Shown here piece by piece: positions 1 to 46,198 of a stretch of 46,198 bases of DNA. Position 1 is the first letter of the stretch. Each line of letters opens with the position of its first letter. The position numbers and the translations under genes are program-made. Source of the stretch: Xanthomonas axonopodis (GTDB taxonomy: Bacteria; Pseudomonadota; Gammaproteobacteria; Xanthomonadales; Xanthomonadaceae); NCBI RefSeq assembly GCF_001304695.1, contig NZ_JFAQ01000013.1:1-46198 (forward strand). Direction: 5' to 3'. The notes beneath the pieces were generated by a model. It did no database searches, had not been told where the DNA came from, and saw only the letters and a list, made by a program, of their open reading frames with translations.

Positions 1-263
1 GCAAAGTACGCGGCGGCCTTTTTTAGAATGTCGCGCTCCTCGGTCACTCGGCGCAACTCGGCCTTCAGCCGCCGAACCTCCGCGCTCTGGTCCACCTCGG
101 CGCGCTGCACGACGCCGGGCTTGCCGAACTTGCGCAGCCAGGCGTACAGGCTGTGCGTGGTAACACCCAGGCGCTCGGCGACTTCTGCCACTTTAAACCC
201 GCGATCGGTCACTTGGCGGACCGCCTCGACCTTGAACTCATCTGTATACCGCTTACTGCTCAT
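1..263 (-). CDS. IS3-family transposase OrfA (partial, 3' end outside window)
   Basis: The first 87 codons of an IS3 OrfA, starting at the ATG at 263. The protein begins MSSKRYTDEFKVEAV and continues with a helix-turn-helix around residues 15-45 (VAEVAERLGVTTHSLYAWLRK). It then has a charged, leucine-rich stretch (VRRLKAELRRVTEERDILKKA), typical of the coiled-coil that lets OrfA dimerise and form the OrfAB fusion. In this family OrfA binds the element ends, while the DDE catalytic domain is in OrfB, made by -1 frameshifting and not visible here. Nothing in the visible part is broken. The subgroup is not certain; the sequence resembles IS51/IS3-like OrfA proteins. Confidence 0.85.
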   Translation of the reverse strand, partial: MSSKRYTDEFKVEAVRQVTDRGFKVAEVAERLGVTTHSLYAWLRKFGKPGVVQRAEVDQSAEVRRLKAELRRVTEERDILKKAAAYF

Positions 264-369
264 GGACACCTCCGAATTAGCCATTTTCCATGGCCTTGAG
301 ATGTCTAGGAAAGCCTGGGCGTATCAAGCTCCACTTTTGGCGAACGCTAAAAGCGGGGGGATTACCCCA
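1..369 (-). mobile_element. IS3-family insertion sequence, 5' end (partial)
   Basis: The leading end of an IS3-family element, transcribed on the minus strand and running out of the window at base 1. It holds the start of OrfA (1-263) and about 100 bases of upstream sequence. Read on the minus strand, the outer end is placed near 369, where the sequence begins TGGGGTAATCCCCC; IS3 elements usually end in TG...CA. The other end and the target duplication are outside the window, so this boundary is an estimate. The element lies about 70 bases past the stop codon of the last gene of the envelope-sugar operon. Confidence 0.7.
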
Positions 370-439
370 CTAACGTGATGGCGGCGCTGAACTGGTGTGC
401 ATCACCCCCCAGGAGCCCTGGATGGGTGCAGGATGCAAA

Positions 440-2161
440 TTAGTGTTGATAGTTGAAAGCGCCGCTGCAGATACCCGGCACGACGATCTTCATCGGGCTG
501 GATTTCAATCGATCGCTGGGCGCGTACAGTTTGAACGGTGCGCCAACTTTGTCCGAACCTGCCTGGCGTTCTGGAATGGCGAGGATGCCTCGGCCGATGA
601 TCGTACCCTGTTCGTCCAAGAGGTACAGCGCGTTCAGGCCATCTCCAAGGTAGGTGTCGACTAGGCCGCCCTGCAGACGCGACCATCCGTCCGACTGCGG
701 CAGCGCTATAGTTGCCGGTGGAACCACCCCGCATCCCTTGGCGGGCGTTGCCACATAGGCATGCCCGATGCTTTCCGATGCCCCCCTGAGCCAAGGACTA
801 GCGAAAATGGAGAGGTTCTGCGCTGAGGCCTCACGGGCAATCTCAAGCGCACGAGTGCTGTCTGGGTAGATCCAGAGAATCTGTTCGTCATCCCGTGCGC
901 CCATCTCCAGTGCCAGCGCTGCAGTGGTCTTCTCGAGATCGGTAAGTGGGTTGTGCTTCATCGCCTGCCATTGCAAGGGCAGGAACGCCAAAGGAATGAG
1001 CAGTAGCAGGCCTATGGCCTGGCCGCGTGCCCAGGTGAACCTGGATGACAAGCGGGCAACGCCCAGGATCATCACGCATGCGATGACCAGCAGCGCCGGT
1101 GTGGTGTAACGGCTGGCAACAGCGCTTTCCAAACCGAATCGAATGCGGCCAACTGCCACTGCAAGCGCAGAGGCAACGAGGTAGGCCACGAACAGCGCTA
1201 GCGCGAGTTCCAAGTCGACCGTTAAGCGTTTGCGCAGCAAGGCCGTACCTGCCAAATAGCTCGCCAGAATCGCAATCATCATGCCGCAAGCAACGGCCAC
1301 GTAAAGATTGGGCGTAACCCCGCCAATGGCATGCGCAAATGGGCTACCAAGATAAGCAAATAAGAACCACATTACACCGCGTGGGGATTCGCGCAGCCCA
1401 TAGAAAAACGAGTCATGACCGCCGGGCGAGGCATATCCACTAAAGTAAAGCGTAGTGACAACTATGGCAATCAGCAGTACCGAAACGATCCGTCTGATAC
1501 TTTGGCGGCCGAGCACACAGCCGATTACCAGTAGCCACGTTGCGAGCACGCCATTGGCCATACTGCCTGCGGACACCACAGCCAATGCAACCGCAACAGC
1601 GAGCCAGGCGCGGTGATGCTTGCCATTTTGGTTGGACTGCCACAATGATAATAGGCTGGCCAACGGCAGCAGTTGCGCGAGGAAGAACTGGCTCTGAAAG
1701 CCCCAGGTAAGATTGTTTTCCTGGGTCCACAGCAGCGTCAGGCTAAGAACAACTAATGCTACTACTACCATGCATGGGGGGGCGTCTGGGATAATGCGCA
1801 GAGAACACCATGCTAGTAAGCTAAAGGTGAAGGCTGCCAGCGCATAATTCATAATGAGCAGGAATACCGCGTTTCCATCGAAATACCTGACATCGATAAA
1901 GAAGAGAATCCTGGCAAGGATAATGCGGTGCTCGTTGTGCTGTGCCCACCATGCCGAAATATCGGTCTGCTGGTGCATATAGAAGCCTAGTGTGCCATCC
2001 CACATATCCCAGAAGGGCACCGGGCTATAGCCACGCACCCCACCAACAATAGCCAGCAACGCATACAACAGTGTTAAAATTAACCCGATCAAAACAAAAG
2101 GTTGCTTTGTCAGGGGGCGCAGTCCCCCAGGCTGGCCACGGGTGGGCGAAACAGAGGTCAT
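440..2161 (-). CDS. Large multi-pass membrane protein, GT-C-like (putative polyprenyl-phosphate sugar transferase)
   Basis: A 573-residue integral membrane protein with a short cytoplasmic N-terminus, a first membrane segment near residues 22-43, about ten further hydrophobic segments and a soluble C-terminal tail of about 150 residues. The first external loop carries an acidic motif (FWDMWDG, about residues 50-56) and AQHNEHR further on. An acidic pair in this loop is the usual catalytic signature of GT-C glycosyltransferases that take sugars from polyprenyl phosphates. No named family is recognised with certainty. Its ATG overlaps the GtrA stop (ATGA), so the two are probably translationally coupled. 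As the last gene of a pentose-donor operon it is a candidate periplasmic pentosyltransferase. O-antigen modification is the most likely role, but this is inference. Confidence 0.75.
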   Translation of the reverse strand: MTSVSPTRGQPGGLRPLTKQPFVLIGLILTLLYALLAIVGGVRGYSPVPFWDMWDGTLGFYMHQQTDISAWWAQHNEHRIILARILFFIDVRYFDGNAVFLLIMNYALAAFTFSLLAWCSLRIIPDAPPCMVVVALVVLSLTLLWTQENNLTWGFQSQFFLAQLLPLASLLSLWQSNQNGKHHRAWLAVAVALAVVSAGSMANGVLATWLLVIGCVLGRQSIRRIVSVLLIAIVVTTLYFSGYASPGGHDSFFYGLRESPRGVMWFLFAYLGSPFAHAIGGVTPNLYVAVACGMMIAILASYLAGTALLRKRLTVDLELALALFVAYLVASALAVAVGRIRFGLESAVASRYTTPALLVIACVMILGVARLSSRFTWARGQAIGLLLLIPLAFLPLQWQAMKHNPLTDLEKTTAALALEMGARDDEQILWIYPDSTRALEIAREASAQNLSIFASPWLRGASESIGHAYVATPAKGCGVVPPATIALPQSDGWSRLQGGLVDTYLGDGLNALYLLDEQGTIIGRGILAIPERQAGSDKVGAPFKLYAPSDRLKSSPMKIVVPGICSGAFNYQH

Positions 2162-2568
2162 TTGTGATACTCCCCGGATTTACTGAATGTAAGATGCTTG
2201 TGTCCAAAGTAACTCGCAATAGCAGGCGCAATTATGCCGAGGGCGTGTGCGAATGTTTCGGGATAGAAAATCAGACCTATCCAGAGGAAAACGTAGTGGC
2301 TGAGAACAAGGCTAATAACAAGAGTCTGTAGTAAGGCCAGCGCGTTCACTGCAACGAACCAAAATATTTGCTTGGCAAGCTGCTTATTCGCATCTTTGAA
2401 AACATAGGAGCGGTTGAGAAGAAAAGCAGTGACCATGCCGACCAAATAAGCCAAGACAATCGCGGGTACATACCCAATGAATTGGTTGAAGGCGATGCGG
2501 GAACTGAAGTTCGCCACTGCGGCGACTCCGCTAGCTGCAACGAACAGGACGAAACGGCGCTCGATCAT
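2158..2568 (-). CDS. GtrA-family membrane protein (putative flippase for polyprenyl-phosphate sugar)
   Basis: A 136-residue protein of the normal GtrA size, with four hydrophobic segments and the typical opening FVLFVAASGVAAVANFSSRI followed by NRSYVFKD and the C-terminal YFGHKHLTFSK. GtrA proteins are thought to move undecaprenyl-phosphate-linked sugars across the inner membrane for serotype-converting transferases or for arabinan and teichoic-acid decoration. Both ends overlap neighbours by ATGA: the ATG with the upstream 631-residue membrane protein, the stop with the downstream 573-residue one. This placement between two large membrane proteins supports a flippase-transferase unit. Local base composition is low for this genome (82 of 180 bases G or C in 2161-2340), which suggests horizontal acquisition. 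Confidence 0.85.
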   Translation of the reverse strand: MIERRFVLFVAASGVAAVANFSSRIAFNQFIGYVPAIVLAYLVGMVTAFLLNRSYVFKDANKQLAKQIFWFVAVNALALLQTLVISLVLSHYVFLWIGLIFYPETFAHALGIIAPAIASYFGHKHLTFSKSGEYHK

Positions 2569-4460
2569 TGTTGATCACGCTCGTGATTGGGACTAGTCAT
2601 CGAGGTGATTACCCTATGCTGGGGGGGCCTTTCTGAAGTGGAAGGAAGATCCTGGTAGGTCAACTTATTATCGAATAGGCTGTTACGTACAAGTTGGCGA
2701 CACTGCTCAGCCGTAAGCGGTGCATGCCAGAGGTACGCCATCTGGCCGGTCCAATGCACTGCCGGGCCTTTATCGGTTTGGCCCGATGTGCAGCGCTTGA
2801 CTTCTTCACGCCAGTCAAGTGGCGCATGTGTACGGTAACCATGCTGTAAAGTTTGCTGAAGCGGAAATAGCAACAGAAGCACGAAGATCAGTCGCGCGGG
2901 ACCACGCGCCTCGCTGGCTATATGAATTAGAATCCAAGCGAGGAAGATATAGGGATAGAAAAAATAGCGCGGCCCTCCGGTGAATGGATCTAGTAGATCG
3001 ATGGGGACGCGCGCAGCCGCCGCCGTAACAGAAAGGACGAAGCACGCAATCAGGGTAACCAGCACCCCATCGCTATTGCGTCGCTGAGCCCAGACGGCCA
3101 CCAATATGACGAGTATCAATGCGAGTCCGAGACCGGCAGCAAGTGCGGGTTGTGCCGCATTGGGCTGCCGGAACAGGAAGTGACCAACGAATCGCTCCAG
3201 CAATGCCGAGACGCCCGGAGCAGAAAGACGCTCTTGTGAGGCGACCGGATTGAGAACAACCAGCTTGGCCTGGACAGCGCCGATCGCTCCGGCCGTTAGC
3301 AACATCCACCACTCTTCGCGCTGACGAAGAATGATTGCGCGCACGCAGTATAGCGGCGCCATCATCACGACCAATGGAGACGACAACCCCCCGAGCAGCA
3401 GCATCGGAAAACGCCACTGCAATCCTGGGGCGCGCCGCTCGTCCCAGAACACTGGAATCACCACTAAGAATGCGCCCCACCACAATGCATAAGCCGAGGT
3501 CGAAAAAACCTCTGCATCCGTCGGCACTGCCAGTACCGCAAGTGCGCATGCCCAAGGCGCTCGTAGGCGAGTAGGTAACAGCGCCAGCGCGACCATAACG
3601 GCCATAGTCATCAGTGCTGCTAGTGACAGGCTAATTTCAGGCAGCCATCGGAACGACAGCGTGACCGAAATTGAATTGATCAGCTTATTGGGAATCAGGA
3701 TGTAGCCGGCGACGGGATGCACTAGCGTGCCCCATCCGTACTGTAGAAAATCCGGGAGAAGCTCCTTTCCGTCTTCCACCCAGACGTAAGGGTTAGTCCA
3801 CTGCGAGGGACGGCGCAGCACCAGCGCAAGCAGTGTTGCGGCAGCAATGCTCAGGCCGATCCAGATCTGCTGGTGGGCTTCGCGCTTAGCCTCGACCGGT
3901 ACGGTTGTCCCGATCTCCTGTCTCAGCCAGGGGTACAGGACTGCCAAGAGGACTAAGCCGATGCTGACCGGAATCCATCCACCATGGTCAGACACAATGC
4001 CCAGCCCGATCCAGCCGAAACCTTCCTGGGTCTGATCACGTACGATAAGGCGGCTATCCTGCGTTTGCAGCGCTGGTGGAATGTCGACGAGCCAGCGCAC
4101 CCAGCGGTCACCCGCACGGGGTAGCGGCACTACGGCTTGTGTGCCATCTGCACCGACCAGTTTTGCACTGATACCGGGTGCGTCTCCATAACCTGCAACC
4201 TCCACGGTCACGGATGAATTTCCGGCGGGAATTGGTTGCAACACCAGATCGGCAATGTCGGCGTTCTGGAAGTTGCAGAAAGTAATTACATGCGAGCCTG
4301 ACGGCGTAGCTTGTCTCAGGAACGGCGAAAGAGTCTGGGAGCATCCACCGCTTATCCGTCCCTGGTATTGGCGACTGGTCAAACCTAATACAGCAACAAT
4401 AATAGCGGCCAGCAACAGCATTATGCGAAGCACCAGTGCTCGTTGCAGGATCCAACTCAT
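2565..4460 (-). CDS. Large membrane protein with N-terminal periplasmic domain (putative GT-C-type transferase)
   Basis: A 631-residue membrane protein. The ATG at 4460 (MSWILQRALV) is chosen because the longer reading frame to 4529 would run into the preceding FAD-protein gene. After one membrane segment (about residues 10-28) come roughly 130 residues of soluble, beta-rich, external sequence. Many membrane segments follow, then a soluble C-terminal tail rich in charged and polar residues. A loop after the second group of segments holds WVEDGKELLPDF, whose acidic residues recall GT-C active-site loops. I do not recognise a named family. The gene stop overlaps the GtrA ATG, and the gene starts 25 bases after the FAD protein, so it is part of the operon. 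It could transfer a polyprenyl-linked pentose or act in export of the product. Confidence 0.7.
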   Translation of the reverse strand: MSWILQRALVLRIMLLLAAIIVAVLGLTSRQYQGRISGGCSQTLSPFLRQATPSGSHVITFCNFQNADIADLVLQPIPAGNSSVTVEVAGYGDAPGISAKLVGADGTQAVVPLPRAGDRWVRWLVDIPPALQTQDSRLIVRDQTQEGFGWIGLGIVSDHGGWIPVSIGLVLLAVLYPWLRQEIGTTVPVEAKREAHQQIWIGLSIAAATLLALVLRRPSQWTNPYVWVEDGKELLPDFLQYGWGTLVHPVAGYILIPNKLINSISVTLSFRWLPEISLSLAALMTMAVMVALALLPTRLRAPWACALAVLAVPTDAEVFSTSAYALWWGAFLVVIPVFWDERRAPGLQWRFPMLLLGGLSSPLVVMMAPLYCVRAIILRQREEWWMLLTAGAIGAVQAKLVVLNPVASQERLSAPGVSALLERFVGHFLFRQPNAAQPALAAGLGLALILVILVAVWAQRRNSDGVLVTLIACFVLSVTAAAARVPIDLLDPFTGGPRYFFYPYIFLAWILIHIASEARGPARLIFVLLLLFPLQQTLQHGYRTHAPLDWREEVKRCTSGQTDKGPAVHWTGQMAYLWHAPLTAEQCRQLVRNSLFDNKLTYQDLPSTSERPPQHRVITSMTSPNHERDQQ

Positions 4461-4485
4461 TGGGGGGCGTTGCACGGTCGCGCGA

Positions 4486-5778
4486 TTATCGGGTGGCAAG
4501 ATCAGCCAGCGACGCGCCCAAGGCAACACTCTCGTTGATTGAACGATCCTCTGGATAGTAATACGCTGTATCAGCCATAAAGAAGCCTTCCAGCGGCGTC
4601 TTCATCGCCGGCAGCATGTCCTGAAACCCTGGGGGGCAGATAGTCTGCGCAAATTCATAACGGTGGCAGTGCGTTGCCAAGACCCACTCTGATTTGAATG
4701 CGGGGTTGATTCTAGGTAGATAGCTGATTACTTCATCGATCAGTTGCTGATTGCTCCATTGCCACTTCGGGTGGGTTTTGGGCATGTAGTAGGGCGCGTA
4801 CAAGATCTTTTGCGTTGGATCCTTGCCCGGGTTGAGATTGCTGTATTCGATGACGCCAGGAATAGCAATCCCGTCATCGCTGATATTCACCCAGAAGTTT
4901 TCGCTGATCGGCTGACTAAGCTTGAGAATGACGCATGCGACCGGAATGTTCTCAATTCGGCGTATGGAATCAGCGAATGCCTTAGGCAATTCCGGAACCA
5001 TCGCCGGCACGTACTGAATCGGTGCGGTTGAGATCACCGCATCGTATGAATGGAATTGATTGCCCGCGCGAATGCCCGTGACCTTGCCGGCTTCTGAAAC
5101 CACTTCATCGATCGGCTGGCTGAGCAAAATCCGGCCGCCGCGACGCTGGATCTCGGCCACCATCGCATCGAGCAGAATCGCCGAGCCGCCCTCCAGATAA
5201 CCCAGGCTCTCGTTGAACAGATTGCGCCGGGAAAGTGCGATGCGTTTGATGCGCGTGCCAATCCACGATGCCGACAAATCGTTGGCGTACTCGAAGAACT
5301 TCAGTCCGAACGCCTTCTCCCACATGACTTTATAGGCTTTCTTGCCGATCCAGCCTGTGATCCAGTCGCGTGCGTTCTCTTTGTCAAGCGCGGACCAGTC
5401 GGAAATGCCTTTGGTGTGCATCACGTGCAGCGCATAGCGCAGCTTGCTGATCGGGCCCAAATGAGGAAAGCTGAGCAGGGCGAATGGCGAGCCCCATTTG
5501 TACAGTCGGCCATCGTGGAAATAGCCCATTTTGGTGTCGGTCCACTTCAGTTTGTCGGCCATGCCAAGGCGGTCGAGCAATTTGAACAGTGGATCATCGG
5601 TCTTGCAGATGAAATGGTAATAGCGTTCGATGGAAAGGCCTTCGAAGTCGAAAGCTGCTGACATGCCGCCGATACGGTCGTCGCGCTCATAGATATCGAC
5701 CGCGTGACCACGGTCCAGAAGTTCGAGGGCGGCCATCAGGCCCATAGGGCCACTACCGATGATTGAATAATTGCTCAT
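4486..5778 (-). CDS. FAD-dependent oxidoreductase, protoporphyrinogen-oxidase / UDP-galactopyranose-mutase-like
   Basis: A 430-residue soluble flavoprotein. It opens with a Rossmann FAD motif (IIGSGPMGLMAALELLDRG, residues 5-23) ending in the acidic YERDD. IGGMSAAF follows, the GG-doublet sequence typical of amine-oxidase and UDP-galactopyranose-mutase-like enzymes, and a C-terminal FAD contact region lies around MADTAYYYPEDRSINE. Such enzymes occur in many glycan clusters, usually without a proven reaction. In a pentose-donor operon, a ring-contracting mutase or a sugar oxidation are both possible. The gene is intact and lies 40 bases from the epimerase gene and 25 bases from the next membrane protein. 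The family assignment is firm, the substrate unknown. Confidence 0.85.
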   Translation of the reverse strand: MSNYSIIGSGPMGLMAALELLDRGHAVDIYERDDRIGGMSAAFDFEGLSIERYYHFICKTDDPLFKLLDRLGMADKLKWTDTKMGYFHDGRLYKWGSPFALLSFPHLGPISKLRYALHVMHTKGISDWSALDKENARDWITGWIGKKAYKVMWEKAFGLKFFEYANDLSASWIGTRIKRIALSRRNLFNESLGYLEGGSAILLDAMVAEIQRRGGRILLSQPIDEVVSEAGKVTGIRAGNQFHSYDAVISTAPIQYVPAMVPELPKAFADSIRRIENIPVACVILKLSQPISENFWVNISDDGIAIPGVIEYSNLNPGKDPTQKILYAPYYMPKTHPKWQWSNQQLIDEVISYLPRINPAFKSEWVLATHCHRYEFAQTICPPGFQDMLPAMKTPLEGFFMADTAYYYPEDRSINESVALGASLADLATR

Positions 5779-5818
5779 GTCTACCTTGGATATGATGGAT
5801 GACAGCCTGGGTGGGGCG

Positions 5819-6763
5819 TCAACGCTTGAGGACGATGTGACTGTAGCGCGGGTCGCAGTAGCTTTCGCGGATGGCTTCTTCGAACGGAGTCTGGGTCACG
5901 CCGAAAATCGCCTGTGTATCTACGCCTTTGAAGTCATCGCCTGCTGAGAGTGCCTTGAGTTGATCGGCGGTGAAGGGCGGCTTGCTGCTGAACAGGCTGT
6001 ACACCCGGAGCAAGAAGGCAAAGAAGCCAATCGGGATATGCACGATCACAGTGCGCAGTTGTTTTGCGCGCTTGATGGTGCGAATGATATCAACGTAATC
6101 CACGCGCGTAGCGCCGACGATATCGTAGATGTCGCCCGCAGGTTCGCGCTCTATGCACTGCACGATGCAGCGACAAAAATCGCGCTCGTACAACGGTTGG
6201 CGCATGAACTTGCCGTCGCCGGGAATCGGGAATACCGGAGTGCGAGCCATGAAGCGCGACAACCATCCCAGGTGCTTGGGGTCGAACCAGCCGAACATCA
6301 ACGTCGGGCGCAACACGCAGTGAGGAATCCCGCTGTTGCGGACTAGCGCCTCCTGTAGCTTCTTGGTCTCCGTGTAGTCATCGGTTGCAACTGAATTCAC
6401 GACCGAAGAACTGATGTGCACCATGTAGGGGATCTGATGATCCATGCAAGCGTTCAGTACGTTTTCGGTGGCCTGCAGGTTGTTGCGGTCGAACAACGTG
6501 CGGAACTTACCGGTGATCTGTGCATGCAGTTGTACTACCAGGCGAGCGCCTGCGAACGCTTCGCTCCAAGCACCAGGTTCCGCGAGGTCGGCCAATATCG
6601 TCTTTACGTCCGGGTGCAGTTTGCGCAAGATCTCGAGGTTGTGCTCGTGCTTGTCGATGGCGATCAGCTGCGTATATCCCTGCTGCTTCATCTCGACGAT
6701 GAGGTTCTGTCCCACCAGGCCTGCGGCACCGGTCAACACGATCTTGTCACTTTTCTGTGCCAT
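5819..6763 (-). CDS. NAD-dependent epimerase/dehydratase (extended SDR)
   Basis: A 314-residue extended short-chain dehydrogenase. The start at 6763 (MAQKSDKIVLTGAAG) puts the nucleotide-binding glycine motif GAAGLVG at residues 11-17, where it normally lies; an in-frame start at 6814 would add an unlikely leader. Other family features are a serine in VHISSS near residue 110 and the catalytic YTETK (YxxxK) about 16 residues later. These enzymes oxidise and re-reduce a sugar carbon using tightly bound NAD, most often at C4 of a nucleotide sugar. This copy could act on a nucleotide sugar or on the lipid-linked pentose made by the operon. It lies between the methyltransferase and FAD-protein genes. 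The specific substrate cannot be read from the sequence. Confidence 0.88.
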   Translation of the reverse strand: MAQKSDKIVLTGAAGLVGQNLIVEMKQQGYTQLIAIDKHEHNLEILRKLHPDVKTILADLAEPGAWSEAFAGARLVVQLHAQITGKFRTLFDRNNLQATENVLNACMDHQIPYMVHISSSVVNSVATDDYTETKKLQEALVRNSGIPHCVLRPTLMFGWFDPKHLGWLSRFMARTPVFPIPGDGKFMRQPLYERDFCRCIVQCIEREPAGDIYDIVGATRVDYVDIIRTIKRAKQLRTVIVHIPIGFFAFLLRVYSLFSSKPPFTADQLKALSAGDDFKGVDTQAIFGVTQTPFEEAIRESYCDPRYSHIVLKR

Positions 6764-6794
6764 GGATGGACTCTGAAACGTATGGATGAATGGA

Positions 6795-7466
6795 TCAGTC
6801 GCGCTTGTAGGCAACGACCAGCGCTTGCTTGCCCAAGAGGTGCCAGGCGAGCGGAATGCGCAGGTACAGCGATACCAGCCACGGCGCCTGCGGTAATCGG
6901 CTCTTGGTGGTATAGGGCAGGAATTTGGGGATCACCACCTGCGGCTCCAATCCCGCCATCAGTACTCCCTCGACGAGGCTACGGTCGCTTAGCGACGTGT
7001 GGTGGTCGAAGTAATCCCAATACTCGTCATATAGGAAGCGAATGTTGGGTTGCAGGATGATGACCCTTCCGCCCGGCTTAAGCATGCGCGCGCTTTCCCG
7101 CAGCGTTTGCAATACGAGATCTTTGGTTGGCAGGTGCTCAAGAAAGTTACTCATGAATACCGCATCTACGCTGGCGCTAGGAATCGAGCTGACCGCAATG
7201 CATGACTCATTGATCACGCGAATACCGTCGGCGGCGAACTTGCGCACGTCGGGGTTGAGGTCGACGGCAATCTTGTGCGCGGCTGGAATGTTGTTGATGA
7301 ACTCGCAATATCCCGCTCCGATGTCGACCACAGTCTCATTGGGTTCAACGAACCGACTGAAATACTGCGTGCACAGTACCTGCCAGATCCGGTTCTTGTT
7401 GGCGAGTTCTTCCTTCGGGAAACGGTGTTGATAGAGCACGTCGAGATCGTGATCGATATCTGGCAT
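6795..7466 (-). CDS. Class I SAM-dependent methyltransferase
   Basis: A 223-residue soluble methyltransferase. The ATG at 7466 (MPDIDHDLDV) is preceded by GAGGAA at good spacing; the open frame extends further upstream only as an overlap with the reductase gene. Motif I, the S-adenosylmethionine loop, is VVDIGAGYCEFI (about residues 60-71). It is followed by an acidic VDLNPD strand and FLEHL, in the usual Methyltransf_11 order. The C-terminus contains a hydrophobic stretch near SRLPQAPWLVSLYLRIPLAW that may touch the membrane. Within this operon, O-methylation of a surface sugar, for example a terminal cap on an O-chain, is the simplest role. The acceptor is unknown. Confidence 0.85.
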   Translation of the reverse strand: MPDIDHDLDVLYQHRFPKEELANKNRIWQVLCTQYFSRFVEPNETVVDIGAGYCEFINNIPAAHKIAVDLNPDVRKFAADGIRVINESCIAVSSIPSASVDAVFMSNFLEHLPTKDLVLQTLRESARMLKPGGRVIILQPNIRFLYDEYWDYFDHHTSLSDRSLVEGVLMAGLEPQVVIPKFLPYTTKSRLPQAPWLVSLYLRIPLAWHLLGKQALVVAYKRD

Positions 7467-7495
7467 CTCAGCACTTCCTCTGTGGATGGGGTGGT

Positions 7496-8224
7496 TTATA
7501 GCGAGATGCGACGAAAAATGAATTCCGGGATGTTCTTGATCACCAGCATGATTGCCCACCAGAAACTGGGCAGGTAGGCCACAGCGCGACGCTTGTCCAC
7601 TGCGCTGAGGATCCCCTTGGCAATCTGGTCCGGCTTTGCCCACAGTGCGCCCTTCTTGAAGGCTGCGGTCATGGGGGTGTCGACGAAGCCCGGCTTGATC
7701 GTGAGCACGTTGATGCCTTGCGGGCGCAGGCGCTGTCCCAGGCCGCTCAAGTAGGCGGTCACAGCGGCCTTGGCACTGCCATAGAGGTAGTTGCTGGCTC
7801 GGCCGCGATCTCCAGCCACTGAAGAAATGACTGCCAGCGTGGCGCCGGACGTCAGTCGCGGCACAATCGCTGCGCACAGCGCAATTGTGGAGGTGCCGTT
7901 GGTGGCGAATTCGCGCAGCGACAGTTCGACCGATGCGTCACATGCAGCCTGATCCGGCAGCGTGCCATGTGCGATCAATACGACATCGACACCGCCCAAG
8001 GCAGCCCAGGCTGCATCCAGAACTTCGCCATGATGCGCATTGTCGTTGACATCCAGCACGCCGATGCTGCTTCGCGCGCCGCGGGTGGTGAGGTCGGCCG
8101 CAATTGTTTCCAGGCGCGCGGCCTGGCGGCCGAGCAGGTGGATGGCCGCACCGCGGGCGGCGTAGCGTCGGGCGGTTGCTTCGGCAATGGCCGAGGTGGC
8201 CCCGATAATAAGGACGCGTTGCAT
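7496..8224 (-). CDS. DprE2-like SDR reductase (polyprenyl-phospho-2-ketopentose reductase)
   Basis: A 242-residue classical short-chain dehydrogenase. The nucleotide-binding motif is GATSAIAEA (about residues 7-15), as in DprE2 rather than the canonical TGxxxGIG. The catalytic serine lies in VISSVAG and the YxxxK pair in YLYGSAKAA, followed by the PGFVDTPM loop. In mycobacteria DprE2 reduces the 2-keto intermediate produced by DprE1, completing conversion of decaprenyl-phospho-ribose to the arabinose form. The gene starts two bases after the DprE1-like stop codon, and these genes are adjacent in mycobacteria too, which makes the pairing convincing. The C-terminus is hydrophobic (FWWAIMLVIKNIPEFI), fitting a lipid-linked substrate. 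The stereochemical outcome is not proven by sequence. Confidence 0.85.
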   Translation of the reverse strand: MQRVLIIGATSAIAEATARRYAARGAAIHLLGRQAARLETIAADLTTRGARSSIGVLDVNDNAHHGEVLDAAWAALGGVDVVLIAHGTLPDQAACDASVELSLREFATNGTSTIALCAAIVPRLTSGATLAVISSVAGDRGRASNYLYGSAKAAVTAYLSGLGQRLRPQGINVLTIKPGFVDTPMTAAFKKGALWAKPDQIAKGILSAVDKRRAVAYLPSFWWAIMLVIKNIPEFIFRRISL

Positions 8225-8226
8225 GT

Positions 8227-9528
8227 CTACTCCGTGACCCGGCGCCAGAAGCCGGAAGAAAAACGTGGATCGAGATAGTTGCCGAACTCGCGCCAGCGGC
8301 CATAGGCACGCTGAAACGACTGTGCTGTCATACGTGCGTCCTTGGCAGGGTACAGAGCGCCGCCTGCCTCGTCGACGATGCGGTCCAGTCGCTCAAGCAG
8401 GCGGAAGACGCCAGGACCGGTATTGGGAAAATCCAATGCCAAGGTCGTGCCTGGCCTTGGGAAAGACAGCATGCCAATGGAAGGTGTGTTGCCGAATTCC
8501 TTCAACACCGCCAGGAACGAGCCGCTGCCGCTGCGCGCGATCTCTGCAAGCAGCGCGTCCACTGCGTCCCGCGCGGTTGCGGGCGGCATCACACATTGAT
8601 ACTGGAGAAAGCCGGAGGGGCCGTACATGCGGTTCCAGTCACGGATGCCGTCAAGCGGGTAAAAGAACGGCAAGAGATGGCTGACGAAGCGTTTGCGCGG
8701 AGCGGGCTGGCGCCAGTAGTAGAGCGCGTTGAAAGGCCGCAGGGAGAACGTGTTCACCAACGAAATCGGTGGAGTGACAGGCATGGATAAACCTGCGCCT
8801 GGCGGTTTCGGTCGCTCTTGCGCAAGCCCGGTGCAGTGATCTGCGCGGGTAAAGTGCCCGCGCCCGCGCGCCTTGCCGCTTGCCAGACAGTCGATCCACG
8901 CCACACTGTACTCGTGGCTTTCGGCCGCGGCCGCCGACAACGCAAAGAACTCGTCAAGCGAGCCGAAGCGAATGTTTTCTGCTTCCAGCGTGGAGCTGCC
9001 GACCCGACGCAGCTGAATTTCCGCCCAGGTGATCAGGCCGGTCAGCCCGAGTCCACCCACTGTGGCTGCGAACCAGCGATCGGCGTGATCCGGAGTGCAC
9101 ACTCGCCGCTCGCCGTCGCTACGCAGCAGCTCGAATGCGCGCACATGGTGGCCAAAATTGCCGGTCCGATGGTGGTTCTTGCCATGCACGTCGTTGGCAA
9201 TGGCGCCGGCAACGGTGACGTAGCGCGTGCCGGGCGTCACCGGCAGAAACCAGCCTTGCGGCAATACCAGCTCGATGATCTCGTTAAGAGTGACACCTGC
9301 CTCGCAGCGCAGCACGCCACTGGCAGGATCAAAGGCGATGAATCGATCAAGCCCGCGTGCGCACAGCAGTGCGCCATCCGGATTCAGGCAACTATCGCCA
9401 TAGCTGCGCCCGTTACCACGCGGCAGCGCGAGGCCGTCGAATGCGGGCAGATCCGTTGCACGATCGTTGATCGGTAGCAGCGTCTGCTGCGCGCTGGGAT
9501 ACCGCCCCCAGGATTGCCCCGCGGCCAT
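8227..9528 (-). CDS. DprE1-like FAD-dependent polyprenyl-phospho-ribose 2'-oxidase
   Basis: A 433-residue FAD_binding_4 oxidoreductase. The ATG at 9528 overlaps the upstream stop as TGATG, which supports this start over one at 9558. FAD-binding elements are PRGNGRSYGDS (about residues 37-47) and PGTRYVTVAGAIANDVHGKNHH (about residues 97-118); the latter resembles the same region of mycobacterial DprE1 very closely. The C-terminal catalytic segment YPAKDAR keeps the lysine (about residue 396) equivalent to Lys418 of the Mycobacterium tuberculosis enzyme. The position matching the benzothiazinone-target cysteine (Cys387) is alanine here, in TLALDFP (about residue 364). DprE1 oxidises C2 of decaprenyl-phospho-ribose; the same step on this organism's polyprenyl carrier is the likely reaction. 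Confidence 0.9.
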   Translation of the reverse strand: MAAGQSWGRYPSAQQTLLPINDRATDLPAFDGLALPRGNGRSYGDSCLNPDGALLCARGLDRFIAFDPASGVLRCEAGVTLNEIIELVLPQGWFLPVTPGTRYVTVAGAIANDVHGKNHHRTGNFGHHVRAFELLRSDGERRVCTPDHADRWFAATVGGLGLTGLITWAEIQLRRVGSSTLEAENIRFGSLDEFFALSAAAAESHEYSVAWIDCLASGKARGRGHFTRADHCTGLAQERPKPPGAGLSMPVTPPISLVNTFSLRPFNALYYWRQPAPRKRFVSHLLPFFYPLDGIRDWNRMYGPSGFLQYQCVMPPATARDAVDALLAEIARSGSGSFLAVLKEFGNTPSIGMLSFPRPGTTLALDFPNTGPGVFRLLERLDRIVDEAGGALYPAKDARMTAQSFQRAYGRWREFGNYLDPRFSSGFWRRVTE

Positions 9529-10973
9529 CAGATGGCGCTCAGGGCGAATAACCCGCACAGCACGACAACGATCTGACTCACACGGTCGGTTGCAGCGAAT
9601 ACGATCGGGTCGTCATGCATCTCTCCGCGATGCGCAATGATCCAGACCCTGCTCACCCAATACAGCAACACTGGGCACACCAGCCAGAGCAGCTTGGGAT
9701 TGCGGTACAGCTCCACACTCTCGGGGCTGTTGATGTACAGCGCCATCACCATTACCGCGATGTAGCCGGCCGCTGCGCCCATGGATTGCAGCAGCGAGAG
9801 ATCCTCCACCGAATAGGCTCGGCCACTGGCCCTGGTCTTGCCGCTGCTCAACATGGCATGTAGTTCCGTGTAGCGCTTGAGCAGCGCGAGCGACAGGAAC
9901 ATGAACATCGAAAATGCCAACAGCCAGAACGACAACTCGATGCCGATCGCCACGGCGCCGCCGATGATGCGTACGGTGTAGAGCGCTGCGAGCAGCACCA
10001 CGTCGATCATCACAATGCGCTTCAAGCGTAGCGAATACGCCAAGGTCATGATGTAGTAGGCAAGCAAGACCAGGGTGAATTCAATATTGCATGCCAGCGA
10101 CAGCAGGAGCCCGGCAATGGTCAGCGCGGGGGCGACCAGCAGCCCATGCAAAAGCGGGAGCCGACCTGCCGCGAACGGGCGCTTGCGTTTGCGTGGATGC
10201 TGACGGTCAGGCGTCAAATCCAGCAGATCGTTGAGCACATAGACGCCGGAAGCGCATAACCCAAATGCGACCAGCGCAATCGTGGATTGCAGGACCGATT
10301 CCAGATCCAGGAATCGGTGCGCGGTCAGCAGCGGAACGAACACGAGCAGATTCTTCAGCCATTGGTGCAGGCGCAACGCTTTCAGCCATGCACGGGCGCG
10401 CGACGGGGCAGGCCAATGCGCATGCACGGTCGTCCGTTGCGCCGCTGCCTTTGCCAGTGCGGTGCCGTTGTTGACGACCCAGGCGCCACCGGCCTTGTCC
10501 CAGACGTGCAAATCCACGCTGCCGTTGCCGGCGTAATCGAAGTTGCCCTGACCAAACGCGTCGACCAGGACATCTGCCTTGTTGCGACCAGACAGATTGC
10601 GCTTGCCATCGCTGGCAATGACCTGCTCGAAGAGGCCTAGATGCTCTGCAATAGGCTGCACCAGGAGGGCGTCGGAGGCGGTGCACAACACGCGCGGGCG
10701 TTGCGTTGTGGTGCGCAACAGCTCTAGCACCTGGTGGTTGTAGGGCAGGGTCTCTGCAGGCATGACGACGCGGGAGGCAAGTTCGCGCTTCAGTGCGGCC
10801 TTCCCACGCAACAGCCACAGTGGCAGCAAGAACACGTACAGCGGGTTACGCGCCAGCAACGCCAGCACCGACTCATAGAGAATGTCCGAATTCAAAAGCG
10901 TGCCATCCAGATCCACGCACAAGGCGCGTCCCGACACAACTGGACGAATAGAGTGGATAGGGGGGGCGGACAT
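9528..10973 (-). CDS. HAD phosphatase-UbiA prenyltransferase fusion (putative polyprenyl-phosphate phosphoribosyltransferase)
   Basis: A 481-residue two-domain protein. Residues 1-190 are a HAD hydrolase: motif I DLDGT at 21-25, a later CTAS, and YAGNGSVD where motif IV normally reads GDxxxD. From about residue 195 it is a UbiA-family membrane protein with about nine segments and the metal/pyrophosphate motif NDLLDLTPDRQHPRKRKRP at about 248-266. That motif (NDxxDxxxDxxHPxKxxRP) is the form found in the mycobacterial transferase Rv3806c, which uses PRPP. The UbiA half probably puts 5-phosphoribose on a polyprenyl phosphate. The HAD half probably removes the 5-phosphate, a step done by a separate protein in mycobacteria. 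The stop overlaps the DprE1-like start (TGATG). Confidence 0.88.
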   Translation of the reverse strand: MSAPPIHSIRPVVSGRALCVDLDGTLLNSDILYESVLALLARNPLYVFLLPLWLLRGKAALKRELASRVVMPAETLPYNHQVLELLRTTTQRPRVLCTASDALLVQPIAEHLGLFEQVIASDGKRNLSGRNKADVLVDAFGQGNFDYAGNGSVDLHVWDKAGGAWVVNNGTALAKAAAQRTTVHAHWPAPSRARAWLKALRLHQWLKNLLVFVPLLTAHRFLDLESVLQSTIALVAFGLCASGVYVLNDLLDLTPDRQHPRKRKRPFAAGRLPLLHGLLVAPALTIAGLLLSLACNIEFTLVLLAYYIMTLAYSLRLKRIVMIDVVLLAALYTVRIIGGAVAIGIELSFWLLAFSMFMFLSLALLKRYTELHAMLSSGKTRASGRAYSVEDLSLLQSMGAAAGYIAVMVMALYINSPESVELYRNPKLLWLVCPVLLYWVSRVWIIAHRGEMHDDPIVFAATDRVSQIVVVLCGLFALSAI

Positions 10974-11018
10974 CGATTGCCTGGCGATCCATTGCGGGGC
11001 GCCGATTATACCTGTCGT

Positions 11019-12010
11019 TCACCGCGCGCTCTTGCGGATAGCGAATTCTGCAGCGAGCATGGACGCCGCCCCGACGAGGATGGCGTACCAAAGCGTCACC
11101 AGGCGCGCCGCGACAGCGACCGCAATGGCGTCTGCAGTAGAAATTCCAAGCCGATCGAGCATCAGGACGATGGCCAGTTCGGTCGAGCCGACGCCACCGG
11201 GCACAAACGACAGTGCGCCGATCAGCATCGCAAGCGGGTAAATACCGAGCGCGACAATGGGGTCCAGTTGCAGGCCCATGCCGACGCAAAGGCTCACGAA
11301 CACCGCTGATGTCAGTCCCCAGGCGATGAACCCGGCAAGCATGCTTTGCGCGAACGCAGGCAGATCCAGGCAGATACGCAATTCCAGCGCTGCCGCAAGG
11401 AAGAAATGCGTCAATCGCCGCAGCCAGCGGCCGGGAAGGTGCGCGGTCATGCCTTTCAGGTTGTCCAACAACGCGTGCCAGGCGGCTGCGCCGAACAGCA
11501 CACAGACAAATCCCAGCACGATTGCAGCTAGCGCACCCAAGGTGGGGAATATCGACGCGGCCAGCAGGGACGGCGACAGGATGACCAGCAGGTCGGATGC
11601 GCGCTCGAAGACGAAGACACCCAATGTGCGCTGGGCCGGAATGCCGATCCGCGCGAAGTAGCGAATCCGCATCAGTTCGCCTGCCTTGCCAGGCGTAGCG
11701 GTCAGTGCGAAGCCCGCCAAATAGCCAGCCAGGCCAGGTAGTAACTGGTACGTGATGCCCCTTGCGGCGGAGGAGCCAGTGCCACCGCCAGTACCGAAAC
11801 AGATACGTGATGGTGACGGGCACGATGGCGAGCGCCATCTGCTGCCAGACCTCGCTCGCCCAGCCGTGAGAAGGTCCCGTTTCCGTGGTCCAGCCAGACC
11901 AAGACGGCGATGTATCCGGCGCACAGCAGGAAAACGAAGCCGACCAGATAATCCAGACGGTGCCGCGATGTCGCGGCACCGTTGATGCGAGAAGACGAAG
12001 GCGAATCCAT
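11019..12010 (-). pseudogene. Flippase-like (LPG synthase TM / YbhN-type) membrane protein, two frameshifts
   Basis: The remains of an approximately 330-residue membrane protein of the lysylphosphatidylglycerol synthase TM / AglD-YbhN type. The N-terminus starts at the ATG at 12010 ([13 protein letters not shown], then a membrane segment). The sequence continues in a second frame (EVWQQMALAIVPVTITYLFRYWRWHW) and then in a third (LLPGLAGYLAGFALTATPGKAGELMR) to the stop at 11019. The third part holds the family hallmark TPGKAGELMR and SFVPGGVGSTE. The first shift fits a 4-base tandem duplication (gcga twice) at 11852-11859; the second fits a single extra base near 11735. The start is 15 bases past the etfA stop, and the end is 45 bases before the HAD-UbiA gene. 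Sequencing error cannot be excluded for either lesion. Confidence 0.8.
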
Positions 12011-12025
12011 TGCAGCAGACGGGCC

Positions 12026-12973
12026 TCAGCCCAACGCAGCCTCCAACTCCGGCAGCAGCGTAAACAGATCCCCCACCAGCCCGATATCGGCAATCTCGAA
12101 GATCGGCGATTCCGGGTCCTTGTTGATCGCCACGATCGTACCGGCGTCCTTGATGCCGGTCAGATGCTGGATGGCGCCGCTGATGCCGATGGCCACGTAC
12201 AACTCCGGGGCGATGATCTTGCCGGTCTGACCGACCTGCAGCTCGTTGGGCACATAGCCTGCGTCCACTGCCGCGCGTGAAGCACCGACCGCGGCGCCGA
12301 GTTTGTCGGCCAGCCTATAGATGTGCTTGAAGTTCTCCGCCGAGCCGACGCCGCGGCCGCCGGAGACCACACGCTTGGCGCTCTGCAGGTCTGGGCGGTC
12401 GGAGTTGCCTGCAGCCAGGTCGATGAAGCGGGTGTGGGTCGGCAGTGCGACTTTGATGCTGACGGACTCGACAGCTGCGCTTCCACCGCTAGCCGCCTCC
12501 GGCCACGAGGCACTGCGCACTGTAGCAACCACGATCTGGTCGGCCGGGGCTTTCACAGTAATGATGGCGTTGCCGGCGTAGATCGGGCGCTTGAAGGTGT
12601 AGGCATCTTCGACCGCCATCAGGTCGGAGATCTGATTGACGCCGAGCAGTGCAGCCACCACTGGCATCAGATCCTTGCCGAAGGTGGTGGAGGGGCCGAG
12701 CACATGGGTATAACTCTGGCCGGCCAGCTGGGCGATCTGCGGCCCCAGCACCTGGGCGATGGCGTGTTCGTTGGCGGCGTTGGCCACGGTCAGCACGCGG
12801 GCGACGCCGGCCAGCTGTGCGGCCTGCGCTGCAACGGCTGCAGGATCGGCCGCCGCCAGCACGACCACGTCGATCGACTCGGCCGAGACGGCCAGCGCAG
12901 CGCTCAGGGTCTTGGCGGTGGCCGCATTGAGCTGGCCGTTGAGGTGTTCGGCGACGACAAGAATTTTGGCCAT
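12026..12973 (-). CDS. etfA: Electron transfer flavoprotein, alpha subunit
   Basis: A 315-residue ETF alpha subunit of normal length. The C-terminal FAD domain is clear: SGGRGVGS (about residues 203-210), the [25 protein letters not shown] segment, and the conserved [20 protein letters not shown] and [13 protein letters not shown]. With the beta subunit it forms the soluble heterodimer that carries electrons from acyl-CoA and other dehydrogenases to ETF-ubiquinone oxidoreductase, which is encoded at 25616-27265. Its ATG overlaps the etfB stop (TAATG), so the two subunits are coupled. In xanthomonads this pair marks the edge of the LPS locus. Confidence 0.97.
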
Positions 12974-13719
12974 TACAGCAACCCCTTCTGCTTGAGTGCG
13001 GCCACCAGCCCGGCGGCGTCCTTGACCATCACCCCGCGGCTGCGTTTGGCCGGCGCCGCGTAGTGGGTAGTGGTGAGACTGTCGTGCGATTCAACGCCCA
13101 GGTCGGCGAAGGCCAGCGTTTCCATCGGCTTGCTCTTGGCCTTCATGATGTCCGGCAGCTTGATGAAGCGCGGCTCGTTCAGGCGTAGGTCGGTGGTGAT
13201 CACCGCCGGCAGCTCCACCTCCAGCGTTTCCAGGCCGGCATCGACCTCGCGGGTCACCGTGGCCTTGCCGTCGGCAACAACGAGCTTGCCGGCGAAGGTC
13301 GCCTGCGGCCGGCCCCACAACGTGGCCAGCATCTGGCCGGTCTGATTGGCATCGTCGTCGATCGCCTGTTTGCCGAGGATGACCAGATCCGGCTGTTCCT
13401 TCTCGACCAATTTGAGCAGCGCGCGTGCGGCGGTCAGCGGCTGAACGGCCGCATCGGTCACCACATGGATTGCGCGATTGGCGCCCATGGCCAAGCCGTT
13501 GCGCAGGTGCGCAGCCGTATCGGCCGGCGCCAGGGTGGCGACCACGACGTCCGTGGCGATGCCGGCATCGCGCAGGCGCAATGCTTCTTCCAGGGCGATT
13601 TCGTCGAACGGATTAGGCGAGAGCTTGACGCCCTCGGTCACCACGCCGGAGCCATCCGGCTTGACCTGAATGCGGACGTTGTAGTCCACCACGCGCTTGT
13701 AGGCGACGAGGATTTTCAT
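12973..13719 (-). CDS. etfB: Electron transfer flavoprotein, beta subunit
   Basis: A 248-residue ETF beta subunit, typical in length. It begins MKILVAYKRVVDYNVRIQVKP and contains the NPFDEIALEEALRLRD region and the family signature VTREVDAGLETLEVELPAVIT (about residues 154-174). The beta subunit binds AMP structurally and carries the recognition loop for partner dehydrogenases. It is the first gene of the minus-strand etfB-etfA pair and is transcribed away from rmlB across a 223-base gap. The frame is intact. Confidence 0.97.
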   Translation of the reverse strand: MKILVAYKRVVDYNVRIQVKPDGSGVVTEGVKLSPNPFDEIALEEALRLRDAGIATDVVVATLAPADTAAHLRNGLAMGANRAIHVVTDAAVQPLTAARALLKLVEKEQPDLVILGKQAIDDDANQTGQMLATLWGRPQATFAGKLVVADGKATVTREVDAGLETLEVELPAVITTDLRLNEPRFIKLPDIMKAKSKPMETLAFADLGVESHDSLTTTHYAAPAKRSRGVMVKDAAGLVAALKQKGLL

Positions 13720-13823
13720 CGTGTACGAGATCCTTCAGCTATTGCGGGAAGGCCCGGCCGCGGCGGCAGGCTCGGGAGTGGGGGCATTCTAACCGGGCGT
13801 AGCCAACCATGCGATGGCGTATG

Positions 13824-13842
13824 GATGCTGCGATGCAGCATC
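13824..13842. promoter_or_regulatory. Inverted repeat in the etfB-rmlB divergent intergenic region
   Basis: In the 223-base gap between the divergent etfB and rmlB genes lies an 8-base perfect inverted repeat, gatgctgc-gat-gcagcatc, with a 3-base centre. It is about 100 bases from each start codon. It could be an operator or a small hairpin in a leader RNA. No clear -35/-10 pair could be assigned with confidence on either side. Confidence 0.3.
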
Positions 13843-13942
13843 TTGTTGTCCTGAATGGGCAATGCTTAGGCCCGGTATTGCTCCAACCGTATATCCTGTG
13901 GGGTTGACGCAGCGCGGTCCGCGCGCGACCAGGAGATCAGCA

Positions 13943-14998
13943 GTGGCAACTTGGCTAGTAACCGGTGGTGCCGGCTTCATCGGTGGCAACTTTGTTCTTG
14001 AAGCAGTGGCTCGCGGAGTGCGCGTGGTCAATCTCGACGCGCTGACCTATGCGGGAAATCTGAACACATTGGCTCCTCTAGAGGGCAACCCGGACCATGT
14101 TTTCGTCAAGGGCGACATTGGGGACGGCGCGTTGGTATCCAGTCTGCTGCACAAACACCAGCCCGATGCGGTGCTGAATTTCGCGGCCGAGAGCCATGTG
14201 GATCGCTCGATCGAGGGCCCGGGCGCATTCATCCAGACCAATGTGGTTGGCACTCTGGCCCTGCTTGAAGCGGTCCGTGACCACTGGAAGGCGCTTTCGA
14301 AGGAGCGCCAGGATGCGTTGCGGTTTCTGCACGTGTCCACCGATGAGGTCTACGGCACGTTGGGTGAGACCGGCAAGTTCACCGAAACCACGCCGTATGC
14401 GCCCAACTCGCCGTACTCCGCGTCGAAAGCCGCTTCCGATCACCTGGTACGCGCGTTTCACCACACCTACGGTCTGCCGGTGCTGACCACCAATTGTTCG
14501 AACAATTATGGTCCTTACCACTTTCCAGAAAAGCTCATTCCGCTGGTAATCGCCAAGGCGCTGGCTGGCGAGCCACTGCCGGTCTACGGCGATGGCAAGC
14601 AGGTGCGCGACTGGCTGTTCGTCAGCGATCACTGCGAAGCGATTCGTACCGTGCTGGCGAAGGGCAAGGTCGGCGAGACGTACAATGTTGGCGGCAATTC
14701 CGAGCGGCAAAACATCGAGGTCGTACAGGCGATCTGCGCACTGTTGGATCAGCACCGTCCGCGCGACGATGGCAAGCCACGTGCGAGCCAGATCACTTAT
14801 GTGACGGATCGCCCGGGCCATGATCGCCGTTACGCGATCGACGCCTCCAAGCTGAAGAACGAACTGGGCTGGGAGCCCGCCTACACCTTCGAGCAAGGCA
14901 TCGCGCAGACGGTGCAGTGGTATTTGACCAACCAGGCGTGGGTGCAGGGTGTGCTGGACGGCAGTTACCGCTTGGAACGGATCGGCGCCTCGGCGTAA
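13943..14998 (+). CDS. rmlB: dTDP-glucose 4,6-dehydratase
   Basis: A 351-residue dehydratase for the second step to dTDP-L-rhamnose. The GTG at 13943 is chosen because AGGAGA lies 7 bases upstream and because it places the NAD motif [10 protein letters not shown] at residues 5-14; longer in-frame ATG starts have no leader that fits the family. The active-site elements are STDEVYG (threonine, aspartate and glutamate of the dehydration step) and YSASKAA (YxxxK). It is the first of four plus-strand genes in the order rmlB-rmlA-rmlC-rmlD. Confidence 0.96.
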
Positions 14999-15053
14999 CG
15001 CGCCCCCGCAAGAGCCCGCGCGGTCGTGCGCAGGCCTCACAAGGAACTATCTC

Positions 15054-15941
15054 ATGACACAACGTAAAGGCATCATTTTGGCGGGTGGATCGGGAACGCG
15101 CCTGTATCCGATCACCAAGGGCGTCAGCAAGCAGCTGCTGCCGGTGTATGACAAGCCGATGATTTACTACCCGCTGAGCGTCCTGATGCTGGCAGGTATT
15201 CGCGATATTTTGATCATCAACACGCCGCATGAGCAGGCGCTGTTTCAGTCTTTGCTCGGCGACGGCGCGCAATGGGGAATCAATATTCAGTACGCCATGC
15301 AGCCCAGCCCGGATGGGCTGGCGCAGGCGTATCTGATCGGCCGCGACTTCGTCGATGGCAAGCCGAGTTGCCTGGTGTTGGGCGACAATATTTTTCATGG
15401 TCACGGTTTGACCGAAACGCTACGTCGCGCAGACGCGCGCGAGCAGGGTGCGACGGTGTTTGGTTATTGGGTCAACGATCCTGAGCGCTATGGCGTGGCC
15501 GAATTCGATCAGCAGGGCAAGGTCATCGATATTGCCGAAAAGCCTGCCAAGCCCCGCTCCAACTATGCGGTCACCGGCCTGTATTTCTACGATGGAAAAG
15601 CCAGCGATTATGCGGCTGCCTTGAAACCCTCCCCGCGTGGCGAGCTGGAGATTACCGATCTCAATCGCTGCTATCTCGATGCTGGTGACCTGCATCTTGA
15701 GCCGCTGGGACGCGGGTATGCATGGCTGGACACCGGAACGCACCAGTCGCTGCATGAAGCGGCCAATTTCATCGAGACCATCCAGATGCGTCAGGGTCTG
15801 CAGGTGTGCTGCCCCGAAGAAATTGCATTCGGTCAGGGCTGGATCGATGCGGAACAACTGGAGCGGCTGGCCGCCCCATTGCTGAAAAACGACTATGGCA
15901 AGTATCTGCACGAATTGGCTGTGCGAGGAGTAGTACCGTGA
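15054..15941 (+). CDS. rmlA: Glucose-1-phosphate thymidylyltransferase
   Basis: A 295-residue nucleotidyltransferase that makes dTDP-glucose from dTTP and glucose-1-phosphate, the first committed step to dTDP-L-rhamnose. The ATG at 15054 follows AAGGAA. The signature [20 protein letters not shown] (about residues 8-27) and [18 protein letters not shown] are typical; later come the metal-binding LGDNIFHG and the sugar-contacting [10 protein letters not shown]. The stop overlaps the rmlC GTG start (GTGA), so the two are translationally coupled. Confidence 0.97.
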
Positions 15942-16495
15942 AAATCGTCGAAACCCGTTTACCAGGTTGTGTGGTCATCGAGCCGGCAGTGTTCGGCGAT
16001 GAACGCGGATATTTTTTTGAAACGTGGAATGCGGAGCGCTTCGGTCAGCATGGTCTGCCGACGAAATTCGTGCAAAGCAATGTGTCCACGTCGGCCAAAG
16101 GCGTGCTGCGCGGGCTGCATTACCAGTGGCCGCGTCCCCAGGGCAAGCTGGTCAGCGTGCTTGAGGGTGAGGTCTACGATGTGGCGGTCGATGTCCGTCA
16201 TGGCTCGCCCAACTTCGGGCGGTGGGCAGCAGTGATGTTGAGCGCGGAAAACAAAAAGCAGTTCTGGATTCCAGAAGGGTTTGCGCACGGCTTTGCAGTG
16301 CTGTCGGAGCGAGCGGTGTTCAGCTATCTGTGCACCGACGTCTACGTGAAGGAGGCCGATGCCGGCGTGCGCTGGGATGATGCGGCCATTGGCATCGATT
16401 GGCCGATCAGCAATCCCGTGCTTTCGGCCAAGGATGCCGCAGCGCCCTTCCTGGCGGATGTGCCGGGCGAGCGTCTGCCGGTCTTTGCGCCATGA
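15938..16495 (+). CDS. rmlC: dTDP-4-dehydrorhamnose 3,5-epimerase
   Basis: A 185-residue cupin epimerase for the third step to dTDP-L-rhamnose. The GTG at 15938 overlaps the rmlA stop and gives the normal N-terminus [11 protein letters not shown]. Family features are RGYFFETWN, the active-site block VLRGLHYQ with the catalytic histidine, [20 protein letters not shown], and IPEGFAHGF. The C-terminal part, with [19 protein letters not shown], is also conserved. The gene ends in an ATGA overlap with rmlD. Confidence 0.96.
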
Positions 16496-17391
16496 CGACG
16501 TTGGTATTGGGAGCCAATGGACAGGTCGGCACGGAATTGCTGCGGGCATTGGCAGGCGATGGCCCGATTCTGGCCACGACCCGCAGCGGTCGATTGCCGG
16601 ATGGTACCGCGTGTGAAGTAGCCGACTTCGACGCACCGCACCGCCTGAGCGAATTGCTGGACCGCTTGCAGCCAAGTTGCGTCGTCAACGCAGCCGCGTA
16701 CACTGCCGTCGATCGTGCCGAGCAGGAGCGCGATGCGACCTTCCGTGCCAATGCCGAGGCGCCGGCGGTCATTGCCCAATGGTGCGCGCGCGCCGCTGTG
16801 CCCCTGGTCCATTATTCGACCGACTATGTCTTCGATGGGCAGGGCACGCGCCCCTATCGGCCCGATGATGCTACCGCGCCGCTCGGCGTGTACGGACAAA
16901 GTAAACTGGCCGGCGAGCAGGCAGTGCAGGCGGCCGGCGGCCGTCATCTAATCTTTCGCACTGCCTGGGTCTACGCGGCGCACGGGCACAATTTCCTGCG
17001 CACGATGCTGCGCGTGGGAGCCGAGCGCGATGTACTGCGCGTGGTCGCCGACCAGATCGGCACGCCTACGCCAGCGGCGTTAATTGCCGACATCACGGCG
17101 CATGCGCTACGCCAGCCGGGCGAACCCTCCGGGTTGTGGCATCTGACCGCCGCCGGGCAGACCACCTGGCACGGTTTCGCCGAAGCCATCTTCGCCCAGG
17201 CGCGCGCGCGCAGTCTGCTCGCCCGCACGCCGCGCGTGGAGGCGATCAGCACCGCCGACTATCCCACGCCGGCGACGCGCCCGGCCTATTCGCGACTGGA
17301 TACCCATAGCCTGCAGGACACCTTCGGCGTCCGCCTGCCGGACTGGCAGGATGGACTGAGCCAGGTGCTGGACACGCTCGCCCAACCGTAA
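16492..17391 (+). CDS. rmlD: dTDP-4-dehydrorhamnose reductase
   Basis: A 299-residue reductase that completes dTDP-L-rhamnose synthesis with NAD(P)H. The ATG at 16492 overlaps the rmlC stop (ATGA). The nucleotide motif GANGQVG is at residues 7-13, followed by NAAAYTAVDRAE, the active-site STDYVFDG and the catalytic YGQSKLAGE (YxxxK). The C-terminus (RPAYSRLDT) matches the family. This is the last gene of the rml operon; a 340-base gap follows before ugd. Confidence 0.96.
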   Translation: MTTLVLGANGQVGTELLRALAGDGPILATTRSGRLPDGTACEVADFDAPHRLSELLDRLQPSCVVNAAAYTAVDRAEQERDATFRANAEAPAVIAQWCARAAVPLVHYSTDYVFDGQGTRPYRPDDATAPLGVYGQSKLAGEQAVQAAGGRHLIFRTAWVYAAHGHNFLRTMLRVGAERDVLRVVADQIGTPTPAALIADITAHALRQPGEPSGLWHLTAAGQTTWHGFAEAIFAQARARSLLARTPRVEAISTADYPTPATRPAYSRLDTHSLQDTFGVRLPDWQDGLSQVLDTLAQP

Positions 17392-17731
17392 GCGTCGTCA
17401 GTGGTGTCATTGATCGGTGCAGCTTCAGCACCGACTCATAGCTTGCACTTCGCTTCGGCTACCATCGAAGGCTGATCCGCGCCGTACCGGCGAGCTGCTC
17501 CGCGCAGGTCGCGGCCGACGTGGATGTGCCGCTGAAGCGATGCCACGCAGGATGCATACGCTGGACGTATGCAGTTGTGCGCTGTATCGCATCAGTCGGC
17601 ATCGTGCAGGTTCTCGCGTATCCCCCAGCGGGCGCGCCAGCCCCATTGCGGGCTCGGCCGCACCGTCATTACGCCATGACCTGCATGCAGCGCGCTGCAT
17701 CCTCTCCCATCCAAAATCGCAAGGAATTCCA
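17392..17731 (+). other. 340-base intergenic region before ugd, with two inverted repeats
   Basis: No convincing gene is seen between rmlD and ugd; the open frames here lack start signals and family resemblance. Two symmetric elements stand out. Tgcatacg-ctgga-cgtatgca (17553-17573) has an 8-base stem and 5-base loop. Atgcagcgcgctgcat (17685-17700) is a perfect 16-base palindrome about 30 bases before the ugd start. AAGGA at 17721 serves as the ugd ribosome-binding site. The region probably carries the ugd promoter and a structured leader; a small RNA is possible but unsupported. Confidence 0.5.
17685..17700. promoter_or_regulatory. Perfect 16-base palindrome upstream of ugd
   Basis: The sequence atgcagcgcgctgcat reads the same on both strands and ends 31 bases before the ugd ATG. 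Its position, between any plausible promoter and the ribosome-binding site, would suit a repressor operator or a hairpin in the ugd leader. No known xanthomonad operator is recognised in it. Confidence 0.35.
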
Positions 17732-18898
17732 ATGAAGATCGCTGTCGCGGGTACCGGCTATGTCGGTCTGTCCAATGGCGTGTTGCTCGCCAAGCACCAT
17801 GAAGTTGTGGCGCTGGACATCGTCGAGTCCAAGGTCAAGCTGCTCAACGAAGGCCGCTCGCCGATCGTCGACAAGGAACTCGAGGCCGCGCTGGCCGAAG
17901 GTGGTTTGAACTTCAAGGCCACCCTCGACGCCAACGAGGCGTTTGCCGGCGCCGAATTCGTGATCATTGCCACACCCACCGACTACGATCCGGACACCAA
18001 TTACTTCAACACCCGCTCGATCGAGGTAGTGATCGCCAAGGTACTGGAGATCAACCCGCAGGCGACGATGGTGATCAAGTCGACCATTCCGGTCGGTTAC
18101 GTCGCCAAGCTGCGTGCACAGTTCGGCACCGACAACATCATTTTCTCGCCCGAATTCCTGCGCGAAGGCCGGGCGTTGTACGACAACCTGTACCCGTCCC
18201 GGATCATTGTCGGCGAGCGCTCAGCGCGTGCGGAGACCTTCGCGCGGCTGCTGCAGGAAGGCGCGCTCAAGCCCGACGTGCCGGTGCTGTTCACCGAGCC
18301 GACCGAGGCGGAGGCGATCAAGCTGTTTGCCAACACCTACCTGGCGATGCGGGTGTCCTATTTCAACGAACTGGACACCTACGCGCTCACCCATGGGTTG
18401 GACAGCCGCCAGATCATCGAGGGCATCTGCCTGGACCCGCGTATCGGCAGCCACTACAACAACCCTTCCTTCGGCTATGGCGGTTACTGCCTGCCGAAGG
18501 ACACCAAGCAGTTGCTGGCCAACTACCAGAGCGTGCCGCAGACCATCATTCGGGCGATCGTCGATTCCAATACCACCCGCAAGGACTTCATTGCCGCCGA
18601 CGTGCTGCGGCGCAATCCCCAGGTGGTTGGGATCTATCGGCTGATCATGAAGGCCGGGTCGGACAACTTCCGTTCGTCCAGCATCCAGGGGGTGATGAAG
18701 CGCCTCAAGGCAAAAGGCGTGGACGTCATCGTGTACGAACCGACGCTGAGCGAACCGGAATTCTTCCGCTCGCGCGTGGTCAACGACCTGGAGACCTTCA
18801 AGCGCGAGGCCGATGTCATCATTAGCAACCGCATGGCCGACGCGCTGCAGGACGTGCAGGACAAGGTGTATACGCGCGACCTGTTTGGCGACAACTGA
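17732..18898 (+). CDS. ugd: UDP-glucose 6-dehydrogenase
   Basis: A 388-residue dehydrogenase that oxidises UDP-glucose to UDP-glucuronate in two NAD-dependent steps. The ATG at 17732 follows AAGGA and gives [17 protein letters not shown], with the Rossmann motif GTGYVG at residues 7-12. The substrate lid ESTIPVG-like segment (KSTIPVGY), the [14 protein letters not shown] block and the catalytic cysteine in [12 protein letters not shown] are all present. The length matches the short enterobacterial type. UDP-glucuronate feeds xanthan and possibly LPS core sugars. Convergent with xanB. Confidence 0.96.
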
Positions 18899-18916
18899 GC
18901 CAGAAAGGCGCTGAGT

Positions 18917-18946
18917 CCTGGTGGGTGGCGATGCCACCCGTCCAGG
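18917..18946 (+). terminator. Hairpin downstream of ugd
   Basis: A strong stem-loop begins 18 bases after the ugd stop: cctgg-t-gggtggc-gat-gccaccc-gt-ccagg, 12 paired bases with small internal bulges. There is no U-tract, so termination by this element alone is uncertain. It may instead protect the mRNA 3' end. Confidence 0.4.
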
Positions 18947-19128
18947 CCGTCCATGAGGTTCACGGCGATGCGGCGTTATTTGCCGCCTCGCAGGCGGGCG
19001 CCAACGGTATCGGCGTGCAGTCGCGTCGCCCGCACGTACAAATATGCGATGGAGCCACGGCAAGCAGGCGACCGCTGAGTTGCCCAGGTGTGGCGTGTCG
19101 CACTCGAAAGTGAGTCGCTGATAACGCA

Positions 19129-19153
19129 CGACGGCGGCCAAAGGCCGCCGTCG
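19129..19153. terminator. Hairpin between convergent ugd and xanB
   Basis: An 11-base perfect stem with a 3-base loop, cgacggcggcc-aaa-ggccgccgtcg, lies 28 bases past the xanB stop and in the shared 3' region of ugd and xanB. A U-rich tail is lacking on both strands, so it is a probable but not classical bidirectional terminator. Confidence 0.5.
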
Positions 19154-19181
19154 ATATTGCAGTCTACGTTGAGATAGGCGA

Positions 19182-20585
19182 TTAAGCCCGGCCGTAGGTG
19201 TCTTCGAAGCGCACGATATCGTCTTCGCCCAGATAGCTGCCGGACTGTACTTCGATCAGTTCCAGCGGCAGCTTGCCCGGATTGCGCAAGCGATGGGTGA
19301 CGCCCAGCGGGATGTAGGTGCTCTGGTTTTCGGTCAACAGCAGCACTTCTTCGCCACGCGTCACTTCGGCCGTGCCACTCACCACGATCCAGTGTTCGGC
19401 GCGGTGATGATGCATCTGCAGGCTCAGCACCGCACCCGGTTTGACGGTGATGCGCTTGACCTGGTGGCGCTGGCCCATGTCGATGGAATCGTAAGCGCCC
19501 CATGGACGGTAGACCTTGCGATGCCACGTCGCCTCGGAACGGCCAGCCGTCTTAATCTGGCTGACGACGTCCTTGACCTCCTGAATGCGGTCGCGGTGAC
19601 CGACCAGTACGGCGTCCGGCGTTTCAACCACCACCACATCCTCGAGCCCCACCATGGCGATCAGGCGCGAGCCGTACGCATAGGTGTTCTGGCAATCGAG
19701 CTGGATCACATCGCCGTGGTGCGCATTGCCTTGCGCATCCTGCTTGGAAACATCCAGCAGCGAAGACCACGAACCGACGTCGTTCCAACCCGCATCCAGC
19801 GGCACCACGACCGCATCTGCGGTCTTTTCCATCACTGCATAGTCGATTGAATCCGACGGGCTGGCGGCGAAGGCGTCCTTGTCCAGACGGGTGAAATCGG
19901 CGTCGCGCTTGCTGTTTTCCCACGCCTTCTGGCACGCATCGGCGATGGCCGGATGGAACTTGCGCAGTTCTTCCAGATAACGCGACGCACGGAACAGGAA
20001 CATGCCGCTGTTCCAGTAGTACTCGCCGCTTGCCAGGTAGCCCTGTGCGGTGGCCAGGTCAGGTTTTTCGACGAAGCGCTCGACAGCGCTGGCACCGGAG
20101 CCGGCGCTAGCCTTGATATAGCCATAGCCGGTTTCGGGCGCGGTGGGCTTGATGCCGAAGGTCACCAACTTGCCCTGCGCCGCCGCTTCTGCGGCAACCT
20201 TCACTGCTGCCTGAAATGCAGCTTCGTTGCCGATAACGTGATCGGAAGGCAGCACCAGCAAAAGCGGATCGGCGCCATCGCGGGTTGCTTCCAGCGCGGC
20301 AACGGCAATTGCCGGCGCCGTATTGCGTCCCTTCGGCTCCAGCAGGATGGCCGAAGGCTTCACGCCCAACTGTTGCAGCTGCTCGGCGGCCATGAAGCGG
20401 TGTTCTTCATTGGCGACCACGATGGGGGCGTGGCCTGCGACGGGAGCCGCGCGCAGCCAGGTGGACTGCAGCATGCTCTTGTCGCCGACCAGCGGCAGGA
20501 ACTGCTTGGGATAGGACTCGCGCGACAGCGGCCACAGGCGCGTGCCGGAGCCGCCGGACAAGATAATGGGTAGGACGTCGCTCAT
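19182..20585 (-). CDS. xanB: Mannose-1-phosphate guanylyltransferase / mannose-6-phosphate isomerase
   Basis: A 467-residue bifunctional enzyme of the type II GMP-PMI family. The start at 20585 ([14 protein letters not shown]) is preferred over 20603 because the family begins just before the nucleotide-binding signature [20 protein letters not shown]. The pyrophosphorylase half also has FVEKPD near residue 170. The C-terminal cupin isomerase half has RPWGAYDSI and the zinc-binding [10 protein letters not shown]. It makes GDP-mannose for xanthan and LPS. It is 47 bases downstream of xanA and probably in one operon with it. Confidence 0.96.
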
Positions 20586-20632
20586 GGGCGGGGGAAACTC
20601 CAAAGTGCGTCTATGGGTGGGAGAGGGGCCAA

Positions 20633-21979
20633 TCAGCCGCGCAGCAGGTTGGAAATTTCCTGCGTACGCGTTTCCAGCAATGCGGCATCGCCGCGCGTTT
20701 CCACGTTCAGGCGCAGCAGCGGCTCGGTATTGGAGCTACGCAGGTTGAAACGCCATTGGCCAAAATCGGCACTGATGCCGTCGGTGTAATCCAACTCCGG
20801 CGACAACGACGCGTAGTGCTCCATCACGCGGGCAACCGAGGCCTTGGCATCGGCCACCTTGAAGTTGATTTCACCGCTGCAGGGAAATTTCTGCATGCGT
20901 GCTTCGACCAGATCGGCCAGCGATCGGCCCGACTGCGACACCAGTTCGGCGATCAGCAGCCACGGAATCATGCCGGAGTCTGCGTAGGCGAACTCGCGGA
21001 AATAGTGGTGTGCGCTCATCTCGCCGCCGTAGACGGCATTTTCGCTGCGCATCTTCTCCTTGATGAAGGCGTGGCCGCTCTTGCACAGCACCGGAATGCC
21101 GCCGGCTTCTTCCACCTGCTCGACCGTATTCCAGGTTAGGCGCGGGTCGTGCACGACCTTGCCGCCCGGCTGCTTGGCCAGGATGGCTTGTGCCAGCAGT
21201 CCGACCAGGTAATAGCCTTCGATGAAGCGGCCGGTGTGGTCGAAGAAGAAACAACGATCGAAGTCGCCATCCCACGCGATGCCGAAATCGGCCCCATTAT
21301 CCTTGACTGCTTTAGCGGTGGCGTCGCGGTTTTCCGGCAGCAGCGGGTTGGGAATGCCGTTGGGGAAGTTGCCATCGGGCTCATGGAATACGCGCACGAA
21401 CTCGAACGGCAGGTGCGGTGCAAGCAGATCGACGATCACACCGGCACCACCGTTGCCGGCGTTGACCACCAGCTTGAGCGGCTTGAGCGTGTTGCGGTCC
21501 ACGTAGCTAAGCAGGTGCTCCAGGTAGGCGGTCTTGTCGGTGCGGCTCTGCTCACTGGCGGTGGGCTCGCCGGGCGCTGCGGTATCGGCCGCGACCGTGT
21601 CGCGGATGGCGAACAGGCCGGTGTCCGAGCTGATCGGTCGCGCTTGCTCGCGGACCAGCTTCATCCCGTTGTAGTCCATCGGGTTGTGACTGGCGGTTAC
21701 CATCACGCCGCCGGCCGCCTTGAGGTAATCGGTCTGGAAATAGACTTCCTCGGTGCCGCACAGGCCGATGTCGATCACTTCACGGCCGCTGGCGCGCAGG
21801 CCGGCCGAAAGCGCTTCCTGCAGCGCCGGGCTGGCCAGGCGCACGTCGTGGCCCAGGACCACCGGCCCTTGATCCAGCTGCGCCGCCAGCGCCACGCCGA
21901 TGCGGCGGGCCAAGTCCTCGTTGAGTTCATCCGGCACACGGCCGCGAATGTCGTAGGCCTTGAAGGCGGGTAGCGTCAT
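20633..21979 (-). CDS. xanA: Phosphomannomutase / phosphoglucomutase
   Basis: A 448-residue alpha-D-phosphohexomutase interconverting the 6- and 1-phosphates of mannose and glucose. The ATG at 21979 has AGGA at good spacing; a TTG two codons earlier is less likely. Residue groups in order are AYDIRGR, the phosphoserine loop [13 protein letters not shown] (about residues 95-107), the magnesium loop DGDFDR, the sugar-binding GEMSAHH and the phosphate-binding RSSNTEP. It supplies precursors for GDP-mannose (xanB), UDP-glucose and dTDP-glucose (rmlA). It is divergent from lpsI across a 134-base gap. Confidence 0.97.
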
Positions 21980-22113
21980 GGACAAATCCTGAAGTGGGGG
22001 ACGCCCGAGTTTAGCGGCTGCGCCGTGTCTTGGGTGTGGCGAAATTGCGACCGGGGACAGGGAACAGTCAGCGGATAGAATGGGCGCTTCACATCAGCGA
22101 GGTGAGGGCGGTG

Positions 22114-22845
22114 ATGCGCAGTGAAGGACGTGGTGCGGCAAGCGGCAAACGCTATGCCGATGCCAAGGCAGCACTGGATGGGGTACTGGCCAATGGTCAG
22201 ACCCTGGCGGTGGGCGGCTTTGGATTGTGTGGAATCCCGGAAGCGTTGATTGCAGCCGTGCGTGACAGTGGGATCGGTGGGTTGACCGTGATCTCGAACA
22301 ACGCTGGCGTCGACGGATTCGGGCTTGGTCAATTATTGGCCACCCGGCAGATCCGCAAGATGATTTCGTCCTACGTGGGCGAAAACAAGGAATTCGAACG
22401 CCAATACCTGGCGGGCGAGCTCGAGCTGGAGTTCAATCCGCAAGGCACCCTGGCCGAGCGTTTGCGCGCCGGTGGCGCGGGCATTCCTGCGTTTTACACC
22501 GCCACCGGCTACGGCACGATCGTGGCAGAGAGCAAGGAAACGCGCGAATTCGACGGCAAGCATTACGTGCTGGAAACCGCGTTGCAGGCCGACGTGGCGC
22601 TGGTCAAGGCATGGCGCGCCGATACCGCTGGCAACCTGGTATTCCGCAAGACCGCGCGCAATTTCAATCCGGCCTGCGCCATGGCCGGGCGTTTGTGCAT
22701 CGCCGAGGTCGAGGAAATCGCGGAGCTGGGCGTTATCGATCCGGATCAGGTGCATCTTCCCGGCATTTACGTGGACCGCCTGGTGCTCAACGCCACGCCG
22801 GAAAAACGCATCGAACAGCGCACCGTGCGCGAAGGACAGCAGTGA
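22114..22845 (+). CDS. lpsI: CoA-transferase subunit A (succinyl-CoA:3-ketoacid type; LPS-locus lpsI)
   Basis: A 243-residue subunit A of a 3-oxoacid CoA-transferase. The ATG at 22114 has a GAGGTGAG sequence upstream and gives a length near the family norm. Conserved blocks are [44 protein letters not shown] and [10 protein letters not shown]. In other bacteria this enzyme moves CoA between succinate and acetoacetate. In xanthomonads the pair is called lpsI-lpsJ from its place in the LPS locus, but a direct role in polysaccharide synthesis is not obvious from its chemistry. Coupled to lpsJ by a TGATG overlap. Confidence 0.9.
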
Positions 22846-23474
22846 TGGCCTGGACCAGAGACCAGATGGCCGCACGCGCGGCACGCGAACTGACCGATGG
22901 CGCCTACATCAACCTGGGCATCGGCTTGCCGACGCTCGTCGCCAACCACATCCCCGACGGTGTCGATGTGTGGCTGCAGTCGGAGAACGGCCTGCTCGGG
23001 ATCGGCCCGTTCCCGACCGAAGACGAAGTGGATGCAGACCTGATCAATGCAGGCAAGCAGACCGTGACCGCCCGCGCCGGTGCCAGCTATTTCGGTAGCC
23101 ATGATTCGTTCGCGATGATCCGCGGTGGCCACATCGACCTGGCGATTCTCGGCGCAATGCAGGTGACCGACCGTGGCGATCTGGCCAACTGGATGGTGCC
23201 CGGCAAGATGGTCAAGGGCATGGGCGGTGCAATGGATCTGGTGGCCGGCGTCAAGCGCGTGGTGGTGTTGATGGAGCACGTCGCCAAGGACGGAAGCCAC
23301 AAGATCTTGCGCGAATGCGACCTGCCACTGACCGGCCTCGGCGTGGTGGACCGCATCATTACCGATCTGGCGGTGTTCGATGTCACTGCAGATGGATTGG
23401 TGCTGGTGGAGGCTGCAGAAGGCGTGGCGCTGGACGAGTTGCGCGACAAGACGGGTGTTGAATTCGCGACCTGA
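22845..23474 (+). CDS. lpsJ: CoA-transferase subunit B (succinyl-CoA:3-ketoacid type; LPS-locus lpsJ)
   Basis: A 209-residue subunit B. The ATG overlaps the lpsI stop (TGATG). The catalytic glutamate is in [14 protein letters not shown] (about residue 47), and [37 protein letters not shown] and the glycine-rich [14 protein letters not shown] are all present. With subunit A it forms the active transferase. The gene ends about 45 bases before a strong hairpin shared with the convergent WbsX/RgpF gene. Confidence 0.9.
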
Positions 23475-23518
23475 CCGAAGGCGATCTACGCAACGGCGAG
23501 CTCATGAGCAACTAGCGA

Positions 23519-23548
23519 CACGCAAGGCGCCTCAAGGCGCCTTGCGTG
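23519..23548. terminator. Bidirectional terminator hairpin between lpsJ and the WbsX/RgpF gene
   Basis: A 13-base perfect stem with a 4-base loop, cacgcaaggcgcc-tcaa-ggcgccttgcgtg. It lies 45 bases after the lpsJ stop, and the stop codon of the convergent gene falls in its loop. It would fold in transcripts from both strands. No long U-tract is present. Confidence 0.6.
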
Positions 23549-25619
23549 CGTAGCGGTAAGGTCCGGTTGCGGTAGGTTGAGGGATTCCCAACAAATGTTC
23601 GATTGTTGCGACATGATGTCCACAGTGGCTCACCGCAACAGCCAGAAAGCGCTCGATCGCATGGGCCAATGTTCCATCGATCTGACCTTGCTCGTTTTCA
23701 AATTCACTGGGATGCAGGTGCGCATCCAATAACGGACGTAGCGCTTCCAGCTTGACCCAGAACATACTGCCGGAGGCGAACACGCTGTGTTCGTTTATTG
23801 CGTCCGTGCCTGTGCGGACAGCAAGGTAATCGAGTGCATCGGCATTGCCGCCGATAAAGTCGGTCACCGGTAACACGTGCTGCGCGGGCGCCGCCAGGCC
23901 GAGCAGCGGGTCCTCGGCGAATCTGCGGACGATTGCATCGGCTTGCTGTGGCGCGAGCAATGCAGAGAACATGTCGCGCCGCCACGTGTCTCCGTCCTGG
24001 CGGTGGGTCGATTTTTTCGTATGCAGCTTCAAAACCACCTGCTCGCCTTCGTCGAGCAATCGATTGGCAATCCGCAGGAAAGGAAGAATATCGCGGCCGC
24101 GATTTTCGAAGCCTTCCACCTGCGCCTGGATGCCGCGCTGCTGCAGGCGCTGGCGAACCTGCTCGACCATCGCGATATCGGTAGTGACGATAAGCCGCAG
24201 CGACAGTCCGCAGTGAGCAATCGTATCTAGCGCTTCGTCCAGTACATCGAGATACCAGGCGTGCAAGACCACGCAGGCATCGCGTTGATCAGATCCGGTG
24301 ACGGCTCCTGTGGTGTGCAACAGCGCTTGCCTTGTCGCATGCAGCCATGCGTACCCAAGGCGGGTATCGGGTTCGAGTACAGCGCCCTCGGCCCACTCGT
24401 TCCAGGCGTTGATGAACACCAAGCGATGTGCGGGCGGTGTACTCGTTAGGCGATCCCGTACGGTACGCATCAGCCAATCGCGATAGCGGCGAGGTGATGC
24501 ATGCAGATAAATGCGCCCCTTGCCGGAGCGCCGCGGCTCGTTGTCCCAGCCAGGGTTTACGCCCGGGTACAGGGTGTAGTCGCGCAGCGGTCGCTGCTCC
24601 ATGTCGCGGGCAAGTTCCCGCCAGTCGAGTACATCGCCATTGAAGTCCGGATTGATCAAGCGCTGCCGGGCAGCCACCGAGGGCGGCGTGCTCATGTTCG
24701 GCGGGAATTCGACGGCAGCATCGAATCCGATATCGCGCGGATCGGGGCGTTCGAAACCCTGCACATACGCAAGGTGAATCTCGCCGATTCCGTGATCGCG
24801 ACACCAGCCCCGCCAGCGATCGGCTGTTTGTGCAGGCTCAGGCAGCAAATGTGGTCGATACACCAACAGCACCGGCCGACCCTCGACGCGCAGGTACTTG
24901 GGATTTCGCATGTAAGTTGCGACATGCGCGATAAAAGCCAGATCGTCCTCCGCATCATGCGCCTGATCGATCAGGATATCGTCGCCGCGGCCATCCCAGC
25001 GGCGTGCCCATTTTTCATTGGCCCAGCAAAGACAGAACGGCAGGGAGATCGTGCCATCCTGATGCCATTGGGTGATCGGCATTTCCAGCAAGGTCTTGCC
25101 GGCAAACCAATAGAAATAAAAACAAAAGGCGCCAAGGCCATACTCTTGCGCAAGACGCGCTTGCTCGCGCATGACATGGGGATTGCGAAGGTCGTAGAAG
25201 CCCAGATCTGCAGGAAGTCTGGGTTGTTGGTGGCCTTCGAACTGGGGAAGCCCACGGCTGACATTGCGCCATTCGGTGAATCCCTTGCCCCACCATGCAT
25301 CGTTTTCAGGGATCGGATGAAATTGTGGCAGATAAAACGCGATCAGCTTCGCAGGAAGCGCTTCAGGCAGCGTGGTCTTGCTGTATGGAACATATCCAAT
25401 CGCTGCTTCGTCGCTGCGGACCGCTGGACGTCGCGAGCTGCCATGGCGTACCCGGCCGCGTGCGGGTTCCGGGACCCAGTCTGCATGTCGATCCAGAAAC
25501 CAGCCGCGCCAGCGGTCGCGCGTTGCGTCACTCAGCGGTATCGCACGAAATCCTGCGCGCAACAGGCCGAACACCGCTGTGCGCAGGCGCGACTGCAGCG
25601 AGCGACCGGGCGCACTCAC
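23532..25619 (-). CDS. WbsX-like / RgpF-like glycan (rhamnan) assembly protein
   Basis: A 695-residue protein with two recognisable domains. From about residue 85 a WbsX / GH99-like domain begins with LIAFYLPQFHPIPEND and WWGKGFTEWRNV and ends near FINAWNEWAEGAVLEPD. From about residue 455 an RgpF-type domain follows (CVVLHAWYLDVLDE, ENRGRDILPF, LKLHTKKSTHR). Both types are found in rhamnan and O-antigen loci. The GTG at 25619 overlaps the ETF-QO stop (GTGA) and is chosen as the start; the open frame extends upstream but only as an overlap with ETF-QO. With rmlBACD nearby, a role in building a rhamnose-rich O-chain is likely. The frame is intact, but longer homologs may exist, so N-terminal loss is possible. 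Confidence 0.8.
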   Translation of the reverse strand: MSAPGRSLQSRLRTAVFGLLRAGFRAIPLSDATRDRWRGWFLDRHADWVPEPARGRVRHGSSRRPAVRSDEAAIGYVPYSKTTLPEALPAKLIAFYLPQFHPIPENDAWWGKGFTEWRNVSRGLPQFEGHQQPRLPADLGFYDLRNPHVMREQARLAQEYGLGAFCFYFYWFAGKTLLEMPITQWHQDGTISLPFCLCWANEKWARRWDGRGDDILIDQAHDAEDDLAFIAHVATYMRNPKYLRVEGRPVLLVYRPHLLPEPAQTADRWRGWCRDHGIGEIHLAYVQGFERPDPRDIGFDAAVEFPPNMSTPPSVAARQRLINPDFNGDVLDWRELARDMEQRPLRDYTLYPGVNPGWDNEPRRSGKGRIYLHASPRRYRDWLMRTVRDRLTSTPPAHRLVFINAWNEWAEGAVLEPDTRLGYAWLHATRQALLHTTGAVTGSDQRDACVVLHAWYLDVLDEALDTIAHCGLSLRLIVTTDIAMVEQVRQRLQQRGIQAQVEGFENRGRDILPFLRIANRLLDEGEQVVLKLHTKKSTHRQDGDTWRRDMFSALLAPQQADAIVRRFAEDPLLGLAAPAQHVLPVTDFIGGNADALDYLAVRTGTDAINEHSVFASGSMFWVKLEALRPLLDAHLHPSEFENEQGQIDGTLAHAIERFLAVAVSHCGHHVATIEHLLGIPQPTATGPYRYARKAP

Positions 25620-27265
25620 AGATTCTGGTAGTTCGGACCCGAACCACCCTCCGGTGTGACCCAGGTGATGATTTCGTACGGGTCCTTGATGTCGCAGGTC
25701 TTGCAATGCACGCAGTTGGCCGCGTTGATCTGCAGGCGCTTGCCGGAGGGGCTGGCGGTGTCTGCGACCATTTCGTAGACGTTGGCCGGGCAAAAGCGCG
25801 TGCAGGGGTTGTCGTATTCCGTCACGCAGCGAGTGGCGCACACATCGGTGTCCAGTACCTTCAGATGCACCGGCTGGTCTTCATCATGCTCGGTGGCGGC
25901 GAAGTACACCGCTTGCAGGCGATCGCGCGGGGCCAGGTCGCGGGTGACATAGTCGCGCTTGGGTTGCTCGTACTCGCCGAGCTTGTGCAGCGCCGACCAG
26001 TCGGGTTTGTTCTTCAGCGTCCACGGTGAGGCGCCCTTGAGCGCGGTTTCCCAGGCCGCGTTGAGCAGGCCGAACCACAGGCCCTTCTTGAAACCGGGTT
26101 TGATGTTGCGGACTTGCTTCAGCTCGGCCATGACGTCGGAGGCGCGCAATTTGGCGTCGAAGCCTTGCGGCGCCAGCTGCGATTGCACCAGATGTTCGGC
26201 GGCCAGCATGCCGCTACGAATCGCCTGGTGGGTACCCTTGATCTTGGGAACGTTGAGCAGGCCAGCGGTGTCGCCAATCAGTAAGGCGCCAGGCATGTCC
26301 ACCTTCGGCAGCGATTGCCAACCGCCACTGACCAGTGCGCGGGCGCCTGCAGACAAAATGCTGCCACCTTCCAGCAGCGGTTTGATCATGGGATGGTTCT
26401 TCCATTGCTGGAAGGCTTCCCAGGGCTGGTAAGTCGGGTCGCTGTAGTCCAGCCCGCTCACATAACCGAGCGCGATCTGGTTGTTGTCCAGGTGATAGGC
26501 AAAGCTGCCGCCGTATGTGCGGTTGTCGGCTGGCCAGCCAATGGTATGCACGATCTTGCCGGGCGTGACGCGGCCTTCCGGGACCTGCCACAGCTCCTTG
26601 ATGCCGATCGAATAACCCTGCGGGTCGCTGTCGGCGGTGAGGTCGAAGCGTTTGAGCAGCAGCTTGGTCAGGTGACCACGCGCTCCTTCGGCAAGCACGG
26701 TGACCTTGGCGCGGATGTCGATGCCAGCGGTGTAGCCGGGCTTGTGCGTGCCGTCTTTTGCAATGCCCATGTCGCCAATGCGCACGCCCACCACCTGGCC
26801 GCTGTCGTCGTGCAGCGTTTCGGCGGCGGCGAAGCCGGGGTAGATCTCCACGCCCAGCGCTTCGGCCTGCGGCGCCAGCCAGGCGCACATCGCGCCCAGG
26901 CTGACGATGAAGTTGCCATGGTTACGCATGCCCGGTGGAACCACCGGAAACTTGCGTGCGCTGTCCTTGCCGAGGAACCAGAATTCGTCGTCGGTGGCCG
27001 CCACGCAGATCGGCGGCGGATTGTCGCGCCAGCCAGGCAGCAAGGCATCCAGCGGGCCGGGCTCGATCACCGCACCGGACAGGATATGCGCGCCGATGGT
27101 GCTGGATTTTTCGATCACGCAGACGCTGATGTTCGGATCGAGCTGCTTGAGCCGGATCGCAAACGACAGCCCGGCCGGACCGGCACCGACGGTGACTACG
27201 TCGTATTCCATGACGTCACGCTCGACCGCCTCTGACGCGTGTGCGCCCACTCCCGCTTCCGACAT
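25616..27265 (-). CDS. Electron transfer flavoprotein-ubiquinone oxidoreductase
   Basis: A membrane-associated FAD and 4Fe-4S protein that passes electrons from ETF to ubiquinone. The start at 27265 (MSEAGVGAHASE, 549 residues) is preceded by GGGAACGGA; starts at 27316 and 27211 are also possible. The FAD motif is VVTVGAGPAGLSFAIRLKQ, followed by the GAHILSGAVIEP block typical of the family. The C-terminus has the cluster ligands in ATRCVTEYDNPCTRFCPANVY and NCVHCKTCDIKDP. Its partner ETF is encoded at 12026-13719, separated from it by the sugar-nucleotide genes. Confidence 0.95.
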   Translation of the reverse strand: MSEAGVGAHASEAVERDVMEYDVVTVGAGPAGLSFAIRLKQLDPNISVCVIEKSSTIGAHILSGAVIEPGPLDALLPGWRDNPPPICVAATDDEFWFLGKDSARKFPVVPPGMRNHGNFIVSLGAMCAWLAPQAEALGVEIYPGFAAAETLHDDSGQVVGVRIGDMGIAKDGTHKPGYTAGIDIRAKVTVLAEGARGHLTKLLLKRFDLTADSDPQGYSIGIKELWQVPEGRVTPGKIVHTIGWPADNRTYGGSFAYHLDNNQIALGYVSGLDYSDPTYQPWEAFQQWKNHPMIKPLLEGGSILSAGARALVSGGWQSLPKVDMPGALLIGDTAGLLNVPKIKGTHQAIRSGMLAAEHLVQSQLAPQGFDAKLRASDVMAELKQVRNIKPGFKKGLWFGLLNAAWETALKGASPWTLKNKPDWSALHKLGEYEQPKRDYVTRDLAPRDRLQAVYFAATEHDEDQPVHLKVLDTDVCATRCVTEYDNPCTRFCPANVYEMVADTASPSGKRLQINAANCVHCKTCDIKDPYEIITWVTPEGGSGPNYQNL

Positions 27266-27380
27266 TGTTCCGTTCCCGTTGGCTCGATGGCTGTTGGCCA
27301 TTTTCCGGGATTGCATGTGACGGCGGCAAATCGCGTCGATTCATCCGCAGTGTGCAGGCCTGCGTGCTAGCGTTTCCGGC

Positions 27381-27977
27381 ATGAGGATTCGGGTGGCATT
27401 ACCGGGAGCGCAGATCAGTTGGTGGCGGGGCTGGCTGCAGCCCGCGCAGGCCGATGCGCTGATGCAGGCGCTGCTGGCGCAGGCGCACTGGGAGGTGCAT
27501 CGCATTTGGATGTTCGGGCGCATGGTGGATTCGCCGCGCCTGAGCAGCTGGATCGGCGACGCGCAGGCGAGCTATCGCTACTCGGGCACCCGATTCTCGC
27601 CACAGCCTTGGCTGGAGGTGCTGCAGCCAGTGCGCATGCGGCTGGAGGAGGAGACCGGTCACCGGTTCAACAGCGTGCTGATCAATCGCTACCGAAGTGG
27701 CAGTGACGCGATGGGCTGGCACAGCGACGACGAGCCTGAGCTGGGCGCGCAGCCGTTGATTGCCTCGGTGAGCCTGGGCGCGACGCGGCGCCTTGCATTC
27801 AAGCACCGCCACGATGCGGCGCTGAAGCAGACGCTGGAATTGGGGCACGGCGATTTGCTAGTGATGAGCGGCGATACCCAGCGCTGCTACAAGCATGCCC
27901 TGCCACGCACGGCGCGGCCGGTGGGAGAGCGGATCAATCTGACTTTTCGGCAGATTGCGTCGGCTGCGGCAGGTTGA
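27381..27977 (+). CDS. alkB: AlkB-family alpha-ketoglutarate-dependent dioxygenase
   Basis: A 198-residue Fe(II)/2-oxoglutarate dioxygenase that removes alkyl groups from damaged nucleic-acid bases. The iron ligands are in WHSDDE (HxD, about residues 113-115) and the distal histidine in YKHALPR (about residue 172). The 2-oxoglutarate-binding arginines are in RINLTFR near the C-terminus. NRYRSGSDAMGWH and ISLGATR-like VSLGATRRLAFKH are typical of the ALKBH2/3-like group. The ATG at 27381 lacks a strong ribosome-binding site. Divergent from ETF-QO and convergent with the MCE operon. Confidence 0.9.
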   Translation: MRIRVALPGAQISWWRGWLQPAQADALMQALLAQAHWEVHRIWMFGRMVDSPRLSSWIGDAQASYRYSGTRFSPQPWLEVLQPVRMRLEEETGHRFNSVLINRYRSGSDAMGWHSDDEPELGAQPLIASVSLGATRRLAFKHRHDAALKQTLELGHGDLLVMSGDTQRCYKHALPRTARPVGERINLTFRQIASAAAG

Positions 27978-28173
27978 GGCTGGTGCCGCTGCCGGGTGAC
28001 CGGTCGACGTGCGTTGCGGCAAGCTTGCCGAGGGCGGTGTGTGCCCTTATCCGGCGCTGCGTGCCACCTTCTCTCGCGTGCGGAAGAAGGGAGGTGGGCG
28101 GATCGCGTCGATTGCAGGGTGCCGGACCTTGTGCCGGGTGAGATGAGTCCCGGCTGCAGGTCGACATGTCGGC

Positions 28174-28818
28174 TTACGGTGTGTGCGGCAGCGCCGAACT
28201 GTCCTGCTGCCCGGTGCTCAGCGTCCAGCCGACCAGCTCGGTGGTGACCTGGGTCAGCGCCTGCTCGAAAGCCACAGCCACTGCGGCGGTGTCGGTGCCG
28301 GTGGACGGGCGTGCGACCAGGAAGGTGCGCGAGGCGACCACGCGTTGATCGGTCGAATGCAGCAGTTTGGCGTTGAGCTCGATCGTGGCCGAGGGCAGCG
28401 ACTGGCCGGCGTAATCGGACTCGAAGCGGCGCAGGTCGATCGCCAGCTTGTAGTCCGAGCGGATGCCGGTGCCGATATGCGCCACTGCGGCGATCTTGCC
28501 GGAGTCTTCGAACGCGCGCACCACGCTGTCTTCCAGCATGTCGGTGGCGGGCTGTGCCCAACCAGCGCCGTGGTAGACCTGCAGTTCGCCAGGGGTCGGG
28601 CGCACATTGATGCGCGGGCTGTCGATGACGCGCGCGGCGCTGGGCTTGGCCACCACCAGCTGCCAGTTCACCTGCGGCCACGCAGGATTCGGGGTCACCC
28701 GCACCGTGGGCGCGTAGATGGTGGCCGGCTTCTGGTCGCCGCCGGTCAGCACCGAGCAGCCGCCCAGCGCCAGCAACGAGACGCACAGCAAGGGACGCAA
28801 CAGGCGCATGGCAGTCAT
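28174..28818 (-). CDS. ABC-type transport auxiliary lipoprotein (PqiC-like) of the MCE system
   Basis: A 214-residue predicted lipoprotein. The N-terminus MTAMRLLRPLLCVSLLALGGC has a clear lipobox with the lipidated cysteine at residue 21. The rest resembles the ABC-type transport auxiliary / PqiC domain (YAPTVRVTPNP, LQVYHGAGWAQPATDMLEDSV, YKLAIDLRRFE). It would sit on the inner leaflet of the outer membrane as the partner of the MCE protein in lipid transport. The ATG overlaps the MCE stop (ATGA). It is the last gene of the four-gene operon. Confidence 0.88.
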   Translation of the reverse strand: MTAMRLLRPLLCVSLLALGGCSVLTGGDQKPATIYAPTVRVTPNPAWPQVNWQLVVAKPSAARVIDSPRINVRPTPGELQVYHGAGWAQPATDMLEDSVVRAFEDSGKIAAVAHIGTGIRSDYKLAIDLRRFESDYAGQSLPSATIELNAKLLHSTDQRVVASRTFLVARPSTGTDTAAVAVAFEQALTQVTTELVGWTLSTGQQDSSALPHTP

Positions 28819-29741
28819 TTCGGTTCGAACTCCTTGGGTGCGTCGCGGCCGAGCAGGTAGCGCGCAGGGTTGTTGTCCAGCTTGTCGCTGACCCGGCGCA
28901 GGTCGCGGATCAGGCCACGCAATTCGGTCAGGGTGGGGCCGAGCTGGCCCAGCCCATCATTGGCAAAACTATTGATGGCCGCGCGGTTCTCGCCAAGGAT
29001 GTTGTCGGCGTTGCCGGCCGCCGAATCCAGCTTGACCAGGGTGGCATCGAGCTTTTCCAGGATGCCCGGCAGCTGCTGCACCAGGTTCTGGTCCAGCCGC
29101 TTGATGGTGCCGTTGGTGGTGGTCAGGGTGGTGTCCAGATTGCGCGCGGCATCGCGCGCGCTGACGATCAGCGCCTGCATGCCTTCGTCGCGATCGGCAA
29201 TGCCGCCGCTGATCTTTTCCAGGTTCTGCAGCGTGGCTGAAATGCTGGCCACATTCTTGTCCGAGAGCATCTGGTCCATGCGCTCGACGATGCGGTTGGC
29301 AGTGTCGGTGATGTTCTGCAAAGCCGACGGGGTGGTCTGGATGATCGGCGCATCGCTCTTGTCGATGGTGGTCAGCGCCGGCGCTTCGGGCGTGCCGCCG
29401 GAGAGCTGAATGATCGACGGGCCGGTGAGGCTGGTGATCGCCAGCTTGGCGCGGGTGTCGCTCTTGATCGGCGTGGTGGAGTTGACGCGCACGTGTGCGA
29501 CCACCTGGCGGGGATCGTTCGGCGCCAGGGTCAGCTCGGTGATCGAGCCGACCGCGATGCCGTTGTACTGCACCGGGCTGCCGACCGACAGGCCGGTCAC
29601 CGCCTCGCGGAACACCACCCGGTACTGCTGCCAGGTGCGGTCGGAGGAGTACTTGGCGGCCCACAGCCCGAACAGCAGCAGGGCCAGGCCGGCCACGATG
29701 GTGAAGGCGCCGATCAGGACGTAATTGGCTTTGGTTTCCAT
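28815..29741 (-). CDS. MCE-domain substrate-binding protein (MlaD-type)
   Basis: A 308-residue periplasmic protein anchored by one N-terminal membrane segment (about residues 8-27, METKANYVLIGAFTIVAGLALLLFG). It has a single MCE domain from about residue 38 (YRVVFREAVTGLSVGSPVQYNGIAVGSI) followed by a long helical C-terminus. MCE proteins form hexameric rings that carry phospholipids between membranes. The stop overlaps the lipoprotein start, and the start is two bases from the ATPase stop. Longer than MlaD of Escherichia coli because of the C-terminal helical extension. Confidence 0.92.
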   Translation of the reverse strand: METKANYVLIGAFTIVAGLALLLFGLWAAKYSSDRTWQQYRVVFREAVTGLSVGSPVQYNGIAVGSITELTLAPNDPRQVVAHVRVNSTTPIKSDTRAKLAITSLTGPSIIQLSGGTPEAPALTTIDKSDAPIIQTTPSALQNITDTANRIVERMDQMLSDKNVASISATLQNLEKISGGIADRDEGMQALIVSARDAARNLDTTLTTTNGTIKRLDQNLVQQLPGILEKLDATLVKLDSAAGNADNILGENRAAINSFANDGLGQLGPTLTELRGLIRDLRRVSDKLDNNPARYLLGRDAPKEFEPK

Positions 29742-29743
29742 GC

Positions 29744-30559
29744 TCAGGCGGTCTCGGTGGAGTCGGTCTTGGCCGCGCGCGCGGCGCGGGCGCGCGGACC
29801 GTGAAAATAGTTCTGGATCCAGGGGTGATCGATCTGCTCGACCTCGGCCAGCGGCGCGTTGGCGATCACCTTGCGATCGGCCAGCACCGCGATGCGGTCG
29901 CAGATGGCATACAGCGTATCCAGGTCGTGGGTGATCAGGAACACGGTCAGGCCCAGGGCTTGCTGCAAGGTGCGGATCAAACGGTCGAACGCGGCTGCGC
30001 CGATCGGGTCCAGCCCGGCGGTGGGTTCGTCCAGGAACAGCAACGGTGGGTCCAGCGCCAGCGCACGTGCCAGGCCGGCACGCTTGCGCATGCCGCCGGA
30101 CAATTGCGAGGGCAGCTTGTCCAGCGCATCGGCGGGCAGGCCGGCCAGCTTGATCTTCAGCAGCGCCAGTTCGAAATACCAGCGCTCCGGAAACTCGCCA
30201 TGGTGTTCCTTCAGCGGCACCTGCACGTTTTCGCCCACGGTCATCGACGAAAACAGCGCCCCGTCCTGAAACAGCACGCCGGTGTTGCGGGTGATGTGCT
30301 GGCGGTCGGCGAACCGGCCCGAGCGTGCGTCCGCGCCCAGCACCTGGATGCTGCCGGCGTCGGGCTCGCGCAGGCCCAGGATGCTGCGCATCAGCACCGA
30401 CTTGCCGGTGCCCGAACCGCCGACCACGCCGAGAATTTCACCGCGGCGCACGTCCAGATCCAGGTCTTCGTGCACGGTCTGGCTACCGAAACGGTTGGTG
30501 AGCCCGCGCACGGAAATCGCCAGCTGGTCGTCGTCGGCCTCTGGGCCGGGATTGGTCAC
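29744..30559 (-). CDS. ABC transporter ATP-binding protein (MlaF-type)
   Basis: A 271-residue ATPase. The GTG at 30559 is preceded by GAGGAAGG and begins before the conserved ISVRGLTNRFG; an upstream in-frame start at 30619 lacks such a site. Walker A is VVGGSGTGKSVLMR (about residues 49-62), the ABC signature LSGGMRKRAGLARAL, and Walker B LLFLDEPTAGLDPIG, followed by the H-loop histidine in FLITHDLD. It powers the MCE lipid transporter with the adjacent permease. Confidence 0.93.
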   Translation of the reverse strand: MTNPGPEADDDQLAISVRGLTNRFGSQTVHEDLDLDVRRGEILGVVGGSGTGKSVLMRSILGLREPDAGSIQVLGADARSGRFADRQHITRNTGVLFQDGALFSSMTVGENVQVPLKEHHGEFPERWYFELALLKIKLAGLPADALDKLPSQLSGGMRKRAGLARALALDPPLLFLDEPTAGLDPIGAAAFDRLIRTLQQALGLTVFLITHDLDTLYAICDRIAVLADRKVIANAPLAEVEQIDHPWIQNYFHGPRARAARAAKTDSTETA

Positions 30560-30644
30560 AGCACCTTCCTCTTGAATACCAGTGCAAGCGCCGCGCTGCG
30601 GCTTTGCACGAATCCCCAATCCCGAATGTCGAATCCCGGCTTCA

Positions 30645-31757
30645 TCACCACCCCATCTTCATGAACCACAACGCCGCAATCGCGTCGAGGATGATGACCA
30701 AGGAAATCGTCTGCACCACCGAGGACGTGGTGCGTTCGCCCACCGATTGCGCGGTGCCGCTGACCTTGAGCCCTTCCAGGCAGCCGATCAGGCCGATTAC
30801 CAGCGCAAACAGCGGCGCCTTCGACAGGCCGACCAGGAAATGCCGCAACTGGATGGTCTCGTGCATGCGCGCCAGATACATCTGCGGCGGAATATCCAGG
30901 TCGAACGCGCCCACGGTGACGCCGCCGGCCAGGCCGGCGATCATCGCGATGAAGGTCAGCAGCGGCAGGGTGAAGATCAGTGCGAGCAGGCGCGGGATCA
31001 CCAGCAGGTCGATCGGGTCCAGGCCCAAGGTGCGGATGGCATCGACTTCCTCGCGCGATTTCATCGCACCGATCTGCGCGGTGAAGGCGCTGGCGGTGCG
31101 GCCTGCCAACACAATTGCCGTCAGCAGCACCGCGAATTCGCGCAAGAAGGCGATGGACACCAGCTCCACCACATAAATTTCCGCACCGAAGTCGCGCAGG
31201 ATGGTCGAGCCCAGGAAGGCGATCACCGCGCCCACCAGATACGACAGCAGCACCACCAGCGGCACCGCGTCCAGGCCCACCTGCTCCATGTGATGCACGG
31301 TGGAGGTCAGCCGGAAGCGTCGCGGCTCGTGGATCAGCCGCATGATCTTGACCAGGTTTTCGCCCAGAAAACTGTTCAACTCCAGGATGTCCCGGCCGAC
31401 GCGATGCGTGGCCCGGCCCAGGCGGTCGAGCGCGGCGACGAAGCCGTAATCGCGTTTGGGCTTGGGGCGCTCGTCGTTGAGTTCCTCGATGGTGCACACC
31501 AGTGCCTGGTGCTCATCGCGGAAATCGATCGCGTCTTCCTTCAGGCCCATGCGGCCGGCAAAGCGCAGCAGCTGCAGGACGCCGGCCGAATCCAGCTGCT
31601 GGATGCCGCGCGCGTCGATACGGCGCACCCCGTCGGGCACGGCCTGCAGCAGTTCTGCCTGGGGCAGGGCGGTCGCCAGGATCCAACTGCCAGCGAGGCG
31701 GACCTGTGCCTGATCCTGCGAGTCTTGTTCGATGCGTGGAGGTTGCGGTTTGATCAT
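30645..31757 (-). CDS. MlaE-type ABC permease with N-terminal STAS-like domain
   Basis: A 370-residue protein starting at the ATG at 31757 (MIKPQPPRIEQDS). About the first 110 residues form a STAS-like domain (RLAGSWILATALPQAELLQ, IDARGIQQLDSAGVLQLLRF), related to the anti-sigma antagonist fold of MlaB but here fused to the permease. The remainder is an MlaE permease with five or six membrane segments and the conserved AGRTASAFTAQIGAMKSREEVDAIRTLG loop that meets the ATPase. This is the first gene of the operon permease-ATPase-MCE-lipoprotein, which probably maintains outer-membrane lipid asymmetry. Confidence 0.93.
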   Translation of the reverse strand: MIKPQPPRIEQDSQDQAQVRLAGSWILATALPQAELLQAVPDGVRRIDARGIQQLDSAGVLQLLRFAGRMGLKEDAIDFRDEHQALVCTIEELNDERPKPKRDYGFVAALDRLGRATHRVGRDILELNSFLGENLVKIMRLIHEPRRFRLTSTVHHMEQVGLDAVPLVVLLSYLVGAVIAFLGSTILRDFGAEIYVVELVSIAFLREFAVLLTAIVLAGRTASAFTAQIGAMKSREEVDAIRTLGLDPIDLLVIPRLLALIFTLPLLTFIAMIAGLAGGVTVGAFDLDIPPQMYLARMHETIQLRHFLVGLSKAPLFALVIGLIGCLEGLKVSGTAQSVGERTTSSVVQTISLVIILDAIAALWFMKMGW

Positions 31758-31925
31758 GGGTGGCCTGTCCGTGCCGCCAGCATACAGTGCCAATGTGAGC
31801 GACGGATGGGGACGCCACCGCGGCGGTGTGCCGATGGCCGTCAGTGAGGGCGCCGGCCACGCGCGCTGCGGCATACACTGGCGGCCTCGCCGGACACGGC
31901 GTTTCTCCGATCCGACCCGCCACGC

Positions 31926-33185
31926 ATGTCCGCTGCCACCGTTGTCCTCCCGTCCGCCAGCGCCACCTACGCCCAGCGCGTCGCCTTCGTGTCCGAAATC
32001 GCCGGGCGCCTGCATTCCTATGGCACCACCGCGCAACGGCTGGAAGCAGCGGTGGTGGGGTTGTCTCAGAAGCTGGGCCTGGACTGCGAGCCTTGGTCCA
32101 ACCCCACCGGCATCATCCTGAGCTTCAGCGACCCTACCAAGGCGATCGGCTCCAGCGATATCACGCGGGTGATTCGCCTGGCCCCGGGCGAAAACGATCT
32201 CTACAAGCTCGGCGTGGCCGATTATGTGGCCGACAGCGTGGCCAACGGCCGCATGAGCATCGCGCAAGGACACACCGCATTGCGCCGGCTGGACCGCGAG
32301 GTGGACCGGCGCGGCAAGACCCTGCAGGTGCTGGCGTTCGGGCTGGCCGCCGCCGGGGTGGCCGGGCTGTGGAAGCTGCCGTGGCTGGATATCGCCACGG
32401 CCGGGGCGATCGGCATGTCGATCGGCCTGCTCACCCAGTACACCGACAAGCGCGCTGCCACCAAGGAAGCCGGCGAGGCGCTGGCCGGCCTGCTGGCCGG
32501 GGTGGTGGCGGCGCTGGTGGCTTCCCTGCTGGGGCCGTTGAACCTCAATACGGTGATCATCGCCTCGCTGGTGGTGCTGCTGCCTGGCATGTCATTGACC
32601 AATGCGTTCAACGAGCTGGCCAGCCAGCACTGGGTCTCCGGCACGGCGCGTCTGGCCGGTGCGGTCACCACAGTGCTCAAGCTGACCGTAGGTGCGGTCA
32701 TTGCGGTCACGCTGACCCAGCTGGTTGGCCTGCATCCCCATGTGGCCGCGTTGCGGCCGCAGGCCGGCTGGGTGGAATGGGCCTCGTTGGTGGTGGCCGC
32801 TTATGCGTTTGCGGTGTTGTTCAAAGCCAATCGACGCGATTATTTATGGATCATGGCGGCAGCCATGTCCGGTTATGTCATTGCGCGTCATGCAGGACAT
32901 GCCTGGGGCGGGCCGGCCGGGGTATTCGCCTCGGCGATGGCATTGACCGCTGCGGGAAATTTATTCGGGCGCGTGGTGCACAAGCCCGGTGCGCTGATCC
33001 GGTTGCCCGGCATCATCATGCTGGTTCCGGGAAGCGTCAGTTTGCGGGGCTTTTTGACCTTGGTGCAGCAACAGGATGTCAGTGTCGGACAAGCCGCACT
33101 CTTGGCAGTAACAAATATCGTCATGGCATTGATGGCCGGATTGCTGTTTGGCAATCTGCTCATTCCTGCCCGCAAGAATTTATAG
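31926..33185 (+). CDS. Threonine/serine exporter family protein (ThrE-type)
   Basis: A 419-residue protein with a soluble N-terminal region of about 130 residues (RVAFVSEIAGRLHSYGTTAQRLEAAVVGLSQ) and about ten membrane segments. This matches the fused ThrE architecture, in which the N-terminal DUF1212 half and the C-terminal DUF3815 half are joined. The C-terminal half contains RLPGIIMLVPGSVSLRGF, a conserved block. Relatives export threonine and serine by proton antiport; the substrate here is not proven. Divergent from the MCE operon. A classical terminator follows 18 bases after the stop. Confidence 0.88.
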   Translation: MSAATVVLPSASATYAQRVAFVSEIAGRLHSYGTTAQRLEAAVVGLSQKLGLDCEPWSNPTGIILSFSDPTKAIGSSDITRVIRLAPGENDLYKLGVADYVADSVANGRMSIAQGHTALRRLDREVDRRGKTLQVLAFGLAAAGVAGLWKLPWLDIATAGAIGMSIGLLTQYTDKRAATKEAGEALAGLLAGVVAALVASLLGPLNLNTVIIASLVVLLPGMSLTNAFNELASQHWVSGTARLAGAVTTVLKLTVGAVIAVTLTQLVGLHPHVAALRPQAGWVEWASLVVAAYAFAVLFKANRRDYLWIMAAAMSGYVIARHAGHAWGGPAGVFASAMALTAAGNLFGRVVHKPGALIRLPGIIMLVPGSVSLRGFLTLVQQQDVSVGQAALLAVTNIVMALMAGLLFGNLLIPARKNL

Positions 33186-33202
33186 GGAGAACACCCCGCA
33201 AT

Positions 33203-33229
33203 AAAAACGCCGGCATGGCCGGCGTTTTT
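33203..33229. terminator. Bidirectional terminator between thrE-type gene and H-NS-like gene
   Basis: A GC-rich stem with 3-base loop and flanking A and T runs: aaaaacgccggc-atg-gccggcgttttt. The T-run follows the stem on the plus strand and the A-run gives a U-run on the minus strand, so it can terminate both convergent genes. Confidence 0.9.
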
Positions 33230-33240
33230 ATTGGTTTGAA

Positions 33241-33702
33241 TCAAGCGGCTTTGGACTTCTTGGCGGCGCGCTTGGTGACGGCCTTGCGCGGCGAGGCCTT
33301 CTTTGCGGTTGCCTTTTTCGCACCGCCGACCTTGCTGATCAGGAAGTCTTCCACCTTCTTGCCGGCGGCAGTCAATTCGGCCAGCCAGCGCGGCTGCTTG
33401 CCACGGCCGGTCCAGGTTTCCTGGGCGTTGGCGGGGTTGCGATACTTCGGCGGCACCTTGCCCAGCTTGCGGCCGGCACGCGGACCTGGCTTGCCGGCAC
33501 CCGCCGGACGGCCCGGGCCGGCACTGGCAGAAGCGCCAAACAATTCTTCGATGGAATAACCCTGGGCTTTTGCAGCGCGGGTCAGCTGCGTGCGGACCTT
33601 GGCGATCGGCGCGCGCTTGGCAACCACGGTCTGCTGCTTCTTTGCATTTTTGATCAGGGCGCTCAACTGCTTGGCCGACAGGCCACTAAGATCGATCGAC
33701 AT
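33241..33702 (-). CDS. H-NS family nucleoid-associated protein
   Basis: A 153-residue basic protein. The ATG at 33702 has GGAG seven bases upstream, and the GTG one codon earlier is less likely. The N-terminal half is helical (MSIDLSGLSAKQLSALIKNAKKQ), the region used for dimerisation. The conserved H-NS C-terminal DNA-binding core is KYRNPANAQETWTGRGKQPRW (about residues 89-109). An unusually lysine- and alanine-rich tail follows (KKATAKKASPRKAVTKRAAKK). Xanthomonads encode several such proteins (XrvA, XrvB, XrvC), which silence horizontally acquired and virulence genes; which one this is cannot be told here. Confidence 0.92.
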   Translation of the reverse strand: MSIDLSGLSAKQLSALIKNAKKQQTVVAKRAPIAKVRTQLTRAAKAQGYSIEELFGASASAGPGRPAGAGKPGPRAGRKLGKVPPKYRNPANAQETWTGRGKQPRWLAELTAAGKKVEDFLISKVGGAKKATAKKASPRKAVTKRAAKKSKAA

Positions 33703-33786
33703 CACTGCTCCGGAAGATGAGAGAAAAAGAATGCCGGTCCATGGCAGCGGTCGCCATCATAAAGTGAGAAAACCGGTGTGACAAAT

Positions 33787-33806
33787 GCGCCGAAATAATT
33801 CGGCGC
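33787..33806 (-). terminator. Probable terminator of proS
   Basis: An 8-base perfect stem with a 4-base loop, gcgccgaa-ataa-ttcggcgc, lies 40 bases past the proS stop on the minus strand. Flanking caaa/tttg sequences can extend the pairing around one bulged base. The following minus-strand bases (atttgt) are moderately U-rich. Confidence 0.6.
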
Positions 33807-33845
33807 TTTGTGTTCATCTATTTGAAGCCGATACCCGGGCTTTGA

Positions 33846-35540
33846 TCAATGCCCCAGGCGGGAAAATAACCCGGCTTTATCCAGGTTTTCCGCTGCATCG
33901 GCGGTACGGGCGCGATATTCAAATGTGCCAGCCGCCAATCCGCGTTCCGAGACCACCACCCGATGCGGAATGCCCAGCAGTTCCATATCGGCGAACATCG
34001 CGCCCGGGCGCAGTCCGCGGTCGTCCAGTGCGGCATCCAGGCCGGCGGCAAGCAATTCGTCCAGCAAGGCCTGGGCGGCAGCGAGCACCTGCGGGTCCTG
34101 CTTGGGATTGATCACGCAGACCACCACCTGCCACGGCGCCATCGGCGCGGGCCAGATGATGCCGGCATCGTCATGGTTCTGTTCGATCGCCGCGGCCACA
34201 ATGCGCGAAATGCCGATGCCGTAGCAGCCCATCTTCATCACTGCCGCCTTGCCGCCTTCGTCGATGACAGTGGCTTGCAGCGCCTGCGCGTACTGGCTGC
34301 CGAGCTGGAACACATGGCCCACCTCGATGCCGCGAGCCAGGCGCAGTTCCCCGCCATCGGCCGCGCGTTCGCCCTCGACCACGTTACGCACATCGGCCAC
34401 GGTCCCCGGTTCGGGCAGATCGCGGCCCCAGTTGACGCCGACCAGGTGCGCGCCGGACACATTCGCGCCGATCACAAAATCGGCCAGTGCGGCGACATCG
34501 CGGTCGGCCACCACGCGCACCGGGCGCGCGGTGTTGACCGGGCCCAGGAAGCCCGGCTCGCAGCCGAGGTGCTCGCGGATTTCGCTTTCGTTGGCCAGGC
34601 GGTAATCGGCCAGCCCGGGTACCTTGGCCAGCTTGATCTCGTTGACCGCGTGATCGCCACGCACCAGTACCAGCACGAAGCCGGCCTGGGTCATCACCGC
34701 CACCGACTTGACCGTGCGCTGCAGCGCGATGCCGAGCAATTGGGCCACGTCCTCGCAGGTCTTCTGGGTGGGCGTTGCCACCTGCTGCATCGCTTCGCTG
34801 GCCGCGGCGCGCGGGGCAGGCGGTGCCGTACTGGCGGTTTCCACGTTGGCGGCGTAATCGGAGCCAGTGGAGAACGCCAGCGAGTCTTCGCCGGAGTCGG
34901 CGATGACGTGGAATTCCTGCGATGCGTCGCCGCCGATGGCGCCCGAATCGGCCTGCACGGCGCGGAAATCCAGTCCCAGGCGGGTGAAGATGCGCGTGTA
35001 GGCGGCGCGCATGTTGTCGTATTCGCGCGCCATGTCCTCGTCGGTGAGATGGAAGGAGTAGGCGTCCTTCATCAGGAACTCGCGCGCACGCATCACCCCG
35101 AAGCGCGGGCGGATCTCATCGCGGAATTTGGTCTGGATCTGATAGAAATTCAGCGGCAGCTGCTTGTAGCTGTTGATTTCCTGGCGCGCGAATTCGGCCG
35201 CGGCCTCTTCGGCGGTGGGGCTGTAGCAGAACTCCTGTTCCTTGCGGTCCTTGATCTTGAGCAGCTGCCCGCCGAACTTTTCCCAACGCCCGGTGGCGTC
35301 CCACAGCTCGCGCGGCTGGATGGTGGGAAACAGCACTTCCACTGCGCCGGCGCTGTTCATCTCTTCGCGCACGATGGCTTCGACCTTGCGCAACACGCGC
35401 AGGCCCAGCGGCGACCAGGTGTACAGCCCGGAGGCCAGCTTGCGAATCATGCCCGCGCGCAGCATCAGACGGTGGCTGACCAGCTCGGCGTCGGCCGGGG
35501 TTTCCTTGGTGGTGTGCAGGTGGAACTGGGAAAGACGCAT
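33846..35540 (-). CDS. proS: Prolyl-tRNA synthetase
   Basis: A 564-residue class II aminoacyl-tRNA synthetase of the bacterial type. The ATG at 35540 ([20 protein letters not shown]) gives the standard N-terminus. Motif 2 is [25 protein letters not shown] and motif 3 is [20 protein letters not shown]. Between them, about residues 225-385, lies the inserted editing domain that hydrolyses mischarged alanyl-tRNA. The C-terminal anticodon-binding domain follows. The gene is intact and housekeeping in composition. Confidence 0.97.
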
Positions 35541-35887
35541 CGGGCTTCGCTTGGGCGGAAAGCCGCTAGTTTGCCAGTCTCGCGCCCTGCCGGTCATCGC
35601 CGGGCGCGCTTTGCCGGTTGTCGCTGGCCAGGGCGGGCCCGCGTGGGACGGCGCAAGTGGCTGGCTTGCCGGCGCACGTGCGCCGCAGGCTGCGTGGTGG
35701 TCCGCATACATCCCTCACCGATACCCGGCGATCGTGCAGCTGTTGGGGCCGCGCTTCTTTTACGACCTACGCACGTGCTGCCATCAGGTTGGTCGCGCTG
35801 GCTCGCCCGGTGCTCGCTGCACCAAGGTGCTGTGGCCCTAGCCCGGCGGCGGGACGGCAACTTCCGCCCCTGGCGGCGCTTCCCGGT
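35541..35887. other. 347-base intergenic region upstream of proS
   Basis: No gene is supported here: the only open frames oppose or extend proS without a start signal. A perfect 16-base palindrome, cggcgcacgtgcgccg, is at 35670-35685, about 130 bases before the proS start. The proS promoter must lie in this interval, but no convincing -35/-10 pair was identified. No tRNA-like or T-box-like structure was recognised. Confidence 0.4.
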
Positions 35888-36289
35888 TCAGGTGGCCGGG
35901 CCGCCCGGGGCTGCCGGCTTGCAATAGGCCTTGACGGCGGCGTCGGCCAGGTTCCTCTGGGTTGCACGGGCCTCCTGGTCCAAGACGGCGCCAGGCTTGC
36001 CATCGGCGCCGGCCGCCATGGAGACCTCTCCCTTGCCGCTGAGCAGTTCCAGATTGCGGCGCGCGTTGAGACAGTCCGCCGATTCAGGCGCGGCCGTCTC
36101 TGCTGCAGCGATCGCCGCGGTGCCGTTGCGCGCATCGATGCGGCGCGCTTCATAGCGCTGGCCGGTCGGTGGCGGGGTTTCGGTGTAGTGGGTCACGCCC
36201 TTGGCGTCCTTCCACTTATAAAGATCGGTCGCGCCTGCGGCGGTGCTGACCAGCATCAACAGGGCGCAAAGCCCGGACGACAGCTGCAT
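35888..36289 (-). CDS. DUF4124 domain-containing secreted protein
   Basis: A 133-residue protein starting at the ATG at 36289, which has AGGGGAA just upstream. Residues 1-20 are a signal peptide (MQLSSGLCALLMLVSTAAGA). The DUF4124 core follows at once (DLYKWKDAKGVTHYTETPPP), a short beta-rich domain common in gammaproteobacterial periplasmic proteins of unknown function. Two cysteines (in ADCLNARR and AYCKPA) could form a disulfide. Divergent from pssA. Confidence 0.85.
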   Translation of the reverse strand: MQLSSGLCALLMLVSTAAGATDLYKWKDAKGVTHYTETPPPTGQRYEARRIDARNGTAAIAAAETAAPESADCLNARRNLELLSGKGEVSMAAGADGKPGAVLDQEARATQRNLADAAVKAYCKPAAPGGPAT

Positions 36290-36420
36290 GTGGCTTCCCC
36301 TGGATGATTCCCGCCGCGATTGCAGCATCCGCAGCGGGCGCTGGCAAGTGATGGGCGCGCAGGGTGCTGAACCAGCAAGCGCGCTACCGCCGGACAGACC
36401 TCAGGCCCTACACTTGGCGG

Positions 36421-37194
36421 ATGGATGAGATGAGACCGCCCCCGCGCTCGCGCACGATTTACCTGCTGCCGAACCTGTTCACCACCGCCGGGCTGTTTTC
36501 CGGTTTCTACGCCATCATCGCCGCCGCCAATGGGCAGTTCGTCCAGGCCGCCATGGCGGTGTTCGTGGCTGCGGTGATGGACGGGCTGGATGGCAGGGTG
36601 GCGCGTCTGACCAACACCAGCAGCGAATTCGGGGTGCAGTACGACTCGCTGGCCGATCTGGTCAGCTTCGGCATGGCGCCCGCGCTGGTGATGTACCACT
36701 GGTCGCTGTCGGCGCTGAAGTGCGACAGTAGCGTGATGGGCCGGGTGGGTTGGTCGGCTGCCTTTTTGTATGCGGCCTGCGCGGCGTTGCGGCTGGCGCG
36801 CTTCAACACCCAGGTCGGGGTGGTAGACAAACGCTGGTTCATCGGCTTGGCCAGCCCGGCGGCGGCTGGCCTGATGATGTCTTTTGTGTGGGCCTTCGCC
36901 GACGACAGCCTGGGCTTCGATGGCGAGCAGCTGCGCTACGTGGCGCTGGCGATCACGGTGGTGTCGGCGTTGCTGATGGTCAGCCGGATCCGCTTCTGGA
37001 GCTTCAAGGGCGGCGCGCGCGGGCCGCGTGCCGACCGCGTGCCGTTCCTGGCGCTGGCGATTGCCACGGTGGTGATTGCGCTGCTGGTGATCGATCTGGC
37101 GCGCTCGTTGCTGGTGATCGGGGTCCTGTACGCCTTGTCCGGCCCGTTGATGTGGCTGTTGCGACGCTGGCGGCGCGTGCCCGAGCTGCCATGA
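36421..37194 (+). CDS. pssA: CDP-diacylglycerol-serine O-phosphatidyltransferase
   Basis: A 257-residue integral membrane enzyme making phosphatidylserine, precursor of phosphatidylethanolamine. The CDP-alcohol phosphatidyltransferase motif DGRVARLTNTSSEFGVQYDSLAD (DGx2ARx8Gx3Dx3D; starts about residue 60) is complete, in the form typical of the membrane-bound PssA type. Six to eight membrane segments are visible, beginning with YLLPNLFTTAGLFSGFYAII. Start at 36421; an ATG nine bases later is an alternative. It is followed at ten bases by the holD candidate. Confidence 0.93.
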   Translation: MDEMRPPPRSRTIYLLPNLFTTAGLFSGFYAIIAAANGQFVQAAMAVFVAAVMDGLDGRVARLTNTSSEFGVQYDSLADLVSFGMAPALVMYHWSLSALKCDSSVMGRVGWSAAFLYAACAALRLARFNTQVGVVDKRWFIGLASPAAAGLMMSFVWAFADDSLGFDGEQLRYVALAITVVSALLMVSRIRFWSFKGGARGPRADRVPFLALAIATVVIALLVIDLARSLLVIGVLYALSGPLMWLLRRWRRVPELP

Positions 37195-37204
37195 GCCAGT
37201 TTTC

Positions 37205-37672
37205 GTGAGCGACTCGATGAGCGAGCCGATGTGGTCCGATCTGCAGGTGTCGTATCTGCAGGCGTTGGGGCACACCGTGTATCTGGACCGCGATGCGGTC
37301 GATGCGTTGCCCGCGCCTGTGGAGGTCGCCGAGCGCGCACCCATCGCCGCACCGGCGCGTGTGGAGCGTGCGCCGCAACCTGTAACGGCCAATGCGCCAG
37401 TTGCGCGGCGGAATGCACCGGCGGCACCTGCCGAAGCGCCCCGCGCGCCCAGTACTGCGCCAGCGTCGGCGCCGCAACGGCGGAGCCGGGTCGGCATGCC
37501 GGATCGCCTGCAGATGGCCTTGCTGCGCGCGTCCGGCTGCAATCCGGGCGATCCTGCGACCCAGGCCTTGATGGCCTCCTGGCCGCTGGCGGAACTGCGC
37601 GGCAATCCGGCCGCCAAGCGTGCGCTGTGGCCGCAGTTGCGCGCGCTGCGTCGGCGCCGGTACCCGGCGTGA
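37205..37672 (+). CDS. holD: Candidate DNA polymerase III psi subunit (divergent HolD)
   Basis: A 155-residue protein with three parts: an N-terminal WSDLQVSYLQALGHTVYLDRD, a central low-complexity stretch rich in alanine and proline (about residues 35-95), and a conserved-looking C-terminus. The end, LAELRGNPAAKRALWPQLRA, matches in pattern the C-terminus of Escherichia coli HolD, which as I recall it reads LRANPTARAALWQQI. The gene overlaps rimI by GTGA, and holD-rimI is the known order in enterobacteria. HolD links the clamp loader to single-strand binding protein through chi. Start at the GTG at 37205 or the ATG at 37217. The identity is inferred from the tail and gene order. Confidence 0.65.
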   Translation: MSDSMSEPMWSDLQVSYLQALGHTVYLDRDAVDALPAPVEVAERAPIAAPARVERAPQPVTANAPVARRNAPAAPAEAPRAPSTAPASAPQRRSRVGMPDRLQMALLRASGCNPGDPATQALMASWPLAELRGNPAAKRALWPQLRALRRRRYPA

Positions 37673-38151
37673 GCGCATTGAACGCGCCGCAACCCACCTC
37701 GCTGCGCGCAATGCGCGAGAGCGACCTGGATGCGGTGATGGAGATCGAGTTGCGCGCCTATCCGTTTCCGTGGACGCGCAACATCTTCCGCGATTGCCTG
37801 CAGGCCGGGTATCCGGGCTGGGTGATGGAACAAACCGGGCAGGTGATCGGCTATGGCGTCATCAGCATCGCCGCCGACGAGGCGCATGTGCTCAACGTCT
37901 GCATCGCACCGGAGGCGCAATCGCAAGGCCACGGTCGCGTGTTGTTGCGCGCGCTGATCAAGGGCGCCTCCGATCGCGGTGCGCGGCGCGCGTTTTTGGA
38001 AGTGCGCCCCTCTAATCCATCGGCGATTGCGCTGTACCACTCCGAAGGCTTCAACGAAATCGGCCGGCGTCCGCGCTACTACCCATCCCACGCCGGGCGC
38101 GAAGACGCGTTGGTGATGGCGATTGAGTTGTTCTTCGAAGGGTTTTCGTAA
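37669..38151 (+). CDS. rimI: Ribosomal protein S18-alanine N-acetyltransferase
   Basis: A 160-residue GNAT acetyltransferase. The GTG at 37669 overlaps the holD-candidate stop (GTGA). The RimI pattern is clear: IELRAYPFPWTRNIFRDCLQAGY, the acetyl-CoA loop QSQGHGRVLLRALI, FLEVRPSNPSAIALYHSEGF and the tyrosine-rich RPRYYPSHAGREDALVM. RimI acetylates the N-terminal alanine of ribosomal protein S18. The frame is intact. Confidence 0.93.
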   Translation: MSALNAPQPTSLRAMRESDLDAVMEIELRAYPFPWTRNIFRDCLQAGYPGWVMEQTGQVIGYGVISIAADEAHVLNVCIAPEAQSQGHGRVLLRALIKGASDRGARRAFLEVRPSNPSAIALYHSEGFNEIGRRPRYYPSHAGREDALVMAIELFFEGFS

Positions 38152-38320
38152 GTGCACGCACTTGCTGCGTTGCAGTGTCCCTGTGCTGTCTCCGCGTGTC
38201 CTGATCGCAGCGTTTTGTCTCTTCTTTTGTGTCTCGCAGGCGTTTGCGTGATTACGCATGCATATCCGAAAAGCAGCTAGATACAAGCATTTGCAATGCT
38301 CCTGGTATCGGTTCCGCGGA

Positions 38321-38350
38321 ATGGAATATTCCATAGATGAATAATTCATC
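38321..38350. promoter_or_regulatory. Two adjacent palindromes upstream of the pectate lyase gene
   Basis: A perfect 14-base palindrome, atggaatattccat (38321-38334), is followed after one base by gatgaat-a-attcatc (38336-38350), a 7-base inverted repeat around one central base. Both are AT-rich in a GC-rich genome and lie about 70-95 bases before the pectate lyase ATG, the usual position of operator or activator sites. The regulator is not identified. Confidence 0.45.
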
Positions 38351-38416
38351 CGATTCTGCTGGACCAGGGGTGCGCCGCGGCTCGGCGCATCGAACCCATT
38401 TGAGGGAGAGATCAAG

Positions 38417-39488
38417 ATGAAGCCGAAATTTTCGACGGCGGCCGCCGCGTCGCTGTTCGTTGGGTCGTTGCTGCTCACCGACCCAGAACGGCGGCACCAA
38501 GGGCGGCTCCAAAGATATCTACACCGTCAAGAACGCCGCCGAGTTGAAAGCTGCATTGAGCGCAAGCGTCGGTAGCAACGGACGCATCATCAAGGTCAGC
38601 GGCATCATCGATATCAGCGAAGGCAAGCCGTACACCAAGACCTCGGACATGAAGACGCGCGCGCGTCTGAACGTGCCCACCAAGACCACGCTGATCGGCA
38701 TCACCAGCAACGCGGAAATTCGCGAGGGCTATCTGTACGTCAAGGCCAACGACGTCATTATTCGCAATATCACGATCGAAGATCCCTGGGACCCGGAGCC
38801 GGTCTGGGATCCGGATGATGGCAGTGCCGGCAACTGGAATGCGGAGTACGACGGCCTGACCGTGGAAGGCGCCAGCAACGTGTGGGTGGACCATGTCACC
38901 TTCACCGATGGCCGCCGTACCGACGATCAGAACGGCACCGCAAATGGCCGTCCCAAACAGCACCACGACGACGCAATAGACATCAAGAAAGGCGCAAATT
39001 TCGTCACCGTCTCGTATTCGGCCTTCAAATCGCACGAGAAGAACAACCTGATCGGCTCCAGCGACAGCGCGTCCAGTACCGACAGCAGCAAGCTCAAGGT
39101 CACCATTCACAACACCCTGTTCGAAAACATTTCTGCGCGCGCCCCGCGCGTGCGCTTCGGTCAGGTGCATCTGTACAACAACTATCACGTTGGCAGCACC
39201 AGCAATAAGGTCTATCCGTTCTCCTACGCACATGGCGTGGGCAAGGAGTCGAAGATCTTCTCCGAGCGCAACGTGTTCGAGATCAGCGGCGTGAGTAGCT
39301 GCGACAAGATCGCTGCCGACTACGGTGGCAGCGTGTATCGCGATCAGGGTTCGCTGCTCAATGGCAAGGCGCTGTCGTGCTCGTGGAATACCAACATCGG
39401 CTGGACACCGCCGTATACCTACAATCTGCTATCGGCCGACAAGGTCGCTGCAGACGTCAAGGCGAAAGCAGGCGCAGGCAAGCTGTAA
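38417..39488 (+). pseudogene. Pectate lyase (polysaccharide lyase family 1) with disrupted signal peptide
   Basis: The mature part (about 38484-39488) encodes a complete family 1 pectate lyase with VWVDHVTF, calcium-site region DDAIDIKK and the catalytic arginine in [10 protein letters not shown]. Upstream is a good start: GAGGGAGAG then the ATG at 38417, [20 protein letters not shown], an evident signal peptide. The two are in different frames. The junction at about 38471-38485 lacks a normal signal-peptidase site, so a deletion of 3n+2 bases or an equivalent shift probably removed the end of the signal peptide. From its own ATG, translation would read out of frame. A TTG at 38460 could give an unsecreted enzyme. 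Likely non-functional as an exported virulence factor. Confidence 0.8.
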
Positions 39489-39530
39489 CTGCCACTGGTT
39501 GTGGCTGTAAAGGCAATGCTGCACGCAGTC

Positions 39531-39562
39531 GCACAACGCCCGCAGTGATGCGGGCGTTGTGC
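39531..39562 (+). terminator. Terminator hairpin downstream of pectate lyase gene
   Basis: A perfect 13-base stem with a 6-base loop, gcacaacgcccgc-agtgat-gcgggcgttgtgc, begins 43 bases after the stop codon and is followed by gtttcg. A strong hairpin with a weak T-tail. Confidence 0.7.
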
Positions 39563-39760
39563 GTTTCGCGTGGCGATGAATCGGGTCTGGTAGAGGTGGC
39601 GGCGCTGCATCATGCAGTTGGGAGCTGCTTGCAGCACCGTTACCTATCCAATGTCTATCCATCACCGCTGCACACGCTGCAGGTCATCCTTGCCGGTACC
39701 TGTGCGGCATCTACGCTGCGTCGGATGACGTGCGCAATGACGGCCCCGCGCACTCGCCAA

Positions 39761-39780
39761 GGCCTGCATCAGTGCAGGCC
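39761..39780 (-). terminator. Terminator hairpin downstream of lytic transglycosylase gene
   Basis: An 8-base perfect stem with a 4-base loop, ggcctgca-tcag-tgcaggcc, lies 12 bases beyond the transglycosylase stop on the minus strand. It is followed by ttgg rather than a long U-run, so efficiency is uncertain. Confidence 0.55.
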
Positions 39781-39792
39781 ACCCGACGTCGC

Positions 39793-41766
39793 TCAATCCT
39801 GCGCGGCGTTATTGGCAGCCTGGCCGGGAGTGCAGACCGGCTTCAAACGATTGTCCACCAGCTTGCCCATGAGCCGGTCGCTCAGCGGCAGCATGTCGCC
39901 GTTGAGGCGCCAGTCGTAGATCACGCTGAAGGCCAACACGCGCGCGACATAGTCTCGGGTTTCCTTGTAGCTGATGGTTTCGATCCAGAAATCCGGCTCG
40001 AAATTCGGCCGCTGCGACTGCCAGCGTCCGGTGGGGCCGGGGCCTGCGTTATAGGCGGCAATGGTGAGGTAGGGCAGCCCGTAGGTGTTGAGCAGCTGGC
40101 GCAGATACGCCGTGCCGATGGCGATGTTGGTGCCTGGCTCATAGAGGCTGCTGGCGCCTGCATAGCCGGGTAGAGCGATCCCCTTGGCGACGGCCGCGCC
40201 AGTACTAGGCAGGACCTGCATCAGGCCCATTGCGTTGGCCGGCGAGCGCGCGCGCGGATTGAAGATGCTTTCGGCACGAATTTCCGCAGCCACCCAGGCT
40301 GGGTCGATCGCATTCTTGGCGGCCTCGCGACGAATGCTGTCGTCGTGGTGCAGCGGGAAACGCAACGAGTAGAGCCGTTGTTCGTCCGGCTGCTTGCCGA
40401 GCGCGAATACCGCACGGTCGAACCAGCCGTTATCGCTGGCAACTTCCACTGCCAGACGGCGCTGGGTGTCGTCGAAGCGGGTGGCGGCATCGTTCCATTC
40501 GGCCACGGCCCAGCCGGGGCGGTCGATCTGAAATAACGCGATTGCGCGGACCAGGGCCGGGTCGCGCGCAACAGCGGCCTTTGCCTGTGCGCTGTCGTTG
40601 GGCTCCCAGGGGCACAGCCGGTAAGGCTGCTGCAGGCGGTCGGCAGCCAGGAATCCGTGGAAGGTCGGCGATTGCGCGGCGGCGCGATACAGCGGCTGGG
40701 CGGCTGCAGTAGCGCCGGTCTTTTCGGCCAGGCGGGCTTCGAAGTACTGCCACCGCGAGTCGCTGCGCTGGCTCGTCGGCATCTTGCGAATTGCGGCCAA
40801 CGCCGCCGGCCAGTCGCCGCGCGACATCGCCTCGCGTGCACGCCATTCGTGCAGGCGTTCGTCGTAGGACGCATCCGGTACGGCATTGAGCCGTCGCGCC
40901 GAATCCGGCAGATACGAGGCGACGGTCCACAATGCGATCTGATACAGCACCTGCCCACGCTGCGCTTCGCTGAAGCCGAGCGCACTGGCAAGTTGCGGTA
41001 GTTGCTGTTCGGCAGCGTCGGGATCGCTCTTGGCCAGCTTGGCCAGTCCGTCGACCGCGATGCGGCGGCTGCGCTCGGTCTTGGGCCAACCTAGTGCACG
41101 CGGATGGACCTTGTCGAGAAAGGCAGCGTAATCGATGGCCAGCGTCAGATCGGCCGCCGGCAGGCCACGCGCGGCGGTGCGCATCACCGCAGGCAGCTGT
41201 GCATCGGCAGCGGCCTCCACGCGTTCCCAGCGCAGCGCCGGCGTAAGTTCGCCGCGCGATTCCAGTCCGCCAACCACTGCATCGCAGGCGTCGGGCAGCG
41301 CCTTGCCGTTGCGCCACAGCGTCAGCGCATCGCGGCTCCATTGTGCATCGGCCTTGCCGGTGGCCAGGCGCGCGGTCAGTTGTGCGCAGCGCAGGCCGAG
41401 GTTGTCGGTGGACTTCCAGTTGGCCAGCAGCGTGTTCCAGTCCTGCCGACGCGCCACCGCCGGCAACCACGTGCTGCGGAAGCTTTCAGCCACGGGCTGA
41501 CCGGCGTAACGCTGCAAAAATGCTTGCGCCTGGGCATTGGAGACGGTGTCGATCGTGCGCTTGAGCGCAGCAAATTCCAGCCATCCATATAGCGGATGGC
41601 GGCTCAATGCGGCGAGCTGGCCGGCATCGGTCTGGCCGCGCTCTGCAGCCGCGATGGCATCGCGCATGGCAGTCAGCTGCGGGTCGAGGGTTTGCGCGTG
41701 CAATGCGGTGCTGCCAAGGCACAGCAGGCCGATGAAAACAGTGGCAAGGCGGGGGGCGTAAGTCAT
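39793..41766 (-). CDS. slt: Soluble lytic murein transglycosylase
   Basis: A 657-residue periplasmic enzyme that cleaves peptidoglycan to 1,6-anhydromuropeptides. The ATG at 41766 gives a good signal peptide (MTYAPRLATVFIGLLCLGSTALHA, cleavage before QTLDP). A long alpha-helical, superhelical U/L domain covers about residues 30-480. The C-terminal SLT domain has the catalytic glutamate in IRAESIFNPRARSPANAMGLMQ and the conserved TIAAYNAGPGPTGRW. Length and layout fit Slt70. The gene is complete. Confidence 0.93.
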   Translation of the reverse strand: MTYAPRLATVFIGLLCLGSTALHAQTLDPQLTAMRDAIAAAERGQTDAGQLAALSRHPLYGWLEFAALKRTIDTVSNAQAQAFLQRYAGQPVAESFRSTWLPAVARRQDWNTLLANWKSTDNLGLRCAQLTARLATGKADAQWSRDALTLWRNGKALPDACDAVVGGLESRGELTPALRWERVEAAADAQLPAVMRTAARGLPAADLTLAIDYAAFLDKVHPRALGWPKTERSRRIAVDGLAKLAKSDPDAAEQQLPQLASALGFSEAQRGQVLYQIALWTVASYLPDSARRLNAVPDASYDERLHEWRAREAMSRGDWPAALAAIRKMPTSQRSDSRWQYFEARLAEKTGATAAAQPLYRAAAQSPTFHGFLAADRLQQPYRLCPWEPNDSAQAKAAVARDPALVRAIALFQIDRPGWAVAEWNDAATRFDDTQRRLAVEVASDNGWFDRAVFALGKQPDEQRLYSLRFPLHHDDSIRREAAKNAIDPAWVAAEIRAESIFNPRARSPANAMGLMQVLPSTGAAVAKGIALPGYAGASSLYEPGTNIAIGTAYLRQLLNTYGLPYLTIAAYNAGPGPTGRWQSQRPNFEPDFWIETISYKETRDYVARVLAFSVIYDWRLNGDMLPLSDRLMGKLVDNRLKPVCTPGQAANNAAQD

Positions 41767-42023
41767 GGCGTGATGATACCCAAGCACGCCTGAGCGCCTG
41801 AGTGAATACGTGTCGCTGGTGTGATGGAGATGCCGTCTTGGCTTGCATGCGCAATGGATCGGGCACGCACATGCGAGCAGATGACACCTCGTCACGACCG
41901 CTGCCGCACCGTGCGCTGCTGCACCGCCAGTTGCGGCGCGTTAATGTTTCGTTTAAGGATTGGGAAGGGCCGCAGGGCACGGGGGCGTGCGGACACTCAA
42001 GAATCCTTCTGGGGAGAGAAAGG

Positions 42024-44920
42024 ATGAAGTGTCTGATTGACCCCCGTCGGTCATGCCTGGCCGTGCAGTTGTCGTTGTGTCTGATTCCCACGCTCGCCTG
42101 GGCGCAACAGCCCGAGGCCGCACCGAGTACGCGCACGCTCGACAGCGTGCAGGTCACCGGCACGCGCATCAAAACCGCTGAATTGCAGGGTCAGGTACCG
42201 ATCCAGACGCTCAATCGCGCCGATATCTAACGCACCGGCCTGACCTCCATCGGCGAAGTACTGCAGGAGCTCACCGCGTCCGGTTCGGCGCTCAATGCCA
42301 AGTTCAATTCCTCCGATAACTTCGGCTTTCCGCCCGATGGCAGCGGCGTGGGCGCCGGCTCGGCGCAGGTGGATCTGCGCCATCTCGGTTCCAAGCGTGT
42401 GCTGGTGCTGGTGGATGGCATTCGCTGGGTCAACGAATCCTCCGCGTCCGGCGTGGGTTCGTCGACCGATCTCAACACCATTCCGCTGGCGATCGTCGAG
42501 CGCATCGAAGTGCTCGAAGACGGCGCCTCGTCGCTGTACGGCTCGGATGCCATTGCCGGTGTGGTCAACATCATCACCCGTGCAGTTTCGACGGTGCGCA
42601 GGTCACGCTCAACTACGGGCAGTACGGCAAGGGCGATGGCGCCAACCAGGGCATGGACCTGGCGTGGGGCACCAGCGGAGAGAATTTCAGCCTGTTTCTC
42701 GGCGCCAGCTATGTCAAGCAGGATCCGATCTACGCGCGCGATCGTGCACAGGCGCGCTTTCCGATTCCTGGCACGGGGCTGACCTTCGCCAGCTCGGCAA
42801 CGCCCGATGGCCGCTTCCAGTTCGTCGATCCCAACACCGGCGTGCGCCAGAACCTCACGCCCAACGCCGGCGTCGGTACACCGCAATACGATGGCAGCGG
42901 CGGTTGCACGCGCAGCGACGACTATCACTGCTTCGGCACCGCAGACCGCTACAACTTCGCCGAGCAAAATCTGTTGCTGACCCAGTCCGAGCGCAAGGGC
43001 GTGTTTGCGCAGTTCCGCTATTACTTCAACGACGACGTGCAGTGGTACGTCAAGGCGTTGGGCAACCGGCGCGAATCGACCAACCAGGACGCACCGGAGC
43101 CCATCTTCCTCGGGCCCGATGCCGGTACCGGCAACCCGCTGGCCGACAACATCGTGATCTCCGCGCTCAACCCGTTCAACCCGTTCGGATTCGATCTGGA
43201 TTCGGCCACCAATCTGATCCAGATCGGTCGCAGGCCGGTGGAAGGCGGGCCGCGGCGTTACGAGCAACAGGTCGACACCCAATATTTCGGCACCGGCGTG
43301 GTCGGCACGTTCGAAGGTGCAGGGCGGACCTGGTTCTGGGACGTCAACGGCATGTACAGCAAGAACAAGGCCGAGCAGACCAACTACGGCAGCTACAACC
43401 TCTACAACATCTACAACATCAATCTGGCGCTGGGCGACCCGGCTGCCTGCGCTGCCGTGGCCGGCTGCGTGCCGCTGGATATCTTCAGCGGTGCCGGCAG
43501 CATCACGCCGGAGATGTTGCGCTGGATCCAGTCGGTGGTGCGCGATCGCAGCCAGAACGAATTGAGCCTGTTCACGGCCAACCTCAGCAGCGAGTTGTTC
43601 CAGTTGCCCGGCGGTGCGGTGTCGTTCGCCAGCGGTTACGAATACCGCAAGTACGAAGGCGCTTATCAGCCCGATCCGCTCACCGTGGCCGGGCGTTACA
43701 ACGGCGTGCCCTCGTTGCCCACCTCGGGCAGCTACGACGTCAACGAAGCCTATCTCGAACTCAATATCCCGATCTTCGCCAACTCCGCATTGGGCGACAA
43801 ATTCGATCTGAATATCGCCGGGCGCTATTCGGACTATTCGACATTCGGTGGAGAGTTCACGCCGAAGTACGGTCTGCGTTGGCAGGTCACCGATGAGTTC
43901 GTGTTGCGCACCAGCTATGCGGAAGGCTTCCGTGCGCCCACCATCGGCGAGTTGTTCGGGTCGGCGGCGCGTGCGGACCTGCAGTTGTCGGACCCGTGCT
44001 CGGTCGGACTGGGCGGCACCGCACCGCGTGGCAGTGCGGCCAATTGCGCAGCGCTCGGCGTGCCTGCCGGCTATCAGCAGGCCAACCAGCAGATCTCGGT
44101 CACCACCGGCGGTAACGAGCAACTGGATCCGGAGCGTTCGCGCAGTTTCAGTGCGGGCTTCGTCTTCAGCCCGGGATTTGCGAGCGATGCCAGCTGGTCC
44201 GACCGCCTCGATCTGGAGGTGACCTTCTATCGCCATCATGTGGATGGTGCGATCCAGGCGATCCAGGCGATCAATGCGCAGACGCAGCTGGATTTGTGCG
44301 TGGATACGCTGGATGCGTTGTACTGCAATGGCATTGGGCGGGCGTCCACCGGCGGCATCAATGCCTTCAATAACCGGTTGACCAACCTGGGCTCGATCAA
44401 GACCGACGGCTGGGATGTGGATATGTTCTGGACTTTGCCGCAAACCGCATTCGGGCGCTTCAAGCTATCGTGGCAGAACACCTTGGTAGAGGCCGTTACG
44501 AGGCGCTGGGTGCAGCGGGTCAGCGGCAGCCGCGGGCCGGGCATCGAGGTGGTGGACAGCGCCATTCCGGAGTGGACCAGCAACGCGGTACTGGATTGGT
44601 CGCTGGGCAACTGGACGGCTTCGTGGACCGCGCGGCATATCTGCAAGCGCACCGAGCAATGCGGTGACGCGGTGGAGTTTGCGGTGTGTTCGGATCCGTC
44701 GGTGGGAACCAACCGGTTGGATGCAATCACCTATCACGATGCGCAAGTGGGTTATCGCGTCGATTGGCTCAAGGGCCTGCAACTCACGGCCGGCTTGAAC
44801 AACGTGTTCGACAAGGATCCGCCGATCTGCCTGTCGTGCTCCCTCAATGGGTACGATCCATCTACCTACGATATCCCCGGCGGACGGTTCTGGTATGCGC
44901 GTGTGGATTTGAAGTTTTAG
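42024..44920 (+). pseudogene. TonB-dependent outer-membrane receptor, inactivated by a stop codon and a frameshift
   Basis: The gene starts at the ATG at 42024, after GAGAGAAAGG, with a signal peptide ending in TLAWAQ and a TonB-box region (LDSVQVTGTRI). At 42228-42230 an in-frame TAA replaces what is probably GAA, in the plug motif RADI[18 protein letters not shown]. The plug continues ([40 protein letters not shown]) to about 42580. There one missing base shifts the frame: restoring a C after the CGT codon gives [17 protein letters not shown]. The beta-barrel then runs intact to 44920, ending with the aromatic RVDLKF. Both lesions must be reverted for function. The ligand is unknown. Confidence 0.88.
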
Positions 44921-44940
44921 TTCAACCGCACTTGATCTAG

Positions 44941-46096
44941 GGAAGGTCTGAACAACGAGACCTGACAGGGCGGAAGGTGGCATCGTTCCGGAGAGTCGCG
45001 TTTGGATCTTCGGGTTTCTCGCCATTTCTGGCGTTTTCCGTGGGAATTTCCCGGGTTACAGGCGCACGCTCCCCATCGCAGGCAGTAACTGTTTTCGCTT
45101 CATCCACAGGTTCGACAGCGCAAACAAGGTCAGCACTTGTGCGGTGTTCTTGGCCAGACCGCGATAGCGGACCTTGGTGTCGCCAAACTGGCGCTTGATC
45201 ACCCGGAACGGATGTTCCACCTTCGCGCGCACGCTGGCCTTGACGTGTTCCCAACGCTGTTCCCGAGCATGCTCGCGTTTGTTGCCGATGGCTTGCATCG
45301 TCGAGGGCTTGGCGGCGATGAAAAATGCAGCCTCGCAGGTCTGCCGTTCTTGGCGTTTGTCCGCGCCGGTATAGCCACTGTCGCCGAACACGCTGTCTTC
45401 CTTGCCGTGCAGCAATGCGTGCGTCACCGTGACATCGGCCACGTTGGCTGCGGTGCACTGCACGTGGTGTACCAGCCCGGAAAATTCATCCACACCGATG
45501 TGCGCCTTCATCCCGAAATACCACTGATTGCCCTTCTTGGTCTGATGCATCTCAGGGTCGCGCGCGCTCGGCGTTCTTGGTCGAACTGGGCGCAGCGATC
45601 AGCGTTGCATCGACGATCGTGCCCGACCGCAGGCTCTGGCCCTTGCGCGCCAGATGCGCGTTGACGGCTTCCAGCATCCGCGCGGCAAGGTCATGGGTTT
45701 CCAGCAGACGGCGAAAGTTGAGAATCGTGGTCTCGTCAGGAACATTGTCCAAGCCACCGAGCTGGGCAAACCGCCGCAGGGTCGGGATCTCGTGCAGCGC
45801 TTCTTCCATCGCCGGATCGCTCAACGCATACCACTGCTGCAACAGATGAATCCGCAACATCGTCGCCAGTGCGTACGGCTGCCGACCGGGCCGCCCCGAC
45901 ACTGGATAGTGCGGCGCGATCAGGGCAAGCAATTGCTGCCACGGAACGACCTGCTCCATCTCGGCCAGGAATATCTCCCGGCGGGTTTGCTTGCGCTTCC
46001 TCAGGCCCTCAGCGTCACCGAACGTCAGTTGCATGGATGTCTCCTCACTCCGAAACGATAGTGTCGCGCTTTTTTGGAGCGTTGTTCAGAGGTTCC
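44941..46096 (-). mobile_element. IS5-family insertion sequence (IS5 subgroup)
   Basis: A complete element of about 1156 bases. The terminal inverted repeats are GGAAGGTCTGAACAAC at 44941 and, read inward on the other strand, GGAACCTCTGAACAAC ending at 46096: 14 of 16 positions agree. The flanks are CTAG on the left and TTAG on the right, near the YTAR target of the IS5 subgroup but not an identical duplication (TAG is shared). The element lies 20 bases after the TonB-receptor stop codon. It carries one transposase gene split by a frameshift. Confidence 0.85.
45056..46034 (-). pseudogene. IS5-family transposase, frameshifted
   Basis: A DDE transposase of about 325 residues in two frames. The first part (ATG at 46034 after GTGAGGAGA) has YPVSGRPGRQPYALATMLRIHLLQQW and the first catalytic aspartate in GTIVDATLIAAPSSTKN. 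It stops after NAERARP. The second part resumes at once in another frame with the conserved MHQTKKGNQWYFGMKAHIGVD and carries the second aspartate (FGDSGYTGADK) and the glutamate in AKVEHPFRVIKRQFG. The junction is a GC-dinucleotide tract (about 45558-45568). Losing one GC from an original NAERARDPEMHQ reading explains the shift, consistent with polymerase slippage. Confidence 0.85.
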
Positions 46097-46115
46097 TTAG
46101 AGGGTGTTTACATAA

Positions 46116-46198
46116 TCAAACAGTCAGTCGCCGGAGTAGCACCCTTGCTTCAGCCAGCCATCCCCAAGCCTCGGAAACCTGGGTCAGCCGATCATGGG
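46116..46198 (-). CDS. C-terminal fragment of a second transposase (partial)
   Basis: On the minus strand the last 83 bases read HDRLTQVSEAWGWLAEARVLLRRLTV-stop, with the stop at 46116-46118. This pattern (ERL...SEA....A..R..LRRL) is the usual C-terminus of IS5/IS4-type DDE transposases of a different group from the adjacent IS5 copy. The 16 bases beyond the stop, ending in gagggtgtttac read from the outside, could be the inverted-repeat end of that element. The rest lies outside the window, so the family is not certain. Confidence 0.5.
   Translation of the reverse strand, partial: HDRLTQVSEAWGWLAEARVLLRRLTV

Follow-up and report, generated by a model that had tools for sequence, protein, structure and literature searches.

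A Xanthomonas axonopodis operon for a lipid-linked pentose carries an all-or-none SDR, flavoenzyme and GtrA module and may lead to L-xylose

Which sugar is built by a xanthomonad operon that contains homologs of the mycobacterial arabinose donor enzymes, and on what is that sugar placed? The operon lies on the minus strand (10973-440) of a window of 46,198 nucleotides; the window comprises an entire contig of a draft genome, so the operon's 3′ end is only 439 bases from the contig edge. The first-pass annotation had named a UbiA protein, a DprE1-like and a DprE2-like enzyme, GtrA and two large membrane proteins, all of which are indeed present as open frames within 440-10973. It had described the core genes as adjacent and overlapping, and this holds for UbiA and DprE1, whereas DprE1 and DprE2 stand 2 bases apart without overlap; the GtrA gene overlaps each of the large membrane genes by 4 bases. 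A methyltransferase, an extended short-chain dehydrogenase/reductase (SDR), an FAD enzyme and a HAD phosphatase fused to UbiA had gone without mention and are added here (Table 1). The flippase-like gene upstream of the operon is probably non-functional, because it is spread over three frames.

Table 1. Features of the operon and its surroundings, with positions in the window.
Feature	Position	Strand	Basis or remark
HAD phosphatase-UbiA fusion, polyprenyl-phosphate phosphoribosyltransferase type (PPPRS-PRP), 481 aa	9528..10973	-	Pfam, NCBIfam, conservation
DprE1-like FAD oxidase	8227..9528	-	ORF opens at 9558; ATG at 9528 the likelier start
DprE2-like short-chain reductase, 242 aa	7496..8224	-	Pfam, NCBIfam, conservation
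Class I methyltransferase, optional	6795..7466	-	in 6/80 relatives' loci
Extended SDR, proposed C4-epimerase of undP-pentopyranose	5819..6763	-	conserved motif and catalytic residues
FAD protein, phytoene desaturase/PPO/UGM fold, proposed furanose-pyranose mutase	4486..5778	-	fold comparison, co-occurrence
Large membrane protein 1, putative GT-C	2565..4460	-	ORF opens at 4529, ATG at 4460 likelier; GT-C assignment tentative
GtrA-type putative flippase	2158..2568	-	Pfam, co-occurrence
Large membrane protein 2, predicted GT-C glycosyltransferase with C-terminal beta-strand domain (478-571)	440..2161	-	structural model
UPF0104/LPG_synthase_TM flippase-like gene, upstream of operon	11019..12025	-	Pfam; three frames
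Presumed etfA, etfB	12026..13719	-	named from the sequence
rmlB, rmlA, rmlC, rmlD, dTDP-L-rhamnose supply	13814..17391	+	family scan

The core enzymes indicate how the donor begins. The UbiA protein carries the motif NDLLDLTPDRQHPRKRKRP; across 81 aligned rows, that of the window among them, N248, D249, D252, D256, H259, K262, R265 and P266 each show at least 95% conservation. The catalytic set N248, D249, D252, D256, R367 and E370 is likewise at least 95% conserved (81 rows) and corresponds to N247, D248, D251, D255, R366 and E369 of the PPPRS in the accessible part of Kelly et al. (PMC11127046). The protein matches the mycobacterial DPPRS with an E value of 1.7e-28 and NCBIfam NF006088 with 681 bits, and its N-terminus is a HAD domain (residues 21-131; Pfam 27.3 bits, cut-off 27) in which the loop I nucleophile is D21 of VDLDGT; the Pfam scan found no separate Rv3807c-type phosphatase among the operon proteins. 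The DprE1-like protein aligns with solved DprE1 over residues 44-431 of 443 (E 2.3e-79) and scores 369 bits against NF053785, under the model cut-off of 500, while the DprE2-like protein scores 169.5 bits against the DprE2 model, under its cut-off of 250, and 317 bits against NF005489, above its cut-off of 267. Both are clear homologs with conserved active-site positions, though their scores fall under the NCBIfam equivalog cut-offs. DprE1 is a tuberculosis drug target, and at the position that we take to be its Cys387 the protein here has Ala. A lipid-linked pentose donor as the operon product is near certain.

For the later steps, the membrane proteins were compared by family and fold. Pfam, run on the nine operon proteins and the open piece of the upstream gene, found GtrA and LPG_synthase_TM and no MATE family; it also found no GT2, the type of GtrB that makes undP-glucose, among the operon proteins, and matched the two large membrane proteins to no family. 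Among the best 32 fold matches of the 440-2161 protein, 30 are GT-C enzymes by title and two are GPI-transamidase chains, so that it models as a GT-C enzyme; large membrane protein 1, a putative GT-C, has an extra N-terminal region without counterpart in its relatives. The conserved catalytic residues and this GT-C model support the earlier proposal of a pentose made from PRPP on a lipid, flipped and moved to a surface glycan, and it is very probable that the operon supplies a lipid-carried pentose with which the outer surface is decorated.

What is new here is that the SDR, the FAD enzyme and GtrA travel together all-or-none. By profile search, 35 of 80 UbiA loci have all three, 45 have none, and no locus has a mixture; among the 61 loci with enough flank the module is complete in 34 and wholly absent in 27. 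The 19 loci with less than 6.8 kb of sequence past UbiA include L077, which bears the module and was retained in the tree; the other 18 were excluded from it. In an initial tally by single-sequence thresholds, two of 59 loci broke the pattern, one with the FAD gene in two pieces (L036) and one with a frameshifted SDR partly read in one ORF with FAD (L035), and both fall into line in the profile search. Across 398 genomes, the SDR and the FAD enzyme occur in the same 8, with one additional distant FAD, and UbiA, DprE1, DprE2, SDR, FAD and GtrA follow in the same gene order in 7/7 plasmids. DprE1 and DprE2 accompany the module in 34/35 loci, and the six-gene cassette occurs in alpha-, beta- and gammaproteobacteria, with Lysobacter enzymogenes (L043) among its carriers. 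One SDR query against a phage collection gave no match, and the SDR was found in 0/16 genomes of one genus, which bears neither way on whether R. solanacearum carries the cassette.

The two added enzymes have distinct signatures. In the extended SDR, the TGxxGxxG NAD motif is present and G12, G15, G18, D37, Ser118-120, Tyr130 and Lys134 are invariant (39 rows), and Pfam Epimerase is matched in 32/32. The nearest solved relative of the FAD protein in fold searches is phytoene desaturase; UDP-galactopyranose mutase (UGM) is not among the 50 Foldseek matches listed and ranks tenth by VIA-align, in a fold that is common to oxidases and desaturases and in which fold search does not separate mutase from oxidase. 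Because SDR and FAD come together or not at all in operons of this kind, the view that the sugar stops at the mycobacterial product is not supported; most simply, the two enzymes would carry D-Araf further, probably to L-Xylp.

Based on these findings, we propose that the product is undecaprenyl-phosphate (undP)-linked L-xylopyranose, put on the O-antigen rhamnan after export, a reading drawn from the gene set to which we give a probability of roughly 0.55. The order would be undP-Ribf, D-Araf, D-Arap and L-Xylp, followed by flipping and transfer. By homology, the DprE1-like and DprE2-like enzymes would invert C2 to give undP-D-Araf; the FAD enzyme could then, like UGM, open the furanose ring and reclose it as a pyranose, and the NAD-dependent SDR could invert C4, which would turn D-arabinopyranose into L-xylopyranose, since D-arabinose and the rare sugar L-xylose differ from each other at C4 only. 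The methyltransferase may O-methylate the pentose in some loci only, GtrA would flip the lipid-linked pentose, and the GT-C proteins, with the fold modelled for one of them, may transfer it as a non-stoichiometric side branch onto a Wzm/Wzt-exported rhamnan. That the six-gene cassette itself is an L-xylose route, built from PRPP on the lipid carrier with a flavin mutase and a C4 epimerisation, we consider about an even chance.

Other chemistries would use the same genes differently. The product could be undP-D-arabinofuranose, as in mycobacteria and pilin-arabinosylating Pseudomonas, with SDR and FAD serving another O-antigen step: UbiA, DprE1 and DprE2 suffice for Araf, the latter two are kept in 31/45 module-less loci, and they are tied to Araf glycans in the accessible text of Kelly et al. 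(PMC11127046). This is distinctly improbable, as a role of SDR and FAD unrelated to the pentose is unlikely for genes that, with GtrA, are never apart in 80 loci and stand in one row on every plasmid, mostly beside DprE1 and DprE2. We also know of no Araf-bearing Xanthomonas O-antigen. The SDR might instead be a C3-epimerase acting with DprE1/DprE2 on furanoses, towards D-lyxofuranose or D-Xylf and D-Araf in parallel, with FAD as an accessory oxidase; its model would be C. youngae ORF13, a GalE-like SDR that alone converts undP-Ribf to Xylf, here compared by description, and available passages of Kelly et al. mention multiple candidate epimerases in Xanthomonas (PMC11127046). We regard this as unlikely, because it leaves the constant FAD partner without explanation, Lyxf is in no solved structure according to the same passages, and R. 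solanacearum has xylose in its O-antigen as an L-pyranose (PMC10450222, as accessible). A role of the FAD enzyme on the polyprenyl chain of the carrier, with the SDR as the sole sugar enzyme of the pair, would suit the isoprenoid substrate of phytoene desaturase, the HpnE and carotenoid desaturases among the NCBIfam neighbours of the FAD enzyme, and a distant FAD homolog whose neighbours are a GT2 gene and one resembling a flippase; however, FAD tracks SDR and GtrA and not UbiA, which needs the same lipid, and we give this reading little credence.

The genomic setting bears on the acceptor of the proposed L-xylopyranose. The operon adjoins two genes that we take to be etfA and etfB, and rmlBACD. 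In its accessible part, PMC8042644 gives etfAB as the conserved edge at which LPS clusters of xanthomonads end. In 6/6 relatives examined here, UbiA and the gene for the O-antigen exporter (Wzt_C) are 12.7-18.1 kb apart; on both counts the O-antigen stands as the likeliest recipient, as first suggested. The partly available sources also describe O-antigens of two plant pathogens (Ralstonia and Xanthomonas) in which some L-rhamnose residues bear an L-xylose branch. Among solved O-antigens, L-Xyl is present in those of the R. solanacearum tomato strain (PMC10450222) and X. campestris pv. begoniae GSPB 525 and absent from that of X. campestris pv. campestris B100. Decoration of a pilin or other protein, or of a small molecule, would have precedent in the D-Araf modification of Pseudomonas pilin (PMC11127046, in part) and in a B. 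stagnalis cassette that adjoins isocyanide synthase genes, but the LPS border, the nearby exporter genes and the pilin scan speak against it, and its chance is slim: the scan covered 30 ORFs of the window, at E up to 0.001 or up to 1e-10, and found no match to a pilin family, in line with the earlier statement that no pilin gene is present.

The operon had been put forward as an undescribed system, and this does not stand, because Kelly et al. 2024 characterised the polyprenyl-phosphate-pentose pathway class and, in the part accessible, mention "more elaborate" Xanthomonas examples (PMC11127046). Within the accessible open-access literature we found no description of the operon's gene set beyond those sentences, and the Xanthomonas example in SI figure S12 of that paper may list the same genes; nor did we find there an account of bacterial L-xylose biosynthesis, an absence from that literature and not from print. 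The gene wxcX, followed as a lead, proved to be a different gene of RgpF type. If the proposed route is true, the L-xylose of Ralstonia and Xanthomonas O-antigen side branches gains a pathway and becomes predictable from genome sequence, polyprenyl-phosphate-sugar chemistry is extended to changes of ring size and to inversion at C4, the extra genes of the kind noted by Kelly et al. in Xanthomonas are explained, and DprE1 homologs are at work in plant-associated Gram-negative bacteria.

Compared with known systems, the operon shares with the mycobacterial decaprenyl-phospho-arabinose pathway a PRPP-dependent UbiA (Rv3806c), a DprE1-like oxidase and a DprE2-like reductase, but has a HAD domain in place of the separate Rv3807c, continues with SDR and FAD, and stays under the NCBIfam equivalog cut-offs. 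Like the Gtr (GtrA/GtrB/Gtr) system of O-antigen glucosylation, it has a small GtrA-type flippase candidate and a GT-C after export, whereas the Gtr donor is made from UDP-glucose by GtrB and the donor here would come from PRPP by UbiA. Relative to UGM, the FAD enzyme is nearer phytoene desaturase and protoporphyrinogen oxidase, and its proposed substrate is a polyprenyl-phosphate sugar. With the three-component extracytoplasmic pentofuranose system of Citrobacter youngae O1/O2, as described in the accessible part of PMC11127046, it has in common the HAD-UbiA fusion, an ABC-exported O-antigen nearby, a GT-C transferase and auxiliary epimerases; unlike that system, it carries DprE1/DprE2, the further SDR-FAD pair and a methyltransferase, and it has two large membrane proteins, one modelled as GT-C, whereas the GT-C transferase of C. 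youngae is of family GT136. As that system is defined with a MATE flippase and GtrA is found here instead, the operon is a variant, and not a member, of the three-component system of Kelly et al.

The genes (table below) have operon-like spacing: those for UbiA and the DprE1-like oxidase overlap, the gap between the DprE1-like and DprE2-like genes is 2 bases, and GtrA is flanked by four-base overlaps. It ends 439 bases from the edge of the contig, all of which the window covers. We propose, with a probability of about 0.9, that its product is a lipid-linked pentose destined for a surface glycan.

Genes of the operon and of its upstream flank
Product	Position	Strand
HAD-UbiA fusion, 481 aa	9528-10973	minus
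DprE1-like FAD oxidase	8227-9528 (to 9558 as open frame)	minus
DprE2-like SDR	7496-8224	minus
Methyltransferase	6795-7466	minus
Extended SDR	5819-6763	minus
FAD protein, amine-oxidase/desaturase type	4486-5778	minus
Large membrane protein, first	2565-4460	minus
GtrA	2158-2568	minus
Large membrane protein, second	440-2161	minus
UPF0104/LPG_synthase_TM, between UbiA and the presumed etfA	11019-12025	

Loci encoding UbiA relatives in named records, the best 80 of 471, were scored by profile searches for the extended SDR, the FAD protein and GtrA (the trio). All three occurred at 35 of these 80 loci and none at 45, while a partial trio, of one or two members, was found at 0 of the 80; among the 61 with at least 6.8 kb beyond UbiA, 34 carried the trio versus 27 that did not. 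DprE1 and DprE2 stood alongside it in 34 of the 35 trio loci, the locus L074 being the exception. In the best tree of UbiA, built by a quick method and with 63 judged rows, trio presence switches at least nine times, and five independent contrasts fall on well-supported branches, so the trio has been repeatedly gained or lost as a unit. At 11 of the 45 GtrA-less loci (L052, L055, L066, L067, L072, L073, L075, L080, L083, L088 and L089), UbiA is preceded, no more than about 2.5 kb upstream, by a UPF0104 homolog, a candidate undP-pentose flippase.

The SDR-FAD co-occurrence of the UbiA loci is borne out by 398 genomes of the phylum, sampled independently of UbiA and searched with SDR and FAD profiles. 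The SDR profile matched 8 of the 398, the window's own genome included, each at 481 bits or more, and the FAD profile matched those eight, at 696 bits or more, and one further, distant protein (327 bits). UbiA, DprE1, DprE2, SDR, FAD protein and GtrA occur together at six of the seven SDR loci outside the window; in the remaining genome, one contig ends with the first three and another begins with the last three. Since L109, one of those six, and L064 of the best-80 set are one locus, the samples overlap. Of 72,556 plasmid records, seven hold the SDR; the FAD protein is in those seven and in one more (28.9% identity), and the six genes keep the same order on all seven SDR-bearing plasmids, whose hosts are Burkholderia stagnalis, Agrobacterium salinitolerans, Rhizobium tumorigenes (two), Rhizobium rhododendri, Rhizobium sp. 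CB3090 and a Rhodobacteraceae bacterium. On the Agrobacterium plasmid the cassette's neighbour is a rhamnan synthesis F gene, and on both R. tumorigenes plasmids it is flanked by pseudaminic acid genes. Isocyanide synthase and methyltransferase genes adjoin it on the B. stagnalis plasmid (L132), a hint of use on a small molecule. At the locus L129 (genome G189), a distant FAD homolog adjoins GT2 and LPG_synthase_TM genes, UbiA was not found among the nine ORFs scanned, and related chemistry perhaps acts on a different lipid-linked sugar. The SDR is carried by 32 of 297 sampled genomes of the window's family and the UbiA gene by 16 of 35 genomes of the genus, Xanthomonas, a distribution that is patchy, like that of O-antigen genes.

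Upstream of the operon lie genes that we take to be etfA and etfB, and beyond them, on the opposite strand, rmlB, rmlA, rmlC and rmlD. A review (PMC8042644) gives etfAB and metB as the borders of xanthomonad LPS clusters. In all six relatives tested, 12.7 to 18.1 kb separate the Wzt_C exporter gene from that for UbiA; the window's own genome has the exporter gene on a different contig from the operon. The UPF0104/LPG_synthase_TM gene is broken across three reading frames relative to an intact relative, and the X. phaseoli copy (L036) is likewise split, at a different place. The operon's contig also encodes, at 23532-25841, a WbsX-RgpF protein of rhamnan synthesis.

The match between the window and X. 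phaseoli (93.8%) is confined to about 7512 to 13719, whereas the X. pisi match is longer (86.5% from about 4544 to 11986, 90.3% onward to 13719). The methyltransferase gene and those that follow it were therefore probably swapped as a block, as expected of serotype genes, with a likely recombination junction at about 7.5 kb. There, where the DprE2-like gene ends, the resemblance to X. phaseoli and X. vasicola falls abruptly, and that to X. pisi persists.

It is quite probable that the SDR and the FAD protein perform one joint step following C2 inversion. L-xylopyranose is only slightly favoured as the product; counting against it are the resemblance of the FAD protein to desaturases in sequence, the exception at L074, the isocyanide-cluster setting of the B. 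stagnalis cassette and the xylose of X. translucens, which the proposal does not explain.

Residues 44-431 of 443 in the DprE1-like protein match solved DprE1 (E 2.3e-79), and both DprE-like proteins are homologs and not certified equivalogs, because they score below the NCBIfam equivalog cut-offs. Ala374 of the DprE1-like protein aligns with a Cys of mycobacterial DprE1, Cys387, the benzothiazinone target. The core of the operon is a known kind of pathway. Kelly et al. 2024 (PMC11127046) showed that undP-ribofuranose destined for the side chains of O-antigens is made from PRPP by a HAD-UbiA fusion, that a MATE flippase and a GT-C transferase are further parts of the system, and that the pentose can be changed by an SDR. 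They also point to "more elaborate" examples in Xanthomonas; the first-pass annotation, which proposed an undescribed system, therefore claimed too much. Two of the mutants in that study, R366A and E369A, were still active. All residues mutated there have counterparts in the window protein, at least 95% conserved over 81 rows; within the UbiA domain the numbering is shifted by one.
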